Assembly: GCF_041381155.1 (NCBI RefSeq)
Contig: NC_091135.1
Location: 59,370,567-59,434,566, forward strand
Direction of reading: 5' to 3'
Origin: Argopecten irradians
Lineage: Eukaryota > Mollusca > Bivalvia > Pectinida > Pectinidae
DNA: 64,000 nt
Notes under the pieces: model-generated
Told to the model about the DNA's origin: nothing
Databases searched by the model: none
The model's input: the letters and a program-made list of their open reading frames with translations, nothing else
Shown here: in pieces, positions 1 through 64,000 of the stretch
How the letters are laid out: every line of letters begins with the position of its first letter
Position numbering within the stretch: the stretch's first letter is position 1
Translations under genes and position numbers: made by a program

Positions 1-323
1 CATGATAACTTGAGTAAATAAGATCCAAGCTTAATGAAACTTTGCATATAGACTAACATTGGAAATATCTCGAACAAGTTTGAAAATAAGCTTGATTCGA
101 CTCTAACTTATTAAGTAGTAATTGCCCTTTGCTATAATAATTATTGAACCTTGTGAACACGGTTATGTGAGTAAATATGCACCAAGCTTAATGAAACATT
201 GTATGCAGTCCTAATAGATTTATGTTCCTAATTCGTGAACAAAAGACATCAGTTGACTAGTAAATTACATAAATAATTTGTATCAAATATCAGGTGACTG
301 TTAAGGCCCATGGGCCTCTTGTT
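1..323 (+). mobile_element. Helentron-like non-autonomous element (family B), 3' part
   Basis: The stretch ends in a subterminal motif (CAGGTGAC at 291-298), a hairpin (AGGCCCATGGGCCT at 303-316) and the terminal octamer CTCTTGTT at 316-323. The same end recurs at 11371-11405 and, inverted, at 13426. The body resembles the repeats at 28.8-29.5 kb. The 5' end lies outside the window. The helentron/HINE assignment rests on architecture only. Confidence 0.6.
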
Positions 324-1368
324 CAGATTCACTATAAAGATTCAGCTCAGATTTGTTAATAAAATGGTTTTACATGGAATAATTTTAAGTACCAATACGC
401 TTCATAAGAGTGTCTTGCAGTGTAGTCAGATGACTGTTATTGTGTGCAAAAATCAAAGCTATTGGTTGATTTTTCATTACATTACTGCAAGAAATAAAAG
501 TCGTTAGTGATACTCAATTTTAATTTCAGATTGGACAAATCGTAAGTTAAGGCTTCACACTATCAAAAATTCATCAGTATTACCGGTATTTGCAACTTTT
601 ATAAAATTGGTTCTACTTTACTGCAACTTTAAAATGTTGAATGGCAAAGCAGTTTGTTCCAATGATTCCTTAGTAAGTTAGTTATGAGTTTGTCTGTCCG
701 TCCAGCAATATTTTATTTTAAACACTACTAATCCTTAACGATTGAGTGGATTGCAACCAAATTTGGCCTGAAGGGGTAGTAGAACCAATTCTTTAATAAC
801 TTGGCGACATGCATCAATGACTAGCATTATAAAAAGGGCAAGGGTTCCACTATACGAGAAGACACAACAAGAATATACTGCAGTCTCCCAATACATGCAC
901 CTTGCACTTCAAACACACTACACACCCCATACATGAGAGATCATCCTTACATGACCCTGGCTGTTAATAGGACGTTAATAAATCAAAAAAACAAAATCTA
1001 TAAAAAGTAAAACAATGGTTGAACTAGCTGTCTTGACTGTGACATGAAAATTGCAGTGCAAAATAGTTTGTTCTTTATCAATGAGTTTTTGCTAATAAGC
1101 AGCATTTGTCCATCTGTTCCATCTGTCTGCTATAGGGAGGAAAGAACTTGGAGTCTCTTGCTGCTATGGTTCAACTCCTGTTTTCTCTGGGGGCTTTTTT
1201 GGCTTGCTTTGCTTCAATACTATCAAATCTGGTGTTTCAAATGAACAAAAATAATAAAAAAAAAAATCCAACAAAATTTTGTTTCAGGCTCTTAACAAGT
1301 GGAAGAATAAAGCTAGTTGCTTTTTCTAAATATTAAAAAAAAGAATACTTTGTAAATAAATTGTAACA
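324..1368. other. Gene-less stretch with repeat fragments
   Basis: No convincing exon was found. A stretch near 690-790 resembles family B core sequence (a Cys-free, CCGTCC-containing segment). Around 940-990 there is a SINE-like tail (CCCTGGCTGTTAATAGGACG) also seen near 4.9 kb and, inverted, near 63.5 kb. It may be intron of the VWC gene that follows. Confidence 0.4.
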
Positions 1369-2675
1369 GGAAGGGGGCAGTAATACTGATGGAAGACCTC
1401 AGTTTGAAATAGGAAGGGGCAATAATACTGATGGAAGACCTCACTTTGTAATAGGAAGGGGGCAGTAATACTGATGGAAGACCTCACTTTGGAATAGGAA
1501 GGGGGCAATAATACTGATGGAAGACCTCACTTTGTAATAGGAAGGGGGCAGTAATACTGATGGAATACCTCAGTTTGTAATAGGAAGGGGGCAGTAATAC
1601 TGGTGGAAGACCTCACTTTGTAATAGGAATGGGGCAGTAATACTGATGGAAGACCTCACTTTGTAATAGGAAGGGGGCAATAATACTGATGGAAGACCTC
1701 ACTTTGTAATAGGAAGGGGGCAGTAATACTGATGGAAGACCTCACTTTGTAATAGGAAGGGGGCAATAATACTGATGGAAGACCTCACTTTGTAATAGGA
1801 AGGGGGCAATAATACTGATGGAAGACCTCACTTTGTAATAGGAAGGGGGCAGTAATACTGATGGAATACCTCAGTTTGTAATAGGAAGGGGGCAGTAATA
1901 CTGGTGGAAGACCTCACTTTGTAATAGGAATGGGGGCAGTAATACTGATGGAAGACCTCACTTTGTGATAGGAAGGGTGGGTAATACTAATGGAAGACCT
2001 CACTTTGTGATAGGAATGGGGCAGTAATACTGATGGAAGACCTCACTTTGTGATAGGAAGGGGGGGGGGGGGTAATACTAATGGAAGACCTCACTTTGTA
2101 ATAGGAATGGGGCAGTAATACTGATGGAAGACCTCACTTTGTAATAGGAATGGGGCAGAAAGGGGGTAGGAATACTGGTGAAAGACCTCAGTTTGTAATA
2201 GGAAGGGGGCATTAACACTGATGGAAGACCTCACTTTGTAATAGGAAGGGGGCAGTAATACTGATGGAAGACCTCACTTTGTGATAGGAAGGGGGGGGGG
2301 GGGTAATACTAATGGAAGACCTCAGTTTGTGATAGGAAGGGGCAGTAATACTGATGGAAGACCTCACTTTGTAATAGGAATGGGGCAGTAATACTGATGG
2401 AAGACCTCACTTTGTGATAGGAGGGGGGGGGGGAGGTAATACTAATGGAAGACCTCAGTTTGTGATAGGAAGGGGCAGTAATACTGATGGAAGACCTCAC
2501 TTTGTAATAGGAAGGGGGCAGGAAGGGGGGTAATGCTAATGGAAGACCTCAGTTTGTGATAGGAAGGGGCAGTTATACTGATGGAAGACCTCGGTTTGTA
2601 TTAGGAAGGGGGCAGTAATACTAATGGAAGACCTCAGTTTGTAATAGGAAGGGGGCAGTAATTCTAATGGAAGAC
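1369..2675. repeat. 43-bp purine-rich satellite array
   Basis: About 30 copies of a 43-bp unit containing GGAAGGGGGCAGTAATACTG and GGAAGACCTCACTTTG. Copies differ by point changes and by G-run length; some runs exceed ten G. It ends about 110 bp before the first visible VWC exon, so it is probably intronic. Short open frames on the - strand are by-products of the repeat. Confidence 0.9.
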
Positions 2676-2784
2676 CATGTGACCAGAATATTACACAGTA
2701 GAGATATTTCTTTCATCATAGTTTGTATTTTGTATTGGTGTCGAATATATAGCAGTACACAAGTTTGATTGTGTCTTCTTTCAG

Positions 2785-3636
2785 ACAAGTGTAACTACAA
2801 GAGTCAGTCCTACGCACAAGACGCTGAATGGGAAGATGGCTGTACCAAGAAGTGCAAGTGTACAAATGCTGAGCAAGGGTTGTACGAGTGTAGAGATAGG
2901 TAAGTCATGTATGGAAACTGGAGAAATACCAGAACCAAAAAATAGTTATATTTACTAAGCTAAAAGACATGACACCTATAGTAACATTGTAGGAGTATAG
3001 ATATAATTGCTTCATTTACTTTCTTAATTCCTCAAAATGTTGAGAGTATAGAGAAATGGAGGGGAAAATAAATGAATTGAAACAGACTTATTTACATTGA
3101 GATTTTGGATCAAAGTTCAGTCTGCAATAAAATCGCACTACTACATGTATACACAGGACTCCACATAATCGTAAAACAGTTTTTAGAATATTTTGGTTAT
3201 TTGTAAAAAAAATCTGCAGGCCCAATTTTTTCCTTTTTTATCTTTGTTTTTCAACTCCATGTATTTGCATAAATTTTTCACATGACCTCCGGTTACTTTA
3301 CGTGCCAGTTAATAGATTTCATGTCCTAGCATCGCAAAAGTAGATTTCTGCTGACTTATTGAAGAGATATAGTGTCTAAAGTTTTGAACAACAGGTGTCT
3401 TGTTCGTTTTAAAATAGTATGATGTTGTCGTACGGTAATACTACATCATATGTTTGAAAACAAGCCAGTCACCTGTGTTTTAACCAATTTGTTCCACGTT
3501 TTGTGATTTAATTTACAGATGTCCTCTATGGACGCTACCAGACATCTGTCACTGGGATCCACCCAAACCTGGAAAGTGCTGCAGACAGCCTGTGTGTCCG
3601 CCGCCATACGAGGTACAGGGCTACCCCGACGAGTAG
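2785..3636 (+). CDS. VWC-domain protein, last two exons
   Basis: Two spliced exons encode the C-terminal end of a cysteine-rich protein. The first exon is 2785-2899 (acceptor TTTCAG, donor GTAAGT; it enters at codon position 2 and leaves after position 2). The second is 3519-3636 (acceptor TTTACAG), ending in TAG at 3634. The joined frame has a von Willebrand factor C pattern: an early Cys, an aromatic plus W-E-D-G-C block, CKC, then C-P-L, a CC pair as CCRQPVC, and a short acidic tail. Proteins with this domain are usually secreted and bind BMP-type ligands or matrix; here that is inference. About 77 residues are visible; the start and any signal peptide lie upstream, probably outside the window. 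No close family member can be named from this piece. Confidence 0.75.
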
Positions 3637-3680
3637 ACAACCTTTATTTATTACACTTTTTATATGTCACACTGAACGAC

Positions 3681-3686
3681 ATTAAA
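3681..3686 (+). promoter_or_regulatory. Candidate poly(A) signal ATTAAA
   Basis: ATTAAA lies 45 bp after the VWC stop codon and is followed by a T/A-rich run. It is the nearest common polyadenylation hexamer, so it plausibly ends the VWC transcript. Confidence 0.4.
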
Positions 3687-3689
3687 TGA

Positions 3690-4205
3690 ATTTTGTACAA
3701 AAAATAACTTTTATTCATCTTCTCCTTCAAAAGAACAACTATGATTTTCTATATTGACAGCAAACATTATTTATCTGACTTCTAAAGAACTAGAATACAA
3801 TTTTCCGGTTACTTCTATTTCATCTTAATTGGCCCAACTGCAATGGATGTGTGATAAACAAAAACTTATAAAAAGATTCAATGCTGTAAAGATCAATTTT
3901 ATAAAGCAAACAAATATTGGGAGACATCTAAAGGACAAAAAGGAGTACATAATTATAGAAAAACTAACAGTGGGTTTAGTGATACTAATGTTGTAGGAAA
4001 CAATAGTGATGTAAGAATTACTACACGTTCAAACATTTGAAACTGAAACCTTTTCTATGGTGACTTGGAAATGATATGAGAAATAAAAGTTATTGTGTGA
4101 GAATGCAATACTTTTCATGTGAATGCAGTAGGATTTTTTTGAAAATATAGTGTACTTGTCAACAGAAGCATATGCACACAATAATTATTTCATGTCCTTT
4201 CTGAG
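3690..4205. other. Gene-less stretch, nothing recognised
   Basis: AT-rich sequence downstream of the VWC gene. No exon, tandem repeat or RNA gene stands out. Confidence 0.4.
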
Positions 4206-4210
4206 CCACC

Positions 4211-4395
4211 TTACTTTTTTAATCATCCATCATCAGATGGTGGGGCTATTCAAATAGCCTTTCATCTGTGGTCTGTCATCCTTCTGTCCATTCTTGTTAC
4301 CGTTATTTCTCAGAAAGTGTAGAAAGGATCTTTCTCAAATTTCATGTATAGATTCCCCTAGGCCCCTAATTGTGTATATTTAAGCATTTAAGCAT
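4211..4395 (+). mobile_element. Helentron-like family A, 5' fragment
   Basis: Shows the family A start (a T run, then CCATCATCAGATGGTGGGGC), a CTGTCC-rich stretch and part of one core repeat (TTATTTCTCAGAAAGTG onward). The copy is diverged and stops after about 185 bp. Confidence 0.6.
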
Positions 4396-4834
4396 TGTCA
4401 TATGACAACCATAATGCTTAAAATTACATTTAGGTAGTCATTTCCACTATAAAAAAAGAAAAAGGGCAGGAAAGAGATGAGTCTTTCTAGTGTGTTGCCA
4501 TGGACAACCGACCATCGATAAAACGGGATATACAACGATAAGAACATTTTAATCCATTAAAGTATTTACATCAGAATATATTTCCATATTAATCAATTTT
4601 CAGAATATGTTATATTCTTTAGTGAATTATCATACTGATAACCGGTAAAACCCAGTCATTTCTTGACCTTTTGAACTCTGTGGTATTGTATGCCGAAGCC
4701 TAACTGCCAATGTAAATACTGTAAAATATCATATATTAGGTTTAGTAGCAACATAAAGGTACTGTGCATTGGTAATGTAAATATCGTATTTTACCAAGAG
4801 CCTTTCACGGGGTTGCAAGTTTTGGGGCAGTTGT

Positions 4835-4970
4835 CAGGTATTGATGAGTGACCAGTGGTTTTCCTCTAGGTACTCCGGTTTCCTCCGCCAACAAACTGGT
4901 ATACATGTCCTTAAATGACCCTTGCTGTTACTAGTAGTAAGATGTTAAACTAATAAAATCAAACAGCATT
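4835..4970 (+). repeat. SINE-like dispersed repeat
   Basis: Contains TACTCCGGTTTCCTCCGCC and, about 60 bp on, TGACCCTTGCTGTTACTAG then GTTAAAC and A-rich sequence. A related tail occurs at 940-990 and an inverted relative at 63.49-63.60 kb. This combination is frequent in mollusc DNA; no tRNA-like head was proved. Confidence 0.4.
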
Positions 4971-5332
4971 TTGGAACTAATTGGTCAACAAAATTGCTGA
5001 AAGAATCTCTTTCAGAACCTATGCTACACTCAAATTGTATTGCAAACACACTACATGTAGTCACTCATGATAAGGTATAAAATCTATTTCCATTCAAACA
5101 ACATAAACTGATGTACCGTAACTGAGCGTCTCCGGAGCATGCAGAAACAGGAAACATATTTGGAACAAATGGACATTATTTTGGTATTGAAGGAAATGCT
5201 AAAAAGGTTTAATTCTTGATTTAATTGGGTTTGGTAATTTTGTGTGTGCTCCATGTTTTATTGAACCAGTCTATTAAATAGCAAACCAGTCTAACGATTT
5301 TCATGATTTATAAAACACAACAAACCAGAAAA

Positions 5333-5680
5333 TGTACAAGAGATCCCAGAGGGATCTTGGTGCCCATCAAAAAATGATTTACGTCTGACAACAGAAAGAG
5401 GGATCTTTTCTCTGCTTTTACAACTTTTCCAAACATACTACCTATAAAATATGAGACATCCCTTCAATATTTTCTGAGAAATAGCGGTAATAAACTTCAA
5501 TTATCAAAATCCAAGATGGCTGCCTGTCGGCTATCTTGTTGACCAATCTGTCCCAAAATGAAATATGACCAACAAGGGACCATGGGGTAACTACATATGA
5601 AATTTGATATTATCCCTTTAGCACTTTCTGAGAAACAGCGGTAACAAACTTTAACTACCAAAATCCAAGTCCCCATCATA
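5333..5680 (-). mobile_element. Helentron-like family A, 3' fragment
   Basis: Reads, inverted, as the A terminus: ACAAGAG, the hairpin GATCCCAGAGGGATC, then GGTGCCCATC and about two core repeats. It is cut at its inner side, where a different repeat begins. Confidence 0.6.
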
Positions 5681-5683
5681 ATT

Positions 5684-5990
5684 TCTGTTGAAGAACTCAA
5701 ACATATAATTATAACCCCGCAACAAAGTTAAGAGGGAGGGGGTATGCTGGAATCGGGTTGTCCGTTTGTCTGTCTGTAGACACAACTTTGTCCAGCAAAC
5801 TCTTAAACTACTTGACAGCTTTTGATAAAATTTAGAACACAGAACCCTGACATAAAGGTGAGTTGAGTAAACTATAGAGGGTTCTTCAATGCCCCTATCA
5901 AAGGAGATATTACTAAATTTGTTCAGTGAGCAAAGAGGGAGGGTGGTATTAGTCGGCCATTCTGGCAACAGTTCTAGTTATGGTATGTAA
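5684..5990. mobile_element. Another dispersed repeat fragment with CCGT/CTGT-rich start
   Basis: Begins near AACCCCGCAACAAAG, then GTCCGTTTGTCTGTCTG and ACACAACTTTGTCC. The order (short motif, then CCGT-like stretch) resembles the 5' ends of families A-C, so it may be a further helentron-like family. The 3' end was not identified. Confidence 0.35.
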
Positions 5991-6306
5991 GAGTGGTAAT
6001 TTAGTTTATTATTTGATTTTGAGGAACATATTTGTATAATTTGACTATAGTCTTTCTGAGTCCCGAGATGCAGTATCAGGTCTTCATGCTTCCCAGGGTC
6101 CTGGAACCCAATATCAGGTTTTCATGCCTGTCAGGATCCTGGGACCCAGTATCAGGTCTTCATGCCTCTCAGGATCCTGGGACCCAGTATCAGGTCTTCA
6201 TGCCTCTTAGGATCCTGGGACCCAGTATCAGGTCTTCATGCCTCTCAGGATCCTGGGACCCAGTATAAGGTCTTCATGCCTCTCAGGATCCTGAGACCCA
6301 GTATCA

Positions 6307-6414
6307 GGGCCAGGCACCATAAAACTTTCTAAGACAGATGCTTTACTCAAGTCTATGTAAAATGATACACTTGAGTAAAAAATTGTCTGAGAATAGTTTT
6401 ATGGTGCCAGGCCC
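6307..6414. mobile_element. MITE-like hairpin inside satellite, copy 1
   Basis: A 108-bp inverted repeat with ends GGGCCAGGCACCATAAAAC and GTTTTATGGTGCCAGGCCC. It interrupts one 38-bp unit. The loop carries CTCAAGTCTATG. Confidence 0.75.
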
Positions 6415-6795
6415 TGGTCTTCATGCCTTTCAGGATCCTGGGACCCAGTATCAGGTCTTCATGCCTCTCAGGATCCTGGGACCAAGTATCAAGTCTTCAT
6501 GCCTCTCAGGATCCTGGGACCCATTATCAGGTCTTCATGCCTCTCAGGATCCCGAAATCCAGTATCAGGTCTGCATGCCGCTCAGGATCCTGGGATCCAA
6601 TATCAGGTCTGCATGCCTCTCAGGATCCTTGGACCCAGTATCAGGTCTTCATGCCTCTCAGGATCCTGGGACCCAGTATCAGGTCTTCATGCCTCTCAGG
6701 ATCCTGGGACACAGTATCAGATCTTCATGCCTCTCAGGATCCTGGGACCCAGTATCAGGTCTTCATGCCTCTCAGGATCCTGAGACCCAGTATCA

Positions 6796-6903
6796 GGGCC
6801 AGGCACCATAAAACTTTCTCAGACAGATGCTTTACTCAAGTCTATGTAAAATGATACACTTGAGTAAAAAATTGTCTGAGAATATTTTTATGGTGCCGGG
6901 CCC
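6796..6903. mobile_element. MITE-like hairpin inside satellite, copy 2
   Basis: Nearly the same as copy 1, 489 bp downstream, and interrupts the unit at the same place. This suggests the insert was copied together with the array and did not insert twice. Confidence 0.75.
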
Positions 6904-8365
6904 TGGTCTTCATGCCTCTCAGGATCCTGGGATCCAGTATCAGGTCTTCATGCCTCTAAGGATCCTAGGACCAGGTATCAGGTCTTCATGCCTCTCAGGA
7001 TCCTGGGACCCAATATCAGGTCTGCATGCCTCTCAGGATCCTGGGACCCAGTATCAGGTCTGCATGCCTCTCAGGATCCTGGGACCCAGTATCAGGTCTG
7101 CATGCCTCTCAGGATCCTGGGACCCAGTATCAGGTCTGCATGCCTCTCAGGATCCTGGGACCCAGTATCAGGTCTTCATGCCTCTCAGGATCCCGGGACC
7201 CAGTATCAGGTCTTCATGACTCTCAGGATCCCAAAATCCAGTATCAGGCTTTCATGCCTCTCAAGGTCCCGGGACCCAGTATCAGGTTTTCATGCCTCAC
7301 AGGATCCTGAGATCCAGTATCAGGTCTTCATGCCTCTCAGGATCCTGGGACCCAGTATCAGGTCTTCATGCCTCTTAGGATCCTGGGACTCAGTATCAGG
7401 TCTTTATGCCTCTCAGGATCCTGGGACCCAGTATCAGGTCTTCATGCCTCTCAGAATCCAGGACCTAGTATCAGGTCTTTATGCCTCTCAAGGTCCTAAG
7501 ACGCAGTATCAGGTCTTCATGCCTTTGTTACTTTTTGTAATGTCATTTTTGATTGGCTAAGTCTAAACTTAAAACTATTTTTAAAGTGTGTAAACATTTT
7601 CAGGATGACCAATTGTCATCGTGTTTCGTCCGTCGTCGTCCGTCGTCCGCCGTCCGCCATGCGTCGTGCGTCGTGCGTAAGACTATTTATACAAAAGCCT
7701 ACTCCTCCTAAACCCTTGAGTGAATTACATCCATATTTGGGATGAAACAACCTCGGGGAAGGACAATCATATTTTATATAAATGAGATAGGTCCGACCCC
7801 TAGGGGCAGAGGGGCGGGGCCCCAAAAGGGCAAATTTTCTTAATTTTAGCTTTTAAATCCTACTCCTTCATCCTTGGATGGATTACATCCATGTTTGGTG
7901 TGAAACATCATTGGGGACGGACAATCATATTTTATATAAATGAGCCTGGTCCAACCCCTAGGGGCTGAGGGGTAGGGCCCCAAAATGGCAAATTTTCTTA
8001 ATTTTAGCTGTCCCAATTCCTGTTTTCAGGTTTCGGTCTCCGATCTCAATGAAAAATTTGTCTATAGGGGTTTTAATTGATGCCGAACAACATACACAAT
8101 TTTCTTAAAGATTTTTGGTATTCCAAGATGGCCGCTGGCCTACTTCCTGTTTTAAGGTTTCAGTCTACGATCTCAATTAAAATTGGTCTATAGGGGTTTT
8201 AATTGATGCCGAACAACATGAAAACATTTTCATAAAGATTTTGGTATTCCAAGATGGCCACTGGCCCACTTCCTGTTTTCAGGTTTCAGTCTCCGATCTC
8301 AATGAAAATTGGTCTATAGGGGTTTTAATTGATTCAGAAGGGGGAACTTTAGGTGAGGACAATCA

Positions 8366-11100
8366 TATTTTTAGCCCACCATCATCAGATGGTGGGCTAT
8401 TCCAATCGCCCTGCGTCCGTGGTCCGTCGTCCGTCCGTAAACAATGCTTGTTATCACTATTTCTAAAAAAACTGCCGCAGGGATTTTTTTCAAACTTCAC
8501 ATGTAGGGTCCCCTTGGTCCATATTTGTGCCATACAGATTTTGAGGCTGATCGGAAAAACAAGATGGCCGCCAGGCAGCCATCTTTGATTTTGGCAGTTG
8601 AAGTTTGTTATCGATATTTCTTGAGAACTACTGAAGGGATTTTGTTCAAACTTCACAGGGAGGGTACCCTTGGTCCCTAGTTGTGCCATACAGATTTTGC
8701 GGCTGATCGGAAAAACAAGATGGCCGCCAGGCAGCCATCTTTGATTTTGGCAGTTGAAGTTTGTTATCCTCAAAAAGTGCGGAAGGGATCTTTCTCAAAT
8801 TTAATATGTAGGTTCCCCTAGGGCCCTTGTTGTGCATATTGCATTTTTGGACCGATCGGTGAACAAGATGGCCGCCAGGCCGCCATCTTGGATTTCGATA
8901 GTTAAAGTTTGTTATGGCTATTTCTCAGATAGTACTGAAGGGATCTGTCTCAAATTTCATATGTAGGTTCCCCTAGGGACCTAGTTGTGCATATTGTATT
9001 TTGGGACCGATCGGTTAACAAAATGGCCGCCAAGCAGCCATCTTGGATTTTGTTATTCAAAGTTTGTTATGGCTATTTCTCAGATAGTACTGAAGGGATC
9101 TGTCTCAAATTTCATATGTAGGTTCCCCTAGGGACCTAGTTGTGCATATTGTATTTTGGGACCGATCGGTTAACAAAATGGCCGCCAAGCAGCCATCTTG
9201 GATTTTGTTATTCAAAGTTTGTTATGGCTATTTCTCAGATAGTACTGAAGGGATCTGTCTCAAATTTCATATGTAGGTTCCCCTAGGGACCTAGTTGTGC
9301 ATATTGTATTTTGGGACCGATCGGTTAACAAAATGGCCGCCAAGCAGCCATCTTGGATTTTGTTATTCAAAGTTTGTTATCGCTATTTTTCAGATAGTAC
9401 TGAAGGGATCTGTCTCAAATTTCATATGTAGGTTCCCCTAGGGACCTTGTTGTGCATATTCCTTTTTTGGGCCGATCGGTTAACAAGATGGCCGCCAGGC
9501 AGCCATCTTGGATTTTGTTATTCAAAGTTTGTTATCGCTATTTCTCAGAAAGTACTGAAGGGATCTGTCTCAAAATTCATATGTAGGTTCCCCTAGGGCC
9601 CTAGTTGTGCATATTGTGATATGGGACCGATCGGTCAACAAAATTGCTGCCAGGCAGCCATCTTGGATTTTTAAGTCATCTGACCCTATAGTCATCATGT
9701 TTCGTCCGTCGTCGTGCGCCGTCCGCCGCGTGCGTTAACTTTTCACATTTTGAACTTCTTCTCAAGTTTGACCAGTGGGATTGAGCTGAAACTTACCTGA
9801 AATGATCCTGAGATGGTCCCGACAAAGTGTTGTTATTTTTCGGGTCGATCCGAAATCCAAGATGGCCGCCACAGCCGCCATTTTGAAAACACGTTTTGAA
9901 CTTCTCAAATTCTACTGGTGCGATTTGGCTGAAACTTGCATGAAATGATCCTGACATGGTCCCGACAAAGTGTTGTTATTTTTTGGGTTGATCCGAAATC
10001 CAAGATGGCCGCCACAGCCGCCATCTTGAAAACTCATTTTGAACTTCTCAAGTTCTACCGGTGCGATTTGGCTGAAACTTGCATGAAATGATCCTGACAT
10101 GGTCCCGACAAAGTGTTGTTATTTTTCGGATCGAACCGAAATCCAAGATGGCCGCCACAGCCGCCATCTTGAAAACACATTTTGAACTTCTCAAGTTCTA
10201 CCGGTGCGATTTGGCTGAACGTGTATGAAATGATCCTGACATGGTCTTTACAAAGTGTTGTTTTTTCCCGGATCGAACCGAAATCCAAGATGGCCGCCAC
10301 AGCCGCCATTTTGAAAACACGTTTTGAACTTCTTCTCAAGTTCTACTGGTGCAATTTGGCTGAAACTTGCATGAAATGATCCTGACATGGTCCCGACAAA
10401 GTGTTGTTATTTTTCGAGTTGATCCGAAATCCAAGATGGCCGCCACAGCCGCCATCTTGAAAACACATTTTGAACTTCTTCTCAAGTTCTACTGGTGCGA
10501 TTTGGCTGAAACTTGCATGAAATGATCCTGACATGGTCCCGACAAAGTATTGTTACATCTCTGGTTGATCCCAAATCGAAGATGACTACCACGACACTAT
10601 ATCTAATTAATTTCCTATATTTAAAGGCCCTTGGGCCTCTTGTTTGAAATAAAATTTATTGAAAGAAATTGAAAATGATCCTGACATGATCCTGACAAAG
10701 TGACACCATATATAATTAATTTTACTATTGTCAAGGTAGTCAGATGACCGTTAAGGCCCTTTGGGCCTCTTGTTATATTCAAAGTTTGTTATCGCTATTT
10801 CTCAGAAAGTATTGAATGGATCTTTCTCAAATTTCACATGTAGGTTTCCCTAGGGCCCTAGTTATGCATATTGTGATTTGGGACCGATTGATCAACAAGA
10901 TGGCCGCCAAGGAGTCATCTTGGATTTTGATAGTTGAAGTTTGTTACCGCTATTTCTCAAAAGGTACTGAAGCGATATGTCTCAAATTTTATATGTAGTA
11001 TGTTTGAAAAAGTTTAAAAAGTAGAGAAAATATCCATCTTTCCTTTGTCAGATATAGATCATTCTTTGGTGGGCGCCAAGATCCCTCTGGGATCTCTTGT
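8366..11100 (+). mobile_element. Helentron-like family A inserted in the outer B element
   Basis: Starts with TTTTTAGCCCACCATCATC and its hairpin partner GATGGTGGGC, then GTCCGTCGTCCGTCCG. It holds about eight core repeats of 150-160 bp (each with CAAGATGGCCGCC and TAGGTTCCCCTAGGG). It ends in GGTGGGCGCC, the hairpin GATCCCTCTGGGATC and CTCTTGT. A second B element interrupts it from about 9675 to 10774. GCCCACCA near the start and TGGTGGGC near the end form subterminal inverted repeats. Confidence 0.7.
9675..10774 (+). mobile_element. Innermost helentron-like family B element
   Basis: Starts with AGTCATCTGACC, followed by TTTCGTCCGTCGTCG, and carries six core repeats of about 143 bp (each with GATGGCCGCCACAGCCGCC). 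It ends twice: a hairpin AGGCCCTTGGGCCT at 10624-10638 with CTCTTGTT, and a second complete terminus 130 bp on (GTCAGATGACC, GGCCCTTTGGGCC, CTCTTGTT at 10767-10774). GTCATCTGAC and GTCAGATGAC are the subterminal inverted repeats. Confidence 0.7.
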
Positions 11101-11619
11101 ATAAAGGACCGAGCTAAGACCCATGGGGATAGTACGGCGGAGGTCCAAAATGGGAGCTTTGCTGAAATTTGGCTTTAAAATCTGACGACTCCTCATATTA
11201 ATCCTTGAATGGGTTACAACCATATATGGATGAAGGGCTACAAAATTTGTTCAACAAATGACATTTACCTATTTCAGAAACTTACATATTCAACTAAGGA
11301 GTTCCTTGTATTGTTTATATTAATCGTTAACCAATACTTTATACTGTGACTTTGTTGTTTTGTGTCATGAGTCAGATGACCGTTTAGGCCCATGGGCCTC
11401 TTGTTAATAAGAACCTTTGATATTTCACAACCAACAGCAGACCTTAACAACACTTTTACTCGTGACAAATAATTTTTTAAATGAATGTTAATTATCAAGT
11501 GTCCTTTCAGTAACTCAATCTGTTTCTCTCTCTCTCAAGTTTCCCTTCCTTTCAGAAACTCTATTTCTCTCGTGTTTCTTTTTATTTTCCATTCCTTTCA
11601 CCGCCTTACAGAAAAGAAC

Positions 11620-12245
11620 AACAAGAGCTGTTGGAGAACAGCAAAGCTCGCCTATTCAGAAGAAGTTGATGTTCAAGTATTTACTATTTAAACATGGAAA
11701 TATGACAAATTAAAAAGACTCAAAAACCCCCTAAAGGACCCCAAATTGGTTGTATTATCACGTTCAGCATCCATACACATTAGGAAAATAAAATCATAAA
11801 CATTTATGATGACTTATTGCTCAAAAACTTTAACATGGAAATATGACAAATTAACAGACTCAAAAAACCTCTAAAGGACCCCAAATTGGTTGTATTATCA
11901 CGTTCAGCATCCATACACATTAGGAAAATAAAATCATAAACATTTATGATGACTTATGCTTAAACAATTGACAAAATAGAAACTTGCTCAAAAACTTTAA
12001 CATGGAAATATGACAAATTAACAGACTCAAAAAACCTCTAAAGGGCCCCAAATTGGTTGTATTATCACGTTCAGCATCCATACACATTAGGAAAATAAAA
12101 TCATTAACATTTATGATGACTTAAGCTTAAACAATTGACGAAACAGAAACTTGCTCCAAAACTTTAACATGAAATGGGACGCCAACGCCGACGCCAGGGT
12201 GACAACATTAGCTCCCCCTATTCTTCGAATAGGCGAGCTAAAAAT
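11620..12245 (-). mobile_element. Helentron-like family C, apparently full length
   Basis: Read on the - strand it begins TTTTTAGCTCGCCTATTCG, passes a GGCGTCGGCGTTGGC stretch and about three core repeats of 136-167 bp (each with ACATGGAAATATGAC), then GAATAGGCGAGC, the hairpin GCTGTTCTCCAACAGC and CTCTTGTT. The 12-bp subterminal motifs GCTCGCCTATTC and GAATAGGCGAGC are perfect inverted copies. No coding capacity. Confidence 0.7.
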
Positions 12246-13112
12246 TCGCCAATCTGTATAATGAGTATCTAAATTCCATCTCGATCTACCTACTAGTTAT
12301 ATATAATTAAAATACATGTAATGTCTCTCAATACACACACACACACTTTCATATGTTGTGTGACTTCGCAACGAATTTTCAACCAATGAAAGGTGCTCCA
12401 GGTTATATTGCACTAGTGACATAAGTCAAATATATTAGGCAAACTAAAACAAAGAAAGCCAAATACATTGGCCGGTTTAGCAGACTAAAGTGACAAATGC
12501 AAAATATATTATTACATGGGCCATGGGTCACTGGATTCTGTGATCCTATACCCACACGATACTAAAAGAGAATCAAACATTATATGTGTAACAATCGCAC
12601 TTACTAATAAAAGACTTTAATCACGGTAGATGAACTAATTTTTCAACAACAAAACAAACTAGAAATGTCTGCCAAACATTAAGATCACCCACCTACATAT
12701 GATACCAGGATGGGACAGCAATACGATAGATGGTTGGTTCAAACTACATCACATGGATACCAATGTCACTGCAAGATACATAAAACACAAAATGGTTTAC
12801 ATTGTACTTGTAGTTCAATTTCTATCGTGGCAAAGTCTGCAATGAGATAACTTGTAAGATTTGAAGTCTTAGTTATCTAGTACTCCTTATAAGTATCTCG
12901 GTGTCCCACTGGTATACTACAAGTATTACAGTGATGATTCTTAGCTTTATCACACTTGATTGTGAGGTACAACTACTCTTACCCACAGTTTCTAAACTTT
13001 CTCAAAATGAAAATGGTCTAAACAACTTCTGAAACTTTCCTTAAAGGTAAGCAATATCACATTTACACTCGTATAAAACCAGTTCTATTTATTTTATCAC
13101 ACATGAACAATA
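12246..13112. other. Gene-less stretch, probable ACOT8 3' flank
   Basis: Holds a short CA microsatellite near 12335-12348 and no coding exon. On the - strand it follows the ACOT8 stop codon; AATAAA (reverse of TTTATT near 13087-13092) is one possible poly(A) signal, close to the stop. Confidence 0.4.
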
Positions 13113-13417
13113 TCACATTTTAGAGTCTATCTGTTGAGTGCGCACCACACCCTCCTGGGCGAGTGACACTGCTAATGTTCCATCCTGTCTCCAGAGTCGC
13201 CCGAGAGACAAAGCCTTGCCTGCTCCACATTGGGGGCTCTCCACCTCGAACAGCATCCACTCGTTAGCTTTAAATGGGTTGTGGAACCACATACTGTGAT
13301 CAAGGGAAGCCATATAGGTAGGTGTGTAGCTATTGGAACCAGGTTGTATAGCAGCACCAAGAAGGGCCAGATCCGAGATAAATCCAGCAACACACTGATG
13401 AAGCTTTAGGTCATTTC
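13113..13417 (-). CDS. ACOT8: ACOT8 exon 5 with stop and PTS1
   Basis: Acceptor TTTTGTAG. It encodes residues 206-305, including DHSMWFH, EVESP and AQEGVVR, and ends in SKM then TGA (13113-13115). Only 8 bp of intron separate it from the end of a helentron-like element. Confidence 0.92.
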
Positions 13418-16400
13418 CTACAAAAAACAAGAGGCCCATGGGCCTTAACGGTCACCTGAGTTCGGATACAGAATAAAACAAAAGACATATTAACACTATA
13501 TATTGGCCCATGAGGCCCTTGAAGTCAGTGATTTTATAAATATGACTTTTTAATCTATGCAGATTATTTGGTTCCATCAAACCAGTGAATTCAGAAGAAA
13601 GATTTTTGAAATTTTAGCCATTTTGACCCTTTTTGGCCCTGCCCCTCTGGCCCCTTGGGGTCAGCCAGAACCAATATTGATAAGATGTTAACATGCTATC
13701 ACAGGCTAATAATTCTACCCCAGTTTGACTCATTTTCTATGAAAACTATGCAAATAATGTTCATAAATGTGTTTTTCCTATATAAACTACAGTAAATTTG
13801 ACCCCCTCCTCATGGAGAAACTAGATACCCCAGAGCCATATATTCACAATTTTTGTAAAGGACCTTAAGACCTTTCCATCTGTGAAAAGTATTAGATTCC
13901 ACCATTTCCAAAATTTCAGAAGAAGATTTTTTAAGTTTTAGCCTATTTGACCCCTTTTGACTCCGCCCCTAAGGCCCCTGGGGGTCAGTCATGGAAAATT
14001 TGTTAATAGGATTCAATGACCATCTCATACTGATAATTCTGACAACATTTGACTCATTTCCTATTACAATTGCCGAAATAATGCTCAAAAATGTGTTTTC
14101 CCTGTATAAACTATAGTAAACTTAACCCCCTCCCCAGGGGGAAATGAGAGAACCCAGGGTCATACAATTCACAATTTTGCTAAAGGACCATAAGACCTTT
14201 CTATCTGTAAAGAGTATTTGATTCTACCACATCTGTGAGTGGAGAAGATTTTTGAAATTTTAGTCAATTTTACCCCTTTTGGCCCCTCCCACAGCCCCCC
14301 TTGGGGATGGGGACCATATAATTCACAATTTCGATTAGCCTTATGCCTTAGAAGGTTTGTGCAAAATTTCATTGAAATTGCTTCAGCAGTTTTTGAGAAG
14401 AAGTCGAAAATGTAAATTGTTTACGGACATACGACGCACGATGGATAACGACGGACAATTGTCACATATTCATAGATATCCATGCTAAGTTTGGTTTGCG
14501 GTAAGCGATGGAAATCTTTGGATAGAAATAAAACAGCAACACCTGGCTATTTGCATATTTATGCCCCTTTAGATAAATGAGGAGGGGGCATAGTGTTTCC
14601 CTTGTGACCATCAAATCCTGTCTGGATTTCATATGGAGAATATCATACAGACATCTTTTATATTTTATATGTTTAGTCTCTGTTAATATGTATTTGATAA
14701 ATCTGTTATTTAAAATAGATCAGAACAATTACTAGTATTCTTCAAGGTCACTACTAATGTCCATCAATATCGTGAAGTTATTACACAAAACATTATAAAA
14801 GATTTAATTTCACATCTTCACTTATAGAGCTTGGACCAGAACAAGTCTCTCATCCATTTACTGTAGCTTAGATAAAGAAAAACAATAAACGATTTCCTCT
14901 ACAACTCAAACCCAACTCTGGAACTCAGTCCATTTCATCTAACCTTGAAACACAACTACAGATGAACCCAGACATCAAACTCGCCCATTTCACCTATAAA
15001 TCTGACTTGGACATCAAACTCACCCATTTCACCTGTATCTCTGACTTGGACATCAAACTCGCCCATTTCACCTGTATCTCTGACTTGGACACAAACTCAC
15101 CCATTTCACCTATAAATCTGACTTGGACATCAAACTCACCCATTTCACCTGTATCTCTGACTTGGACATCAAACTCACCCATTTCACCTATAGATCTGAC
15201 TTGGACATCAAACTCACCCATTTCACCTATAGATCTGACTTGGACATCAAACTCACCCATTTCACCTATAGATCTGACTTGGACATCAAACTCACCCATT
15301 TCACCTATAGATCTGACTTGGACATCAAACTCACCCATTTCACCTATAGATCTGACTTGGACATCAAACTCACCCATTTCACCTATAGATCTGACTTGGA
15401 CATCAAACTCACCCATTTCACCTATAGATCTGACTTGGACACAAACTCACCCATTTCACCTATAGATCTGACTTGGACATCAAACTCACCCATTTCACCT
15501 ATAGATCTGACTTGGACATCAAACTCACCCATCTCACCAATAGATCTGACTTGGACATCAAACTCACCCATTTCACCTATAGATCTGACTTGGACATCAA
15601 ACTCACCCATTTCACCTATAGATCTGACTTGGACATCAAACTCACCCATTTCACCTATAGATCTGACATGGACATCAAACTAACCCATTTCACCTGTAGA
15701 TCTGACTTGGACATCAAACTCACCTATAGATCTGACTTGGACATCAAACTCACCCATTTCACCTATAGCTCGAACCCAGACAAAGCGTTTTGGCTCGCCT
15801 TTTTCCTTATGGTGATACACTTCTGGGTTTACAGGACGTTTCTCCACATGGATCTTGTCTTCCAGGATTTTGAGAATCAGAGTCCTACGGTTATCATTCA
15901 TGTCCTCACTAAAATAAGAAATATCTATACACTTTAATGTTATCTTAATGACAGATATCTAGGGAAAATAATTAAAAGTGTTTCGACATGGAACAAGTAG
16001 CCCTCCACCTCTTTGCACCAAATTTTAATCCTGTGTGGGATAATTACCATAACTGGAGATGTCCAGTTTGCTGAAACTTCTCAAACTAGAGATTATGCAT
16101 ACCAGCAATTCTACTTAATCAACACAATTAGTATAATACAAAAAGTACATTGGTTGTTGCTTGAAATTTCTGAAATCTCTAATATGGGAAAATTGACAGG
16201 AATTTGTGGAAGATCATTGTTTGTTTTTTAATTTCAGAATATTTTGTTGTAAGATGGTAATACAAAAAAAATTCAATACATTCATTGGTGGTTTTTCTCT
16301 GGGTACTCCTGAATCTAGCACAAGTTAAAAGGGACATAAACTTAGATAAAACATGTAAGTTTGAGTAAAATACATATTTAAGACGTGTCAGATACCTTAC

Positions 16401-19400
16401 TTAGTAATATATATCAGTTATTGTGCATATGTGTCAAATAAAATAATTATAATGGAAATTCCATCTTTTGTATTTTGAACCGGCCCGGTCGAATTTTGTA
16501 ACGATAGTATAGTAGTGTTGAACTTTAGTGACCTCCCACAATGCACTGCACAAATTAAATGAATGAAAACAAAATGGTGGGTCAAAAACGTGGGTGAAGC
16601 GAACACAAACGAATTCCGATAGAAAACAGTGTACGTCAAGAGTCAGTAACGTGCGCGATTGGGAAAGTAGGTAAATATAAATGGATCGCTGAAATGCAAG
16701 AGATGGGAGCAACTCCCCACTTAAACCTGTGTTATTTACATATGTGGAATAAGTCAGGAACCTCCCTTCGCGGTGCCCCGTCGAATGAAAAGTCTCGTTT
16801 GACTTTTGACTTATCATTCATAACAAATATGGCTTAAACTTAATTTGTCAACGGTCGTAAATTAGAAAATAATCTTTAAATGTGGAAAACTAATATTCCT
16901 TGTCATGTCAGCAAGTTTTTTGTTCATTATAACCTCGCTTTCGGCATGCTTTCGTTTTGTGTTCCAAAAATAGAATATGACGGTCTATTTTTGAGGTAGG
17001 TATTCCCCACATTTTCCTGTTGTTTTAGAAAACCAATCATTGTAATGAAATATTCAATGAACATCTGAAAACCTAATCTAAGCATACAGAACAAATTATT
17101 TAAGGTTCATGTCCCTTTAAATGTCAAACAAACAAAAGTAAGCAAAAAAAAATTAAAATGAACTAAAATATATATTAAATATGTTGTATTATATAAACCA
17201 TTTTGATTTGTGGTTAACATGTATGTTGATGCTTACTTGAGCTGTGATCTGAGAAAGTCATCCGAGTCTTTGAGTTCTTCAGGCCCTGGGACAGACGGCA
17301 TTGTGAACTGATGCTGAAATGCATCTTCTTCGTCTGTTTTGTAAGAAGCCTGCATAGTGAAGATTGCAACTCCCTCCTGGGTTGCCTTGATGTTACGTGA
17401 TGAATATGTTCGGCCATCTCTTGTACGGTCCACATGGTACAGAATTGGTCGATTAGGGTTACCTGCTCACCATAAAGGGGAAAACGAAATGATCAATGGT
17501 GCTGAATAAGCAGGCTGCACGTAAACTAGACATCTCTTTGAGAGAAGGTTAATGGTACTTTATTAATTTAATGATATACTGCTGGTCACTGCATAAGGTA
17601 CCAATGTATGTGTAAGCTAAGTTCATGGCATTCATTATTTTTCACATTTAAAATGATTTTTGTTTCTTCTGGGTATATAGTCATACAGCAGTATATGAAA
17701 CATAAATATTGTAAGATTACTTGTATTGCTTATAAGGAAGTATCAGTATAAAAAGTGGAAACATGTCTAAACATTGCTTACCTCCCCTCGGGAGGTAACA
17801 CTGCTGACAGTGTAAACATGCTTACCTCCCCTTAGGAGGTAACACTACTGACAGCGTAAAAATTGCTTACCTCCCCTTAGGAGGTAACATTGCTGACAGT
17901 ATAAACATGCTTACCTCCCCTTCGGAGGTAACACTACTGACAGTGTAAACATTGCTTTCCTCCCCTGGGGATGTAACACTACTGACAGTGTAAATATTGC
18001 TTACCTCTCCTTAGGAGGTAACACTGCTGACAGTGTCAACATTGCTTACCTCCCCTTAGGATATAACACTGCTGACAGTGTAAGCATTGATTACCTCCCC
18101 TTAGGAGGTAACACTACTGACAGTGTAAAAATTGCTTACCTGCCCTTAGGAGGTAACACTGCTGACAGTATAAACATGCTTACCTCCCCTTAGGATATAA
18201 CACTACTGACAGTGTAAACATTGATTACCTCCCCTTAGGAGGTAACACTACTGACAGTGTAAAAATTGCTTACCTGCCCTTAGGAGGTAACACTGCTGAC
18301 AGTATAAACATGCTTACCTCCCCTTAGGAGGTAACACTGCTGACATTGTGAACACACTCACCTCCCCTCTGGAGTGATAGAGACTGTACACAGAGTAATA
18401 GAGACTGTACACTGAGTGATAAAGACTACACTTACCTGCCCGTAGGAAATAGCAGTGAAGACTGTGGGCATGGTGGTCTTCATTCACGGTTTTAGATGCA
18501 GCCACGAGGGCTTGACCTACGACCTGTCCACCGAACACAGACCTTCCTGCTGTAGGCTTCCATAGGTTCACAGGAGAAGCTCTGTAAAAGATTTCAATCT
18601 AAATAATAACATAAACATTTTACAGCTGTAGGTTTCTACACGCTAGATGGGGTAAACCGAGATACTCTGGCCCTGACACCAGACTTAGACATTATGATAG
18701 ATAGATATCTGGTTTAGGGCCAGAGCGCACTGCTATATCAAAACGTGAAATAAGCTGACACTGTTTGGTATCTGGCCAGGTCATCTCCGATTCAGACTTC
18801 TTACAAAATATTACCACCGAGAATCGCCACTTACCTTGGTCTTTTCAATAAATAATTTATCTACTCATAGCCATTCATTTTATCATGCATGCACATTCCA
18901 TTGTGTCAACACAGTAGTTTCTTCACCGCAACTTTAGATTTCCCTCATCATCGTCGCCGTTTTCTCGTAGTATGCAAATCACCTTGTATCTCGATGGATT
19001 TCTATATTTGGGTAGATATAATATTCATTTGTTGATAGCCTAAGGTTAGTGGTGCTTCTCTGTGGTCAGGCTGAATCGGAAATGACCTGACCCGATATCA
19101 AACGGTGTCCGCTTATTCCACGTTTTTATATAGTAGTGCGCTCTTGCCCTAAACCAGACATCTATCTGTCATTATTTTCTAAGTCTGGTGTCAGGGCCAG
19201 AGTATCTCAGGCTATAGAGGGGGAAGGATCAGTTGAGAAATTCTGATAGCAAATTCAGAGTCTGACAGCAAAGCTGTAGAAGTTCTGGAGATATCATCAA
19301 CAACCATACAATTCAATAGGTTGAGTAGCTACTGTTGTAGTGGAAAAGATATATCACCTTCTGACTGAGGTCAGCTATAGGTTGAGCAGCAGCTGGCTAG

Positions 19401-20185
19401 TGTTTTAAAATCCCAAGTTTTAACTCTGGTCTGGTTATGCATTTTTACTCCACTTATGTACTAACCTTAACATCAGCTCTTTATCTTAATTGGTTCAGCA
19501 GTAATTAAGCCAGAGGATCTGGTTCAATCCTTACCTAGTAGCAGCAGTTATTTCAATTTATCTTGTGCCCATGCTGTTTTACTTTCATTTGGTGATACAT
19601 ATTATTTCAATAGAGTTGAATACAAGCTGTTACAGTTGCACGTGATAGACCCGATTCCAATTCCTTTTTTTGGGGACATAGATGTGGCGCGGATATGTTT
19701 GGCTAGGCGATTGGGTGCCGTGGATCGTGCATTTGAGGTTGGTATTTCCGCTGCTCTTAATACATTGTATTGATAACACAATGAGTAGGTCTTAGGTATT
19801 GAACTCATACATTGACAAATATTGATAGGCGAGTTTAATACCTATGATTAAGGTTATTATATATATATACACGTGTCCATGTACAGTTGAATATATATAA
19901 AAAAAATAATAAAACTCAACGACCTTCCTCTAGTGCTTTCGACATTTCATGATGGCTCTTCAGGAATGAAAATGTTTATTTTTTAAAGAACAAATCAGGT
20001 ATTTTTAAATGATTGTTTATCATACATTGTTAATACACTAGTTAGCTGTACAGTTGAGTGTATAAGCTAACTGCACTACGTTTAAACTATAACACTTACC
20101 GGAATATATTAACATCTATTTTCTCCAGAGTCAGAAAGGAGCGTATGAGTTCACTAGCTAGGTTTTCCCCCTGTTCTACTGCCAT
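13113..20185 (-). CDS. ACOT8: Acyl-CoA thioesterase 8-like, peroxisomal (five exons)
   Basis: Hydrolyses acyl-CoA to free acid and CoA in peroxisomes, by family. The exons, in gene order, are 20100-20185, 18436-18581, 17237-17462, 15754-15908 and 13113-13417. All junctions are GT-AG, the phases agree, and the total is 918 nt, or 305 residues (human ACOT8 is 319). Two hot-dog halves are visible: [13 protein letters not shown] (44-56) and HSLHCYF in the first, WVRA and the family signature DHSMWFH (244-250) in the second, then WRQDG and AQEGV. Asp244 and Gln292 match the conserved acid and amide of TesB-type thioesterases. The protein ends Ser-Lys-Met, a PTS1-type peroxisome signal. The ATG at 20185 was chosen because exon 1 reads directly into the family alignment. 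Introns carry a foldback, two satellites and a transposon next to the last acceptor. Confidence 0.9.
13426..14466 (-). mobile_element. Helentron-like family B in ACOT8 intron 4
   Basis: In - orientation it ends CAGGTGACCGTTAAGGCCCA, hairpin GGCCCATGGGCC, CTCTTGTT at 13426-13433. The other end has ACAATTGTCCGTCGTTATCC, like the CGTCCGTCG start of other B copies. Between them are about three internal repeats of 300-odd bp containing TTTTGACCCC-like blocks. It points the same way as ACOT8 and abuts the acceptor of exon 5. Confidence 0.65.
14467..14961. other. Intron 4 sequence without clear features
   Basis: Part of ACOT8 intron 4. A segment near 14575-14640 (GGAGGGGGCATAGTGTTTCC) looks like another dispersed repeat fragment. 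No exon is visible. Confidence 0.4.
14962..15770. repeat. 39-bp satellite carrying the ACOT8 splice donor
   Basis: About 20 copies of a 39-bp unit. On the ACOT8 strand each unit holds CTATAGGTGAAATGG|GTGAGTTTGATG, the same bases as the exon 4 end and donor. Units are highly alike; a few lack one or more bases or have CTCT for GATCT. The period is 13 codons, so both strands stay open for hundreds of bases. The array starts at the exon 4 boundary and runs into intron 4. Confidence 0.95.
15754..15908 (-). CDS. ACOT8: ACOT8 exon 4, ending inside the first unit of a satellite
   Basis: Acceptor TTATTTTAG; donor GAAATGG|GTGAGT. It encodes the linker and [16 protein letters not shown] then [11 protein letters not shown]. 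With this donor the spacing from WVRA to the next exon equals that in bacterial TesB (15 residues from W to H). The last 15 or so exon bases and the donor are the first copy of the 39-bp array that fills the start of intron 4. Confidence 0.88.
15909..17236. other. ACOT8 intron 3
   Basis: No tandem repeat or exon recognised. A TTCTCTGGGTACTCCTGAATC segment near 16292 resembles the SINE-like repeat at 4.85 kb. Confidence 0.45.
17237..17462 (-). CDS. ACOT8: ACOT8 exon 3
   Basis: Acceptor GTGAGCAG, donor CTCAA|GTAAGC. It encodes [16 protein letters not shown], then QHQFTMP and PEEL, all matching the first hot-dog domain and linker of ACOT8. Confidence 0.92.
17763..18360. repeat. 45-bp palindromic satellite in ACOT8 intron 2
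   Basis: About 13 copies of a 45-bp unit built on TTACCTCCCCTTAGGAGGTAA, an imperfect palindrome, plus CACTGCTGACAGTG. On the ACOT8 strand each unit reads GGGGAG|GTAAGC, which resembles a splice donor. It starts about 75 bp from the true exon 2 donor. Confidence 0.9.
18436..18581 (-). CDS. ACOT8: ACOT8 exon 2
   Basis: Acceptor TTTTACAG, donor GCAG|GTAAGTG. It encodes the most conserved N-terminal block ([16 protein letters not shown] and [11 protein letters not shown]). It enters at codon position 3 and leaves after position 1, which fits exons 1 and 3. Confidence 0.92.
18659..19208. mobile_element. Foldback (MITE-like) element in ACOT8 intron 1
   Basis: A 550-bp element whose arms of about 150-190 bp are inverted copies: it opens GAGATACTCTGGCCCTGACA and closes TGTCAGGGCCAGAGTATCTC. 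Each arm has an inner palindrome (CTCTGGCCCT with AGGGCCAGAG). No clear target duplication was found. Confidence 0.8.
19209..20099. other. Rest of ACOT8 intron 1
   Basis: AT-rich, with a TATATATA run near 19859 and no exon recognised. Confidence 0.4.
20100..20185 (-). CDS. ACOT8: ACOT8 exon 1
   Basis: Encodes residues 1-28 and two bases of Arg29, starting [13 protein letters not shown]. The donor is CCG|GTAAGTG. The motif NIFR just before the donor matches the LFRG region of vertebrate ACOT8. Confidence 0.85.
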
Positions 20186-20210
20186 TGTTCGGCGTCTAGT
20201 GAGAAATATT

Positions 20211-20222
20211 AGGTCACCGCCC
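20211..20222. promoter_or_regulatory. Candidate AGGTCA half-site and CCGCCC box upstream of ACOT8
   Basis: AGGTCA (20211-20216) is followed directly by CCGCCC, 26-37 bp upstream of the ACOT8 start codon. AGGTCA is a nuclear-receptor half-site and CCGCCC is an Sp1-type box. Both are short and could be chance or lie in the 5' UTR. Confidence 0.2.
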
Positions 20223-20636
20223 TTTTATCTGGTTGTCAGTGTTTATCGCTCCAATCTTTACTGTGTCCGGTTGGTTTTTGTTGTTTGAAAGTCAAAGTTT
20301 ACATACTTTGCAGGAGAAATGACCATCAGCATATGTGGCGTCCTATTTATTGACTTTCTGTATGGGGTGTTATCATTATAGACCGTGCTATTTCAAAATC
20401 CCTTATAAACGTAAATAGATCTGTCGTAGCGTGGCTTGTACACCTGCCTTTTTATATCCAAGATATATGTATATGATACCGAATAATGCATTAGTATACA
20501 CCTAATGCAAGTATCGCCAACTTACACTGTTCCCTTCCGTCACAACTTATTTCTATTATCAGGGTATTCCCCTTACTATTTTTGTCTCATGATTTCATTG
20601 GTCGAATAAATTCATTCGGAACACACCATTTCAACG

Positions 20637-20885
20637 GTGGGGGCTAGCCCGTCCCTAGCCCGAGCTTTAAAACCCGAGCCCGAGCTTTGGTTATTTTCGT
20701 TTTTCTACACAACGACTGCACATATTTAAACGATTTTTGACACAACATTTCTTTGTGTTATGTTTTATCTTTCTATGAAACTTATGTTTCCTGAAATTAA
20801 TTTGAATTTCATAAATCGACCTTTATCACTTTTCAAGGGGCTAAACCATGTAGCCCGCAATGGAGCGTGACATTTTACGATTTTT
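20637..20885. repeat. Dispersed repeat, copy 1 (partner at 35195)
   Basis: Begins GGGGGCTAGCCCGTCC, contains AGCCCGAGCTTT twice, and ends GGGGCTAAACCATGTAGCCC then GCAATGGAGCGTGAC. The copy at 35195-35445 is inverted. Both ends share GGGGCTA and TAGCCC, so the element may have short terminal inverted repeats. Confidence 0.6.
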
Positions 20886-21620
20886 CCACCATAATGTTGG
20901 TGGCATCAGTCTAATATTATAGACAGTCAAGCCGAGTCCACTATTGAAGGACCACGTGTATGTACTAGATCTCGGCGAAATGAACAACTGTGTCTGACTG
21001 ATTATTCAATGGAGTCCAAATTTCCTTATTATGTGCCATTTAGTTTCTCTTCTAGTTTGAATTTTGACACCGTTTTCTAAAAATATCTCTGATTATCCAT
21101 GTCCAGCCTGAAATATATTTGACCGTCCGAAATTATGACGACCTTATCTAAACTTACCCTCACTAGTCGATTACATCGTGCCATGTCTAAAATTATAGCC
21201 AGGTCTAAATAAAATAGTCTGTGGTTATATATAATTTGTTTTCATAAGATCGGTTTTGTGAACGTATAGTGTATCGTCTCTATTGTAAACTATTGTTTAG
21301 TTATACATGTAGTCCGTTTCAAACTATGATACCAACTCAGGTAACTTTTCAACCAGGTAATTTTTATACTCATATACCTACATGTATGATAAGAAACATC
21401 ATAATATATACTAAAGTTTTGTTAATGAAGGTGAAGCACTCACAAATATGTTTTATATTATTTATTATATAATTATGATTACTTTGTGATACTTGGTGGG
21501 TATTAAAATGAGTTGTGGGTGAAGATTTTGTATGTTTTCTTGTAAGTGTTAAAGATATCGTTTTATTTTTATTAAAAAGAATTAGCCATTGATTGATCAG
21601 CCCATGCAGAAATTGATGAT
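20886..21620. other. Gene-less stretch, nothing recognised
   Basis: AT-rich DNA upstream of ACOT8 with no exon, tandem repeat or RNA gene visible. Confidence 0.4.
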
Positions 21621-22020
21621 AGATCATCATTCAAGAACTCTGCACGTGTTATTGTCAGCAAAATGTCATCAGCATTACCAATACAGAGATGTGTCATCGG
21701 CAAATAATTTCATATAAGATAATTTAATCATTTGTTAAGTCATTTATAAACAATAGAAAAAGAAAAGACCAAGTACTGAACCTTGCGGTACTCCAGCATT
21801 TATTGGTTTTTCATAGGATTAATTGATGTTCGTCTATGATTACGCTTTGTTTTCTGTCAGATAAGTAGGCTTCAAACCAGTCATATAGTTTACCTTTTAT
21901 TCCATATTTTTTCAACTTGTACAATAAGCCTAAATGCCATACTCGATCAAAAAGCCTTACTTATATCACAGAAACAGATGGAAAATACTGATCGATCCTA
22001 TTGACAAAGGGAGAAAACAT
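21560..22020 (-). pseudogene. Broken LINE reverse transcriptase fragment (CR1/Jockey-like)
   Basis: On the - strand several frames together show reverse transcriptase motifs in the right order: CDISKAF, DRVWHLGLLYKLKKYG, WFEAYLSDRKQSV, AGVPQGSVLG, FINDL, ADDTSLY and ISAWADQ. These are typical of CR1/Jockey-type non-LTR elements. At least three frame changes and one stop interrupt it, and no endonuclease or 3' tail is visible. It is an old 5'- and 3'-truncated fragment. Confidence 0.75.
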
Positions 22021-24150
22021 CTTGTTTTATAAGAGAAACCTCCACTAAGTGTTTACAATGACGTATATGAGAAGGAAAAGTCACACTGGGTTTTGGGGAA
22101 GTACAAGGCAGGAGCTTTTGTGTTTTGGCACTGACCATGACGTTGGGTGACGACTGATTTTCCTTTGATATCCGCCGGCGCAGCCTTTGATGTAGCTTGC
22201 GGGTGCGAGGGTCACCATCTTACTTTCTGAAGTGGGCCATCATTTCATGAGCTGTCGTATTTTTTTAATGCAAATTTAAGACATATTTTCTAAATAATCC
22301 GTTCTTAAAGCAAGTAATAAACGTTGTGAAATTCAATAAACTTTACATTGGTGTTTCGTTTTACTCGATGAGACAAGTATTTGTTGAGAAAATTGTTGTT
22401 TTTTTTATTTCCGGTTCATAGACGTCTCGCGTGGTGTTTAGTAATGTAAAGAGACAGTCACGAATCACAGGGGGGCCAACTCAATGAAAATGGATGTTGT
22501 CATACAGTTTTTTTTATTTGGTGGATGGACTGATGAGTATATATGACAGTCATGTGACTTGGTTTTTCAAAAAATACGATATTTGAAAAAAAATTTAAAA
22601 AATATTATGTTTGTGTTAATTAGACATATATTTACATGAGTAAACACAAATTATTGTTCAATTGATGAGTATCGATTATACTCTGACGACGATGGAGCAT
22701 TTGTGTACATGTTAAATACGTATTCCAGACGTGCTTCCCCAGAGCTTCCTTACCCCTCGACTCCACCCCAAACCTCATATACATATACCTATTTTATAGT
22801 TATCTGTATTTCGCCATACTGACTCTGCTTTACCTGTAATTTAACAAACACCATGGCTCAGTCCAACAGATCTAATACAGAAAACGGCCATTCTAGAGTT
22901 TCAGTCACTTATAGGTGTGATAATTAAATTTTAATTCAATTTGTTTTACAAACTTACAAAAATCGCATTGTATTGACAAAAATAAGGTTATCGGCACATA
23001 ACTTGTGTATTGAATCCGGGAGTTTTGTGACCCTCATCGTGATATTGAGGACGAATATTATTTTATTCTTATTTGTCCAATTTACCTAGATATCAGAAAG
23101 AAATTCGTAAAAAATACATTATTGGGAAAAACCATCTGTATTTACATTAACCAAACTTTTGAATACTGCAAATATAAAAGAATTAAATCTACTTAACAAA
23201 TATATTTATAATGCAACTATTTTGAGAAAGTCATCAATGTAATGCTTTGTCCATTCTCCACTTATCCTGTATGTATGCTAATTGAATTTTGATATTATTC
23301 TTTGTAAAAAGCAAATAAGTTGAAAAACTTAACGCAAATAAAGAATTTGAATTTGATAATTAAATCATAACCATGAATTTATAGACATGTGCCTTCAACA
23401 TTTATGATTTACATACACGGACTCACGTCACGTAATTGTATTCATGTTCAAAAGGTTAACACGCGCAAATCTGTCCTACCCTAGGGGTTGACAAAGAAAT
23501 CTCTCACGGCTAAAACCGGTGACAAATCAGTGAATGGAGGGAAAAATCATCATCAGTATCATCATAATCATCACAACTATCATCTTCATTAAAGGTAAAA
23601 CATCACATCATCGTCATCACCATTATCATCGCCATTACTTATAGCGAAATCTTCACTGTTATTTTGACACTATTCTCATCATCCTCATCAGCATCATCAC
23701 AGCCGTGGTATCCAGAGGACGTCATCCTTCCACGCATGCACCGGCGGTGGAGACAGCCACTCCAATGGTACCAGAGAAGATGGCAACACATCATCTGGCG
23801 CTGGTCTTATAATGTAGCATTTGCTGTATATACTATATACTCCGTTCTGACGACTTTAAACGGAGAGCGAAGTAATACCCCTCAGTTGCCTCTTAATCGA
23901 GCGCGTGTACTTGCTTCGCTCTCCCAAGTAATTAACTTCCCCGGTTAACTCCTTAACTGTTTTCATATCATCAATCTCTGATAATAGTTTTTAAAGGATT
24001 TAAAGATTTTAAGTAGGATTTAAATTAATGTTTAAAGAGACCCATTTATAAAAACGACGAAAATAAGATGACAATGCATTAGCGTCGTCTGTCAATATTT
24101 ATCAGTAAACATACCATGGGTCAAAGGTTATTTACTGATAGTCTAATAAA
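22021..24150. other. Gene-less stretch with a small microsatellite and hairpin
   Basis: Contains an ATC-rich microsatellite (about 23540-23710) and a hairpin at 23868-23927 (GGAGAGCGAAG pairing with CTTCGCTCTCC). No host exon could be supported; a short start-codon frame at 22853 is discussed under rejected items. Confidence 0.4.
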
Positions 24151-24346
24151 AGGAAGCAACAACATTATAACAATAATGGCTTTAATGGATACCACTTCCA
24201 GAGTACATCTATTAACTGTACCAGACCTGTATCTATCAATTGAAAATTGAGAACAAAAATGAGTGTTGCAAATGTCATGAGATATATAGGTCCAAACCCA
24301 AGTTGTTGAAAAGGAAGGGAAAAGGAAAAGGGGGTTAGGATACCGG

Positions 24347-25348
24347 TTAACGAGGAAGAGGTAAACAAAAGAGGTTCATAGCGTTGATACGTTTGCTCTT
24401 ATCAGTTTCAATATAGCGTTTATAGCAATCACTAGACCATAAACCTAGAAGTTGGATATCGTCATCTGCGACACCACACGAACTAGCCCAAGTAGCAGCC
24501 CCCCGCCTCAGAGAGTGACCCCCATAGGAAGCGGCGTAGTACCCTAGTTGAGAGAGAACCAAGCGGAAGGCCTTAAGGAAACCAGAGTAGGATAAGCACT
24601 TCCCAGAGGACAAGAGGAACAGAGGTTGGGTCAAATCTGGTCGTACTAAAAGCTGCTGAAGTGGGGCACAGAGGCAAAGGGGGTGACCTTGCTGTAAACG
24701 GGGAAGAACAATTTCAATAGGAACAGCTCTAAATTGCATGGTCTTTACAACTTTTAAAGACAATAACATACCCCATGGGTGAGACAACAAATCCAGACAC
24801 TGAACATGACGGGATGGGTCAAATACACCTTTAACTAAGAAATTATTAGGTCTCAAAAAACCAAAGAAACCAACAAGGCAGGCTGCCCAAAAAACACAGT
24901 TGTCTTTACAAGTAAAATCTAAAATATCGTGAATCTCTAACAACAAACGGGGAGTTACTGGGGACTTACAGGATTGTGCTGTGCTAATTTCTCTCTTAAC
25001 ACCCGTTAAGACATGTTTTACATGCCAGGTTTTAGTAGGATCAGGTAGATTTTCAGACTTGTGCAAGACTGATATAATATTTAAGTAAGATTTTATACTG
25101 CTAAATTTGAATTTTTTCACATCAACCAAATAGGCGACATACATTTCTACAGTCTCTATATCTGCCGGAACACTTGCTAACTTATGGGCCTTACAAAAAC
25201 TCAAAAAAGTCTGTAAATGAGTTTTATAAGTCTCTGATGTGGAACTAGCCCACCCCTTCTTTTTCAGTCTTTTCACATCGTGTTTGAGTCTCTCTGTCTG
25301 GGGATCCGCGTAATCCCCACCTATAACATAGAAAAGAAGGGGAAACAT
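24347..25348 (-). mobile_element. Tyrosine recombinase part of the DIRS/Ngaro-type fossil
   Basis: A frame of about 333 residues with a SAM-like N-terminal core-binding half (TYKTHLQTFLSF) and a catalytic half with the HSLRRG box and a late tyrosine (KRYIE). By family it would integrate circular cDNA without target duplication. Confidence 0.8.
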
Positions 25349-26700
25349 GCTTTAACAGCTCATCGGCAGTAAAGTCAATAAGGTTATAACTAGTCACAAC
25401 ACTATACAAGCGAGAAAGCTGACCTTGCTCATGAAGGCGAGAAGCACTATCTGCGATAGTATTAAATCGTCCATTTATGAATTTTGCTTTGATTTTGAAA
25501 TTATAATATGCAGATATCCAAAATAACAATCTTAAACAAAACATAAGTACACTATTCTTAGAGGACCCTTTGTTGATAATGCTCATGGTGGTCATATTGT
25601 CCGTTGACACAATAACAGTTTTATTACACCACCAAGGGGCCCAACGTAAAGCTGATAATACGACAGCCATTGTTTCTTTAATATTAATATGTTCGGAGGA
25701 CATCACTGGCAGGTCTAATTCCCAATTGACATAAAAGTAATCACCATTAAAGTACCCTGCGCATCCTTTATCACACGCGTGTGTCTGTAGGCCTGTTACA
25801 GGTGTTGACTCTATAAAGCGGACACAGCCATTAAAAGTTGACATAAACGTTATCCACCAGTTTAAGTCGGAGAAAAACTCATGATTAAGTTTAACTTTTG
25901 CATTAGAACTTTTATATTCACTTGGAATCAAATTCAGCATACGTCTGAGAAAGGTGCGGCCTCCCTTTATCACTGAACATGCCCAACTGAGCTTTCCACA
26001 TAAAGATTCTAGTTGTTTGACACTTGCACGCTTTTTTCCAACAAACGTATATAGTAAGTTTTGAAATTCGGTCATTTTTTCCTGCGGTAAACTCAATGTT
26101 AGTTCCGTCATGTTGATTAAGACTCCAAGGAAGATAAGCTGCTGACTAGGACCCTCGACTTTGTTCCACGATATATTGAAGCCCAATTTTCTCAGAGTTG
26201 AGATGAGTAATCGAAGACCTCTACTGCATTGTTCAAAAGTGTTTTCGATAATCAGAAAATCGTCTAAATATGCGATAACTGTCACATTAAAATGGACTTT
26301 CATGATATGACACACAGACGAACTCAGCTTTTGAAAGATTTTAGGGCTTTTGGCATGCCCAAAAGGTAATTTTGTGTCATACATATATGATGGTGATGTT
26401 TCTCCCTTAAACGTCCACTTTAAGCCTGTGAGAGTATAATCTGAAGGATGAATTTTTACTGAGCGGTAGGCACTTTTTAAATCCACTTTTGCTAAGAAAT
26501 CACCTGGTTTAATGATAGAAATAGCACTTTTTAAATCCATATAAGAACAATCTGTATCCGAGGTATAAGAATTTAAGCATGCATGTATAGGCCGACTAGC
26601 ATCATGAATTAAACGAACATCCCCGTTAGCTTTAGGGACAGCTCCAAGCGAACTAATTATTGTCGGTTTTGTATCTGTTATTACGTATTTTTTTTAGCGA
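25245..26700 (-). mobile_element. Reverse transcriptase and RNase H part of the DIRS/Ngaro-type fossil
   Basis: RT motifs include KVDLKSAYRSV, LPFGHAKSP and the catalytic YLDDF box, followed by FLGVLI. The RNase H region shows STDN. The 3' end of this region overlaps the recombinase frame by about 100 bp. Confidence 0.8.
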
Positions 26701-26903
26701 TAACTCTGTGAGTATCTGATCTTCAACTTTTTCATTATATAAAGCAGCTGAGGCATAATTGTCTCTTACGACTTCTTGGTATGGACCAAATTTTGAAGCA
26801 AGCTTAAATCCATCACGTATAACAACTTAAAATTCCTCCCTATCCTCACAGTCATTGGGGAGAAGTTCTTCCCACGCCCCATGTTTTAAACAGTTTGTAC
26901 AGT

Positions 26904-27971
26904 CTACTGCTGAGCTGGCCCGTTTTTTGGAGTCCCTATGACAGTGGGGTAAGATTTGGAAGTGTCTTGGGAGTGGTTAACGGCCGAATGAACACTTGAA
27001 AGGCAAATGGCACAATTATGTGCCATCCTACATGTCGGTCGCGTACACATGTTACTGTTGAAGCTACGACAGATTTCTTTCCCGTTAGGCAGGAAGGGAC
27101 TCTTCATACGTCGATCCGGTGCACTGTTGTGATATGGGGTTTGAATGCCAGCCTCTTGAAATGCCCTAGACGTGGCATTAGAGGATTTATGAACTAGGTT
27201 GAATTCCCGTAGATCTTGTCTGTATGTCCCCAACTCAAAATGCTCCCTGGCTTGTTGTTCTCGATATTCCTTATCATAAAGGAGCACGGAAAACCAGACA
27301 TACTTGGACGCGAGCCGGAAAATGTCAGCTGTTTACTTTAAGTATGGCGCAGAATTTGGGAGATTGCCTGATTTTGTTAGGGCATTCATGATTTGGATGT
27401 TCGCGAACCCCCATTGTTCTAGTGTCACTTTTTCCAAAGTACGAGTTTTATCTATTCTCACCTCCATATTTTTGCCTAGATTCACAGTGTCATATTGGGG
27501 AATAGGGTCCTGCCAGATATGGTCTACGATTTTTAAACATTTTCGCTGTTCGTTGTTATTGTGCAAATTGTTCAATATCAACTCACCGACACTGGCAACG
27601 GCTCCACTCTCGTGACCTTGACCGTGATCCCTAGAATTGTCTGGTGTCACGTAATCTTTTGCGAGTTCGGTTCGTATTTTTTCCTTTTCTTCATTAATTT
27701 TTCTTCGTATCATAATTTTTTCTCTGTCAATTTTTATCCTTTTCAGTTCGCTTTGCAGTTGTTGTAGCTCTTCGTCGTCATGATCGTCCACGTGGTCGCC
27801 ATCACTCCCCGGCATGGGCCCATGTTCTGGCATCGTCAAAGATTCGTGGAAAACGTCTTCCGTATCACTTTCGCGGGATTCTTCTTCGTTTTGAAGGGCG
27901 TCGATAAACCCTTTTAGTCTTGCTCCCGCTCCTGTTCGTTTGGGGCGAGCCCCGACGTTACCTTCAGCCAT
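26904..27971 (-). mobile_element. Gag-like part of the DIRS/Ngaro-type fossil
   Basis: It starts with a basic and acidic N-terminal segment (ARPKRTGAGARLKG then an E/D-rich run), has a charged coiled-coil-like middle, and ends with Cys/His pairs (CRSF, CTRPTCRMAHNCAIC) typical of the gag-like protein of this family. Confidence 0.6.
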
Positions 27972-28840
27972 ATTTCAGCAAAAATCATCAGCAAAAAATA
28001 ATCAGCCTTTAGCGTGGCTGTTGAAGCACATGTCAATTGAAAACGAGGCGCGGTAAAACATTGCGGAAGTACATCAATTTTACAAGCACTAAAAATACAG
28101 AATGCGGGAAAATAGCGAAACGACAATACTAAAATTATATTTACATGGAAATAACACTACAAAGCGGTTATCATATGTGATATTTACCCGCGTGTGGGCT
28201 CCCGCATCATTGGTGCAATCCTGAGAAGAATTGTTTTAATCCAAACAACAAGTTAACATAGCTGGTCTGATAAGTATAAATTTCAACATCAATTTCATTA
28301 CGAATTCTGCTTTTTTGTAACCTCGTTGACCTGTCTCGCCGATCTCACTGTTTACCCGAGCCGAGCCCGAGCTAAGGGTAGACAACTCTCCGTTCCCGAG
28401 CTTTTTCTAGTAAATGTAGAACATTTAGCCATTCTTCAAGTAAGAATGTTTCCGGGCTCTGCGACGGTGACGCAGTTCTACAAAGAGTCAATATATTAAA
28501 GTTAAAGTGTTTTCTATTCAGCTTCATCTATGGAAATTTAATAATCAAAGTACTGAAAGTACTGAAACACAATGGCTATCTGATCAAGTTGGTTCTAATA
28601 GCAATACCATTACCATTGTTATGAAAGGAGTAAATTGGCCGATAACAATTTTTTCATGAATGTATGTACTTTTCCGAGACTGGCACAAAATTATTGCATT
28701 CTAGATAGAGACAATTTTTATACATATGCTAATAGTTATTGAGAAAGAGAGAAAAAGCATTTAAGTAGGTATAACAAGTTGAAAATAAGAAATAAATGGA
28801 TAGTTTCTATAAAAAGACAAAGTCCAATAACAATTATTTT
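27972..28840. other. Gene-less stretch beside the retroelement
   Basis: Likely includes the 5' flank or terminal repeat of the retroelement. A segment near 28355-28410 (CGAGCCCGAGCTAAGG) echoes the repeat at 20637. No exon recognised. Confidence 0.35.
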
Positions 28841-29484
28841 TGCAAAGGGCAATAACTTAGTAAGTTACAGTCGAATCAAGCTGATTTTCGAACTCGTCCG
28901 AGATCTTTCTAATGTTAGTCTCCTTTAAAGTTTCATTAAGATCGGTGCATATTTACTCAATTAAAAGTGTTCACTATGTTTATTAATTTTTATTGCAAAG
29001 GGCAATAACTCTGTAAGTTAATGTCAAATCACGCTGATTTTCGAACTTGTCAAAGATCTCTCCAAAGTTGGTCTACATGTATTACTCAAGTTATCATGTT
29101 CACAAGATTCAAAAATAATTATTAGTGCAAAGGGCAATAACTCTGTAACTTTGAGTAGAATCAAGCTGATTTTCACACTCCAATGAGATCTTTCCAATGT
29201 TAGTCTACACACAACGTTTCATTACACTAGGTGCATATTTACTCAAGTTATAGTGTTCACAATGTTTGCTGATTTTCATACTCATCCAAGGATTTCTCCT
29301 AAACAAAGTCCAGTAATAATTATTAGTGCAAAGGGCAATAACTCCGTAACTTACAGTCAAATCAAGCTGATTTTCAAACTCATTTATTCATTAAGTTGGT
29401 TCAAATTTACTCAAGTCACTGTGTTCACAAGAATGGACAAATGACTATCACAGGTCATCATGACCTATGGTCAGGTGACCTAAA
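28841..29484 (-). mobile_element. Helentron-like family B fragment
   Basis: Three or four core repeats of 120-150 bp (each with AAAGGGCAATAACT and AATCAAGCTGATTTTC), also seen at 1-180. At 29470-29484 the inverted 5' end reads GGTCAGGTGACC. The 3' terminus was not found, so the copy is truncated. Confidence 0.5.
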
Positions 29485-29579
29485 AATGTAAAATGTATGC
29501 TGCATACGTAATTACGGTAATTTAAGTGGATTTGAAGTGGGGATTTTAAGCATTTAAAATATTAAAATTATTTACCAGT

Positions 29580-29825
29580 GTTTCTGCTAGGGGGATTTGC
29601 AGTGGTTCATTTAAGGGGTTATCCAGTGGTTTCGATAAGGGCATTTGAATTGGCCCCACTAAGGGGGTTTGCAGTGGTCCAGCTAAGGGGATATGAAGCG
29701 GTCACACAAAGGGGATTTTTTAAAAACGTCTACAATATGTTAATGAGGACACCAGTGGATTTGAAGTGGTATCCTTAGGGGGATTTGATGGGGTCTCACT
29801 TAGGGGATTTAAAGTGTCTAAAAAT
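29580..29825. repeat. Degenerate 26-27-bp repeat
   Basis: About eight diverged units of the type AGGGGGATTTGCAGTGGT, with a gap near 29720-29750. The frame of 66 residues crossing it looks like a by-product. Confidence 0.5.
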
Positions 29826-32278
29826 CAAGTGGTGCTTAACAAGAGTTATTTCATTAAAATCATCGTTGGTAACTTCTGGCATAAAAGAAATAAACTGCTG
29901 TAACAGGTGTTGTTTGAATATCTAAGCAAATCAATATACATTCTAATTTCTTTCTTTTTTAAAATACATTCATAAATAAAATATTGAATGGTAGTACACA
30001 TAAAAATTAGAAATGAATACCATAATTACAGGACAACATGCATGTCAATCTACATATAATCCCCTAAATGCTCAATTTAAAATATATATTTTGTAATATA
30101 ACAGCACAGTCATTACTTTATAGTATAGATATTGACTAATGATATTCTGTATTTGCATATTATAGAGTTATCTGCCCTAGCGGGTAGGTATTGATTGTGA
30201 TGTCATGTGTTTGCAGGCATAATATCATACTTTTAAGAGAAATCTACCAGAATTTCGCACACAAAATAATGACATCATAATGGTACCTACCCGAAAGGGA
30301 GGTAATTCTGTAATATCCAAAGATGGAATAGGTTTTATATGAGGAGACACAATAATATTTTATAATTGATGAGTTTGGTCAAAATCCATAAGTTTTCATT
30401 TTCTTCATTTGGTTTCTTTCTTCTTTGTTAACATTAACTTTAAAATAATTCACATGTTGTTTTTAGTGTCTTTTTGTGAACAGCATATGTCTTTCTGTCA
30501 TCGCAGTCTACTTCAGTGTCTGAAATGCATGTTATAAAAAACAAAACATTAATAGTTTCTTGCATGTGTGAAGAATGATGTATTTTTGTATACCGGTACA
30601 AGATGTATTCATCACTATTTGTTGGGTTTTTTTCAATTGAGATTTCTTATTAACAATCCTAATAATATTTGATATTCAAAGGACTGTAAATTCATACAAC
30701 TTTGATCTTAAAATGAATATCTCAAATATGGTCCTCGGCATTCCTCTGACAAAAGGGGTGTAGAGAGGCAGTATGGGAAAGGTATTTATTTTTTATTCAT
30801 TTTCGGACCTTCCAGGTCGGAAGAGAGGTGAAGGAGAGTCAAGAGTATTAAAAAAACATTGACCTACTATTAATACCTGCAAGCAACTGCCCAATGCAGG
30901 TTTTGAACTTGTAACACAGGTGGTGGTAATTTGACGACTCAATTTATATAGCCATATATAAGGCCACTATTTCCCAAGTAGGGGTTTTAATCAATTACTA
31001 AATGGAAGGCCTTATAGTTATAATATACTGACCATTTTTTTATTAATTAAAAACATCTTCATAACAGCTAAGTTTATACCCAGTATAAATTAAGGAGTTG
31101 ATTAGACTACATATTTGTACCCGCAGTCTCCATTTTAGGCCGGCGATACAGATTTCATTTCTTGTACATTTCTTCAAAAACAATAAAACATACATTTAGG
31201 AAGCTCTTCATTTCTTCGAGAATAAAACCTTTAGGAATATTATGATCAATGACTAGAAGATAACATGGTACAAAAAAAATATTTAGATTCTAAATACAAG
31301 GCAAATTAAATTTTGAAATGCAAATCTCTGAACTTCAAATTGCACAGAATAATTTCCAGATAAAAAATATCAAATGTCACTTGATAAAAGTTAGCTTTTT
31401 TAAACAAAATATAAATAACATTGTTTGTCATCATATACATATATCATGACTTTTTGTAATTTTCACATGGATCAATTGAGAATCACACTACAGTCATACC
31501 TGTTTGAATGACTTCATAATAGAGGACATGTAGCTCTGTTATATTCATGATTAATCAGACAAATTTGGAATGAATGTATTCTCATTCTGCATGATGACAT
31601 ACTTATGTAGTTTAATAATTAGGATATACACTACATAATCAAATTGGATATATCTCACTCAGATTGCATGGCAATAAAACTAAATTAATCTAATTAATAC
31701 ATGTATACAAATATTTCAAAATAAAAATGAATTTGATATAGTCTACTTCAGTAGGAGGCCTTATTGTTTTTTATCTCTACATTTTCCCAGTTTTAATTTT
31801 AATTTGCTGGTTAAAAATTAAAAAAATATGCTATAATGTCTTTTAAATACATTTAAATACCAGGTACTAAACTTTCAATTACAGATTTTATTTAAAGTTA
31901 CATTATTTCTTTTGGAAATTGACACAATCATAAACACAAATATCTAAGCTAAGGTCAATAATTACAAATTAATCAGCCGTGGTGAATAACTCCATCTCTC
32001 AAAATATTACTGTGAAATTTGCCGTATAAGCATGTCATACCTAGGCCTACCGGTCGTAATTTAAAACAGCCATCTATACTGTAAACATCGATGTATTGAA
32101 GAACTATTCTGCTGTCCTCATGAAGTCTATGTTCTCAAGTGTATCAAAATATAAGCATGGTCAACATCGGTTGTAAGCCAAGCAGTCTGTGTCCGTATTT
32201 GTTTACATTCAGCAATCAGACATACGTAAACAAACACACATGCCTGTGTTTCCCGCACTGAATAATCACGTGACTAAC
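29826..32278. other. Gene-less AT-rich stretch
   Basis: No exon found. A short MITE-like hairpin lies at about 30166-30316. Otherwise this is low-complexity A/T sequence. Confidence 0.4.
30166..30316. mobile_element. MITE-like hairpin of about 150 bp
   Basis: Imperfect inverted arms of about 50 bp: GAGTTATCTGCCCTAGCGGG then GTAGGTA on the left; TACCTACCCGAAAGGGAGG then TAATTC on the right, with GATGTCAT paired inside. Confidence 0.6.
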
Positions 32279-34111
32279 TATGGCACGCCGTTTTGTCATA
32301 AAATACACACAATACTTAAGGTCAAATCTTTTGACCTTAAGGGCAAAAAATGTTTTTTGCCATTATGTACATTTCACCTTAAGGGCAAAAGATTTGACCT
32401 TAAGGTCAAAAAACTTTTTTGCCCTTAAGGTCAAATCTTTTGCCCTTAAGGTCAAATCTTTTGCCCTTAAGGTTAAATGTACATAATGGCAAATAATTAA
32501 TCTGTAGAAGTCACTATGCCATTCATACCCCTAATCACATAATGGACTTGTCCACATACTGAACCTTTAAAAGTTGAAAAAAAAAACAATGAAAACACAA
32601 AACAACTGATGAAAATTAAAAATCCCATAAAATAATTTAACAAAATTGTTTTCAAAATTGTTCATTTATTGACACTAGAAGTCTATCTAGTTATAATTCA
32701 TTTATATTGCTACAATTATAATAAACAAGTTGTAACTTCACATGTATATTCAAGAAATCTTTAGCCCTTGCTTAAGGTAAATAAATCTTTTGCCCTTAAG
32801 GTAAATAAATCTTTTGCCCTTAAGTTCAAAAAACTTTTTTTAACCTTAAGGTCAATAAATCTTTTGCCCTTAAGGTCAATAAATCTTATTCCCTTAAGGT
32901 CAAAAACATTTTTTGCTCTTAAAGTAAATAAATCTTTTGCCCTTAAGGTCAAAAAACTTTTTTGCCCTTAAGGTAAATAAATCTTTTGCCCTTAAGGTAA
33001 ATAAATCTTTTGCCCTTAAGGTTAATAAATCTTTTGTCCTTAAGGTCAATAAATCTTTTGCCCTTAAGGTCAAAAAACTTTTTTGCCCTTAAGGTAAATA
33101 AATCTTTTGCCCTTAAGGTAAATAAATCTTTTGCCCTTAAGGTAAATAAATCTTTTGCCCTTAAGGTCAAAAAACTTTCTGAACCTTAAGGTAAATAAAT
33201 CTTTTGCCCTTAAGGTCAAAAACATTTTTTGCCCTTAAGGTAAATAAATCTTTTGCCCTTAAGGTCAATAAATCTTTTGCCCTTAAGGTAAATAAATCTT
33301 TTGCCCTTAAGGTCAATAAATCTTTTGCCCTTAAGGTAAATAAATCTTTTGCCCTTAAGGCAAATATATCTTTTGCCCTTAAGGTCAAAAAACTTTTTTA
33401 ACCTTAAGGTAAATAAATCTTTTGCCCTTAAGGTCAAAAACATTTTTTGCCCTTAAGGTAAATAAATCTTTTGCCCTTAAAGTCAAAAAACTGTTTGGAC
33501 TATTTTATACTTTAGACGATAATAAAAATTTTACCATTCCCCTTCAAAAAATGATAAATACTACAAGATTCTTGAATTATTGAAACATTGAAACCTTATT
33601 ATCCATCGCTGATACTGTTTATTGAAGAAACACCTGATCTCAAAATGACTCCCCTTCCCCTTAATGAAATGAATACTATTTCTGAACAACAAACAATTGG
33701 ATGATTCCATTCCTAGTAAGTGGTATATCAACATTAAGGACATCACACATAATGACAAAAAATATTTTTTGCCCTTAAGGTAAAAAGATTTGACGTTAAG
33801 GTCAAAAGATTTGCCATTATGTAAAGATTTGTTTACAACAACTTAAGGTTAAAAAATATGGACATAATGTCAAATAAACGCTTTTACCATTATGTTACCT
33901 ATTCGATTTTTTAACCTTAAGGGCAAATCTTTTGACCTTAAGGGCAAAGGTTTTTGCCATTATGTACAGTTTCAACGTTTTAGCCCTTAAGGTCAAAAGA
34001 TTTAACCTTAAGGTAAAATGATTTGACCTTAACGGCAAATCTTTTTACCTTAAGGGCAAAAGATTTGACCTTAAGTATTATATGTATTTTATGACAAAAC
34101 GGCGTTCCATA
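32279..34111. mobile_element. Foldback element with TTAAGG satellite and 6-bp target duplication
   Basis: The ends are TATGGCACGCCGTTTTGTCA and its near-perfect inverse, continuing for about 60 bp into TTAAGGTCAAATC. ACTAAC flanks both sides (32273-32278 and 34112-34117). Inside are blocks of a 24-25-bp satellite centred on CCTTAAGG (32764-33500 and the two ends) in both directions. No transposase is encoded. Confidence 0.88.
32764..33500. repeat. 24-bp CCTTAAGG satellite
   Basis: About 30 units alternating GGTAAATAAATCTTTTGCC and GGTCAAAAAACTTTTTTGCC, joined through CTTAAGG. Its palindromic core makes both strands read similar peptide phrases, none convincing as a gene. Confidence 0.9.
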
Positions 34112-34117
34112 ACTAAC

Positions 34118-35194
34118 ACATATGTGTCACAAAAGAATGCCGTTGACACACTCTCTAAACAAAGAACTGTCGCTTCCGACAAGTTTTGTTGTTAATACTC
34201 TGTTTAGTGAACAGTTATCAGGCATTATGTTGTTTTATTTGGATAATGCTTCACGTAATATAAATAATATTAGATCGACAGCACAGACCTGTACGACAAC
34301 TTTGTCTATTGTATAAAGAACATTTTCCGGCATATCGTGAAAACTACTAGTAACGATCGAGATTCTAAAAGATAACAGAGAACTTCCACTTCAAGAACTT
34401 CCACTTCTTTTGGCATAAGTCTGATGAGGATTGTCATTATATCATTGCTTAAATAATATCGGTACAACATAGGCCTACTGTACGGTATTTATCGTGGTAG
34501 GCCCTACGAGTAGCCTATGTATTGAGTATGGAATAGTGCGTCAGATCCAAGCTATCAACCTTTACACACGTGTTACAAAGACCTCGCTCATGGCCGTTCA
34601 CGATTGTTTTGTTTATATCAATTGCTTTATATATAATTGCTGAACATTATTTCATATTTACGTAATAATATCGGCAAAATCTTGTCTTTAGTGTGACCTT
34701 CTTTCAACTGGAAGTTGCGCAGATACGTACACATATGCAAATGACGGGCAGAAATAAGGTCACCGGTCATCATAATTTATGCAAATTGTCTTGACCATTT
34801 TACGTAAAATAGCGACTTTATCGTACTTTTTTATGAGTCATTGGTATATTATTACCAAATTAAATCATCATTATAGATATTTGTTAATTCAAAGATGTGT
34901 TATGGAGGTTAGATATGAATAAGAGTAAGATAAAGAAAAAATCGCATTTAAATGAGAGGTCAACCGTATTTAAATGAGTACAAATGTAGGTCAGCCATAC
35001 GTGCTTATATAAACACAAGGCATATGCATGCCATTGTGTTAAAAACCCAAATAAATAGATGCCGTCTCATACAATCTATGTCGAGTTTTAACTCTTCATA
35101 ACCTTTAAAACCATTGAAACGAAACTCTAATTAGCGATTGCAAAACCCGCAGTCAAAAAAGCATAGATTTAAAATAATTTGAGAAAATCATAAA
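34118..35194. other. Gene-less stretch, nothing recognised
   Basis: AT-rich DNA between a foldback element and a dispersed repeat. No exon or tandem repeat visible. Confidence 0.4.
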
Positions 35195-35445
35195 ATGTCA
35201 CGCTCCATTGCGGGCTACATGGTTTAGCCCCCTGAAAAGTCATAAAGGTCGATTTATGAAATTCACATTGATTTCATGAAATATGAATTATATGTATAGA
35301 TAACAAATACCTCAAAGATTCTTTGAGCCAAAAATTGTTTTAATACTTGCTATTTTGGAGGAGAAAAACGAAAATAACCAAAGCTCGGGCTCGGGTTTTA
35401 AAGCTGGGCTCGGGGCGGGCTACATGGTTTAGCCCCCACCCGTGT
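35195..35445. repeat. Dispersed repeat, copy 2 (inverted partner of 20637)
   Basis: Begins GTCACGCTCCATTGCGGGC and ends GGGCTACATGGTTTAGCCCC. It is the reverse complement of the 20637 copy, with a diverged middle. TACATGGTTTAGCCCCC occurs at both ends, which shows the terminal repeat of the family. Confidence 0.6.
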
Positions 35446-35616
35446 CAACATCCTAAACATACTGCAAAATGTATTTTAGTGGTAAATAAATTTTAGAAGT
35501 TTAAAACTTTAAAAGTACTTAAGCTTTATTTTCCTACAGTAGACATTATTGCAAAAAATATCCCCATACTCCTCTAAATCACATTAACCCAAAGACATAA
35601 AAGGAGACCGGGTTTG

Positions 35617-36073
35617 TATGGCAAGCCAAGTTGCTTTTTATTCTATTAATTCCGATATCGGAATTGAAATTTCTGATATCGGAAATTCTAATTCCGTTAT
35701 CGAAAATTCTATTGTTGTTACCAGGAATTCGATAATTCTAATTCTGATATGGGAAATTCTATTTCCGATATCAGGAATTCTATTCCCCAAATCGGAAAAT
35801 CCTAGAAATTCCTGATAACAGAAATTCAATTCCCTATATCATAAATTCTCTCTCATACCGATGAATAAGGGAGCATTCGTTATTTGCATGGTAGAAAAAC
35901 TTGAATTTCCGATATTCCTGATATCGGAAATACAATTTCTGATATTGAAATTAAAAGTAATTTCCGATATCAGAAATAGAATTTTCCGATATCGGCAATA
36001 GAATTTCCGATATCGGGAAATAAAATTCCCCATATCGGAATTAATAGAATAAAAAGTAACTTGGCTTGCCATA
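35617..36073. mobile_element. Foldback element with GATATC satellite
   Basis: The ends are TATGGCAAGCCAAGTTGCTT and its inverse AAGTAACTTGGCTTGCCATA. Flanks GGTTTG and CGTTTG suggest a 6-bp target duplication with one mismatch. The inside is a roughly 20-22-bp palindromic repeat on CCGATATCGG. Same family as 40954-41496. Confidence 0.85.
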
Positions 36074-36079
36074 CGTTTG

Positions 36080-37675
36080 GCCGAATTTATTATTATTTTA
36101 AGCAAGTATCGACAATGCACATATGTGACAATTGTACACAACACACCACATTTCACACCAGCACATGCACACAGTACTACTAGGTCAATACTGTAAAACA
36201 AGCTAATGAATAGGCATGGTAACAAATAAGGCATATAAATCATTCTCCTACTATAGATATAATTATAAATATTCACTGCATTAATATTAATAACTTCCAT
36301 TATCAGATAAATACGTCATGCATACTATTTAAACTTAATATAGGTTCCTTAAAGATGCTACTCCGTGAAGATCAAAAATTAACACCATATGGTCGGGACT
36401 GTGTCAGGATCATTTTATATAAGTTTCTGCTAAACCGCACCATTAGAGCTCGAGAAAAAGTTCAAGATGGCGGCCGTGACAACCATTTTTTAATATTTGA
36501 GCACTAAATCTAGTAGAACTCAAGAAGAAGGTCAATATGTGTTTTCAAAATGATGACTGTGGCGGCCATCTAGGATTTCGGATCGACTCAAAAAATAACA
36601 ACACTTGGTAGGGACATGTCAAGATAATTTTAGACAAGTTTCAGCTGAATCACGCTGGTGGAACTTGAGAAGAAGTTGCAATTTTCAGTCCTATTATTTA
36701 GTTTACATTAAACCAATGCATAAGTAATTTGCAGACACTGGCATTGTATCCTTACGCCTACTGTAAGATGTTGCGTAATATTCGGCATTGTACCCGTCAT
36801 ACCTGGATGCATATGCATTGAAAATAAGTATACATGTACATGTTTATACACTTTTAAACGGCCTTTTCCTGGCGTTTCTTTCTTCCTGGATGTCAGACGA
36901 CCAATCAATATGGATTTCATAATTTTATTGCTGGTATTTCTATTTCCTTCATTTAAATATTCAGGTATTTATATACTTTTTATAATTAGCGAAATATATG
37001 CATTATCATTGACTCGTATTTGTAAATCATCCACGCCCAAAACAGACTATTACCATGGATATCCTGGATGATCAAGTCCCCGTGTTCCATTGCTAACCTC
37101 ATTATATGTGTCCACGATGTTCTGTACACTGAGGTTGCAGAATTCGCATCTTTCAATGTACGTATTGGTGGAATAGATACGTAACATGATCAAATAGATT
37201 TTCGCACCTACTATAGGTATTATTTATATCTCTGAACAAATGAAAGATGAACAGGTGATCTAGCTTGACCGTCAGAGGGAGTGTTAAAGTGTAAATCTAA
37301 ATGATATTTAGATATGTTATTCTGTTTGATCTCCTGACAAGAATGTTGAAAACCGCATCAAAATCGGCCGCTTCAGTACCGAGATACCGCCCTCCGAAGT
37401 GCTCGATTTTTACCTGTATATCAACTGCTAATCAGGGAATCGGCCGCTCACGCTGATTTGGGGAATAACCGGATGTGACGTCACGAGGACAACGGCAGTG
37501 AGGTGTTTGGTAGTGGGGTTATAGCACAAAGGTGGACATATATGTATTCCTAAAATGGGGTTACGATAATTTTACAGATATATATACAGTATACAGTTAT
37601 GGTGACGATTTAATTATGTATAATAGGAAATATTGCAACTGAAATCATGCTAAATACATAAGTAGATTAGCGGAA
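36080..37675. other. Gene-less stretch with a helentron-like fragment
   Basis: 36365-36685 carries about two inverted family B core units (CAAGATGGCGGCCGTGAC, GGCGGCCATC). A segment at 37440-37490 (TGACGTCACGAGGAC) has a weak inverted match just beyond the 5' end of the following LINE. No host exon seen. Confidence 0.4.
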
Positions 37676-40300
37676 ATTCAATTCAATTCTTTATTTTCCT
37701 TAAGTTTACAGCTTATTGGAATTGTGCAAAATACGCACATATACATATATGTACAATCACATAGTAATTAGTACAATATCATAGACAAGTTACAAATGTA
37801 CTATACATTGAAATCAAAATGTGTATTATATAAAGGCTACATAACTTACAGGTTAAGTATACAACATTAAAATAACTGTACTGAAATTATTGGAGGCGGG
37901 ATCGTATTTCCATGGCCTCAAATATAAATTTTGCTAATTTACGTATATCACTTATATTTTCGCAACATAATAATTGTATCAACTTGTACATAGATGGTTT
38001 ACGCCAATAAAAAGGTTTTACATATTTCTTTCTTAAATCATGATAATTAATACATATTAAAATAAAATGATATTCGTCTTCCACATCTAAATTGCAACCA
38101 GGGCACAATCTTTGTTCTCTAGCAGTATCGGTATATCTGCCTGTTTCGATGGCCAAATTATGAGCAGATAGACGAAATTTAGATAAGACAATTCGGTATT
38201 TCGGAGGTATATATTTGGTCAAATAGTATTGTATAGTAAAATGATTCACAATATGCTTATATAATATACATTTTGATGAGGAATCCAATAAGCCTCTCAA
38301 ATGTTGCTGACTTTGGTCAAATAGTCGTTGCTTTATCAAACATAATATATGTTTATGGTTATACAGATAGTGATGATTCCATACATTACCAAAACCAATA
38401 GAAAAAAGACAATGTTTAACATGGTTTATCCAATTGAAACAATTACCAGTGTTGCTATTACTTAAATATAAAAGAGCGGAATTCAAAATACAGTTATTTG
38501 AGACCATTAATTTAAGCCAATACTTTATCATTCTGTACTTCCTTAAACATTCTAATGGATACCGGCCTAATTCAAAATATACCATGGCGTTACACGTTGA
38601 TCTCTTAACTTTTAGGATCTTCTTACAAAATGACAAGTGATTTTTTTCTATATCACACCCTTTCGATGATCCCCACACCTCGCAAGCATAATGCAAGATG
38701 CTAGAAACATACGTGTCAAATAAACGTAACAAGGTTTCAAAATTTAAATATAAATTAGAACACATAGAAAAAAGTGCAAACATGGCTTTACGACCTTGGT
38801 CAGATAAATGTTTTTGAATTTGATTAAATTTATTATTATACTTCAGCTTTACACCAAGATAGCAAAAATCGTTTACTATTTCAACTTCATTGCCATTATA
38901 TCTCCACGATTCCTTTTCAAGTATACGTCCTCCATTTCTAAATACGACTATTTTCGTTTTATCAGTATTAACAGACAATTTCCACTTAGTTGAGTAACTA
39001 TAAAGACTATCTAAGAGGCACTGCAGCCCTTCAACAGTTTCAGAGAACATTACCAGGTCATCCGCGTACATTAGGAGAAATAGACTCAATTCGCCGAAAT
39101 CATAGCCAGAATTTCCATTTTCAATAAATGAAGTTTCAAAATCATTAACAAAAAGTGAAAATAGAATCGGTGATAATATTTCACCTTGCATTAATCCAAT
39201 ATTGTTCTCAAAATAATTAGAACATTTACCATTTACCAAAACACAAGATTTAACCGATTTATATAGTGACTTAATAACAGATAACATTTTCCCTCTAATG
39301 CCTAATTTAGTCAGCTTACGCCATAAGCTTAATCTATCAACAAAGTCAAACGCTTTCCGAAAATCTACAAAACAACAATATAGGCGTTTCTTTGATGACA
39401 AAGTTTTAGATATAATTGAGTGCAAAGCAAAAATTGCGTCTATAGTACTAACTTCTGGTCGAAAACCAAATTGCGCATCAGTTAAAATGTCATATTTGAT
39501 ACATACATCTAAAATACGTTTATTTAATACAGAAGTGAAAAGTTTACAAAGACAACTAATTAAACTAATACCCCTAAAGTTATTAGGGTCATTACGATCC
39601 CCCTTTTTATATACAGGTATGATCATAGCGGATGACCAATTAGTAGGAAAACAACCACTGTTAAGGATGTTATTGAATAATATTGAGAGAGTTGGAATAA
39701 GTAATTCCTCACAATATTTAAAACATTCATTTAAAATGCCATCAGGTCCATGTGACTTACCACATTTTATTTTATGTATAGCATCAGCAATTTCCCGGGA
39801 TGAAATACGGGCATCTAACTCCTCGAATATAACATCATTATCAACTAGAGTTATGTCATTATGTGGAACTTGATTAGTAGCTTGATTGGCAGAAGACAAA
39901 TTTTTATAATGGTTATACAATTGATTAGAACTAAGTAATGGTGAAACAGTCTTTTTATGTCCAAATTTCTTGTAAAAAGACCTTGGGTTATGTTTCCTCA
40001 TATATTCTAACATATCACCTTCGGCACTTAGATATTGCCTTTTATATTTACGCTCCGTAGACTTATACTCTCTTTTCTTACGTATGAGATTGGTGTGTGT
40101 TGAGGAACACTTATTGGAGTTAAACGCTTTCAATGCAGTCAGATATTGCTTACGTAGGGATTTTAAACAGTCATTAAACCAAGGTTTATCGTTGGAACTA
40201 GAAAGAGTACTGGTATGTGGGTTTACAGGGGGTTTGCTAGAATTACTATACTGTGGATTGATTTGAAAAAATGGTTGCATAATACCATTTTCATAACACT
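37676..40300 (-). mobile_element. Non-LTR retrotransposon, 5'-truncated
   Basis: Contains an open reverse transcriptase frame (37887-40280) and a 3' tail of about 200 bp ending in AATAAAGAATTGAATTGAA. The endonuclease domain that should precede the RT is absent, so the copy is truncated at about 40300. No target duplication was identified with confidence. Confidence 0.8.
37887..40280 (-). CDS. LINE reverse transcriptase, 797 residues, open frame
   Basis: The frame begins in the linker that follows the endonuclease in such elements (KPWFNDCLKSLRKQY, residues 32-46). RT motifs follow: GPDGI (178-182), FRGISL (235-240), FGFRP (271-275), CFVDFRKAFDFVD (303-315), GLMQGEILSP (362-371) and the catalytic YADD (405-408). 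The C-terminal part has a CCHC-like zinc finger: C726, C729, H738, C743. No stop breaks the frame, so the copy is young. The clade is not certain; the zinc finger and YADD context suit the CR1/Jockey/I assemblage, and no RNase H is seen. The first Met is simply the first in the surviving frame. As the copy is truncated, it would not move by itself. Confidence 0.85.
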   Translation of the reverse strand: MQPFFQINPQYSNSSKPPVNPHTSTLSSSNDKPWFNDCLKSLRKQYLTALKAFNSNKCSSTHTNLIRKKREYKSTERKYKRQYLSAEGDMLEYMRKHNPRSFYKKFGHKKTVSPLLSSNQLYNHYKNLSSANQATNQVPHNDITLVDNDVIFEELDARISSREIADAIHKIKCGKSHGPDGILNECFKYCEELLIPTLSILFNNILNSGCFPTNWSSAMIIPVYKKGDRNDPNNFRGISLISCLCKLFTSVLNKRILDVCIKYDILTDAQFGFRPEVSTIDAIFALHSIISKTLSSKKRLYCCFVDFRKAFDFVDRLSLWRKLTKLGIRGKMLSVIKSLYKSVKSCVLVNGKCSNYFENNIGLMQGEILSPILFSLFVNDFETSFIENGNSGYDFGELSLFLLMYADDLVMFSETVEGLQCLLDSLYSYSTKWKLSVNTDKTKIVVFRNGGRILEKESWRYNGNEVEIVNDFCYLGVKLKYNNKFNQIQKHLSDQGRKAMFALFSMCSNLYLNFETLLRLFDTYVSSILHYACEVWGSSKGCDIEKNHLSFCKKILKVKRSTCNAMVYFELGRYPLECLRKYRMIKYWLKLMVSNNCILNSALLYLSNSNTGNCFNWINHVKHCLFSIGFGNVWNHHYLYNHKHILCLIKQRLFDQSQQHLRGLLDSSSKCILYKHIVNHFTIQYYLTKYIPPKYRIVLSKFRLSAHNLAIETGRYTDTAREQRLCPGCNLDVEDEYHFILICINYHDLRKKYVKPFYWRKPSMYKLIQLLCCENISDIRKLAKFIFEAMEIRSRLQ

Positions 40301-40570
40301 GAAAATCGCCACTCTATCTTATGTGAGTAGAATAGGTCCCGTTTTCCTCGTGACGTCACAGGTCAGGGGTCCCGAATCGGGGTCAATGGCTTGGGGCTTC
40401 AGTTGTGTTCTAGAGAAAAGTCGCATTATCTCTAATACCGTATTGCTATGAAACTTGTACTTTCTCCATTCTAAATTTTATACAATGACACATTTATCAA
40501 GCCTTATATACCAAACCATTCCGTGTACACTTTAAGAAGGAAGTTATATTTTTTAAATTTAGTATTATTT

Positions 40571-40736
40571 AAGGATTAACTTGAATAGATTTTTTATGTT
40601 ATGGAGATATAACACAAAAATCTGAGTGTACTCTAAATAAACCGCGAAGCGGTTTATGATGAGAGTACACTCAGATTTTTGTGTTATATCTCCATAACAT
40701 AAAAAATCTATTCAAATTAATCCTTATAATTAAATT
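40571..40736. mobile_element. Hairpin repeat, copy 1 (partner at 56793)
   Basis: Near-perfect inverted repeat of about 75-bp arms (AAGGATTAACTTGAATAG pairing with CTATTCAAATTAATCCTT) around ACCGCGAAGCGGT at 40641-40653. The similarity with the second copy continues about 175 bp further (to 40912), so the hairpin is one end of a larger element. Confidence 0.75.
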
Positions 40737-40953
40737 TACTAAAGATAATCTCTTCAACATTTAAAGTTCATTTTGGGACTCTTTTGTCTATGAAATTATT
40801 ACGCCGTCATCTCAGCCAATCAGAAGCGACGTTACAAACGGCGACGCCATTTTTTCCTTTATGGGCTGATAAAGTAAATTTTTAAGCCAATGGAAATGCT
40901 CGTAACGAGCAACATTGAATTATTTCCAAATAAACAATACCATGTTTCAACAA

Positions 40954-41496
40954 TATGGCAAGCCAAGTTACTTTTTATTCTATTAATTCCGATATCGGAA
41001 TTAAATTTCTGATATCGGAAATTAATCGGGAATTCTAATTCCGATATCGGAAATTCTAATTCCGTTATCGGAAATTTTAATTCCGTTATCGGAAATTCTG
41101 TTTTCGATTTTGGGAATTTTATTCCCGATATCGGAAAATCTTTGTAATTCCTGATAACAGAAATTGAATTTCAGATATCAGAAATTCAATTTCAGATATC
41201 AGAAATTCAATTCCCGATATCAGAAATTCTCTCTCATTCTGCTGCAATAACTGCTCCCTGCGTTATTTGCATGTTAGAATAACTTGAATTTCCGATATCG
41301 GAAATTGAATTCCCGATATAGGAAATTGAATTCCAGATATCGGAAATACAATTTCTGATATTGAAATTTCTTTTGTAATTTCCGATTTGAGAAATTCAAT
41401 TTCCGATATCGGCAATAGAATTTCCGATATCGGGGAATAGAATATCTCGTATCTGAATTAGAATTTCCGGAATAAAAAGTAACTTTGCTTGCCATA
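40954..41496. mobile_element. Foldback element with GATATC satellite and perfect 6-bp target duplication
   Basis: The ends are TATGGCAAGCCAAGTTACTT and its inverse, flanked by CAACAA on both sides (40948-40953, 41497-41502). Interior palindromic units of about 21 bp on CCGATATCGG. Close relative of 35617-36073. Confidence 0.9.
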
Positions 41497-41502
41497 CAAC
41501 AA

Positions 41503-42070
41503 AACCTCGTTCTCCTAGAAACTGCCAAAGTACTTGTTACACCTACCATTGATTTTTGCCCCACCCACCAATTTAATAAAACAAAACTCAGGTTCATTTT
41601 GCAGTACTATGACAGAGAACCTGTAAAATGCCTTTAAAAATTCAAAAGGCCCCAGAGGCCTGTGCTAGGGATGATTTGATGTCGCCCTCCCGATGTGTAC
41701 ACCATGGTTCCCTTTTTGGTCCAAAACTATACCAAACTAATGTTTAATTTCGCAAAACGATATCATATTTTCAAGAGTATATCTTTCTGCAAATTTTGAT
41801 TGAATATAACGTGTTGTTTAATTTTTTTTATCAAAAAATCAATAAAAAAGCCTTTTATTCCCGAGTTGAATATTCTGTTTTTATGCGAACAACATGGTGT
41901 CTTATAGTCCTACGATATTGATATTTTTTAGACATTGACTAAATACGCAAGATTTGACCTTGAAATGACAAGGAGAAAATGAATTGACTAGATATGTTGT
42001 CACTCGTTGACGACGGTCACATTAGTAGATCGTTGTCACTTGATGACAGTGGCATTAGTCAATATCCATT
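41503..42070. other. Gene-less stretch
   Basis: A degenerate helentron-like end (AAAGGCCCCAGAGGCCTGTG) lies at about 41646-41665. No exon visible. Confidence 0.4.
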
Positions 42071-42077
42071 TTCAGAC

Positions 42078-42195
42078 CACAGGCGTTTGGCTCGGCTCTA
42101 TAGACATTTTTCTATGTATCTATGTAATACTGTGTCATAGTATTACACATACATGTAGATAGAGAGAAAAATGTCTATAGAGCCGAACGCCTGTG
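42078..42195. mobile_element. MITE-like hairpin with 7-bp target duplication
   Basis: Opens CACAGGCGTTTGGCTCGGCT, closes AGAGCCGAACGCCTGTG, with paired arms of about 50 bp. TTCAGAC lies on both sides (42071-42077 and 42196-42202). Confidence 0.8.
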
Positions 42196-42531
42196 TTCAG
42201 ACATGATACCGAATGCAGCCCATCTGCCTCTGTGAATGATCCAGTTCACCACTCTTAGCGAGGTGAAGTAGTCCCTAAAACCGCAGTGTTAACTTACTTT
42301 ATTTCCTCGCATTCTTTATGCATGGTTTATCGATATCTGCAGTCTCTATATTACATGCCTCTGTCTCTGCACAAAAGTTGTTTCCAAAGTTGACCTTAAT
42401 TAGTAACATTGTAACGACCTTGACATATATATATATATATATATATATATAGTTTCCAATAGTCGCTAAACCTGTCTATATTATTAGATTTTGGTTTTTG
42501 TTGTTTTTTGTTTTTTGCCTAATATTTATTA
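42196..42531. other. Gene-less stretch with a TA microsatellite
   Basis: A (TA)n run of about 25 bp lies near 42426-42452. Could hold the TLR promoter or first exon, but none can be identified. Confidence 0.3.
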
Positions 42532-42565
42532 TACGGTGGCTGGGAGCGGACATGAAATAAATAAA

Positions 42566-43010
42566 ATTATTGCGTTCGAACGAAATATTATTGCGTGGGA
42601 ACGAAATACTATTGCGTTCGAACGAAATATTATTGCGTGGGAACGAAATACTATTGCGTTCGAACGAAATATTATTGCGTGGGAACGAAATATTATTTCG
42701 TTCGAACGAAATATTATTGCGTGGGAACGAAATATTATTGCGTGGGAACGAAATACTATTGCGTTCGAACGAAATACTATTGCGTTCGAACGAAATATTA
42801 TTGCGTTCGAACGAAATATTATTGCGTGCGAACGAAATATTATTGCGTTCGAACGAAATATTATTGCGTTCGAACGAAATATTATTGCGTTCGAAGGAAA
42901 TATTATTGCGTTCGAACGAAATATTATTGCGTGCGAACGAAATAATTATTTCGTGCGAACGAAATAATTATTTCGTGGGAACGAAATAATTATTGCGTGG
43001 GAACGAAATA
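42566..43010. repeat. 21-bp TTCGAA satellite
   Basis: About 21 units of GCGTTCGAACGAAATATTATT or its variant with GCGTGGGAACG. The 7-codon period keeps three + frames open; none is a gene. Confidence 0.95.
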
Positions 43011-43509
43011 TCAACGGTTTACCTTTGGCTATTTCAAATGTGGCAGGCAGTCTGCAATTTCATATCAATATTCTTTGTAATTGGTCATTTAAAGTGGTTT
43101 TGTGTAAACCTTCTTAATAAGGTATATTTTATAAAGTATATTTTGCTTCGAAACCATTAATTTAAAGTTTATTGAATGTATGATTTGTATTCTATTTCAG
43201 TATTTGCCTTCAATGATTTGCATCAAAATTGTAGAGAAAGTCATGTAAATCCATTGTTTTACTTTTTAAAATAGTTGACTAAGTATTGATACAAAACAAC
43301 TTTCGTTGTAACACAATTGCACACATTCAAATGGAAACATTGAAGCATAATGTGTTAAAGTCATATACACAGTAATATAAGAGCACATGTAATGCTTTTA
43401 TTTACGGCAGCGTGTTAGGACCAATATATAGTTTTATTTATCATGTCCATACAGATTATTATCTTGTACGTTTAACTTAGTATCTTTTTAGTATCTATTG
43501 TTACAGTAT

Positions 43510-43800
43510 CGTGTACATTTGTACGTACGTATGCACAAACACTTATCTTGTACGTCTGTACGTACATCGTTGTATCATGTACGTACAACCTAGTATCTTG
43601 TACCTACAAATTATTATCTTGTACGTACAACTTCATATCTTACAAATTATTACAGTATCTTGTACGTATAAATTATGATATAGTACATTTGCACGCACAA
43701 CGTAGTATCTTGTACGTACAAGTTTATATACTAAGTTGTTCATATGTACAAGATACTATATATATATATATATATGCTGTACGTACAAGATAGGTACAAT
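43510..43800. repeat. GTACGTAC palindromic repeat
   Basis: About ten irregular units (28-31 bp) of the type GTATCTTGTACGTACAA, with a TATATA run near 43757. Lies inside the foldback element. Confidence 0.75.
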
Positions 43801-44037
43801 TATAAACATGTATATAGTGTCCCCTGTACGCCATCATAGGTACGTGTATTTCATTAGATATATTGATATTTCGTTCCCAAGCAATAATTATTTCGTTCGA
43901 ACGCAATAGTATTTCGTTCCCACGCATTAATATTTCGTTCCCACGCAATAATTTTATTTATTTCATGTCCGCTCCCAGCCACCGTAGCTCCCAGCCACCG
44001 TACTATTTAAATATTTTCTTATTTTTATTTATTTGAG

Positions 44038-46406
44038 ATGCTTCGACCGGCTGCTGCCATGTTGTCCGAAAGGAACAGAAGATTCATGTCACTTGTGAAG
44101 GATGTCAGCTGAAGGAAGTACCTCGGGATTTACCCATCAACACCACAACACTCAACCTGCGGAACAACGACATTGTCGAGTTAAACAATGATTCTTTTGC
44201 GAATTTACTTTATCTCGAATATTTAACGCTCTCAAAGAATGTAATGTATGGAATTTCACCTGGAGCGTTTTATAATCTCGGAAAACTTAGATACTTAGAT
44301 TTAGCGGATAATTCCCTGCGGCACACAGGTTTCGACGATTCTGTTTTTAAAGACCTTTTAGAACTAACACATCTTTATTTGGATAGAAATAACTTTCATT
44401 TAGATGCGAGATATCCCGAAGAAGCAATAGCCCATGTAAAATCACTCCAGTACCTAAGGATAGATATTTTTGACGGTTTTTTATTTGGAAATGGATTTCT
44501 AAGTTTAGTTAATCTAAATCAATTAGATGTTGTTCCATCTGATACAAAAATAGTGCCAATTCGTAACACATCATTCAAAGGACTAAAGAATTCTAAAATA
44601 TCTCAATTATATCTAGACTTCGAAATGAAAACTATAGAGACAGGCTCGTTGTCACCATTTTGCCGTCTTGAGTCGCTAACACTAAATTCACGCAGATCAT
44701 TGCCAATCCAAGACGCTCTGGGTGCTCTTTATGGATTACAAGGGAGAAATATGGAATCTATCAAACTCACGTCAAATCACTTTTTATATTCCGAAGGTGT
44801 TTTTTTGGAGAAATCCCATATTAGATTTCTGGCAACAATATGTACCAAGAATTTAGATTTATCCTTTAGTGGGATTTCGGGAATGTCAATGAAAGCGATA
44901 TTATCTTGGAAAACTAGGCGTTGTCTAGAGGTTTTCAATTTGTCAAGAAATGTCATCAAATCCCCACAATTATTTACGCTTCTTATGCTGTTTCCATCAT
45001 TAATTAGTCTATATGCTTCGCATGAATTTGTCACTCCGATCAGGAGACGACGCAGACTGAAGGAAGAGAAGATATTTTACGTTCCTGAATCTCTAAATAA
45101 CATCTTTATGTCACATAATTATATTTGGGGAAATCTCCTGAATATTACCATCTGGAAGGAAAATGACATCAAGGTAATCGATATCAGTTATCCACGTGGT
45201 GGTGCTGGGTGTTCAGATGGGCATGTGAAAGGTCTTCTCCACTTAGAGGAACTGAATATATCCGGCGTAAAATGCCAAAAACCGAACGATCAACTATTAA
45301 CATATTTCCCTAGCCTATCTCGTCTCGTGGCTAAACAATGTAACCTCGGCGATCGACTCGGACTGAGTAGAAAGTCTTTATTCACGGGACTGTACAACCT
45401 CTCATTTATAGATCTAGCTTTTAACAGGATCTGGTATTTGGATCCAAACACATTCAAAGACCAGTCACATTCACTGACACACCTCAACCTATCCGGAAAC
45501 GACTTAGAACATCTTCCCTTGGAATCTCTCGAACCCCTTCGTGCTTTACAACATTTCGATGTAAGGAATAATCTCATAACTACTTTATCAAGCCATGAAC
45601 GTTCTTTTCTGGACAATTCTAGCGATAAACTTCAAATCAGATTGGCAGGGAACCTTTTTGTTTGTAATTGTGATCATTTGGACCTTATCACCTGGTTCTA
45701 TACGACCAATACTGTACTAGACAAGGAAAATGTCTCGTGTATCACACCAGAAGGGACGGAAACTAACATAAAGAAATTCCTGGAATCCTTTGATGAATTT
45801 TATACCGGCTGTGTTTCTAAATTCTGGTTATTAATCTCGGTCACCCTCACCCTGGCGTGTTTGTCGTTTGGTATTGTCTTTCGAGTAGCCTGGAGTCGCA
45901 GTGTTCGGTTACGAATTCTTTTTCACCTTCCTAAAGACGAAGGTGTATATCTATATGACATATATATAGTGTATGGAGACGGGGACTCTACGTGGGTAGC
46001 TAAAACACTGGTGCCATGGCTTGATGATAAAAATATTAAAAACTGCTTCGATGACAAAAGTTTTAGTTTATTGCGGGACAAAGCGGATAACATAATGGAT
46101 GCGATAGACAATTCTCGTAAAACTGTTTTTGTCGTTAGCTGTAAATTTATGGAGCACGAATGGGAACTGTTTGCGATGAAACTCACAAGCATATATACTT
46201 TTCGTGATGGTCGAGATGATATGAATATCATCATCCTGCTGGATGATATCAAGAGCAGCGAATTTCCAAAGCTTGTCCGGAAAAACTGGGGAGTCATACG
46301 TCCTTTGAAATGGCCTGAAGGGAAAACTACTGCACAAGAAAGCTTATTTTGGAAGAAATTGTTAAAACGCATTAATATAGGAAAAGTTTCACACGCGAAA
46401 ATGTAG
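44038..46406 (+). CDS. Toll-like receptor (LRR-TM-TIR), main exon
   Basis: A membrane receptor for innate immune sensing, by family. The first Met of the open frame is at 44244, but the same frame runs back to a good acceptor (TTTATTTATTTGAG) at 44037 and adds 69 residues forming an LRR N-terminal cap (CC, C, C, then VPRDLP and NTTTLNLRNNDI). The start and signal peptide must be on an upstream exon not found here. Numbered from Met 44244: LRRs about 1-467, one LRR C-terminal cap (C474, C476, C499, C523), transmembrane segment 527-546, TIR 568-710. TIR box 1 is YDIYIVYG (571-578), box 3 FW (702-703). The BB loop is unusual: KSFSLL (605-610) replaces the common RDxxPG. One membrane-proximal cysteine cap makes it the single-cysteine-cluster type. 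The element ending at 43986 sits just upstream. Confidence 0.88.
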
Positions 46407-46835
46407 GAATCAAATGTTATAAGTATAGTGTCTATAGCGACCTACTAGTACTCCAAACACCCTTTGTCTATTGTCGTTCGTGGCCATCGTACAATCTACA
46501 CCGTCACTTTCTTGTTCGAAGTCAATGGATTAAGTGAAAAATTGAAATTTCCAGAAATCTCCTTAACCAACGCCTTCAGTTGTAAATATTACGTCCCCAC
46601 CTCTTATGGACCCTTGACGTATACCAAAAGAAAGAAATCTTAGAGAATTTTAACAATGGAAATTTAATGGATAATGTTGGTTTTTCACGGCGGAGCGTTA
46701 GTAATGTTTTGATTAGCAGGACACAAACAAAGACGTCAATTGATTTGTAATGGTTGTATATTAAATGTTGGTTTTCAAATCACAAAAAAAAAACAAACAA
46801 ACAAAAAACAAATTAGTGCGACATTGTATGGAATG

Positions 46836-46841
46836 AATAAA
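46836..46841 (+). promoter_or_regulatory. Candidate poly(A) signal AATAAA of the TLR gene
   Basis: AATAAA 430 bp after the TLR stop, followed by a T-containing stretch. Reasonable 3' UTR length; not proved. Confidence 0.4.
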
Positions 46842-47329
46842 AGTTCACTTGTATTGATGATCCAATATAAAATATCGAAGTAACTGTCTGCAGATGGCGA
46901 TCAAACACAGAAGTCCACAAGTTTGACTGGTTTTACACTTTCCTGCTTTTTCTTTTTAGTAATCGATCTTTGAAAATTCTTAAAATTGAATGTCCGTTGT
47001 TATCATATAGACAAGGAAAATGAATAATAAATCGAACACTTTGATGTATAGATGACACTCTTTGTTCCTTGATAAATAACAGCTATGTTTCATCGGCTGG
47101 GGTGGAAATCTTAATATTTTTACGAGTACAAAACACGAGTGAAAAATATCAAAGTTTCCACCTCACGAGATAGAATCAAGGAATCATGTATAATTATATA
47201 TTTGTCACATTTTACGCCTCTAAGTCTTAGTTTGCTACTGCTATTTCTTAGAAAATGCTGATCTCAAAATATGAGTGAGTGAATTATATTATCTTCCATG
47301 ACGTAAAAAATTACCGTGAATGTAATATC
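46842..47329. other. Gene-less stretch with a small hairpin
   Basis: A hairpin at about 47098-47163 (GGTGGAAATC with GTTTCCACC and AATATTTTT with AAAAATAT). No exon. Confidence 0.45.
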
Positions 47330-50300
47330 TTCTATGTAGTGTAGAAACAATTACTATGAGTGTAATATCTTCCATGTAGTAAACATTTACTGTGATTGTA
47401 AACATTTAATGTGAGTGTAATATCTTCCATTTAAACATTTACCGTGAGTGTAAGATCTTCTATGTAGTAAACATTTACTGTGAGTGTAATATCTTCCATG
47501 TAAACATTTACAGTGAGTGTAAGATCTTCTATATAGTAAACATTTACTGTGATTGTAATATATCTGTGTAGTAAACATTTACTGTGATTGTTATATCTTC
47601 TATGTAGTAAACATTTACTATGAGTGTAATATCTTCTATGTAGTAAACATTTACAGTGTGAGTAATATCTTCTATGTAGTAAACATTTACCGTGAGTGTA
47701 ATATCTTCTATGTAGTAAACATTTACTGTGAGTGTAATATCTTCTATGTAGTAAACATTTACTGTGAGTGTAATATCTTCTATGTAGTAAACATTTAGTA
47801 ATATCTTCTATGTAGTAAACATTTACTGTGAGTGTAATATCTTCTATGTAGTAAACATTTACTGTGAGTGTAATATCTTCCATGTAGTAAACATTTACTG
47901 TGAGTGTAATATCTTCTATGTAGTAAACATTTACTGTGAGTGTAATATCTTCTATGTAGTAAACATTTACTATGAGTGTAATATCTTTTTTTTTGTAAAC
48001 ATTTACTGTGAGTGTAATATCTTCTATGTAGTAAACATTTACTGTGTGTGTAATATCTTCTATGTAGTAAACATTTACAGTGAGTGTAATATCTTCCATG
48101 TGGTAAACATTTACTGTGAGTGTAATATTTTCCATGTAGTAGACATTTACAGTGTGAGTAATATCTTCTATGTAGTAAACATTTACTGTGATTGTTATAT
48201 CTTCCATGTAGTAAACATTTACTGTGATTGTTATATCTTCTATGTAGTAAACATTTACTGTGAGTGTAATATCTTCCATGTAGTAAACATTTACTGTGAT
48301 TGTTATATCTTCCATGTAGTAAACATTTACTGTGAGTGTAAGATCTTCTATGTAGTAAACATTTACTGTGATTGTTATATCTTCTATGTAGTAAACATTT
48401 ACTGTGATTGTTATATCTTCCATGTAGTAAACATTTACTGTGATTGTTATATCTTCCATGTGGTAAACATTTACTGTGAGTGTAATATCTTCCATGTAGT
48501 AGACATTTACAGTGTGAGTAATATCTTCTATGTAGTAAACATTTACTGTGATTGTTATATCTTCTATGAATTAAACATTTACCGTGAGTGTAATATCTTC
48601 CATGTGGTAAACATTTACTATGAGTGTATTATCTTCCATGTAGTAGACATTTACAGTGTGATTAATATCTTCTATGTAGTAAACATTTACTATGAGTGTA
48701 ATATCTTCTATTTAGTAAACATTTACTGTGAGTGTAATATCTTCTATGTCGTAAACATTTACTGTGAGTGTGATATCTTCTATGTAGTAAACATTTACTG
48801 TGAGTGTAATATCTTCTAGGAAGTAAACATTTACTGTGAGTGTAATATCTTCTATGTAGTAAACATTTACTGAGATTGTTATATCTACTATGTAGTAAAC
48901 ATTTACCGTGATTGTTATATCTTCAATGTAGTAAACATTTACTGTGATTGTTATATCTTCTATGTAGTAAACATTTACTATGAGTGTAATATCTTCCATG
49001 TAGTAAACATTTACCGTGAGTGTAATATCTTCTATGTAGTAAACATTTACTATGAGTGTAATATCTTCTATTTAGTAAACATTTACTGTGATTGTTATAT
49101 CTTCTATGTAGTGAACATTTACTGTGAGTGTAAGATCTTCTATGTAGTAAACATTTACTGAGATTGTTATATCTACTATGTAGTAAACATTTACCGTGAT
49201 TGTTATATCTTCAATGTAGTAAACATTTACTGTGAGTGTAATATCTTCAATGTAGTAAACATTTACTGTGATTGTTATATCTTCTATGTAGTAAACATTT
49301 ACTATGAGTGTAATATCTTCTATGTAGTAAACATTTACTGTGAGTGTAATATCTTCTATGTAGTAAACATTTACTGTGAGTGTAATATCTTCTATGTAGT
49401 AAACATTTACTGTGAGTGTAATATCTTCTATGTAGTAAACATTTACTGTGATTGTTATATCTTCAATGTAGTAAACATTTACTGTGAGTGTAATATCTTC
49501 TATGTAGTAAACATTTACTGTGAGTGTAATATCTTCTATGTAGTAAACATTTACTGTGATTGTAATATCTTCTATTTTGTAAACATTTACTGTGAGTGTA
49601 ATATCTTCTATGTAGTAAACATTTACTGTGAGTGTAATATCTTCTATGTAGTAAACATTTACTGTGAGTGTAATATCTTCTATGTAGTAAACATTTACTG
49701 TGATTGTTATATCTTCTATGTAGTAAACATTTACTGTGAGTGTAATATCTTCTATGTAGTAAACATTTACTGTGAGTGTAATATCTTCTATGTAGTAAAC
49801 ATTTACTGTGAGTGTAATATCTTCTATGTAGTAAACATTTACTGTGAGTGTAATATCTTCTATGTAGTAAACATTTACTGTGAGTGTAATATCTTCTATT
49901 TTGTAAACATTTACTGTGAGTGTAATATCTTCTATGTAGTAAACATTTACTGTGAGTGTAATCACAGTAAATGTTTACTACATAGAAGATATAACAATCA
50001 CAGTAAATGTTTACTACATAGAAGATATAACAATCACAGTAAATGTTTACATGGAAGATATTACACTCACAGTAAATGTTTACTACATAGAAGATATTAC
50101 ACTCACCGTAAATGTCTACTACATAGCAGATATTACACTCACGGTAAATGCTTAATTCATAGAAGATATTACACTCACAGTAAATATTTACTACATAGAA
50201 GATATTACACCCACAGTAAATGTTTACTACATAGAAATATAACAATCACAGTAAATGTTTACTACATAGAAGATATTACACTCACAGTCAATGTTTACTA

Positions 50301-53300
50301 CATAGAAGATATTACACTCACAGTAAATGTTTACTACATAGAAGATATTACACTCACAGTAAATGTTTACTACATAGAAGATATTACACTCACAGTAAAT
50401 ATTTACAAAATAGAAGATATTACACTCACAGTAAATGTTTACTACATAGAAGATATTACTCACACTGTAAATGTCTACTACATAGAAGATATTACACTCA
50501 TAGTAAATGTTTACTACATAGAAGATATAAAAATCACAGTAAATGTTTACTACATAGAAGATATAACAATCACAGTAAATGTTTACTACATAGAAGATAT
50601 AACAATCACAGTAAATGTTTACTACATAGAAGATATTACACTCACGGTAAATGTTTACTACATAGAAGATATAACACTCACGATAAATGTTTACTACATA
50701 GAAGATTTCACACTCACAGTAAATGTTTACGACATAGAAGATATTACACTCACAGTAAATGTTTACTAAATAGAAGATATTACACTAATAGTAAATGTTT
50801 ACTACATGGAAGATATTACACTCACGGTAAATATTTACTACATAGAAGATATAACAATCACAGTAAATGTTTACAACATGGAAGATATAACACTCACAGT
50901 AAATGTTTACTACATAGAAGATATTACACTCACAGTAAATATTTACAAAATAGAAGATATTACACTCACAGTAAATGTTTACTACATAGAAGATATTACA
51001 CTCACAGTAAATGTTTACTACATAGAAGATATTACACTCACAGTAAATGTTTACTACATAGAAGATCTTACACTCACAGTAAATGTTTACTACATTGAAG
51101 ATATAACAATCATAGTAAATGTTTACTACATAGAAGATATTACTCTCGCAGTAAATATCTACTACATGGAAGATATAACAATCACAGTAAATGTTTACAA
51201 AATAGAAGATATTACACTCATAGTAAATGTTTACTACATAGAAGATGTTACACTCACAGTAAATGTTTACTACATAGAAGATATAACAATCACAGTAAAT
51301 GCTTACTACATAGAAGATCTTACACTCACGGTAAATGTTTACATGGAAGATATTACACTCACAGTAAATGTTTACAACATGGAAGATATAACACTCACAG
51401 TAAATGTTTACTACATGGAAGATATTACACTCACCGTAAATGTCTACTACATAGAAGATATTACACTCACCGTAAATGTTTACTTCATAGAAGATATTAC
51501 ACTCGCAGTAAATGTTTACTACATAGAAGATATTACACTCACAGTAAATGTTTACTACATAGAAGATATTACAATCACAGTAAATGTTTACTACATAGAA
51601 GATATAACAATCATAGTAAATGTTTACTTCATAGAAGATATTACACTCGCAGTAAATGTTTACTACATAGAAGATATTACACTCACAGTAAATGTTTACT
51701 ACATAGAAGATATTACACTCACAGTAAATGTTTACTACATAGAAGATATAACAATCACAGTAAATGTTTACTACATAGAAGATATAACAATCACAGTAAA
51801 TGTTTACTACATAGAAGATATTACACTCACAGTAAATGTTTAGTACATAGAAGATATTACACTCACAGTAAATGTTTAGTACATAGAAGATATAACAATC
51901 ACAGTAAATGTTTACTACATAGAAGATATTACACTCACAGTAAATGTTTAGTACATAGAAGATATAACAATCACAGTAAATGTTTACTACATAGAAGATA
52001 TTACACTCACAGTAAATGTTTAGTACATAGAAGATATAACAATCACAGTAAATGTTTACTACATAGAAGATATTACACTCACAGTAAATGTTTACTACAT
52101 AGAGGATATAACAATCACAGTAAATGTTTACTACATAGAAGATATAACAATCACAGTAAATGTTTACTACATAGAAGATATAACAATCACAGTAAATGTT
52201 TACATGGAAGATATTACACTCACAGTAAATGTTTACTACATAGAAGATATTACACTTACCGTAAATGTCTACTACATAGCAGATATTACACTCACGGTAA
52301 ATGTTTAATTCATAGAAGATATTACACTCACAGTAAATATTTACTACATAGAAGATATTACACCCACAGTAAATGTTTACTACATAGAAGATATAACAAT
52401 CACAGTAAATGTTTACTACATAGAAGATATTACACTCACAGTCAATGTTTACTACATAGAAGATATTACACTCACAGTAAATGTTCACTAAATAGAAGAT
52501 ATTACACTCATAGTGAATGTTTACTACATAGAAGATATTACACTCACAGTAAATGTTTACTTCATGGAAGATATTACTCTCGCAGTAAATGTCTACTACA
52601 TGGAAGATATAAGACTCATAGTAAATGTTTACTACATGGAAGATATTACACTCACGGTAAATGTTTACTATATGAAAAATATTACACTCACAGTAAATGT
52701 TTACCACATGGAAGATATTACACTCACAGTAAATGTTTACTACATGGAAGATATAACAATCACAGTAAATGTTTACTACATAGAAGATATTACACTCATA
52801 GTAAATGTTTTCTACATAGAAGATATTACACTCACAGTAAATGTTTACTACATAGAAGATATTTCACTCACAGTAAATGTTTACTACATAGAAGATATAA
52901 CAATCACAGTAAATGTTTTCTACATAGAAGATCTTGCACTCACGGTAAATGTTTACATGGAAGATATTACACTCACAGTAAATGTTTACATGGAAGATAT
53001 TACACTCACCGTAAATGTCTACTACATAGAAGATATTACAATCACAGTAAATGTTTACTACATAGAAGATATTACTCTCACAGCAAATGTTTACTACAAA
53101 GAAGATATTACACTCACAGTAAATGTTTACTACATAGAAGATATAACAATCACAGTAAATGTTTACTACATAGAAGATATTACACTCACAGTAAATGTTT
53201 ACTACATAGAAGATATTACACTCACAGTAAATGTTTACTACATAGAAGATATTACTCACACTGTAAATGTTTACTACATAGAAGATATAACAATCACAGT

Positions 53301-56060
53301 AAATGTTTACTACATTGAAGATATAACAATCACAGTAAATGTTTACTACATAGAAGATATTACACTCACAGTAAATATTTACAAAATAGAAGATATTACA
53401 CTCACAGTAAATGTTTACTACATAGAAGATATTACACTCACCGTAAATGTCTACTACATAGAAGATATTACACTCACGGTAAATGTTTAATTCATAGAAG
53501 ATATTACACTCACAGTAAATATTTACTACATAGAAGATATGACACTTACAGTAAATGTTTACTACATAGAAGATATAACAATCACAGTAAATGTTTACTA
53601 CATAGAAGATATTACACTCACAGTAAATATTTACTACATAGAAGATATTACACTCATAGTGAATGTTTACTACATAGAAGATAAAACAATCACAGTAAAT
53701 ATTTACTACATAGAAGATATTACACTTACAGTAAATGTTTACTACATAGAAGATAAAACAATCACAGTGAATGTTTACTACATAGAAGATATTACACTCA
53801 CAGTAAATATTTACAAAATAGAAGATATTACACTCATAGTGAATGTTTACTACATAGAAGATATTACACTCATAGTAAATGTTTACTACATAGAAGATAT
53901 TACACTCACGATAAATGTTTACTACATAGAAGAATACCTAAATGTTTACTACATAGAAGATATTACACTCACAGTAAATGTTTACTACATAGAAGATATT
54001 ACACTCATAGTGAATGTTTATGAACTACATAGAAGATATTACACTCACAGTAAATGTTTACTACATAGAAGATATTACACTCACAGTAAATGTTTACTAC
54101 ATTGAAGATATAACAATCACAGTAAATGTTCACTACATAGAAGATATTACACTCACAGTAAATATTTACAAAATAGAAGATATTACACTCACAGTAAATG
54201 TTTACTACATAGAAGATATTACACTCACGGTAAATGTTTAATTCATAGAAGATATTACACTCACAGTAAATGTTTACTACATAGAAGATATAACAATCAC
54301 AGTAAATGTTTAATTCATAGAAGATATTACACTCACAGTAAATGTTTACTACATAGAAGATATAACAATCACAGTAAATGTTTACTACATAGAAGATATT
54401 ACACTCACAGTAAATATTTACAAAATAGAAGATATTACACTCACGGTAAATGTTTAATTCATAGAAGATATTACAATGACAGTAAATGTTTACTACATAG
54501 AAGATATAACAATCACAGTAAATGTTTACTACATAGAAGATATAACACTCACAGTAAATATTTACAAAATAGAAGATATTACACTCACGGTAAATGTTTA
54601 CTACATAGAAGATATTACACTCACAGTAAATGTTTACTACATAGAAGATATAACATATCTTCTATGTAGTAAACATTTACTGTGAGTGTAATATCTTCTA
54701 TGTAGTAAACATTTACTGCGAGTGTAATATCTTCTATGAAGTAAACATTTACGGTGAGTGTAATATCTTCTATGTAGTAGACATTTACGGTGAGTGTAAT
54801 ATCTTCCATGTAGTAGACATTTACGGTGAGTGTAATATCTTCCATGTAGTAAACATTTACTGTGAGTGTTATATCTTCCATGTTGTAAACATTTACTGTG
54901 AGTGTAATATCTTCCATGTAAACATTTACCGTGAGTGTAAGATCTTCTATGTAGTAAGCATTTACTGTGATTGTTATATCTTCTATGTAGTAAACATTTA
55001 CTGTGAGTGTAACATCTTCTATGTAGTAAACATTTACTATGAGTGTAATATCTTCTATTTTGTAAACATTTACTGTGATTGTTATATCTTCCATGTAGTA
55101 GATATTTACTGCGAGAGTAATATCTTCTATGTAGTAAACATTTACTATGATTGTTATATCTTCAATGTAGTAAACATTTACTGTGAGTGTAAGATCTTCT
55201 ATGTAGTAAACATTTACTGTGAGTGTAATATCTTCTATGTAGTAAACATTTACTGTGAGTGTAATATCTTCTATGTAGTAAACATTTACTGTGAGTGTAA
55301 TATCTTCTATTTTGTAAATATTTACTGTGAGTGTAATATCTTCTATGTAGTAAACATTTACTGTGAGTGTTATATCTTCCATGTTGTAAACATTTACTGT
55401 GATTGTTATATCTTCTATGTAGTAAATATTTACCGTGAGTGTAATATCTTCCATGTAGTAAACATTTACTATTAGTGTAATATCTTCTATTTAGTAAACA
55501 TTTACTGTGAGTGTAATATCTTCTATGTCGTAAACATTTACTGTGAGTGTGAAATCTTCTATGTAGTAAACATTTATCGTGAGTGTTATATCTTCTATGT
55601 AGTAAACATTTACCGTGAGTGTAATATCTTCTATGTAGTAAACATTTACTGTGATTGTTATATCTTCTATGTAGTAAACATTTACTGTGATTGTTATATC
55701 TTCTATGTAGTAAACATTTACTGTGATTTTTATATCTTCTATGTAGTAAACATTTACTATGAGTGTAATATCTTCTATGTAGTAGACATTTACAGTGTGA
55801 GTAATATCTTCTATGTAGTAAACATTTACTGTGAGTGTAATATCTTCTATTTTGTAAATATTTACTGTGAGTGTAATATCTTCTATGAATTAAACATTTA
55901 CCGTGAGTGTAATATCTTCTATTTTGTAAACATTTACTGTGAGTGTGATATCTTCTATGTAGTAAACATTTACTGTGAGTGTAATATCTTCTATGTAGTA
56001 AACATTTACTGTGAGTGTAATATCTTCCATGTAGTAAACATTTACCGTGAGTTTATAATA
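47330..56060. repeat. 36-bp satellite array of about 240 units, in three blocks of alternating direction
   Basis: Unit: AGTAAACATTTACTGTGAGT followed by GTAATATCTTCTATGT. Variants include GATTGTTATATC, a TTTTGTAAA form, a CCATGTAGT form and units shortened to 27-30 bp. Blocks: 47330-49957 forward, 49958-54652 reversed, 54653-56060 forward. GTAAACATTTAC is a palindrome but for its two central bases. The 12-codon period leaves long frames on both strands (up to 640 codons) with no other coding sign. Confidence 0.96.
49958..54652. repeat. Reversed middle block of the 36-bp array
   Basis: Units run opposite to both flanks. The left junction reads ACTGTGAGTGTAATCACAGT and the right one AGATATAACATATCT, so each is the centre of a long palindrome. 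A higher-order duplicate of about 285 bp recurs in the same direction (49963-50245 and about 52135-52420). Confidence 0.9.
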
Positions 56061-56314
56061 AATCTTCCATGTAATAGACATTCTTTTAAGGAAAGAAACA
56101 TTCATGAGAGAATTGTCATAATGTTAAACATTTTCTGAAGGTTGGGAAGTATTGGTTATATAATGATATTTGTTACACAGTCAATGAATGTTGGCGATAT
56201 GATGTATGAATCAGCACAATGGTGTGTACTTCACCTTTATCTGACAAATATGATGATAATTTACAAACCATTCTAGTCATCGACACATCACACATCATTG
56301 TCTGATGATGGAGA
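56061..56314. other. Short spacer, nothing recognised
   Basis: The array decays here (CTTCCATGTAATAGACATT at 56068) into unique AT-rich sequence. Confidence 0.4.
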
Positions 56315-56586
56315 CAATGTTCACACCGTTATTGTCACCAAAACGTTAAATAAGAAGTACTCAGTGGTTGTTTAACAAATATCAATGTTCACACCGTTAT
56401 TGTCACCAAAACGTTAAATAAGAAGTACTCAGTGGTTGTTTAACAAATATCAATGTTCACACCGTTATTGTCACCAAAACGTTAAATAAGAAGTACTCAG
56501 TGGTTGTTTAACAAATATCAATGTTCACACTGTTATTGTCACCAAAACGTCAAATAAGAAGTACTCAGTGGTTGTTTAACAAATAT
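56315..56586. repeat. 68-bp tandem repeat, four copies
   Basis: Units start CAATGTTCACACCGTTATTG and end GGTTGTTTAACAAATAT. The four copies are almost identical; the last has ACTGTTATTG and GTCAAATAAG. Confidence 0.92.
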
Positions 56587-56611
56587 CCCTATATAGTTCA
56601 AAAGTACTTGT

Positions 56612-56959
56612 AAAAGGCATTTTCATTGGCTTAAAAATTTACTTGAGCATCCCATAAAGAGCAAAAATGGCGTCGCCGTTTGTAATGTAGCTTCTGATTG
56701 GCTGATATAACTTCAGAATTATTTCATAGAAAATAAAGAGTCCTGAAATGAATTTGGAACTATGAATAGATTATCTTTAGTAAATTGAATTATAAGGATT
56801 AATTTGAATACAGTATATTTTTTATGTTATGAAGATGAAACACAAAAATTCATATTGTACTTTCATCATAAACTGCAAATCAGTATTATTTAGAGTACAC
56901 TCAGATTTTTATGTTATATCTCCATTACATAAAAAAATATATTCAAGTTAATCCTTAAA
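56612..56959. mobile_element. Hairpin repeat, copy 2 (partner at 40571)
   Basis: Inverted relative to 40571-40912. The hairpin is 56793-56959 (AAGGATTAATTTGAATAC with GTTAATCCTT) and is more diverged than copy 1. The adjoining part has GGCTTAAAAATTTACTTGAG and ATGGCGTCGCCGTTTG. Confidence 0.7.
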
Positions 56960-57718
56960 TAATTAAGAGAAATATTATCATTTCAGGCCTTGATAATATT
57001 ATTTCTCATTTTTCTAACAAAGCAAAAAGACATGTTTGAGGAATGTTTATTATCATCTTAAAATCAAATATTTACTTAGGACAAGATAAATCTGATATAA
57101 GTTACCAAGATTCCTTTTACAGGAACTACTAAGTCTCTCATTCCTAACTCACATATGCAATGATTAAAACTTTTAGTGCACACATATAATATATGGACAT
57201 AACTTTTCAAGTAAAAAATAATTTACCAATGGAAAAGAAATCCTAATTTACTTACCATGATTTTTTTCATTTTATTCTTCTAATCAACTGATCACCTTTA
57301 AAACAAAAATGAGGATATCTGTAGTATGTTCCTAGCATACTATCACATCACAATGAATGTACTTGTTTTAATATATGTGGGTGTCCTACTGGTTTATCTC
57401 TTGCAATCACCAATGTCTGAGACTGTATCACATGGCTACCCATGCAACACCTTGTAACAAACACTGTGTCAACAAAATAACAATTTTCTTTTTAAAATTT
57501 TAACATGATTTTAGAAACAAGGCAGGTTTTACTTTTAAAGAATATATACCATAGGATTTATGTTAAAGATACAATTTTCATATATGGAGAATTTACTTGC
57601 AGTCTCGGTATAATTTTCTTTCAATTAATTATTGCAGTTTGAATTAAAAATGGTGTGACATCTTAATCGAAAAATAGTAAGATACATTTCAAGGTTATAA
57701 TGAGAGAAAAATATCTTT
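56960..57718. other. Gene-less stretch, nothing recognised
   Basis: AT-rich DNA, no exon or repeat visible. Confidence 0.4.
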
Positions 57719-57857
57719 TCATATGTGGATATGAAGAATTGGGATATTCTACCCTCAGGGTCACAAAAAGCTGTAAATTCCTTACCAAAAGCCTGGGGTT
57801 ATACCACATTTTGTGATCCTCGGGTAAAATATCCCTATCCTTCATATCACCATATGA
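57719..57857. mobile_element. MITE-like hairpin of about 139 bp
   Basis: Left arm CATATGTGGATATGAAGAAT then GGGATATT and CAGGGTCACAAAA; right arm TTTTGTGATCCTCGGGT then AATATCCC and ATATCACCATATG. Open frames on both strands across it are a result of the palindrome. Confidence 0.7.
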
Positions 57858-58049
57858 AAGAGTCTTATGATTTATGTGACCTACTGTGCCACCATCATCT
57901 AGAGCTTACATTGTCTATGTTCACTTACACAACTGCTGTTACATTTAATACACATTCTTATGATTGACCAATTAAAACACTTTACACACTGTATCAGATT
58001 TGTTAGAGAAAATCAGTGTTTTCTCATACACAAACTATATGACATTGAA

Positions 58050-58156
58050 CTCAAGAGCAGATAACTATGTAACCTGCCCAAGGGCGGACAACTGTGTAAC
58101 CTGCTCAAGGGCAGACAACTGTTTAACCTGCTCAAGAGCAGACAACTATGTAACCT
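58050..58156. repeat. 27-bp tandem repeat, about four units
   Basis: Units of AACTGTGTAACCTGCTCAAG then GGCAGAC. The GGGCAGA/ATAACT phrase also occurs in the 50-bp array at 59.1 kb. Confidence 0.8.
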
Positions 58157-59082
58157 TACGAAAATAAATTATTGAAAAGTATGTCTTGCATTGGACATAG
58201 ATAGAAGGTTATTATTACAACACACAATGAAACGTTCAAACCTACATTCTATATAAAAAGGACAGAGAATTGATATAAAGTTATTGTAATCCAATGTCAA
58301 TCTGAATACACAACCCCTTTAAGTAGGGAAACATCATTCAAACTGTGTTACAATATACCTGTCCAGATTAATAACAAAAAACACAATCCAACGTTCTCAA
58401 ACAATTAACTTATAAGAGTCAATAATAGTTTGTCAGACAATAACACAATGAAAACAAAACATAACATAACATTGTATGTCTCCACATTAACATCAACACT
58501 AAATATATCACTGAAATACATCATCATGTTGTTGCTGACATAAAACAATTGTTCATGAACAATTTAGAGAAAAAGAACATTGTTTATGCTCTATATCTAT
58601 ATGGTTATAATGTTTTAATAAACACAGTACAACTTAAATGTCAAACTGATTGCTATGTCCTAAAAGTAACATTATAAATATCATGTAGAGAGACCCTCTT
58701 TTCAGTCCTTCTTTATTTTGTTTAAAACATTAAAACTTACATCAGACATTTACGAATTAAAGACTAGGATTTTTTTTCAAAAACAATGTACATGCCATAT
58801 TTCTGTATACATTGTTTTAAAATCCTGCCAGTAACTGTTGGTCATTTTGTTTGCAAGTGACTTGAAATGGGAACATATTTATTATATTCATTACTTTCTG
58901 AGAAATATTGCTAAGTAATAATTCAAAGTTAGGTCGAGGTCAAAGACAACAGGTGATTTAAACAACCCATCACCAGATAATGGTGGGCTAAAAGTTAATA
59001 GTATTCATCAAACTTATAATCAGTTACATATTGATTTTCTCATAAATAAAAGCACCTTTTATTTCTAAACCAGACAACTTCA
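58157..59082. other. Gene-less stretch with a family A fragment
   Basis: 58870-58995 is an inverted, diverged A 5' end (CCCATCACCAGATAATGGTG). The rest shows nothing. Confidence 0.4.
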
Positions 59083-59460
59083 GATTACCTGATCATAGGG
59101 GGAGATAACTCACAAATAAAGACATTACCAACGGTTACCTGAACACAAGGGCAGATATCTCACAAATAAAGACATTACCAACGGTTACCTGATCACAAGT
59201 GCAGATATCTCACAAATAAAGACATTACCACTGGTTACCTGATCATAGGGGCAGATAACTCACAAATAAAGACATTACCACTGGTTACCTGATCACAGGG
59301 GCAGATAACTCACAAATAAAGACATTACCACTGGTTACCTGATCACAGGGGCAGATAACTCACAAATAAAGACATTACCACTGGTTACCTGATCATAGGG
59401 GCAGATAACTCACAAATAAAGACATTACCAATGGTTACCTGATAATAGGGGCAGATAACT
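59083..59460. repeat. 50-bp tandem repeat, about seven units
   Basis: Units contain GGTTACCTGATCACAGGGGC and AGATAACTCACAAATAAAG. Copies differ by one to three bases. Confidence 0.9.
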
Positions 59461-59470
59461 CCACAATTAT

Positions 59471-60104
59471 AACAAAGAGATCCCAGAGTGATTTTGGCGC
59501 CCACCAAAGAATAATGTATGTCTGACAATAGAAAGAGGGATCTTTTCTCTGCTTCTCAAACAGTAAGAAACTTAAATTATCAAAATCCAAGATGGCTATC
59601 TTGTTAACTGATCAATCCCAAAATGCAATACGCAAAACTAGACCCCTAGGGAAACCTGCACATGAAATTTGAGACAGATCCCTTCAGTACTTTGAGAATT
59701 AGTGGTAATAATCTTCAATTATCAAAATCTTAGATGGTGGCCTGTCGGCCATCTTGTTGACCGATCAGTCCCAAAATGTAATATGCACAATTAGCCCCCT
59801 AGGGGAACCTACATATACAATTTGAGAGAGATCCCTTCTGGACTTTCTGAGAAATAGCTATAACAAACTTTAACTATCAAAACCCAAGATGGCTGCCTGG
59901 CGGTCATCTTGTTGACTGATTGGTCCCAAAATTTGATATGTACAACTAGGGCCCTAAGGAAACCTACATATGAAATTTGAGAAAGATCCCATCAGCCCTT
60001 TCTGAGAAATAGTGGTAACAAGAAATGTTATATGGAAGAATGAACGACGGACCACGGACGAAGAGCGATTTAAATAGCCCACCACCTGATGATAATGGGC
60101 TAAA
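59471..60104 (-). mobile_element. Helentron-like family A, full-length copy
   Basis: From the right: TTTAGCCCATTATCATCAGG, a CGTCCGTGG stretch, about three core repeats (CAAGATGGCTGCC, TAGGTTTCC), GGTGGGCGCC, the weak hairpin GATCACTCTGGGATC and CTTTGTT. Length 634 bp, the simplest complete example of the family here. Confidence 0.7.
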
Positions 60105-61304
60105 GACAAAAATAAATTCCATGAGGAAATGTTGATATATAAAAAGACAGCAGTAGGAGATTAATATAACATTGCATTGGCAGCATACACTATTGTAGAA
60201 TACAAAACAAATTACAGGTTGTCTTTATGAGTTTCCAGGTAGTTGTAACCAGTTTATGTTTACCATCTCAACCAAACAAACTTCTGGATGTAAAGTGAGT
60301 TCTGTCCTAACATATGACAACCATATTCACAGTAAAACCAATATCGACAGCAAGGTAATTCGTTTTCACACAGACACTCTAAATCATATTTCTAAAAGGC
60401 CCAATATAAGTAACTTCTAATATTTTAGTGAAAATTCAATCTTGACCTTGTTTAAATTCAAAGATCTTGTTCAGATTAATTTACATATCAGCAATATTGA
60501 AGGTAATATCAGACTTTGAGTATTGGCAGAGCAGCAGTCAACATCTAGTATTTGTATATTTATATGAAATAATTTGTGGGGTCATTTCTTTATAAAGCAG
60601 TGTCTACTGCAGTAAAGGTAATAGTAATTATTATCCTAATCAACATGTATTGCAGACTTTTCACACTGGACCTGCAGGGATATGATTCACTGATCACTAC
60701 TGATACATGTAGAATTCTGCCTAAACTGTTTGGTAGTCTAGTCGCTGTTTAAAGCAGAAATGCTGCATGTTGTCTAACTAAGGTGTGATCAATGTTTCAG
60801 TGGGTCCCATCTTAATTACACTTTCATCTGAACACCGATCACTCAGTTTTACTCTGTTCTATTCTGATATCTGCCTGGTTATTAAATGGCATTGTTCTCA
60901 GTTTTCTTTCCTGAAATTTCATCAAGACATATGGTACATATTGGGCCTTTGACATTTCAGTATAAATAGTATAAATATGGAATATAACAATATTGCACAT
61001 GCCTAGGGCAGATAACCTCCACATAAGGTGACCTTGTCACCTATCAACATGTACATAGAATGGTGATTAGGTGAGAAATGTAGTTGTGGTATGTTAACGA
61101 TTGGTATATACACTGTCATCAAGTATACACATGATTTACCTCTGTGATACTAAAACATGTTTATTTTTGCGTAATCAATTTTAAGCGCATAATTAGTTTT
61201 GATCAAATTAGTGCAATGATGAATTTACATATTAGTGTATTTGTAAAAAAAAAAAAACAAATGAAAAAGAATTATCTCAACCTACCATACAATGTATAAA
61301 TCTC
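60105..61304. other. Gene-less stretch, nothing recognised
   Basis: No exon, tandem repeat or RNA gene seen. Confidence 0.4.
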
Positions 61305-61884
61305 CCTTAAAGGACTAGGTATGGTAAGGGTCTTTTGTGGCCCCCAAATCCACTATTTTTCAAAGTCTTATTTTAAGATGTTAATCTTGTATTTCAAATA
61401 TTAACTACATATCTGACATATTTGAGGTAATGTAGTAGTGCTAGTTGCCATTGCAACCATTTTTATTATACATAAATTATGCAAAATGTAAAAATTTCAT
61501 CAAAATTGGCCTTTTTTATGCAGTTTTTCATCTATAGTTAACATAGAGCGCATTCTAGAACAAACTTCATATTTCGCACAATGATGTATTCTTCCGATCT
61601 GCTAATCCACTTGAATATAAAGTTTGTTCAAGGTTGTGCTCTAATGCTTTTAAAAGAAAAACTATCAAAAAATATGCAAAAATTGACCAAATTTTCAAAT
61701 TTGCATAATTTATGCAAAGTTACCATGGTTATATTGCAAAAACATACTTTCTGTCAACAAAAACATCATTAAGTTTTTATCAGGGACGTATTCAATATTT
61801 CAAACGCACCAACTTAATTTCTAAATACTTTATTTGGTAGATTTAGGGGTCAAAAAGAGCCATTACCATATCTAGTCCTTAAGG
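61305..61884. mobile_element. TIR element of 580 bp
   Basis: The ends CCTTAAAGGACTAGGTATGG and CCATATCTAGTCCTTAAGG are inverted copies, with similarity running about 45 bp in (GGCCCCCAAATC with GATTTAGGGGTC). The middle is AT-rich and non-coding. Confidence 0.7.
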
Positions 61885-62091
61885 TGTAAAAGTTCTGACA
61901 AGAGAAATGCTAAAATTTTATTACTATAAAAATGTGTCCATTTACAGAACTAGCTTAGGTATAGGAATGGCTAACTTTTATGAGCAAAAGTCATTTACAT
62001 ATGGGTCAAACACTGAGTTACCAGCACTGTAAAGTATCACGTTCATTGATAATAGCATTGAAGTGACATTAATTCATAATATTACTGCTGA

Positions 62092-63470
62092 TGCAACAAT
62101 ACTGTGAACGGTTTCGGTTGATCACTACATCAGGATGCTGTCGCTATTGCCTGGCACGCTGTTGCTACACTCTCGATAACTTGGTCACAGTGTTGGTGAT
62201 TTTATCTTGACGGTGCTGGCAGGTGGTGTTATTACATCATACACAAATGTTGCGGGAAACTCCCTTTTCAGTAGCCTAGCTGAACTACTGTCAAAATGGA
62301 CGACTTTGTTGAGCGTGTTAACCCGGTACTGTCGTTAAATACAATGAGAGGTTAGCCACTTATTTATACTTACAACCTGATACCAGTACAACAACTTGAT
62401 TTGATTGTTTTTGTCATATCTATTTGATTAATCAAGAGATCGAGGCAATATACATTAGCTACAGTAATAGGCATCAGGCAACACAAACCGTACAATACAT
62501 CCTTGCTTAGGATGTCATACGAGTGTCCTTTTCCATTATATAGACTATGATACAGTTGTTACGGCATATTAGGCCTACTCCTTTTCCGGCAGTTCCAGTA
62601 TCCATGTTAACAGTATTATAACACTGTAGACAAGTCACAGAAGATTTAAGAAAGAGGTTTAAAACAGATACTAACATCAAGATCATTACTTGTATCACAT
62701 ATTATGTCTAAATTGGCAGCACGTAAGCACTGACATTGACTGTGCATTGTCATCGTTGGTTTGGTTAATTTTTATTACAGCTGGAGATCACCTAAAGTTA
62801 TCTGCAGCACGATCTTGTTAATGGTACACATGTTTTATCTCGAAGTAAGGTTTGGAAGCACAATGTGTTGCAAACAATACAGGCTATCATACAATACAGT
62901 ATGTAGACCAACTCCTGTAGATTAAATGAGTAAGATTTTCACAGAAAACCAAACAACATTAGATCTACCATTACAAATATTTTGGGCATCGTTCTGAGAT
63001 TAAATAATATTTCATTTGTTTAAAAAAATCACCGAAAGCCAACTCACAGAAATACTATAAGTAAAATACCTTTATCTATTGTACATAGCTGCAGTCTGAT
63101 TTCCTGATTCATACGTTTAGTATTTTTGGGTTACATTTCAGTCTTCGATTTCTCCATGATAATGTTTCAACACTTGTCAAAAACTAATCCACACTGATGT
63201 CAGGTTTGACTCAGTAATTACTGTACATACTGAACGTAACCCTATAATATGTAAACTACTTTAGTAATTGCTAGGAGTCCTGTAATAATCATTGTCGCTT
63301 AATCATTGCAGCTATAATTTACCTAAATAGTAAGCTTACACATGTGTATGACGTAACAGCACCACCTGCTGGCACCGTCGAGATTACATCACCAACACTG
63401 TGACCAAGTTATTGAGAGTGAGTGACAGCATGCTGATGTAGTGATCACAGTATTGTTGTGTCGGCAGTAA
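62092..63470. mobile_element. TIR element of 1.38 kb with arms of about 150 bp
   Basis: Left end TTACTGCTGATGCAACAATA, right end ATTGTTGTGTCGGCAGTAA. Inside the arms GATCACTACATCAGGATGCT, TAACTTGGTCACAGTGTTGG and GACGGTGCTGGCAGGTGGTG have inverted partners at 63360-63450. No transposase frame; the interior is unique AT-rich DNA. Confidence 0.75.
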
Positions 63471-63484
63471 ATTGCTGGAAGGAT

Positions 63485-63600
63485 GATTTGGTTGGATTGG
63501 TTTAACATCCCATTAACAGTCAATGTCATTTAATGACATGCCAGGTTTAGGAAGTGGAGGAAAGCCAGAGTACCCAACCCTGCTGTCAGTACCTTGCGAC
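63485..63600 (-). repeat. SINE-like dispersed repeat, inverted
   Basis: TTGGTTTAACATCCCATTAA then GGAGGAAAGCCAGAGTACCC are reverse relatives of the sequence at 4.85-4.97 kb. Confidence 0.4.
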
Positions 63601-63872
63601 TGTGAAATAATGAATCTGCAATTAGATATGAATGGAACTTCTAATAGAAATATACGATAGTGTCTCCAGCAACTCATTACTATACTAACCTGTTGGTAAA
63701 ACATGCACCAAAATAAGTATACTTTAGTATATGGAGAGTATTTCACGTATCTGCCATGTAATATCAATACATTGCATAGAAATTATCAAAATCCTCTCAA
63801 GATCCATGTTGTAAATCACATTAATTTTTCCCAAATGAAAGATAAGGCTCTTGCAGTTGATTATGAAAGAAA

Positions 63873-64000
63873 AACAAGAGGCCCAGATGGCCTGTATCGC
63901 TCACCTGTTTTTTTTTTTAAATTATTATCACAAAGACTCTTAAATTTTAGAATTAGAAAAATTTGCAAAACTGACCCCACAATTTGTTTAATTTTGAATC
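63873..64000 (-). mobile_element. Fourth helentron-like family, 3' end at window edge
   Basis: On the - strand it ends CAGGTGAGCGATACAGG, hairpin AGGCCATCTGGGCCT, CTCTTGTT (63873-63880). Its body lies beyond the window. Confidence 0.55.

Follow-up and report, generated by a model that had tools for sequence, protein, structure and literature searches.

When a splice donor lies inside a tandem array, it may be asked how the donor came to be repeated, and which of the repeated sites the gene uses. The question is raised by an acyl-CoA thioesterase gene in the window, the stretch of 64 kb of scallop DNA that was analysed here as a whole. As had been predicted from the letters of this DNA, the end of exon 4 and its donor are the first unit of a 39-bp array, the exon 39-mer at 15781-15743 being adjoined by 20 further units.

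The gene comprises five exons on the minus strand between 20.2 and 13.1 kb (Table 1); GT and AG are present at all introns, and the joined exons, the translation of which was checked, form a single open frame of 305 codons. Both acyl-CoA thioesterase domains were identified in the product above the Pfam cut-off (PF13622, PF02551 and PF20789), and bacterial TesB structures were matched with high significance (1c8u, E 5.4e-63), in agreement with the identity proposed originally, ACOT8/TesB thioesterase. That the gene is ACOT8 and not some other TesB-type thioesterase is putative, the name being kept from the original prediction. A search of the whole genome (G000; 846 Mb in 1508 contigs) with the ACOT8 protein, in which the best candidates were considered, found one locus only, in five pieces with 71-99% identity; the 71% piece is exon 2, and it extends beyond the end of this exon. 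Twenty residues across the join between exon 4, ending in unit 1, and exon 5 align to 1c8u, 4qfw and 4r4u without a gap in the TesB alignments shown. These ungapped alignments support the end of exon 4, and the fit across the join shows that the exon side of the array is constrained by the protein.

Table 1. Positions of the ACOT8 exons, the arrays and other features of the window (window coordinates), and junction arrays at other loci of the genome
Feature	Position	Strand	Basis
ACOT8 exon 1, coding part	20100-20185	minus	GT and AG, joined translation
ACOT8 exon 2; end resembles unit of intron-2 array	18436-18581	minus	GT and AG, joined translation
ACOT8 exon 3	17237-17462	minus	GT and AG, joined translation
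ACOT8 exon 4, 155 nt, phase-1 end	15754-15908	minus	GT and AG, joined translation, ungapped TesB match
ACOT8 exon 5, up to stop	13113-13417	minus	GT and AG, joined translation
First unit of 39-bp array, 28 exon + 11 intron bases, with authentic donor (G of GT at 15753)	15743-15781	minus	Unit count from exon
20 further units of 39-bp array, in intron 4	14974-15742	minus	TRF and unit count
Unit 2, 30 bp, nine bases fewer, giving TAG/GTGAGT (G of GT at 15723), in frame; top-scoring donor of the array	15713-15742	minus	
In-frame TAG in unit 3, donor altered to GTTAGT	15680-15682	minus	
Exon-type 10-mer GTCTGGGTTC at far edge of array, in unit register	14964-14973	minus	
45-bp array in intron 2, 13.5 copies	17768-18368	minus	TRF
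36-bp satellite, about 8.7 kb; middle (49962-54655) inverted relative to both flanks	47290-56052		TRF consensus units
789-codon open frame, start leucine-rich-repeat-like	44037-46403	plus	By eye
Long open frames resembling retroelement remains	24350-27974 and 37890-40313	minus	By eye
L067, kinesin acceptor, 61 bp x 22, 35/36 bases	G000:C2:23911759-23911917 +/-1500		
L043, myosin acceptor, 60 bp x 26, 33/36, extends into exon			
L102, kinesin acceptor, 35 bp x 7	G000:C9:39327585-39329444		
L098, kinesin donor, 62 bp x 4.4			
L100, kinesin donor, 33 bp x about 14, to piece end	G000:C6:9835344-9837072	minus	
L094, TCP1-family donor, 53 bp x 4.5, LLVPGGGAAEMALSQ in exon part			
L060, kinesin donor, 63 bp x 9, up to 24/29; exon-only score 26			
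L105, kinesin donor, about 35 bp, up to 26/40			Shorter similarity, below 24-mer threshold, recognised on inspection
L027, myosin donor, about five degenerate copies			Shorter similarity, below 24-mer threshold, recognised on inspection

The array in intron 4 was delimited by Tandem Repeats Finder (TRF) at 14971-15768, with a period of 39, 20.7 copies and 94% matches. The 20 units beyond the exon unit are 39 bp long in 17 cases, 38 bp in two and 30 bp in one, and are followed by a partial unit from 14973. The donor 9-mer TGGGTGAGT (TGG/GTGAGT, the slash marking the boundary) has 17 occurrences, namely the authentic donor and 16 of the 20 further units, while the donors of the four remaining units are TGGGCGAGT in two cases, with GC for GT, TGGGTTAGT in one (GTTAGT) and TAGGTGAGT in the 30-bp unit. 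The statement that every unit repeats the donor was thus slightly too strong; the alteration of the two units nearest the exon and the stop at 15680-15682 are as described. The relation of the unit to the exon was borne out and its extent had been understated, the last few exon bases having been noted where ten codons are spanned: 33 of 39 bases are shared by the unit consensus and the exon unit, and 22 of 28 in the exon part. Exon 4 alone gave a best local alignment score of 31 against the doubled unit; among 2000 single-base shuffles of the exon sequence the highest score was 25. When two units were used as the query against the 846-Mb genome, the sole match was this array, in a search that skips very common words and scores the best candidates only.

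The edges of the array are informative with regard to its origin. On both strands of the 64-kb window the exon 10-mer GTCTGGGTTC was found in two places only, one where the exon unit begins and the other at the distal margin of the array (14973-14964). Both copies are in unit register, and among the 20 units that lie between them 19 begin with GTCCAAGTCA and one with GTCCATGTCA. This pattern is most simply read as an ancestral exon-type unit that was retained at both edges, with a derived variant that spread through the middle. Because GTCTGGGTTC is confined to the exon unit and the far edge, we infer that the array was most likely derived from the exon.

The repeated donors are not all weaker than the authentic one. 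With a donor matrix built from 86 other donors called in this genome, the authentic site scores 6.6 (16th percentile) and the unit-2 site, located 30 nt further on, 9.1 (45th percentile); the predicted U1 pairing of the 17 identical donor 9-mers is -10.4 kcal/mol. If used, the unit-2 donor at 15723 would add ten residues in frame, and in this respect the original prediction was right in principle, as later donors exist and one that could extend the protein in frame outscores the authentic site. Any donor past unit 2 would run into the TAG at 15680-15682 or, further in, a frameshift from a 38-bp unit; the shift of frame deeper in the array by the two 38-bp units was absent from the earlier description. 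As 16 decoys carry the nine bases of the authentic donor, these bases by themselves cannot decide which of the sites is chosen. Between equal sites in model substrates the intron-proximal donor can win, and faithful use of the first copy is therefore not guaranteed.

Intron 2 of the same gene contains a 45-bp array, the units of which end in GGGCAG/GTAAGC or GGGGAG/GTAAGC, in register with the donor of exon 2. The GGGCAG unit matches exon 2 at 21 of 29 exon-side bases, and this is its best place in the masked 64 kb, the next having 19. The intron-2 score was reached by 178 of 2000 exon 2 shuffles with the majority unit and by 8 of 2000 with the GGGCAG variant, and exon 2 was second of 87 in the junction ranking. 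Judged from this similarity, the intron-2 array probably consists of copies of the exon 2 donor that are older and have diverged. A dispersed element was considered as a source and rejected, as the unit matched only there in a genome search in which common words were skipped.

The occurrence of similar arrays at other junctions of the genome was surveyed with 90 exons of the myosin, kinesin and TCP1 families that were picked by family search with repeats disregarded. The sample consisted of the best 30 of 82 myosin matches, the best 30 of 130 kinesin matches, 13 added kinesin exons from ten regions hand-picked down the match list, and 17 TCP1 exons in ten regions of 59 matches, with one piece (L089) left out. 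A total of 171 of the 180 junctions were used (86 donors and 85 acceptors), and nine were dropped for want of a called site or of 150 intron bases. The calling of splice sites relied on consensus and reading frame, so that individual ends may be in error, and at L098 the script placed the donor in the second copy of the array; an intron is shared by some neighbouring loci. A myosin exon, L018, encodes 107 residues that are all identical to those of the PDB entries 1dfk, 1dfl and 1b7t in the alignments shown, with equal scores against 1kk7 and 1qvi and lower ones against 2ec6 and 2os8; the 1dfk/1dfl/1b7t/1kk7/1qvi group is from bay scallop (Argopecten irradians) and the 2ec6/2os8 pair from sea scallop (Placopecten), and the exon thus points to a scallop, most likely Argopecten. 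A search of the genome for a mitochondrial COX1 gave no match.

For each junction, the 24 adjacent exon bases were compared with up to 1.5 kb of their own intron, and the exon ends of other loci were compared with the same intron as a control. A score of at least 28 was reached in the own intron at 11 of 171 junctions, against 0.26 expected (24 of 15,780 mismatched pairs, in a pool that includes ACOT8 pairs), and the own exon took first rank at 16 of 171, against 1.9 expected. In an earlier set of 123 junctions, ACOT8 included, the 5% rank was reached by 14 junction 24-mers versus 4, 6 and 2 exon-interior 24-mers at three offsets. Arrays of at least three and up to 26 units were found at nine of the 171 junctions, six donors and three acceptors, so that both 5' and 3' boundaries are affected (clear arrays at the donors L060, L094, L098 and L100 and the acceptors L043, L067 and L102, with the donors L105 and L027 added on shorter similarity). 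Junction copying extends beyond ACOT8 and is not a lone oddity, and the observation from which this analysis started is in this sense both confirmed and widened.

The individual arrays differ in their detail. In the 61-bp kinesin acceptor array (L067), at least 18 exon bases are repeated upstream of the exon, and 35 of 36 bases are identical in most copies listed. The 35-bp kinesin acceptor array (L102) has CAA in five decoy copies listed versus CAG at the real site; these decoys look inactive, through chance, conversion or selection. In the 33-bp kinesin donor array (L100) the frame stays open for about 14 units, as far as the piece extends, with VGTKECHSTLR repeated, and later donors, if used, would extend the protein without a stop. 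One or two extra junction copies only were found at L039, L021, L056, L038 and L092, some of which could be remains of duplicated exons. Junction matches of low score at L029, L055, L075 and L020 were not counted, as no ungapped in-register copy was present at 60%, nor was the array at L035, which begins about 24 bases past the donor as read by eye and carries no exon bases.

These frequencies lead to the further question of whether junctions are preferred birthplaces of arrays. A known junction is included in eight of the 44 arrays listed, against 1.28 expected under a uniform draw of units (Poisson P 6e-5), or in seven when L105 is left out (P 4e-4), although the list shows one array twice for three locus pairs and the expectation is crude. 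Exon-internal arrays are removed by selection, which raises the share of junctions, and a mutational hotspot is thus not proven. Donor-like sites with a score of at least 7.5 are present in the units of 13 of 38 arrays on the sense strand versus 2 of 38 on the antisense strand (one-sided Fisher P 0.0015). When junction arrays were excluded by name the counts became 9 versus 2 of 31 (P 0.021), the L105 array having remained under L076 names, and with the two rows of L105/L076 also removed they are 7 versus 2 of 29 (P 0.072); the sense-strand bias outside the identified junction arrays is suggestive only. Acceptor-like sites did not differ clearly between the strands (12 versus 8 of 38, and 8 versus 8 of 31 without junction arrays). 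It is conceivable that junctions of this scallop are preferred birthplaces of arrays, that a few percent of its exon boundaries carry series of near-identical decoys, and that the spliceosome reliably picks the exon-most copy by position and not by sequence; we put this forward tentatively and lean slightly against it.

Comparable structures are known from chordates. In human CBS, a 31-bp VNTR was reportedly described by Lievers et al. in 2001. By its notation, c.1444_1467+7(16_21), it has 16-21 units of 24 exon and 7 intron bases (PMC2630376), and it resembles the ACOT8 array in its donor-spanning unit and its roughly 20 repeats, ACOT8 having 28 + 11 bases and 20 further units; the CBS repeat is polymorphic in people, whereas the ACOT8 array is known from one assembly. 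In amphioxus, minisatellite-like tandem duplications of exon-intron boundaries, at donors and acceptors, have been named mirages and are reported for Adh3, the globins BflGb6 and BflGb9 and troponin C, with an imperfect case in PGBD5; according to these reports regular splicing is not disturbed (PMC3087553, PMC3902484). The scallop arrays are similar in that boundary-spanning units occur at donors and acceptors, with many copies that carry AG or GT signals, a homogenised interior and differing edges. In ACOT8 itself each unit spans the boundary with its 28 exon bases, the edges are excluded from the concerted evolution inside the array, and the putative authentic boundary, judged from the adjoining units and the TesB alignment, is the outermost unit on the exon side. 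Unlike mirages, the arrays described here are in a non-chordate, reach 26 units and affect about one junction in 20 in a repeat-blind sample, and they are known from the sequence of one assembly.

Dual-specific AG/GT splice sites in tandem repeats have been reported for UBC and VCX3A (PMC10809524), and AG/GT is likewise present in 20 of the 21 ACOT8 units, the exon unit included (15 TAGGTGAAA, four CAGGTGAAA and one TAGGTGAGT; for example TATAG/GTGAAA and TACAG/GTGAAA). The repeats of UBC are coding monomers with used sites, whereas those of ACOT8 are intronic and their AG/GT are putative sites. Human segmental duplications have also been reported to contain internal tandem repeats at exon-intron boundaries (PMC2812944), and the gain of introns through tandem duplication is known as the Rogers model (named in PMC3087553). 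Both share with ACOT8 a tandem duplication over splice signals that alters gene structure, but in ACOT8 an existing intron was enlarged and no new intron is implied. No mollusc account of such junction arrays was found among the best-ranked matches in openly licensed PubMed Central papers. The view that a splice site within a satellite is rarely described holds for single cases, but the phenomenon has been named in amphioxus and is exemplified by human CBS; what is new is the non-chordate genome, the rate obtained from a repeat-blind sample, and a gene that probably carries a second, older case in its intron 2.

The explanation that we favour, and consider highly probable as a whole, is tandem duplication over the junction with the exon-proximal site still in use. 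A segment of 39 bp that spans the donor at the exon 4/intron 4 boundary would have been duplicated in tandem; because the exon-side copy kept working as a splice site, the later copies would be intronic and nearly neutral, free to multiply and to be homogenised by slippage or unequal exchange, with no function needed. The spliceosome would keep to the exon-most donor, aided by exon definition, and 16 identical decoys would leave with the intron. Other donors and acceptors of this genome would have been struck by the same process. The sequence shows the anatomy of the array, the kinship of unit and exon, and the recurrence at further junctions; the mechanism of duplication, its course out of the exon into the array and the use of the exon-most donor are inferred. 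What counts against this explanation is the stronger unit-2 donor, which lies 30 nt away and in frame.

That donor, ahead of the first stop, is a reason to consider that the array serves as an alternative-donor device, in which later donors, chiefly that of unit 2, yield ACOT8 isoforms with an added block of ten residues; the human CBS repeat, as reported, likewise spans a donor (PMC2630376). The insertion site is ungapped in the three TesB alignments shown, however, units beyond unit 3 come after a stop or a frameshift, and the arrays of other genes have units of 53, 62 and about 34 bp, which are not multiples of three, so that coding use is not the common factor; we regard this reading as unlikely. 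Still less probable in our view is a selected splicing or transcription element, in which many intronic U1 sites would slow, enhance or regulate splicing and the stop in unit 3 would be a selected shield against the downstream donors. The 17 identical donors with good predicted U1 pairing would suit such an element, and a link between minisatellites in introns and alternative splicing has been reported for C. elegans (PMC4039745). Yet three of the nine junction arrays are at acceptors, and CAG is replaced in the listed decoys of one of them. The shield, which had been offered originally as chance or selection, was dropped after comparison with other donor arrays: the unit-2 donor precedes the stop, the frame is broken by the 38-bp units, and the kinesin array L100 is open in all units read.

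An assembly error or a dead gene might also produce an odd junction, as tandem arrays are often mis-sized in assemblies, and the copy number of the ACOT8 array may be wrong. Either is very improbable as an explanation of the whole, given the open frame across five exons with GT and AG at every intron, the single changes and indels by which the units vary, and the recurrence of the pattern at other loci. It is hardly credible, finally, that the direction was reversed and a pre-existing satellite or an introner-like mobile element supplied the splice site and the exon end, even though scallop genomes are rich in tandem repeats (21.7% is given for Amusium pleuronectes; PMC10225492). Introner-like elements have related copies at other loci, and neither the intron-4 nor the intron-2 unit of ACOT8 matched elsewhere in the genome in searches that skipped common words; the exon end fits bacterial TesB; and the first rank of the own exon over those of all other loci at 16 of 171 junctions makes the arrays gene-specific.

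Junction duplication with continued use of the exon-proximal site, the preferred reading, has consequences for the study of splice-site choice as well as for scallop genomes. The ACOT8 array is a natural test that would allow the contributions of position, exon definition and transcription order to be measured directly in a gene as it occurs in nature. According to the report on EASTR (PMC10632439), false splices between repeats can arise from spliced aligners, and the junction arrays described here are places prone to such errors in annotation. The recurrence of the arrays suggests that tandem duplication is tolerated at junctions where it would be harmful inside exons, and this could explain part of the growth of introns in repeat-rich bivalves.
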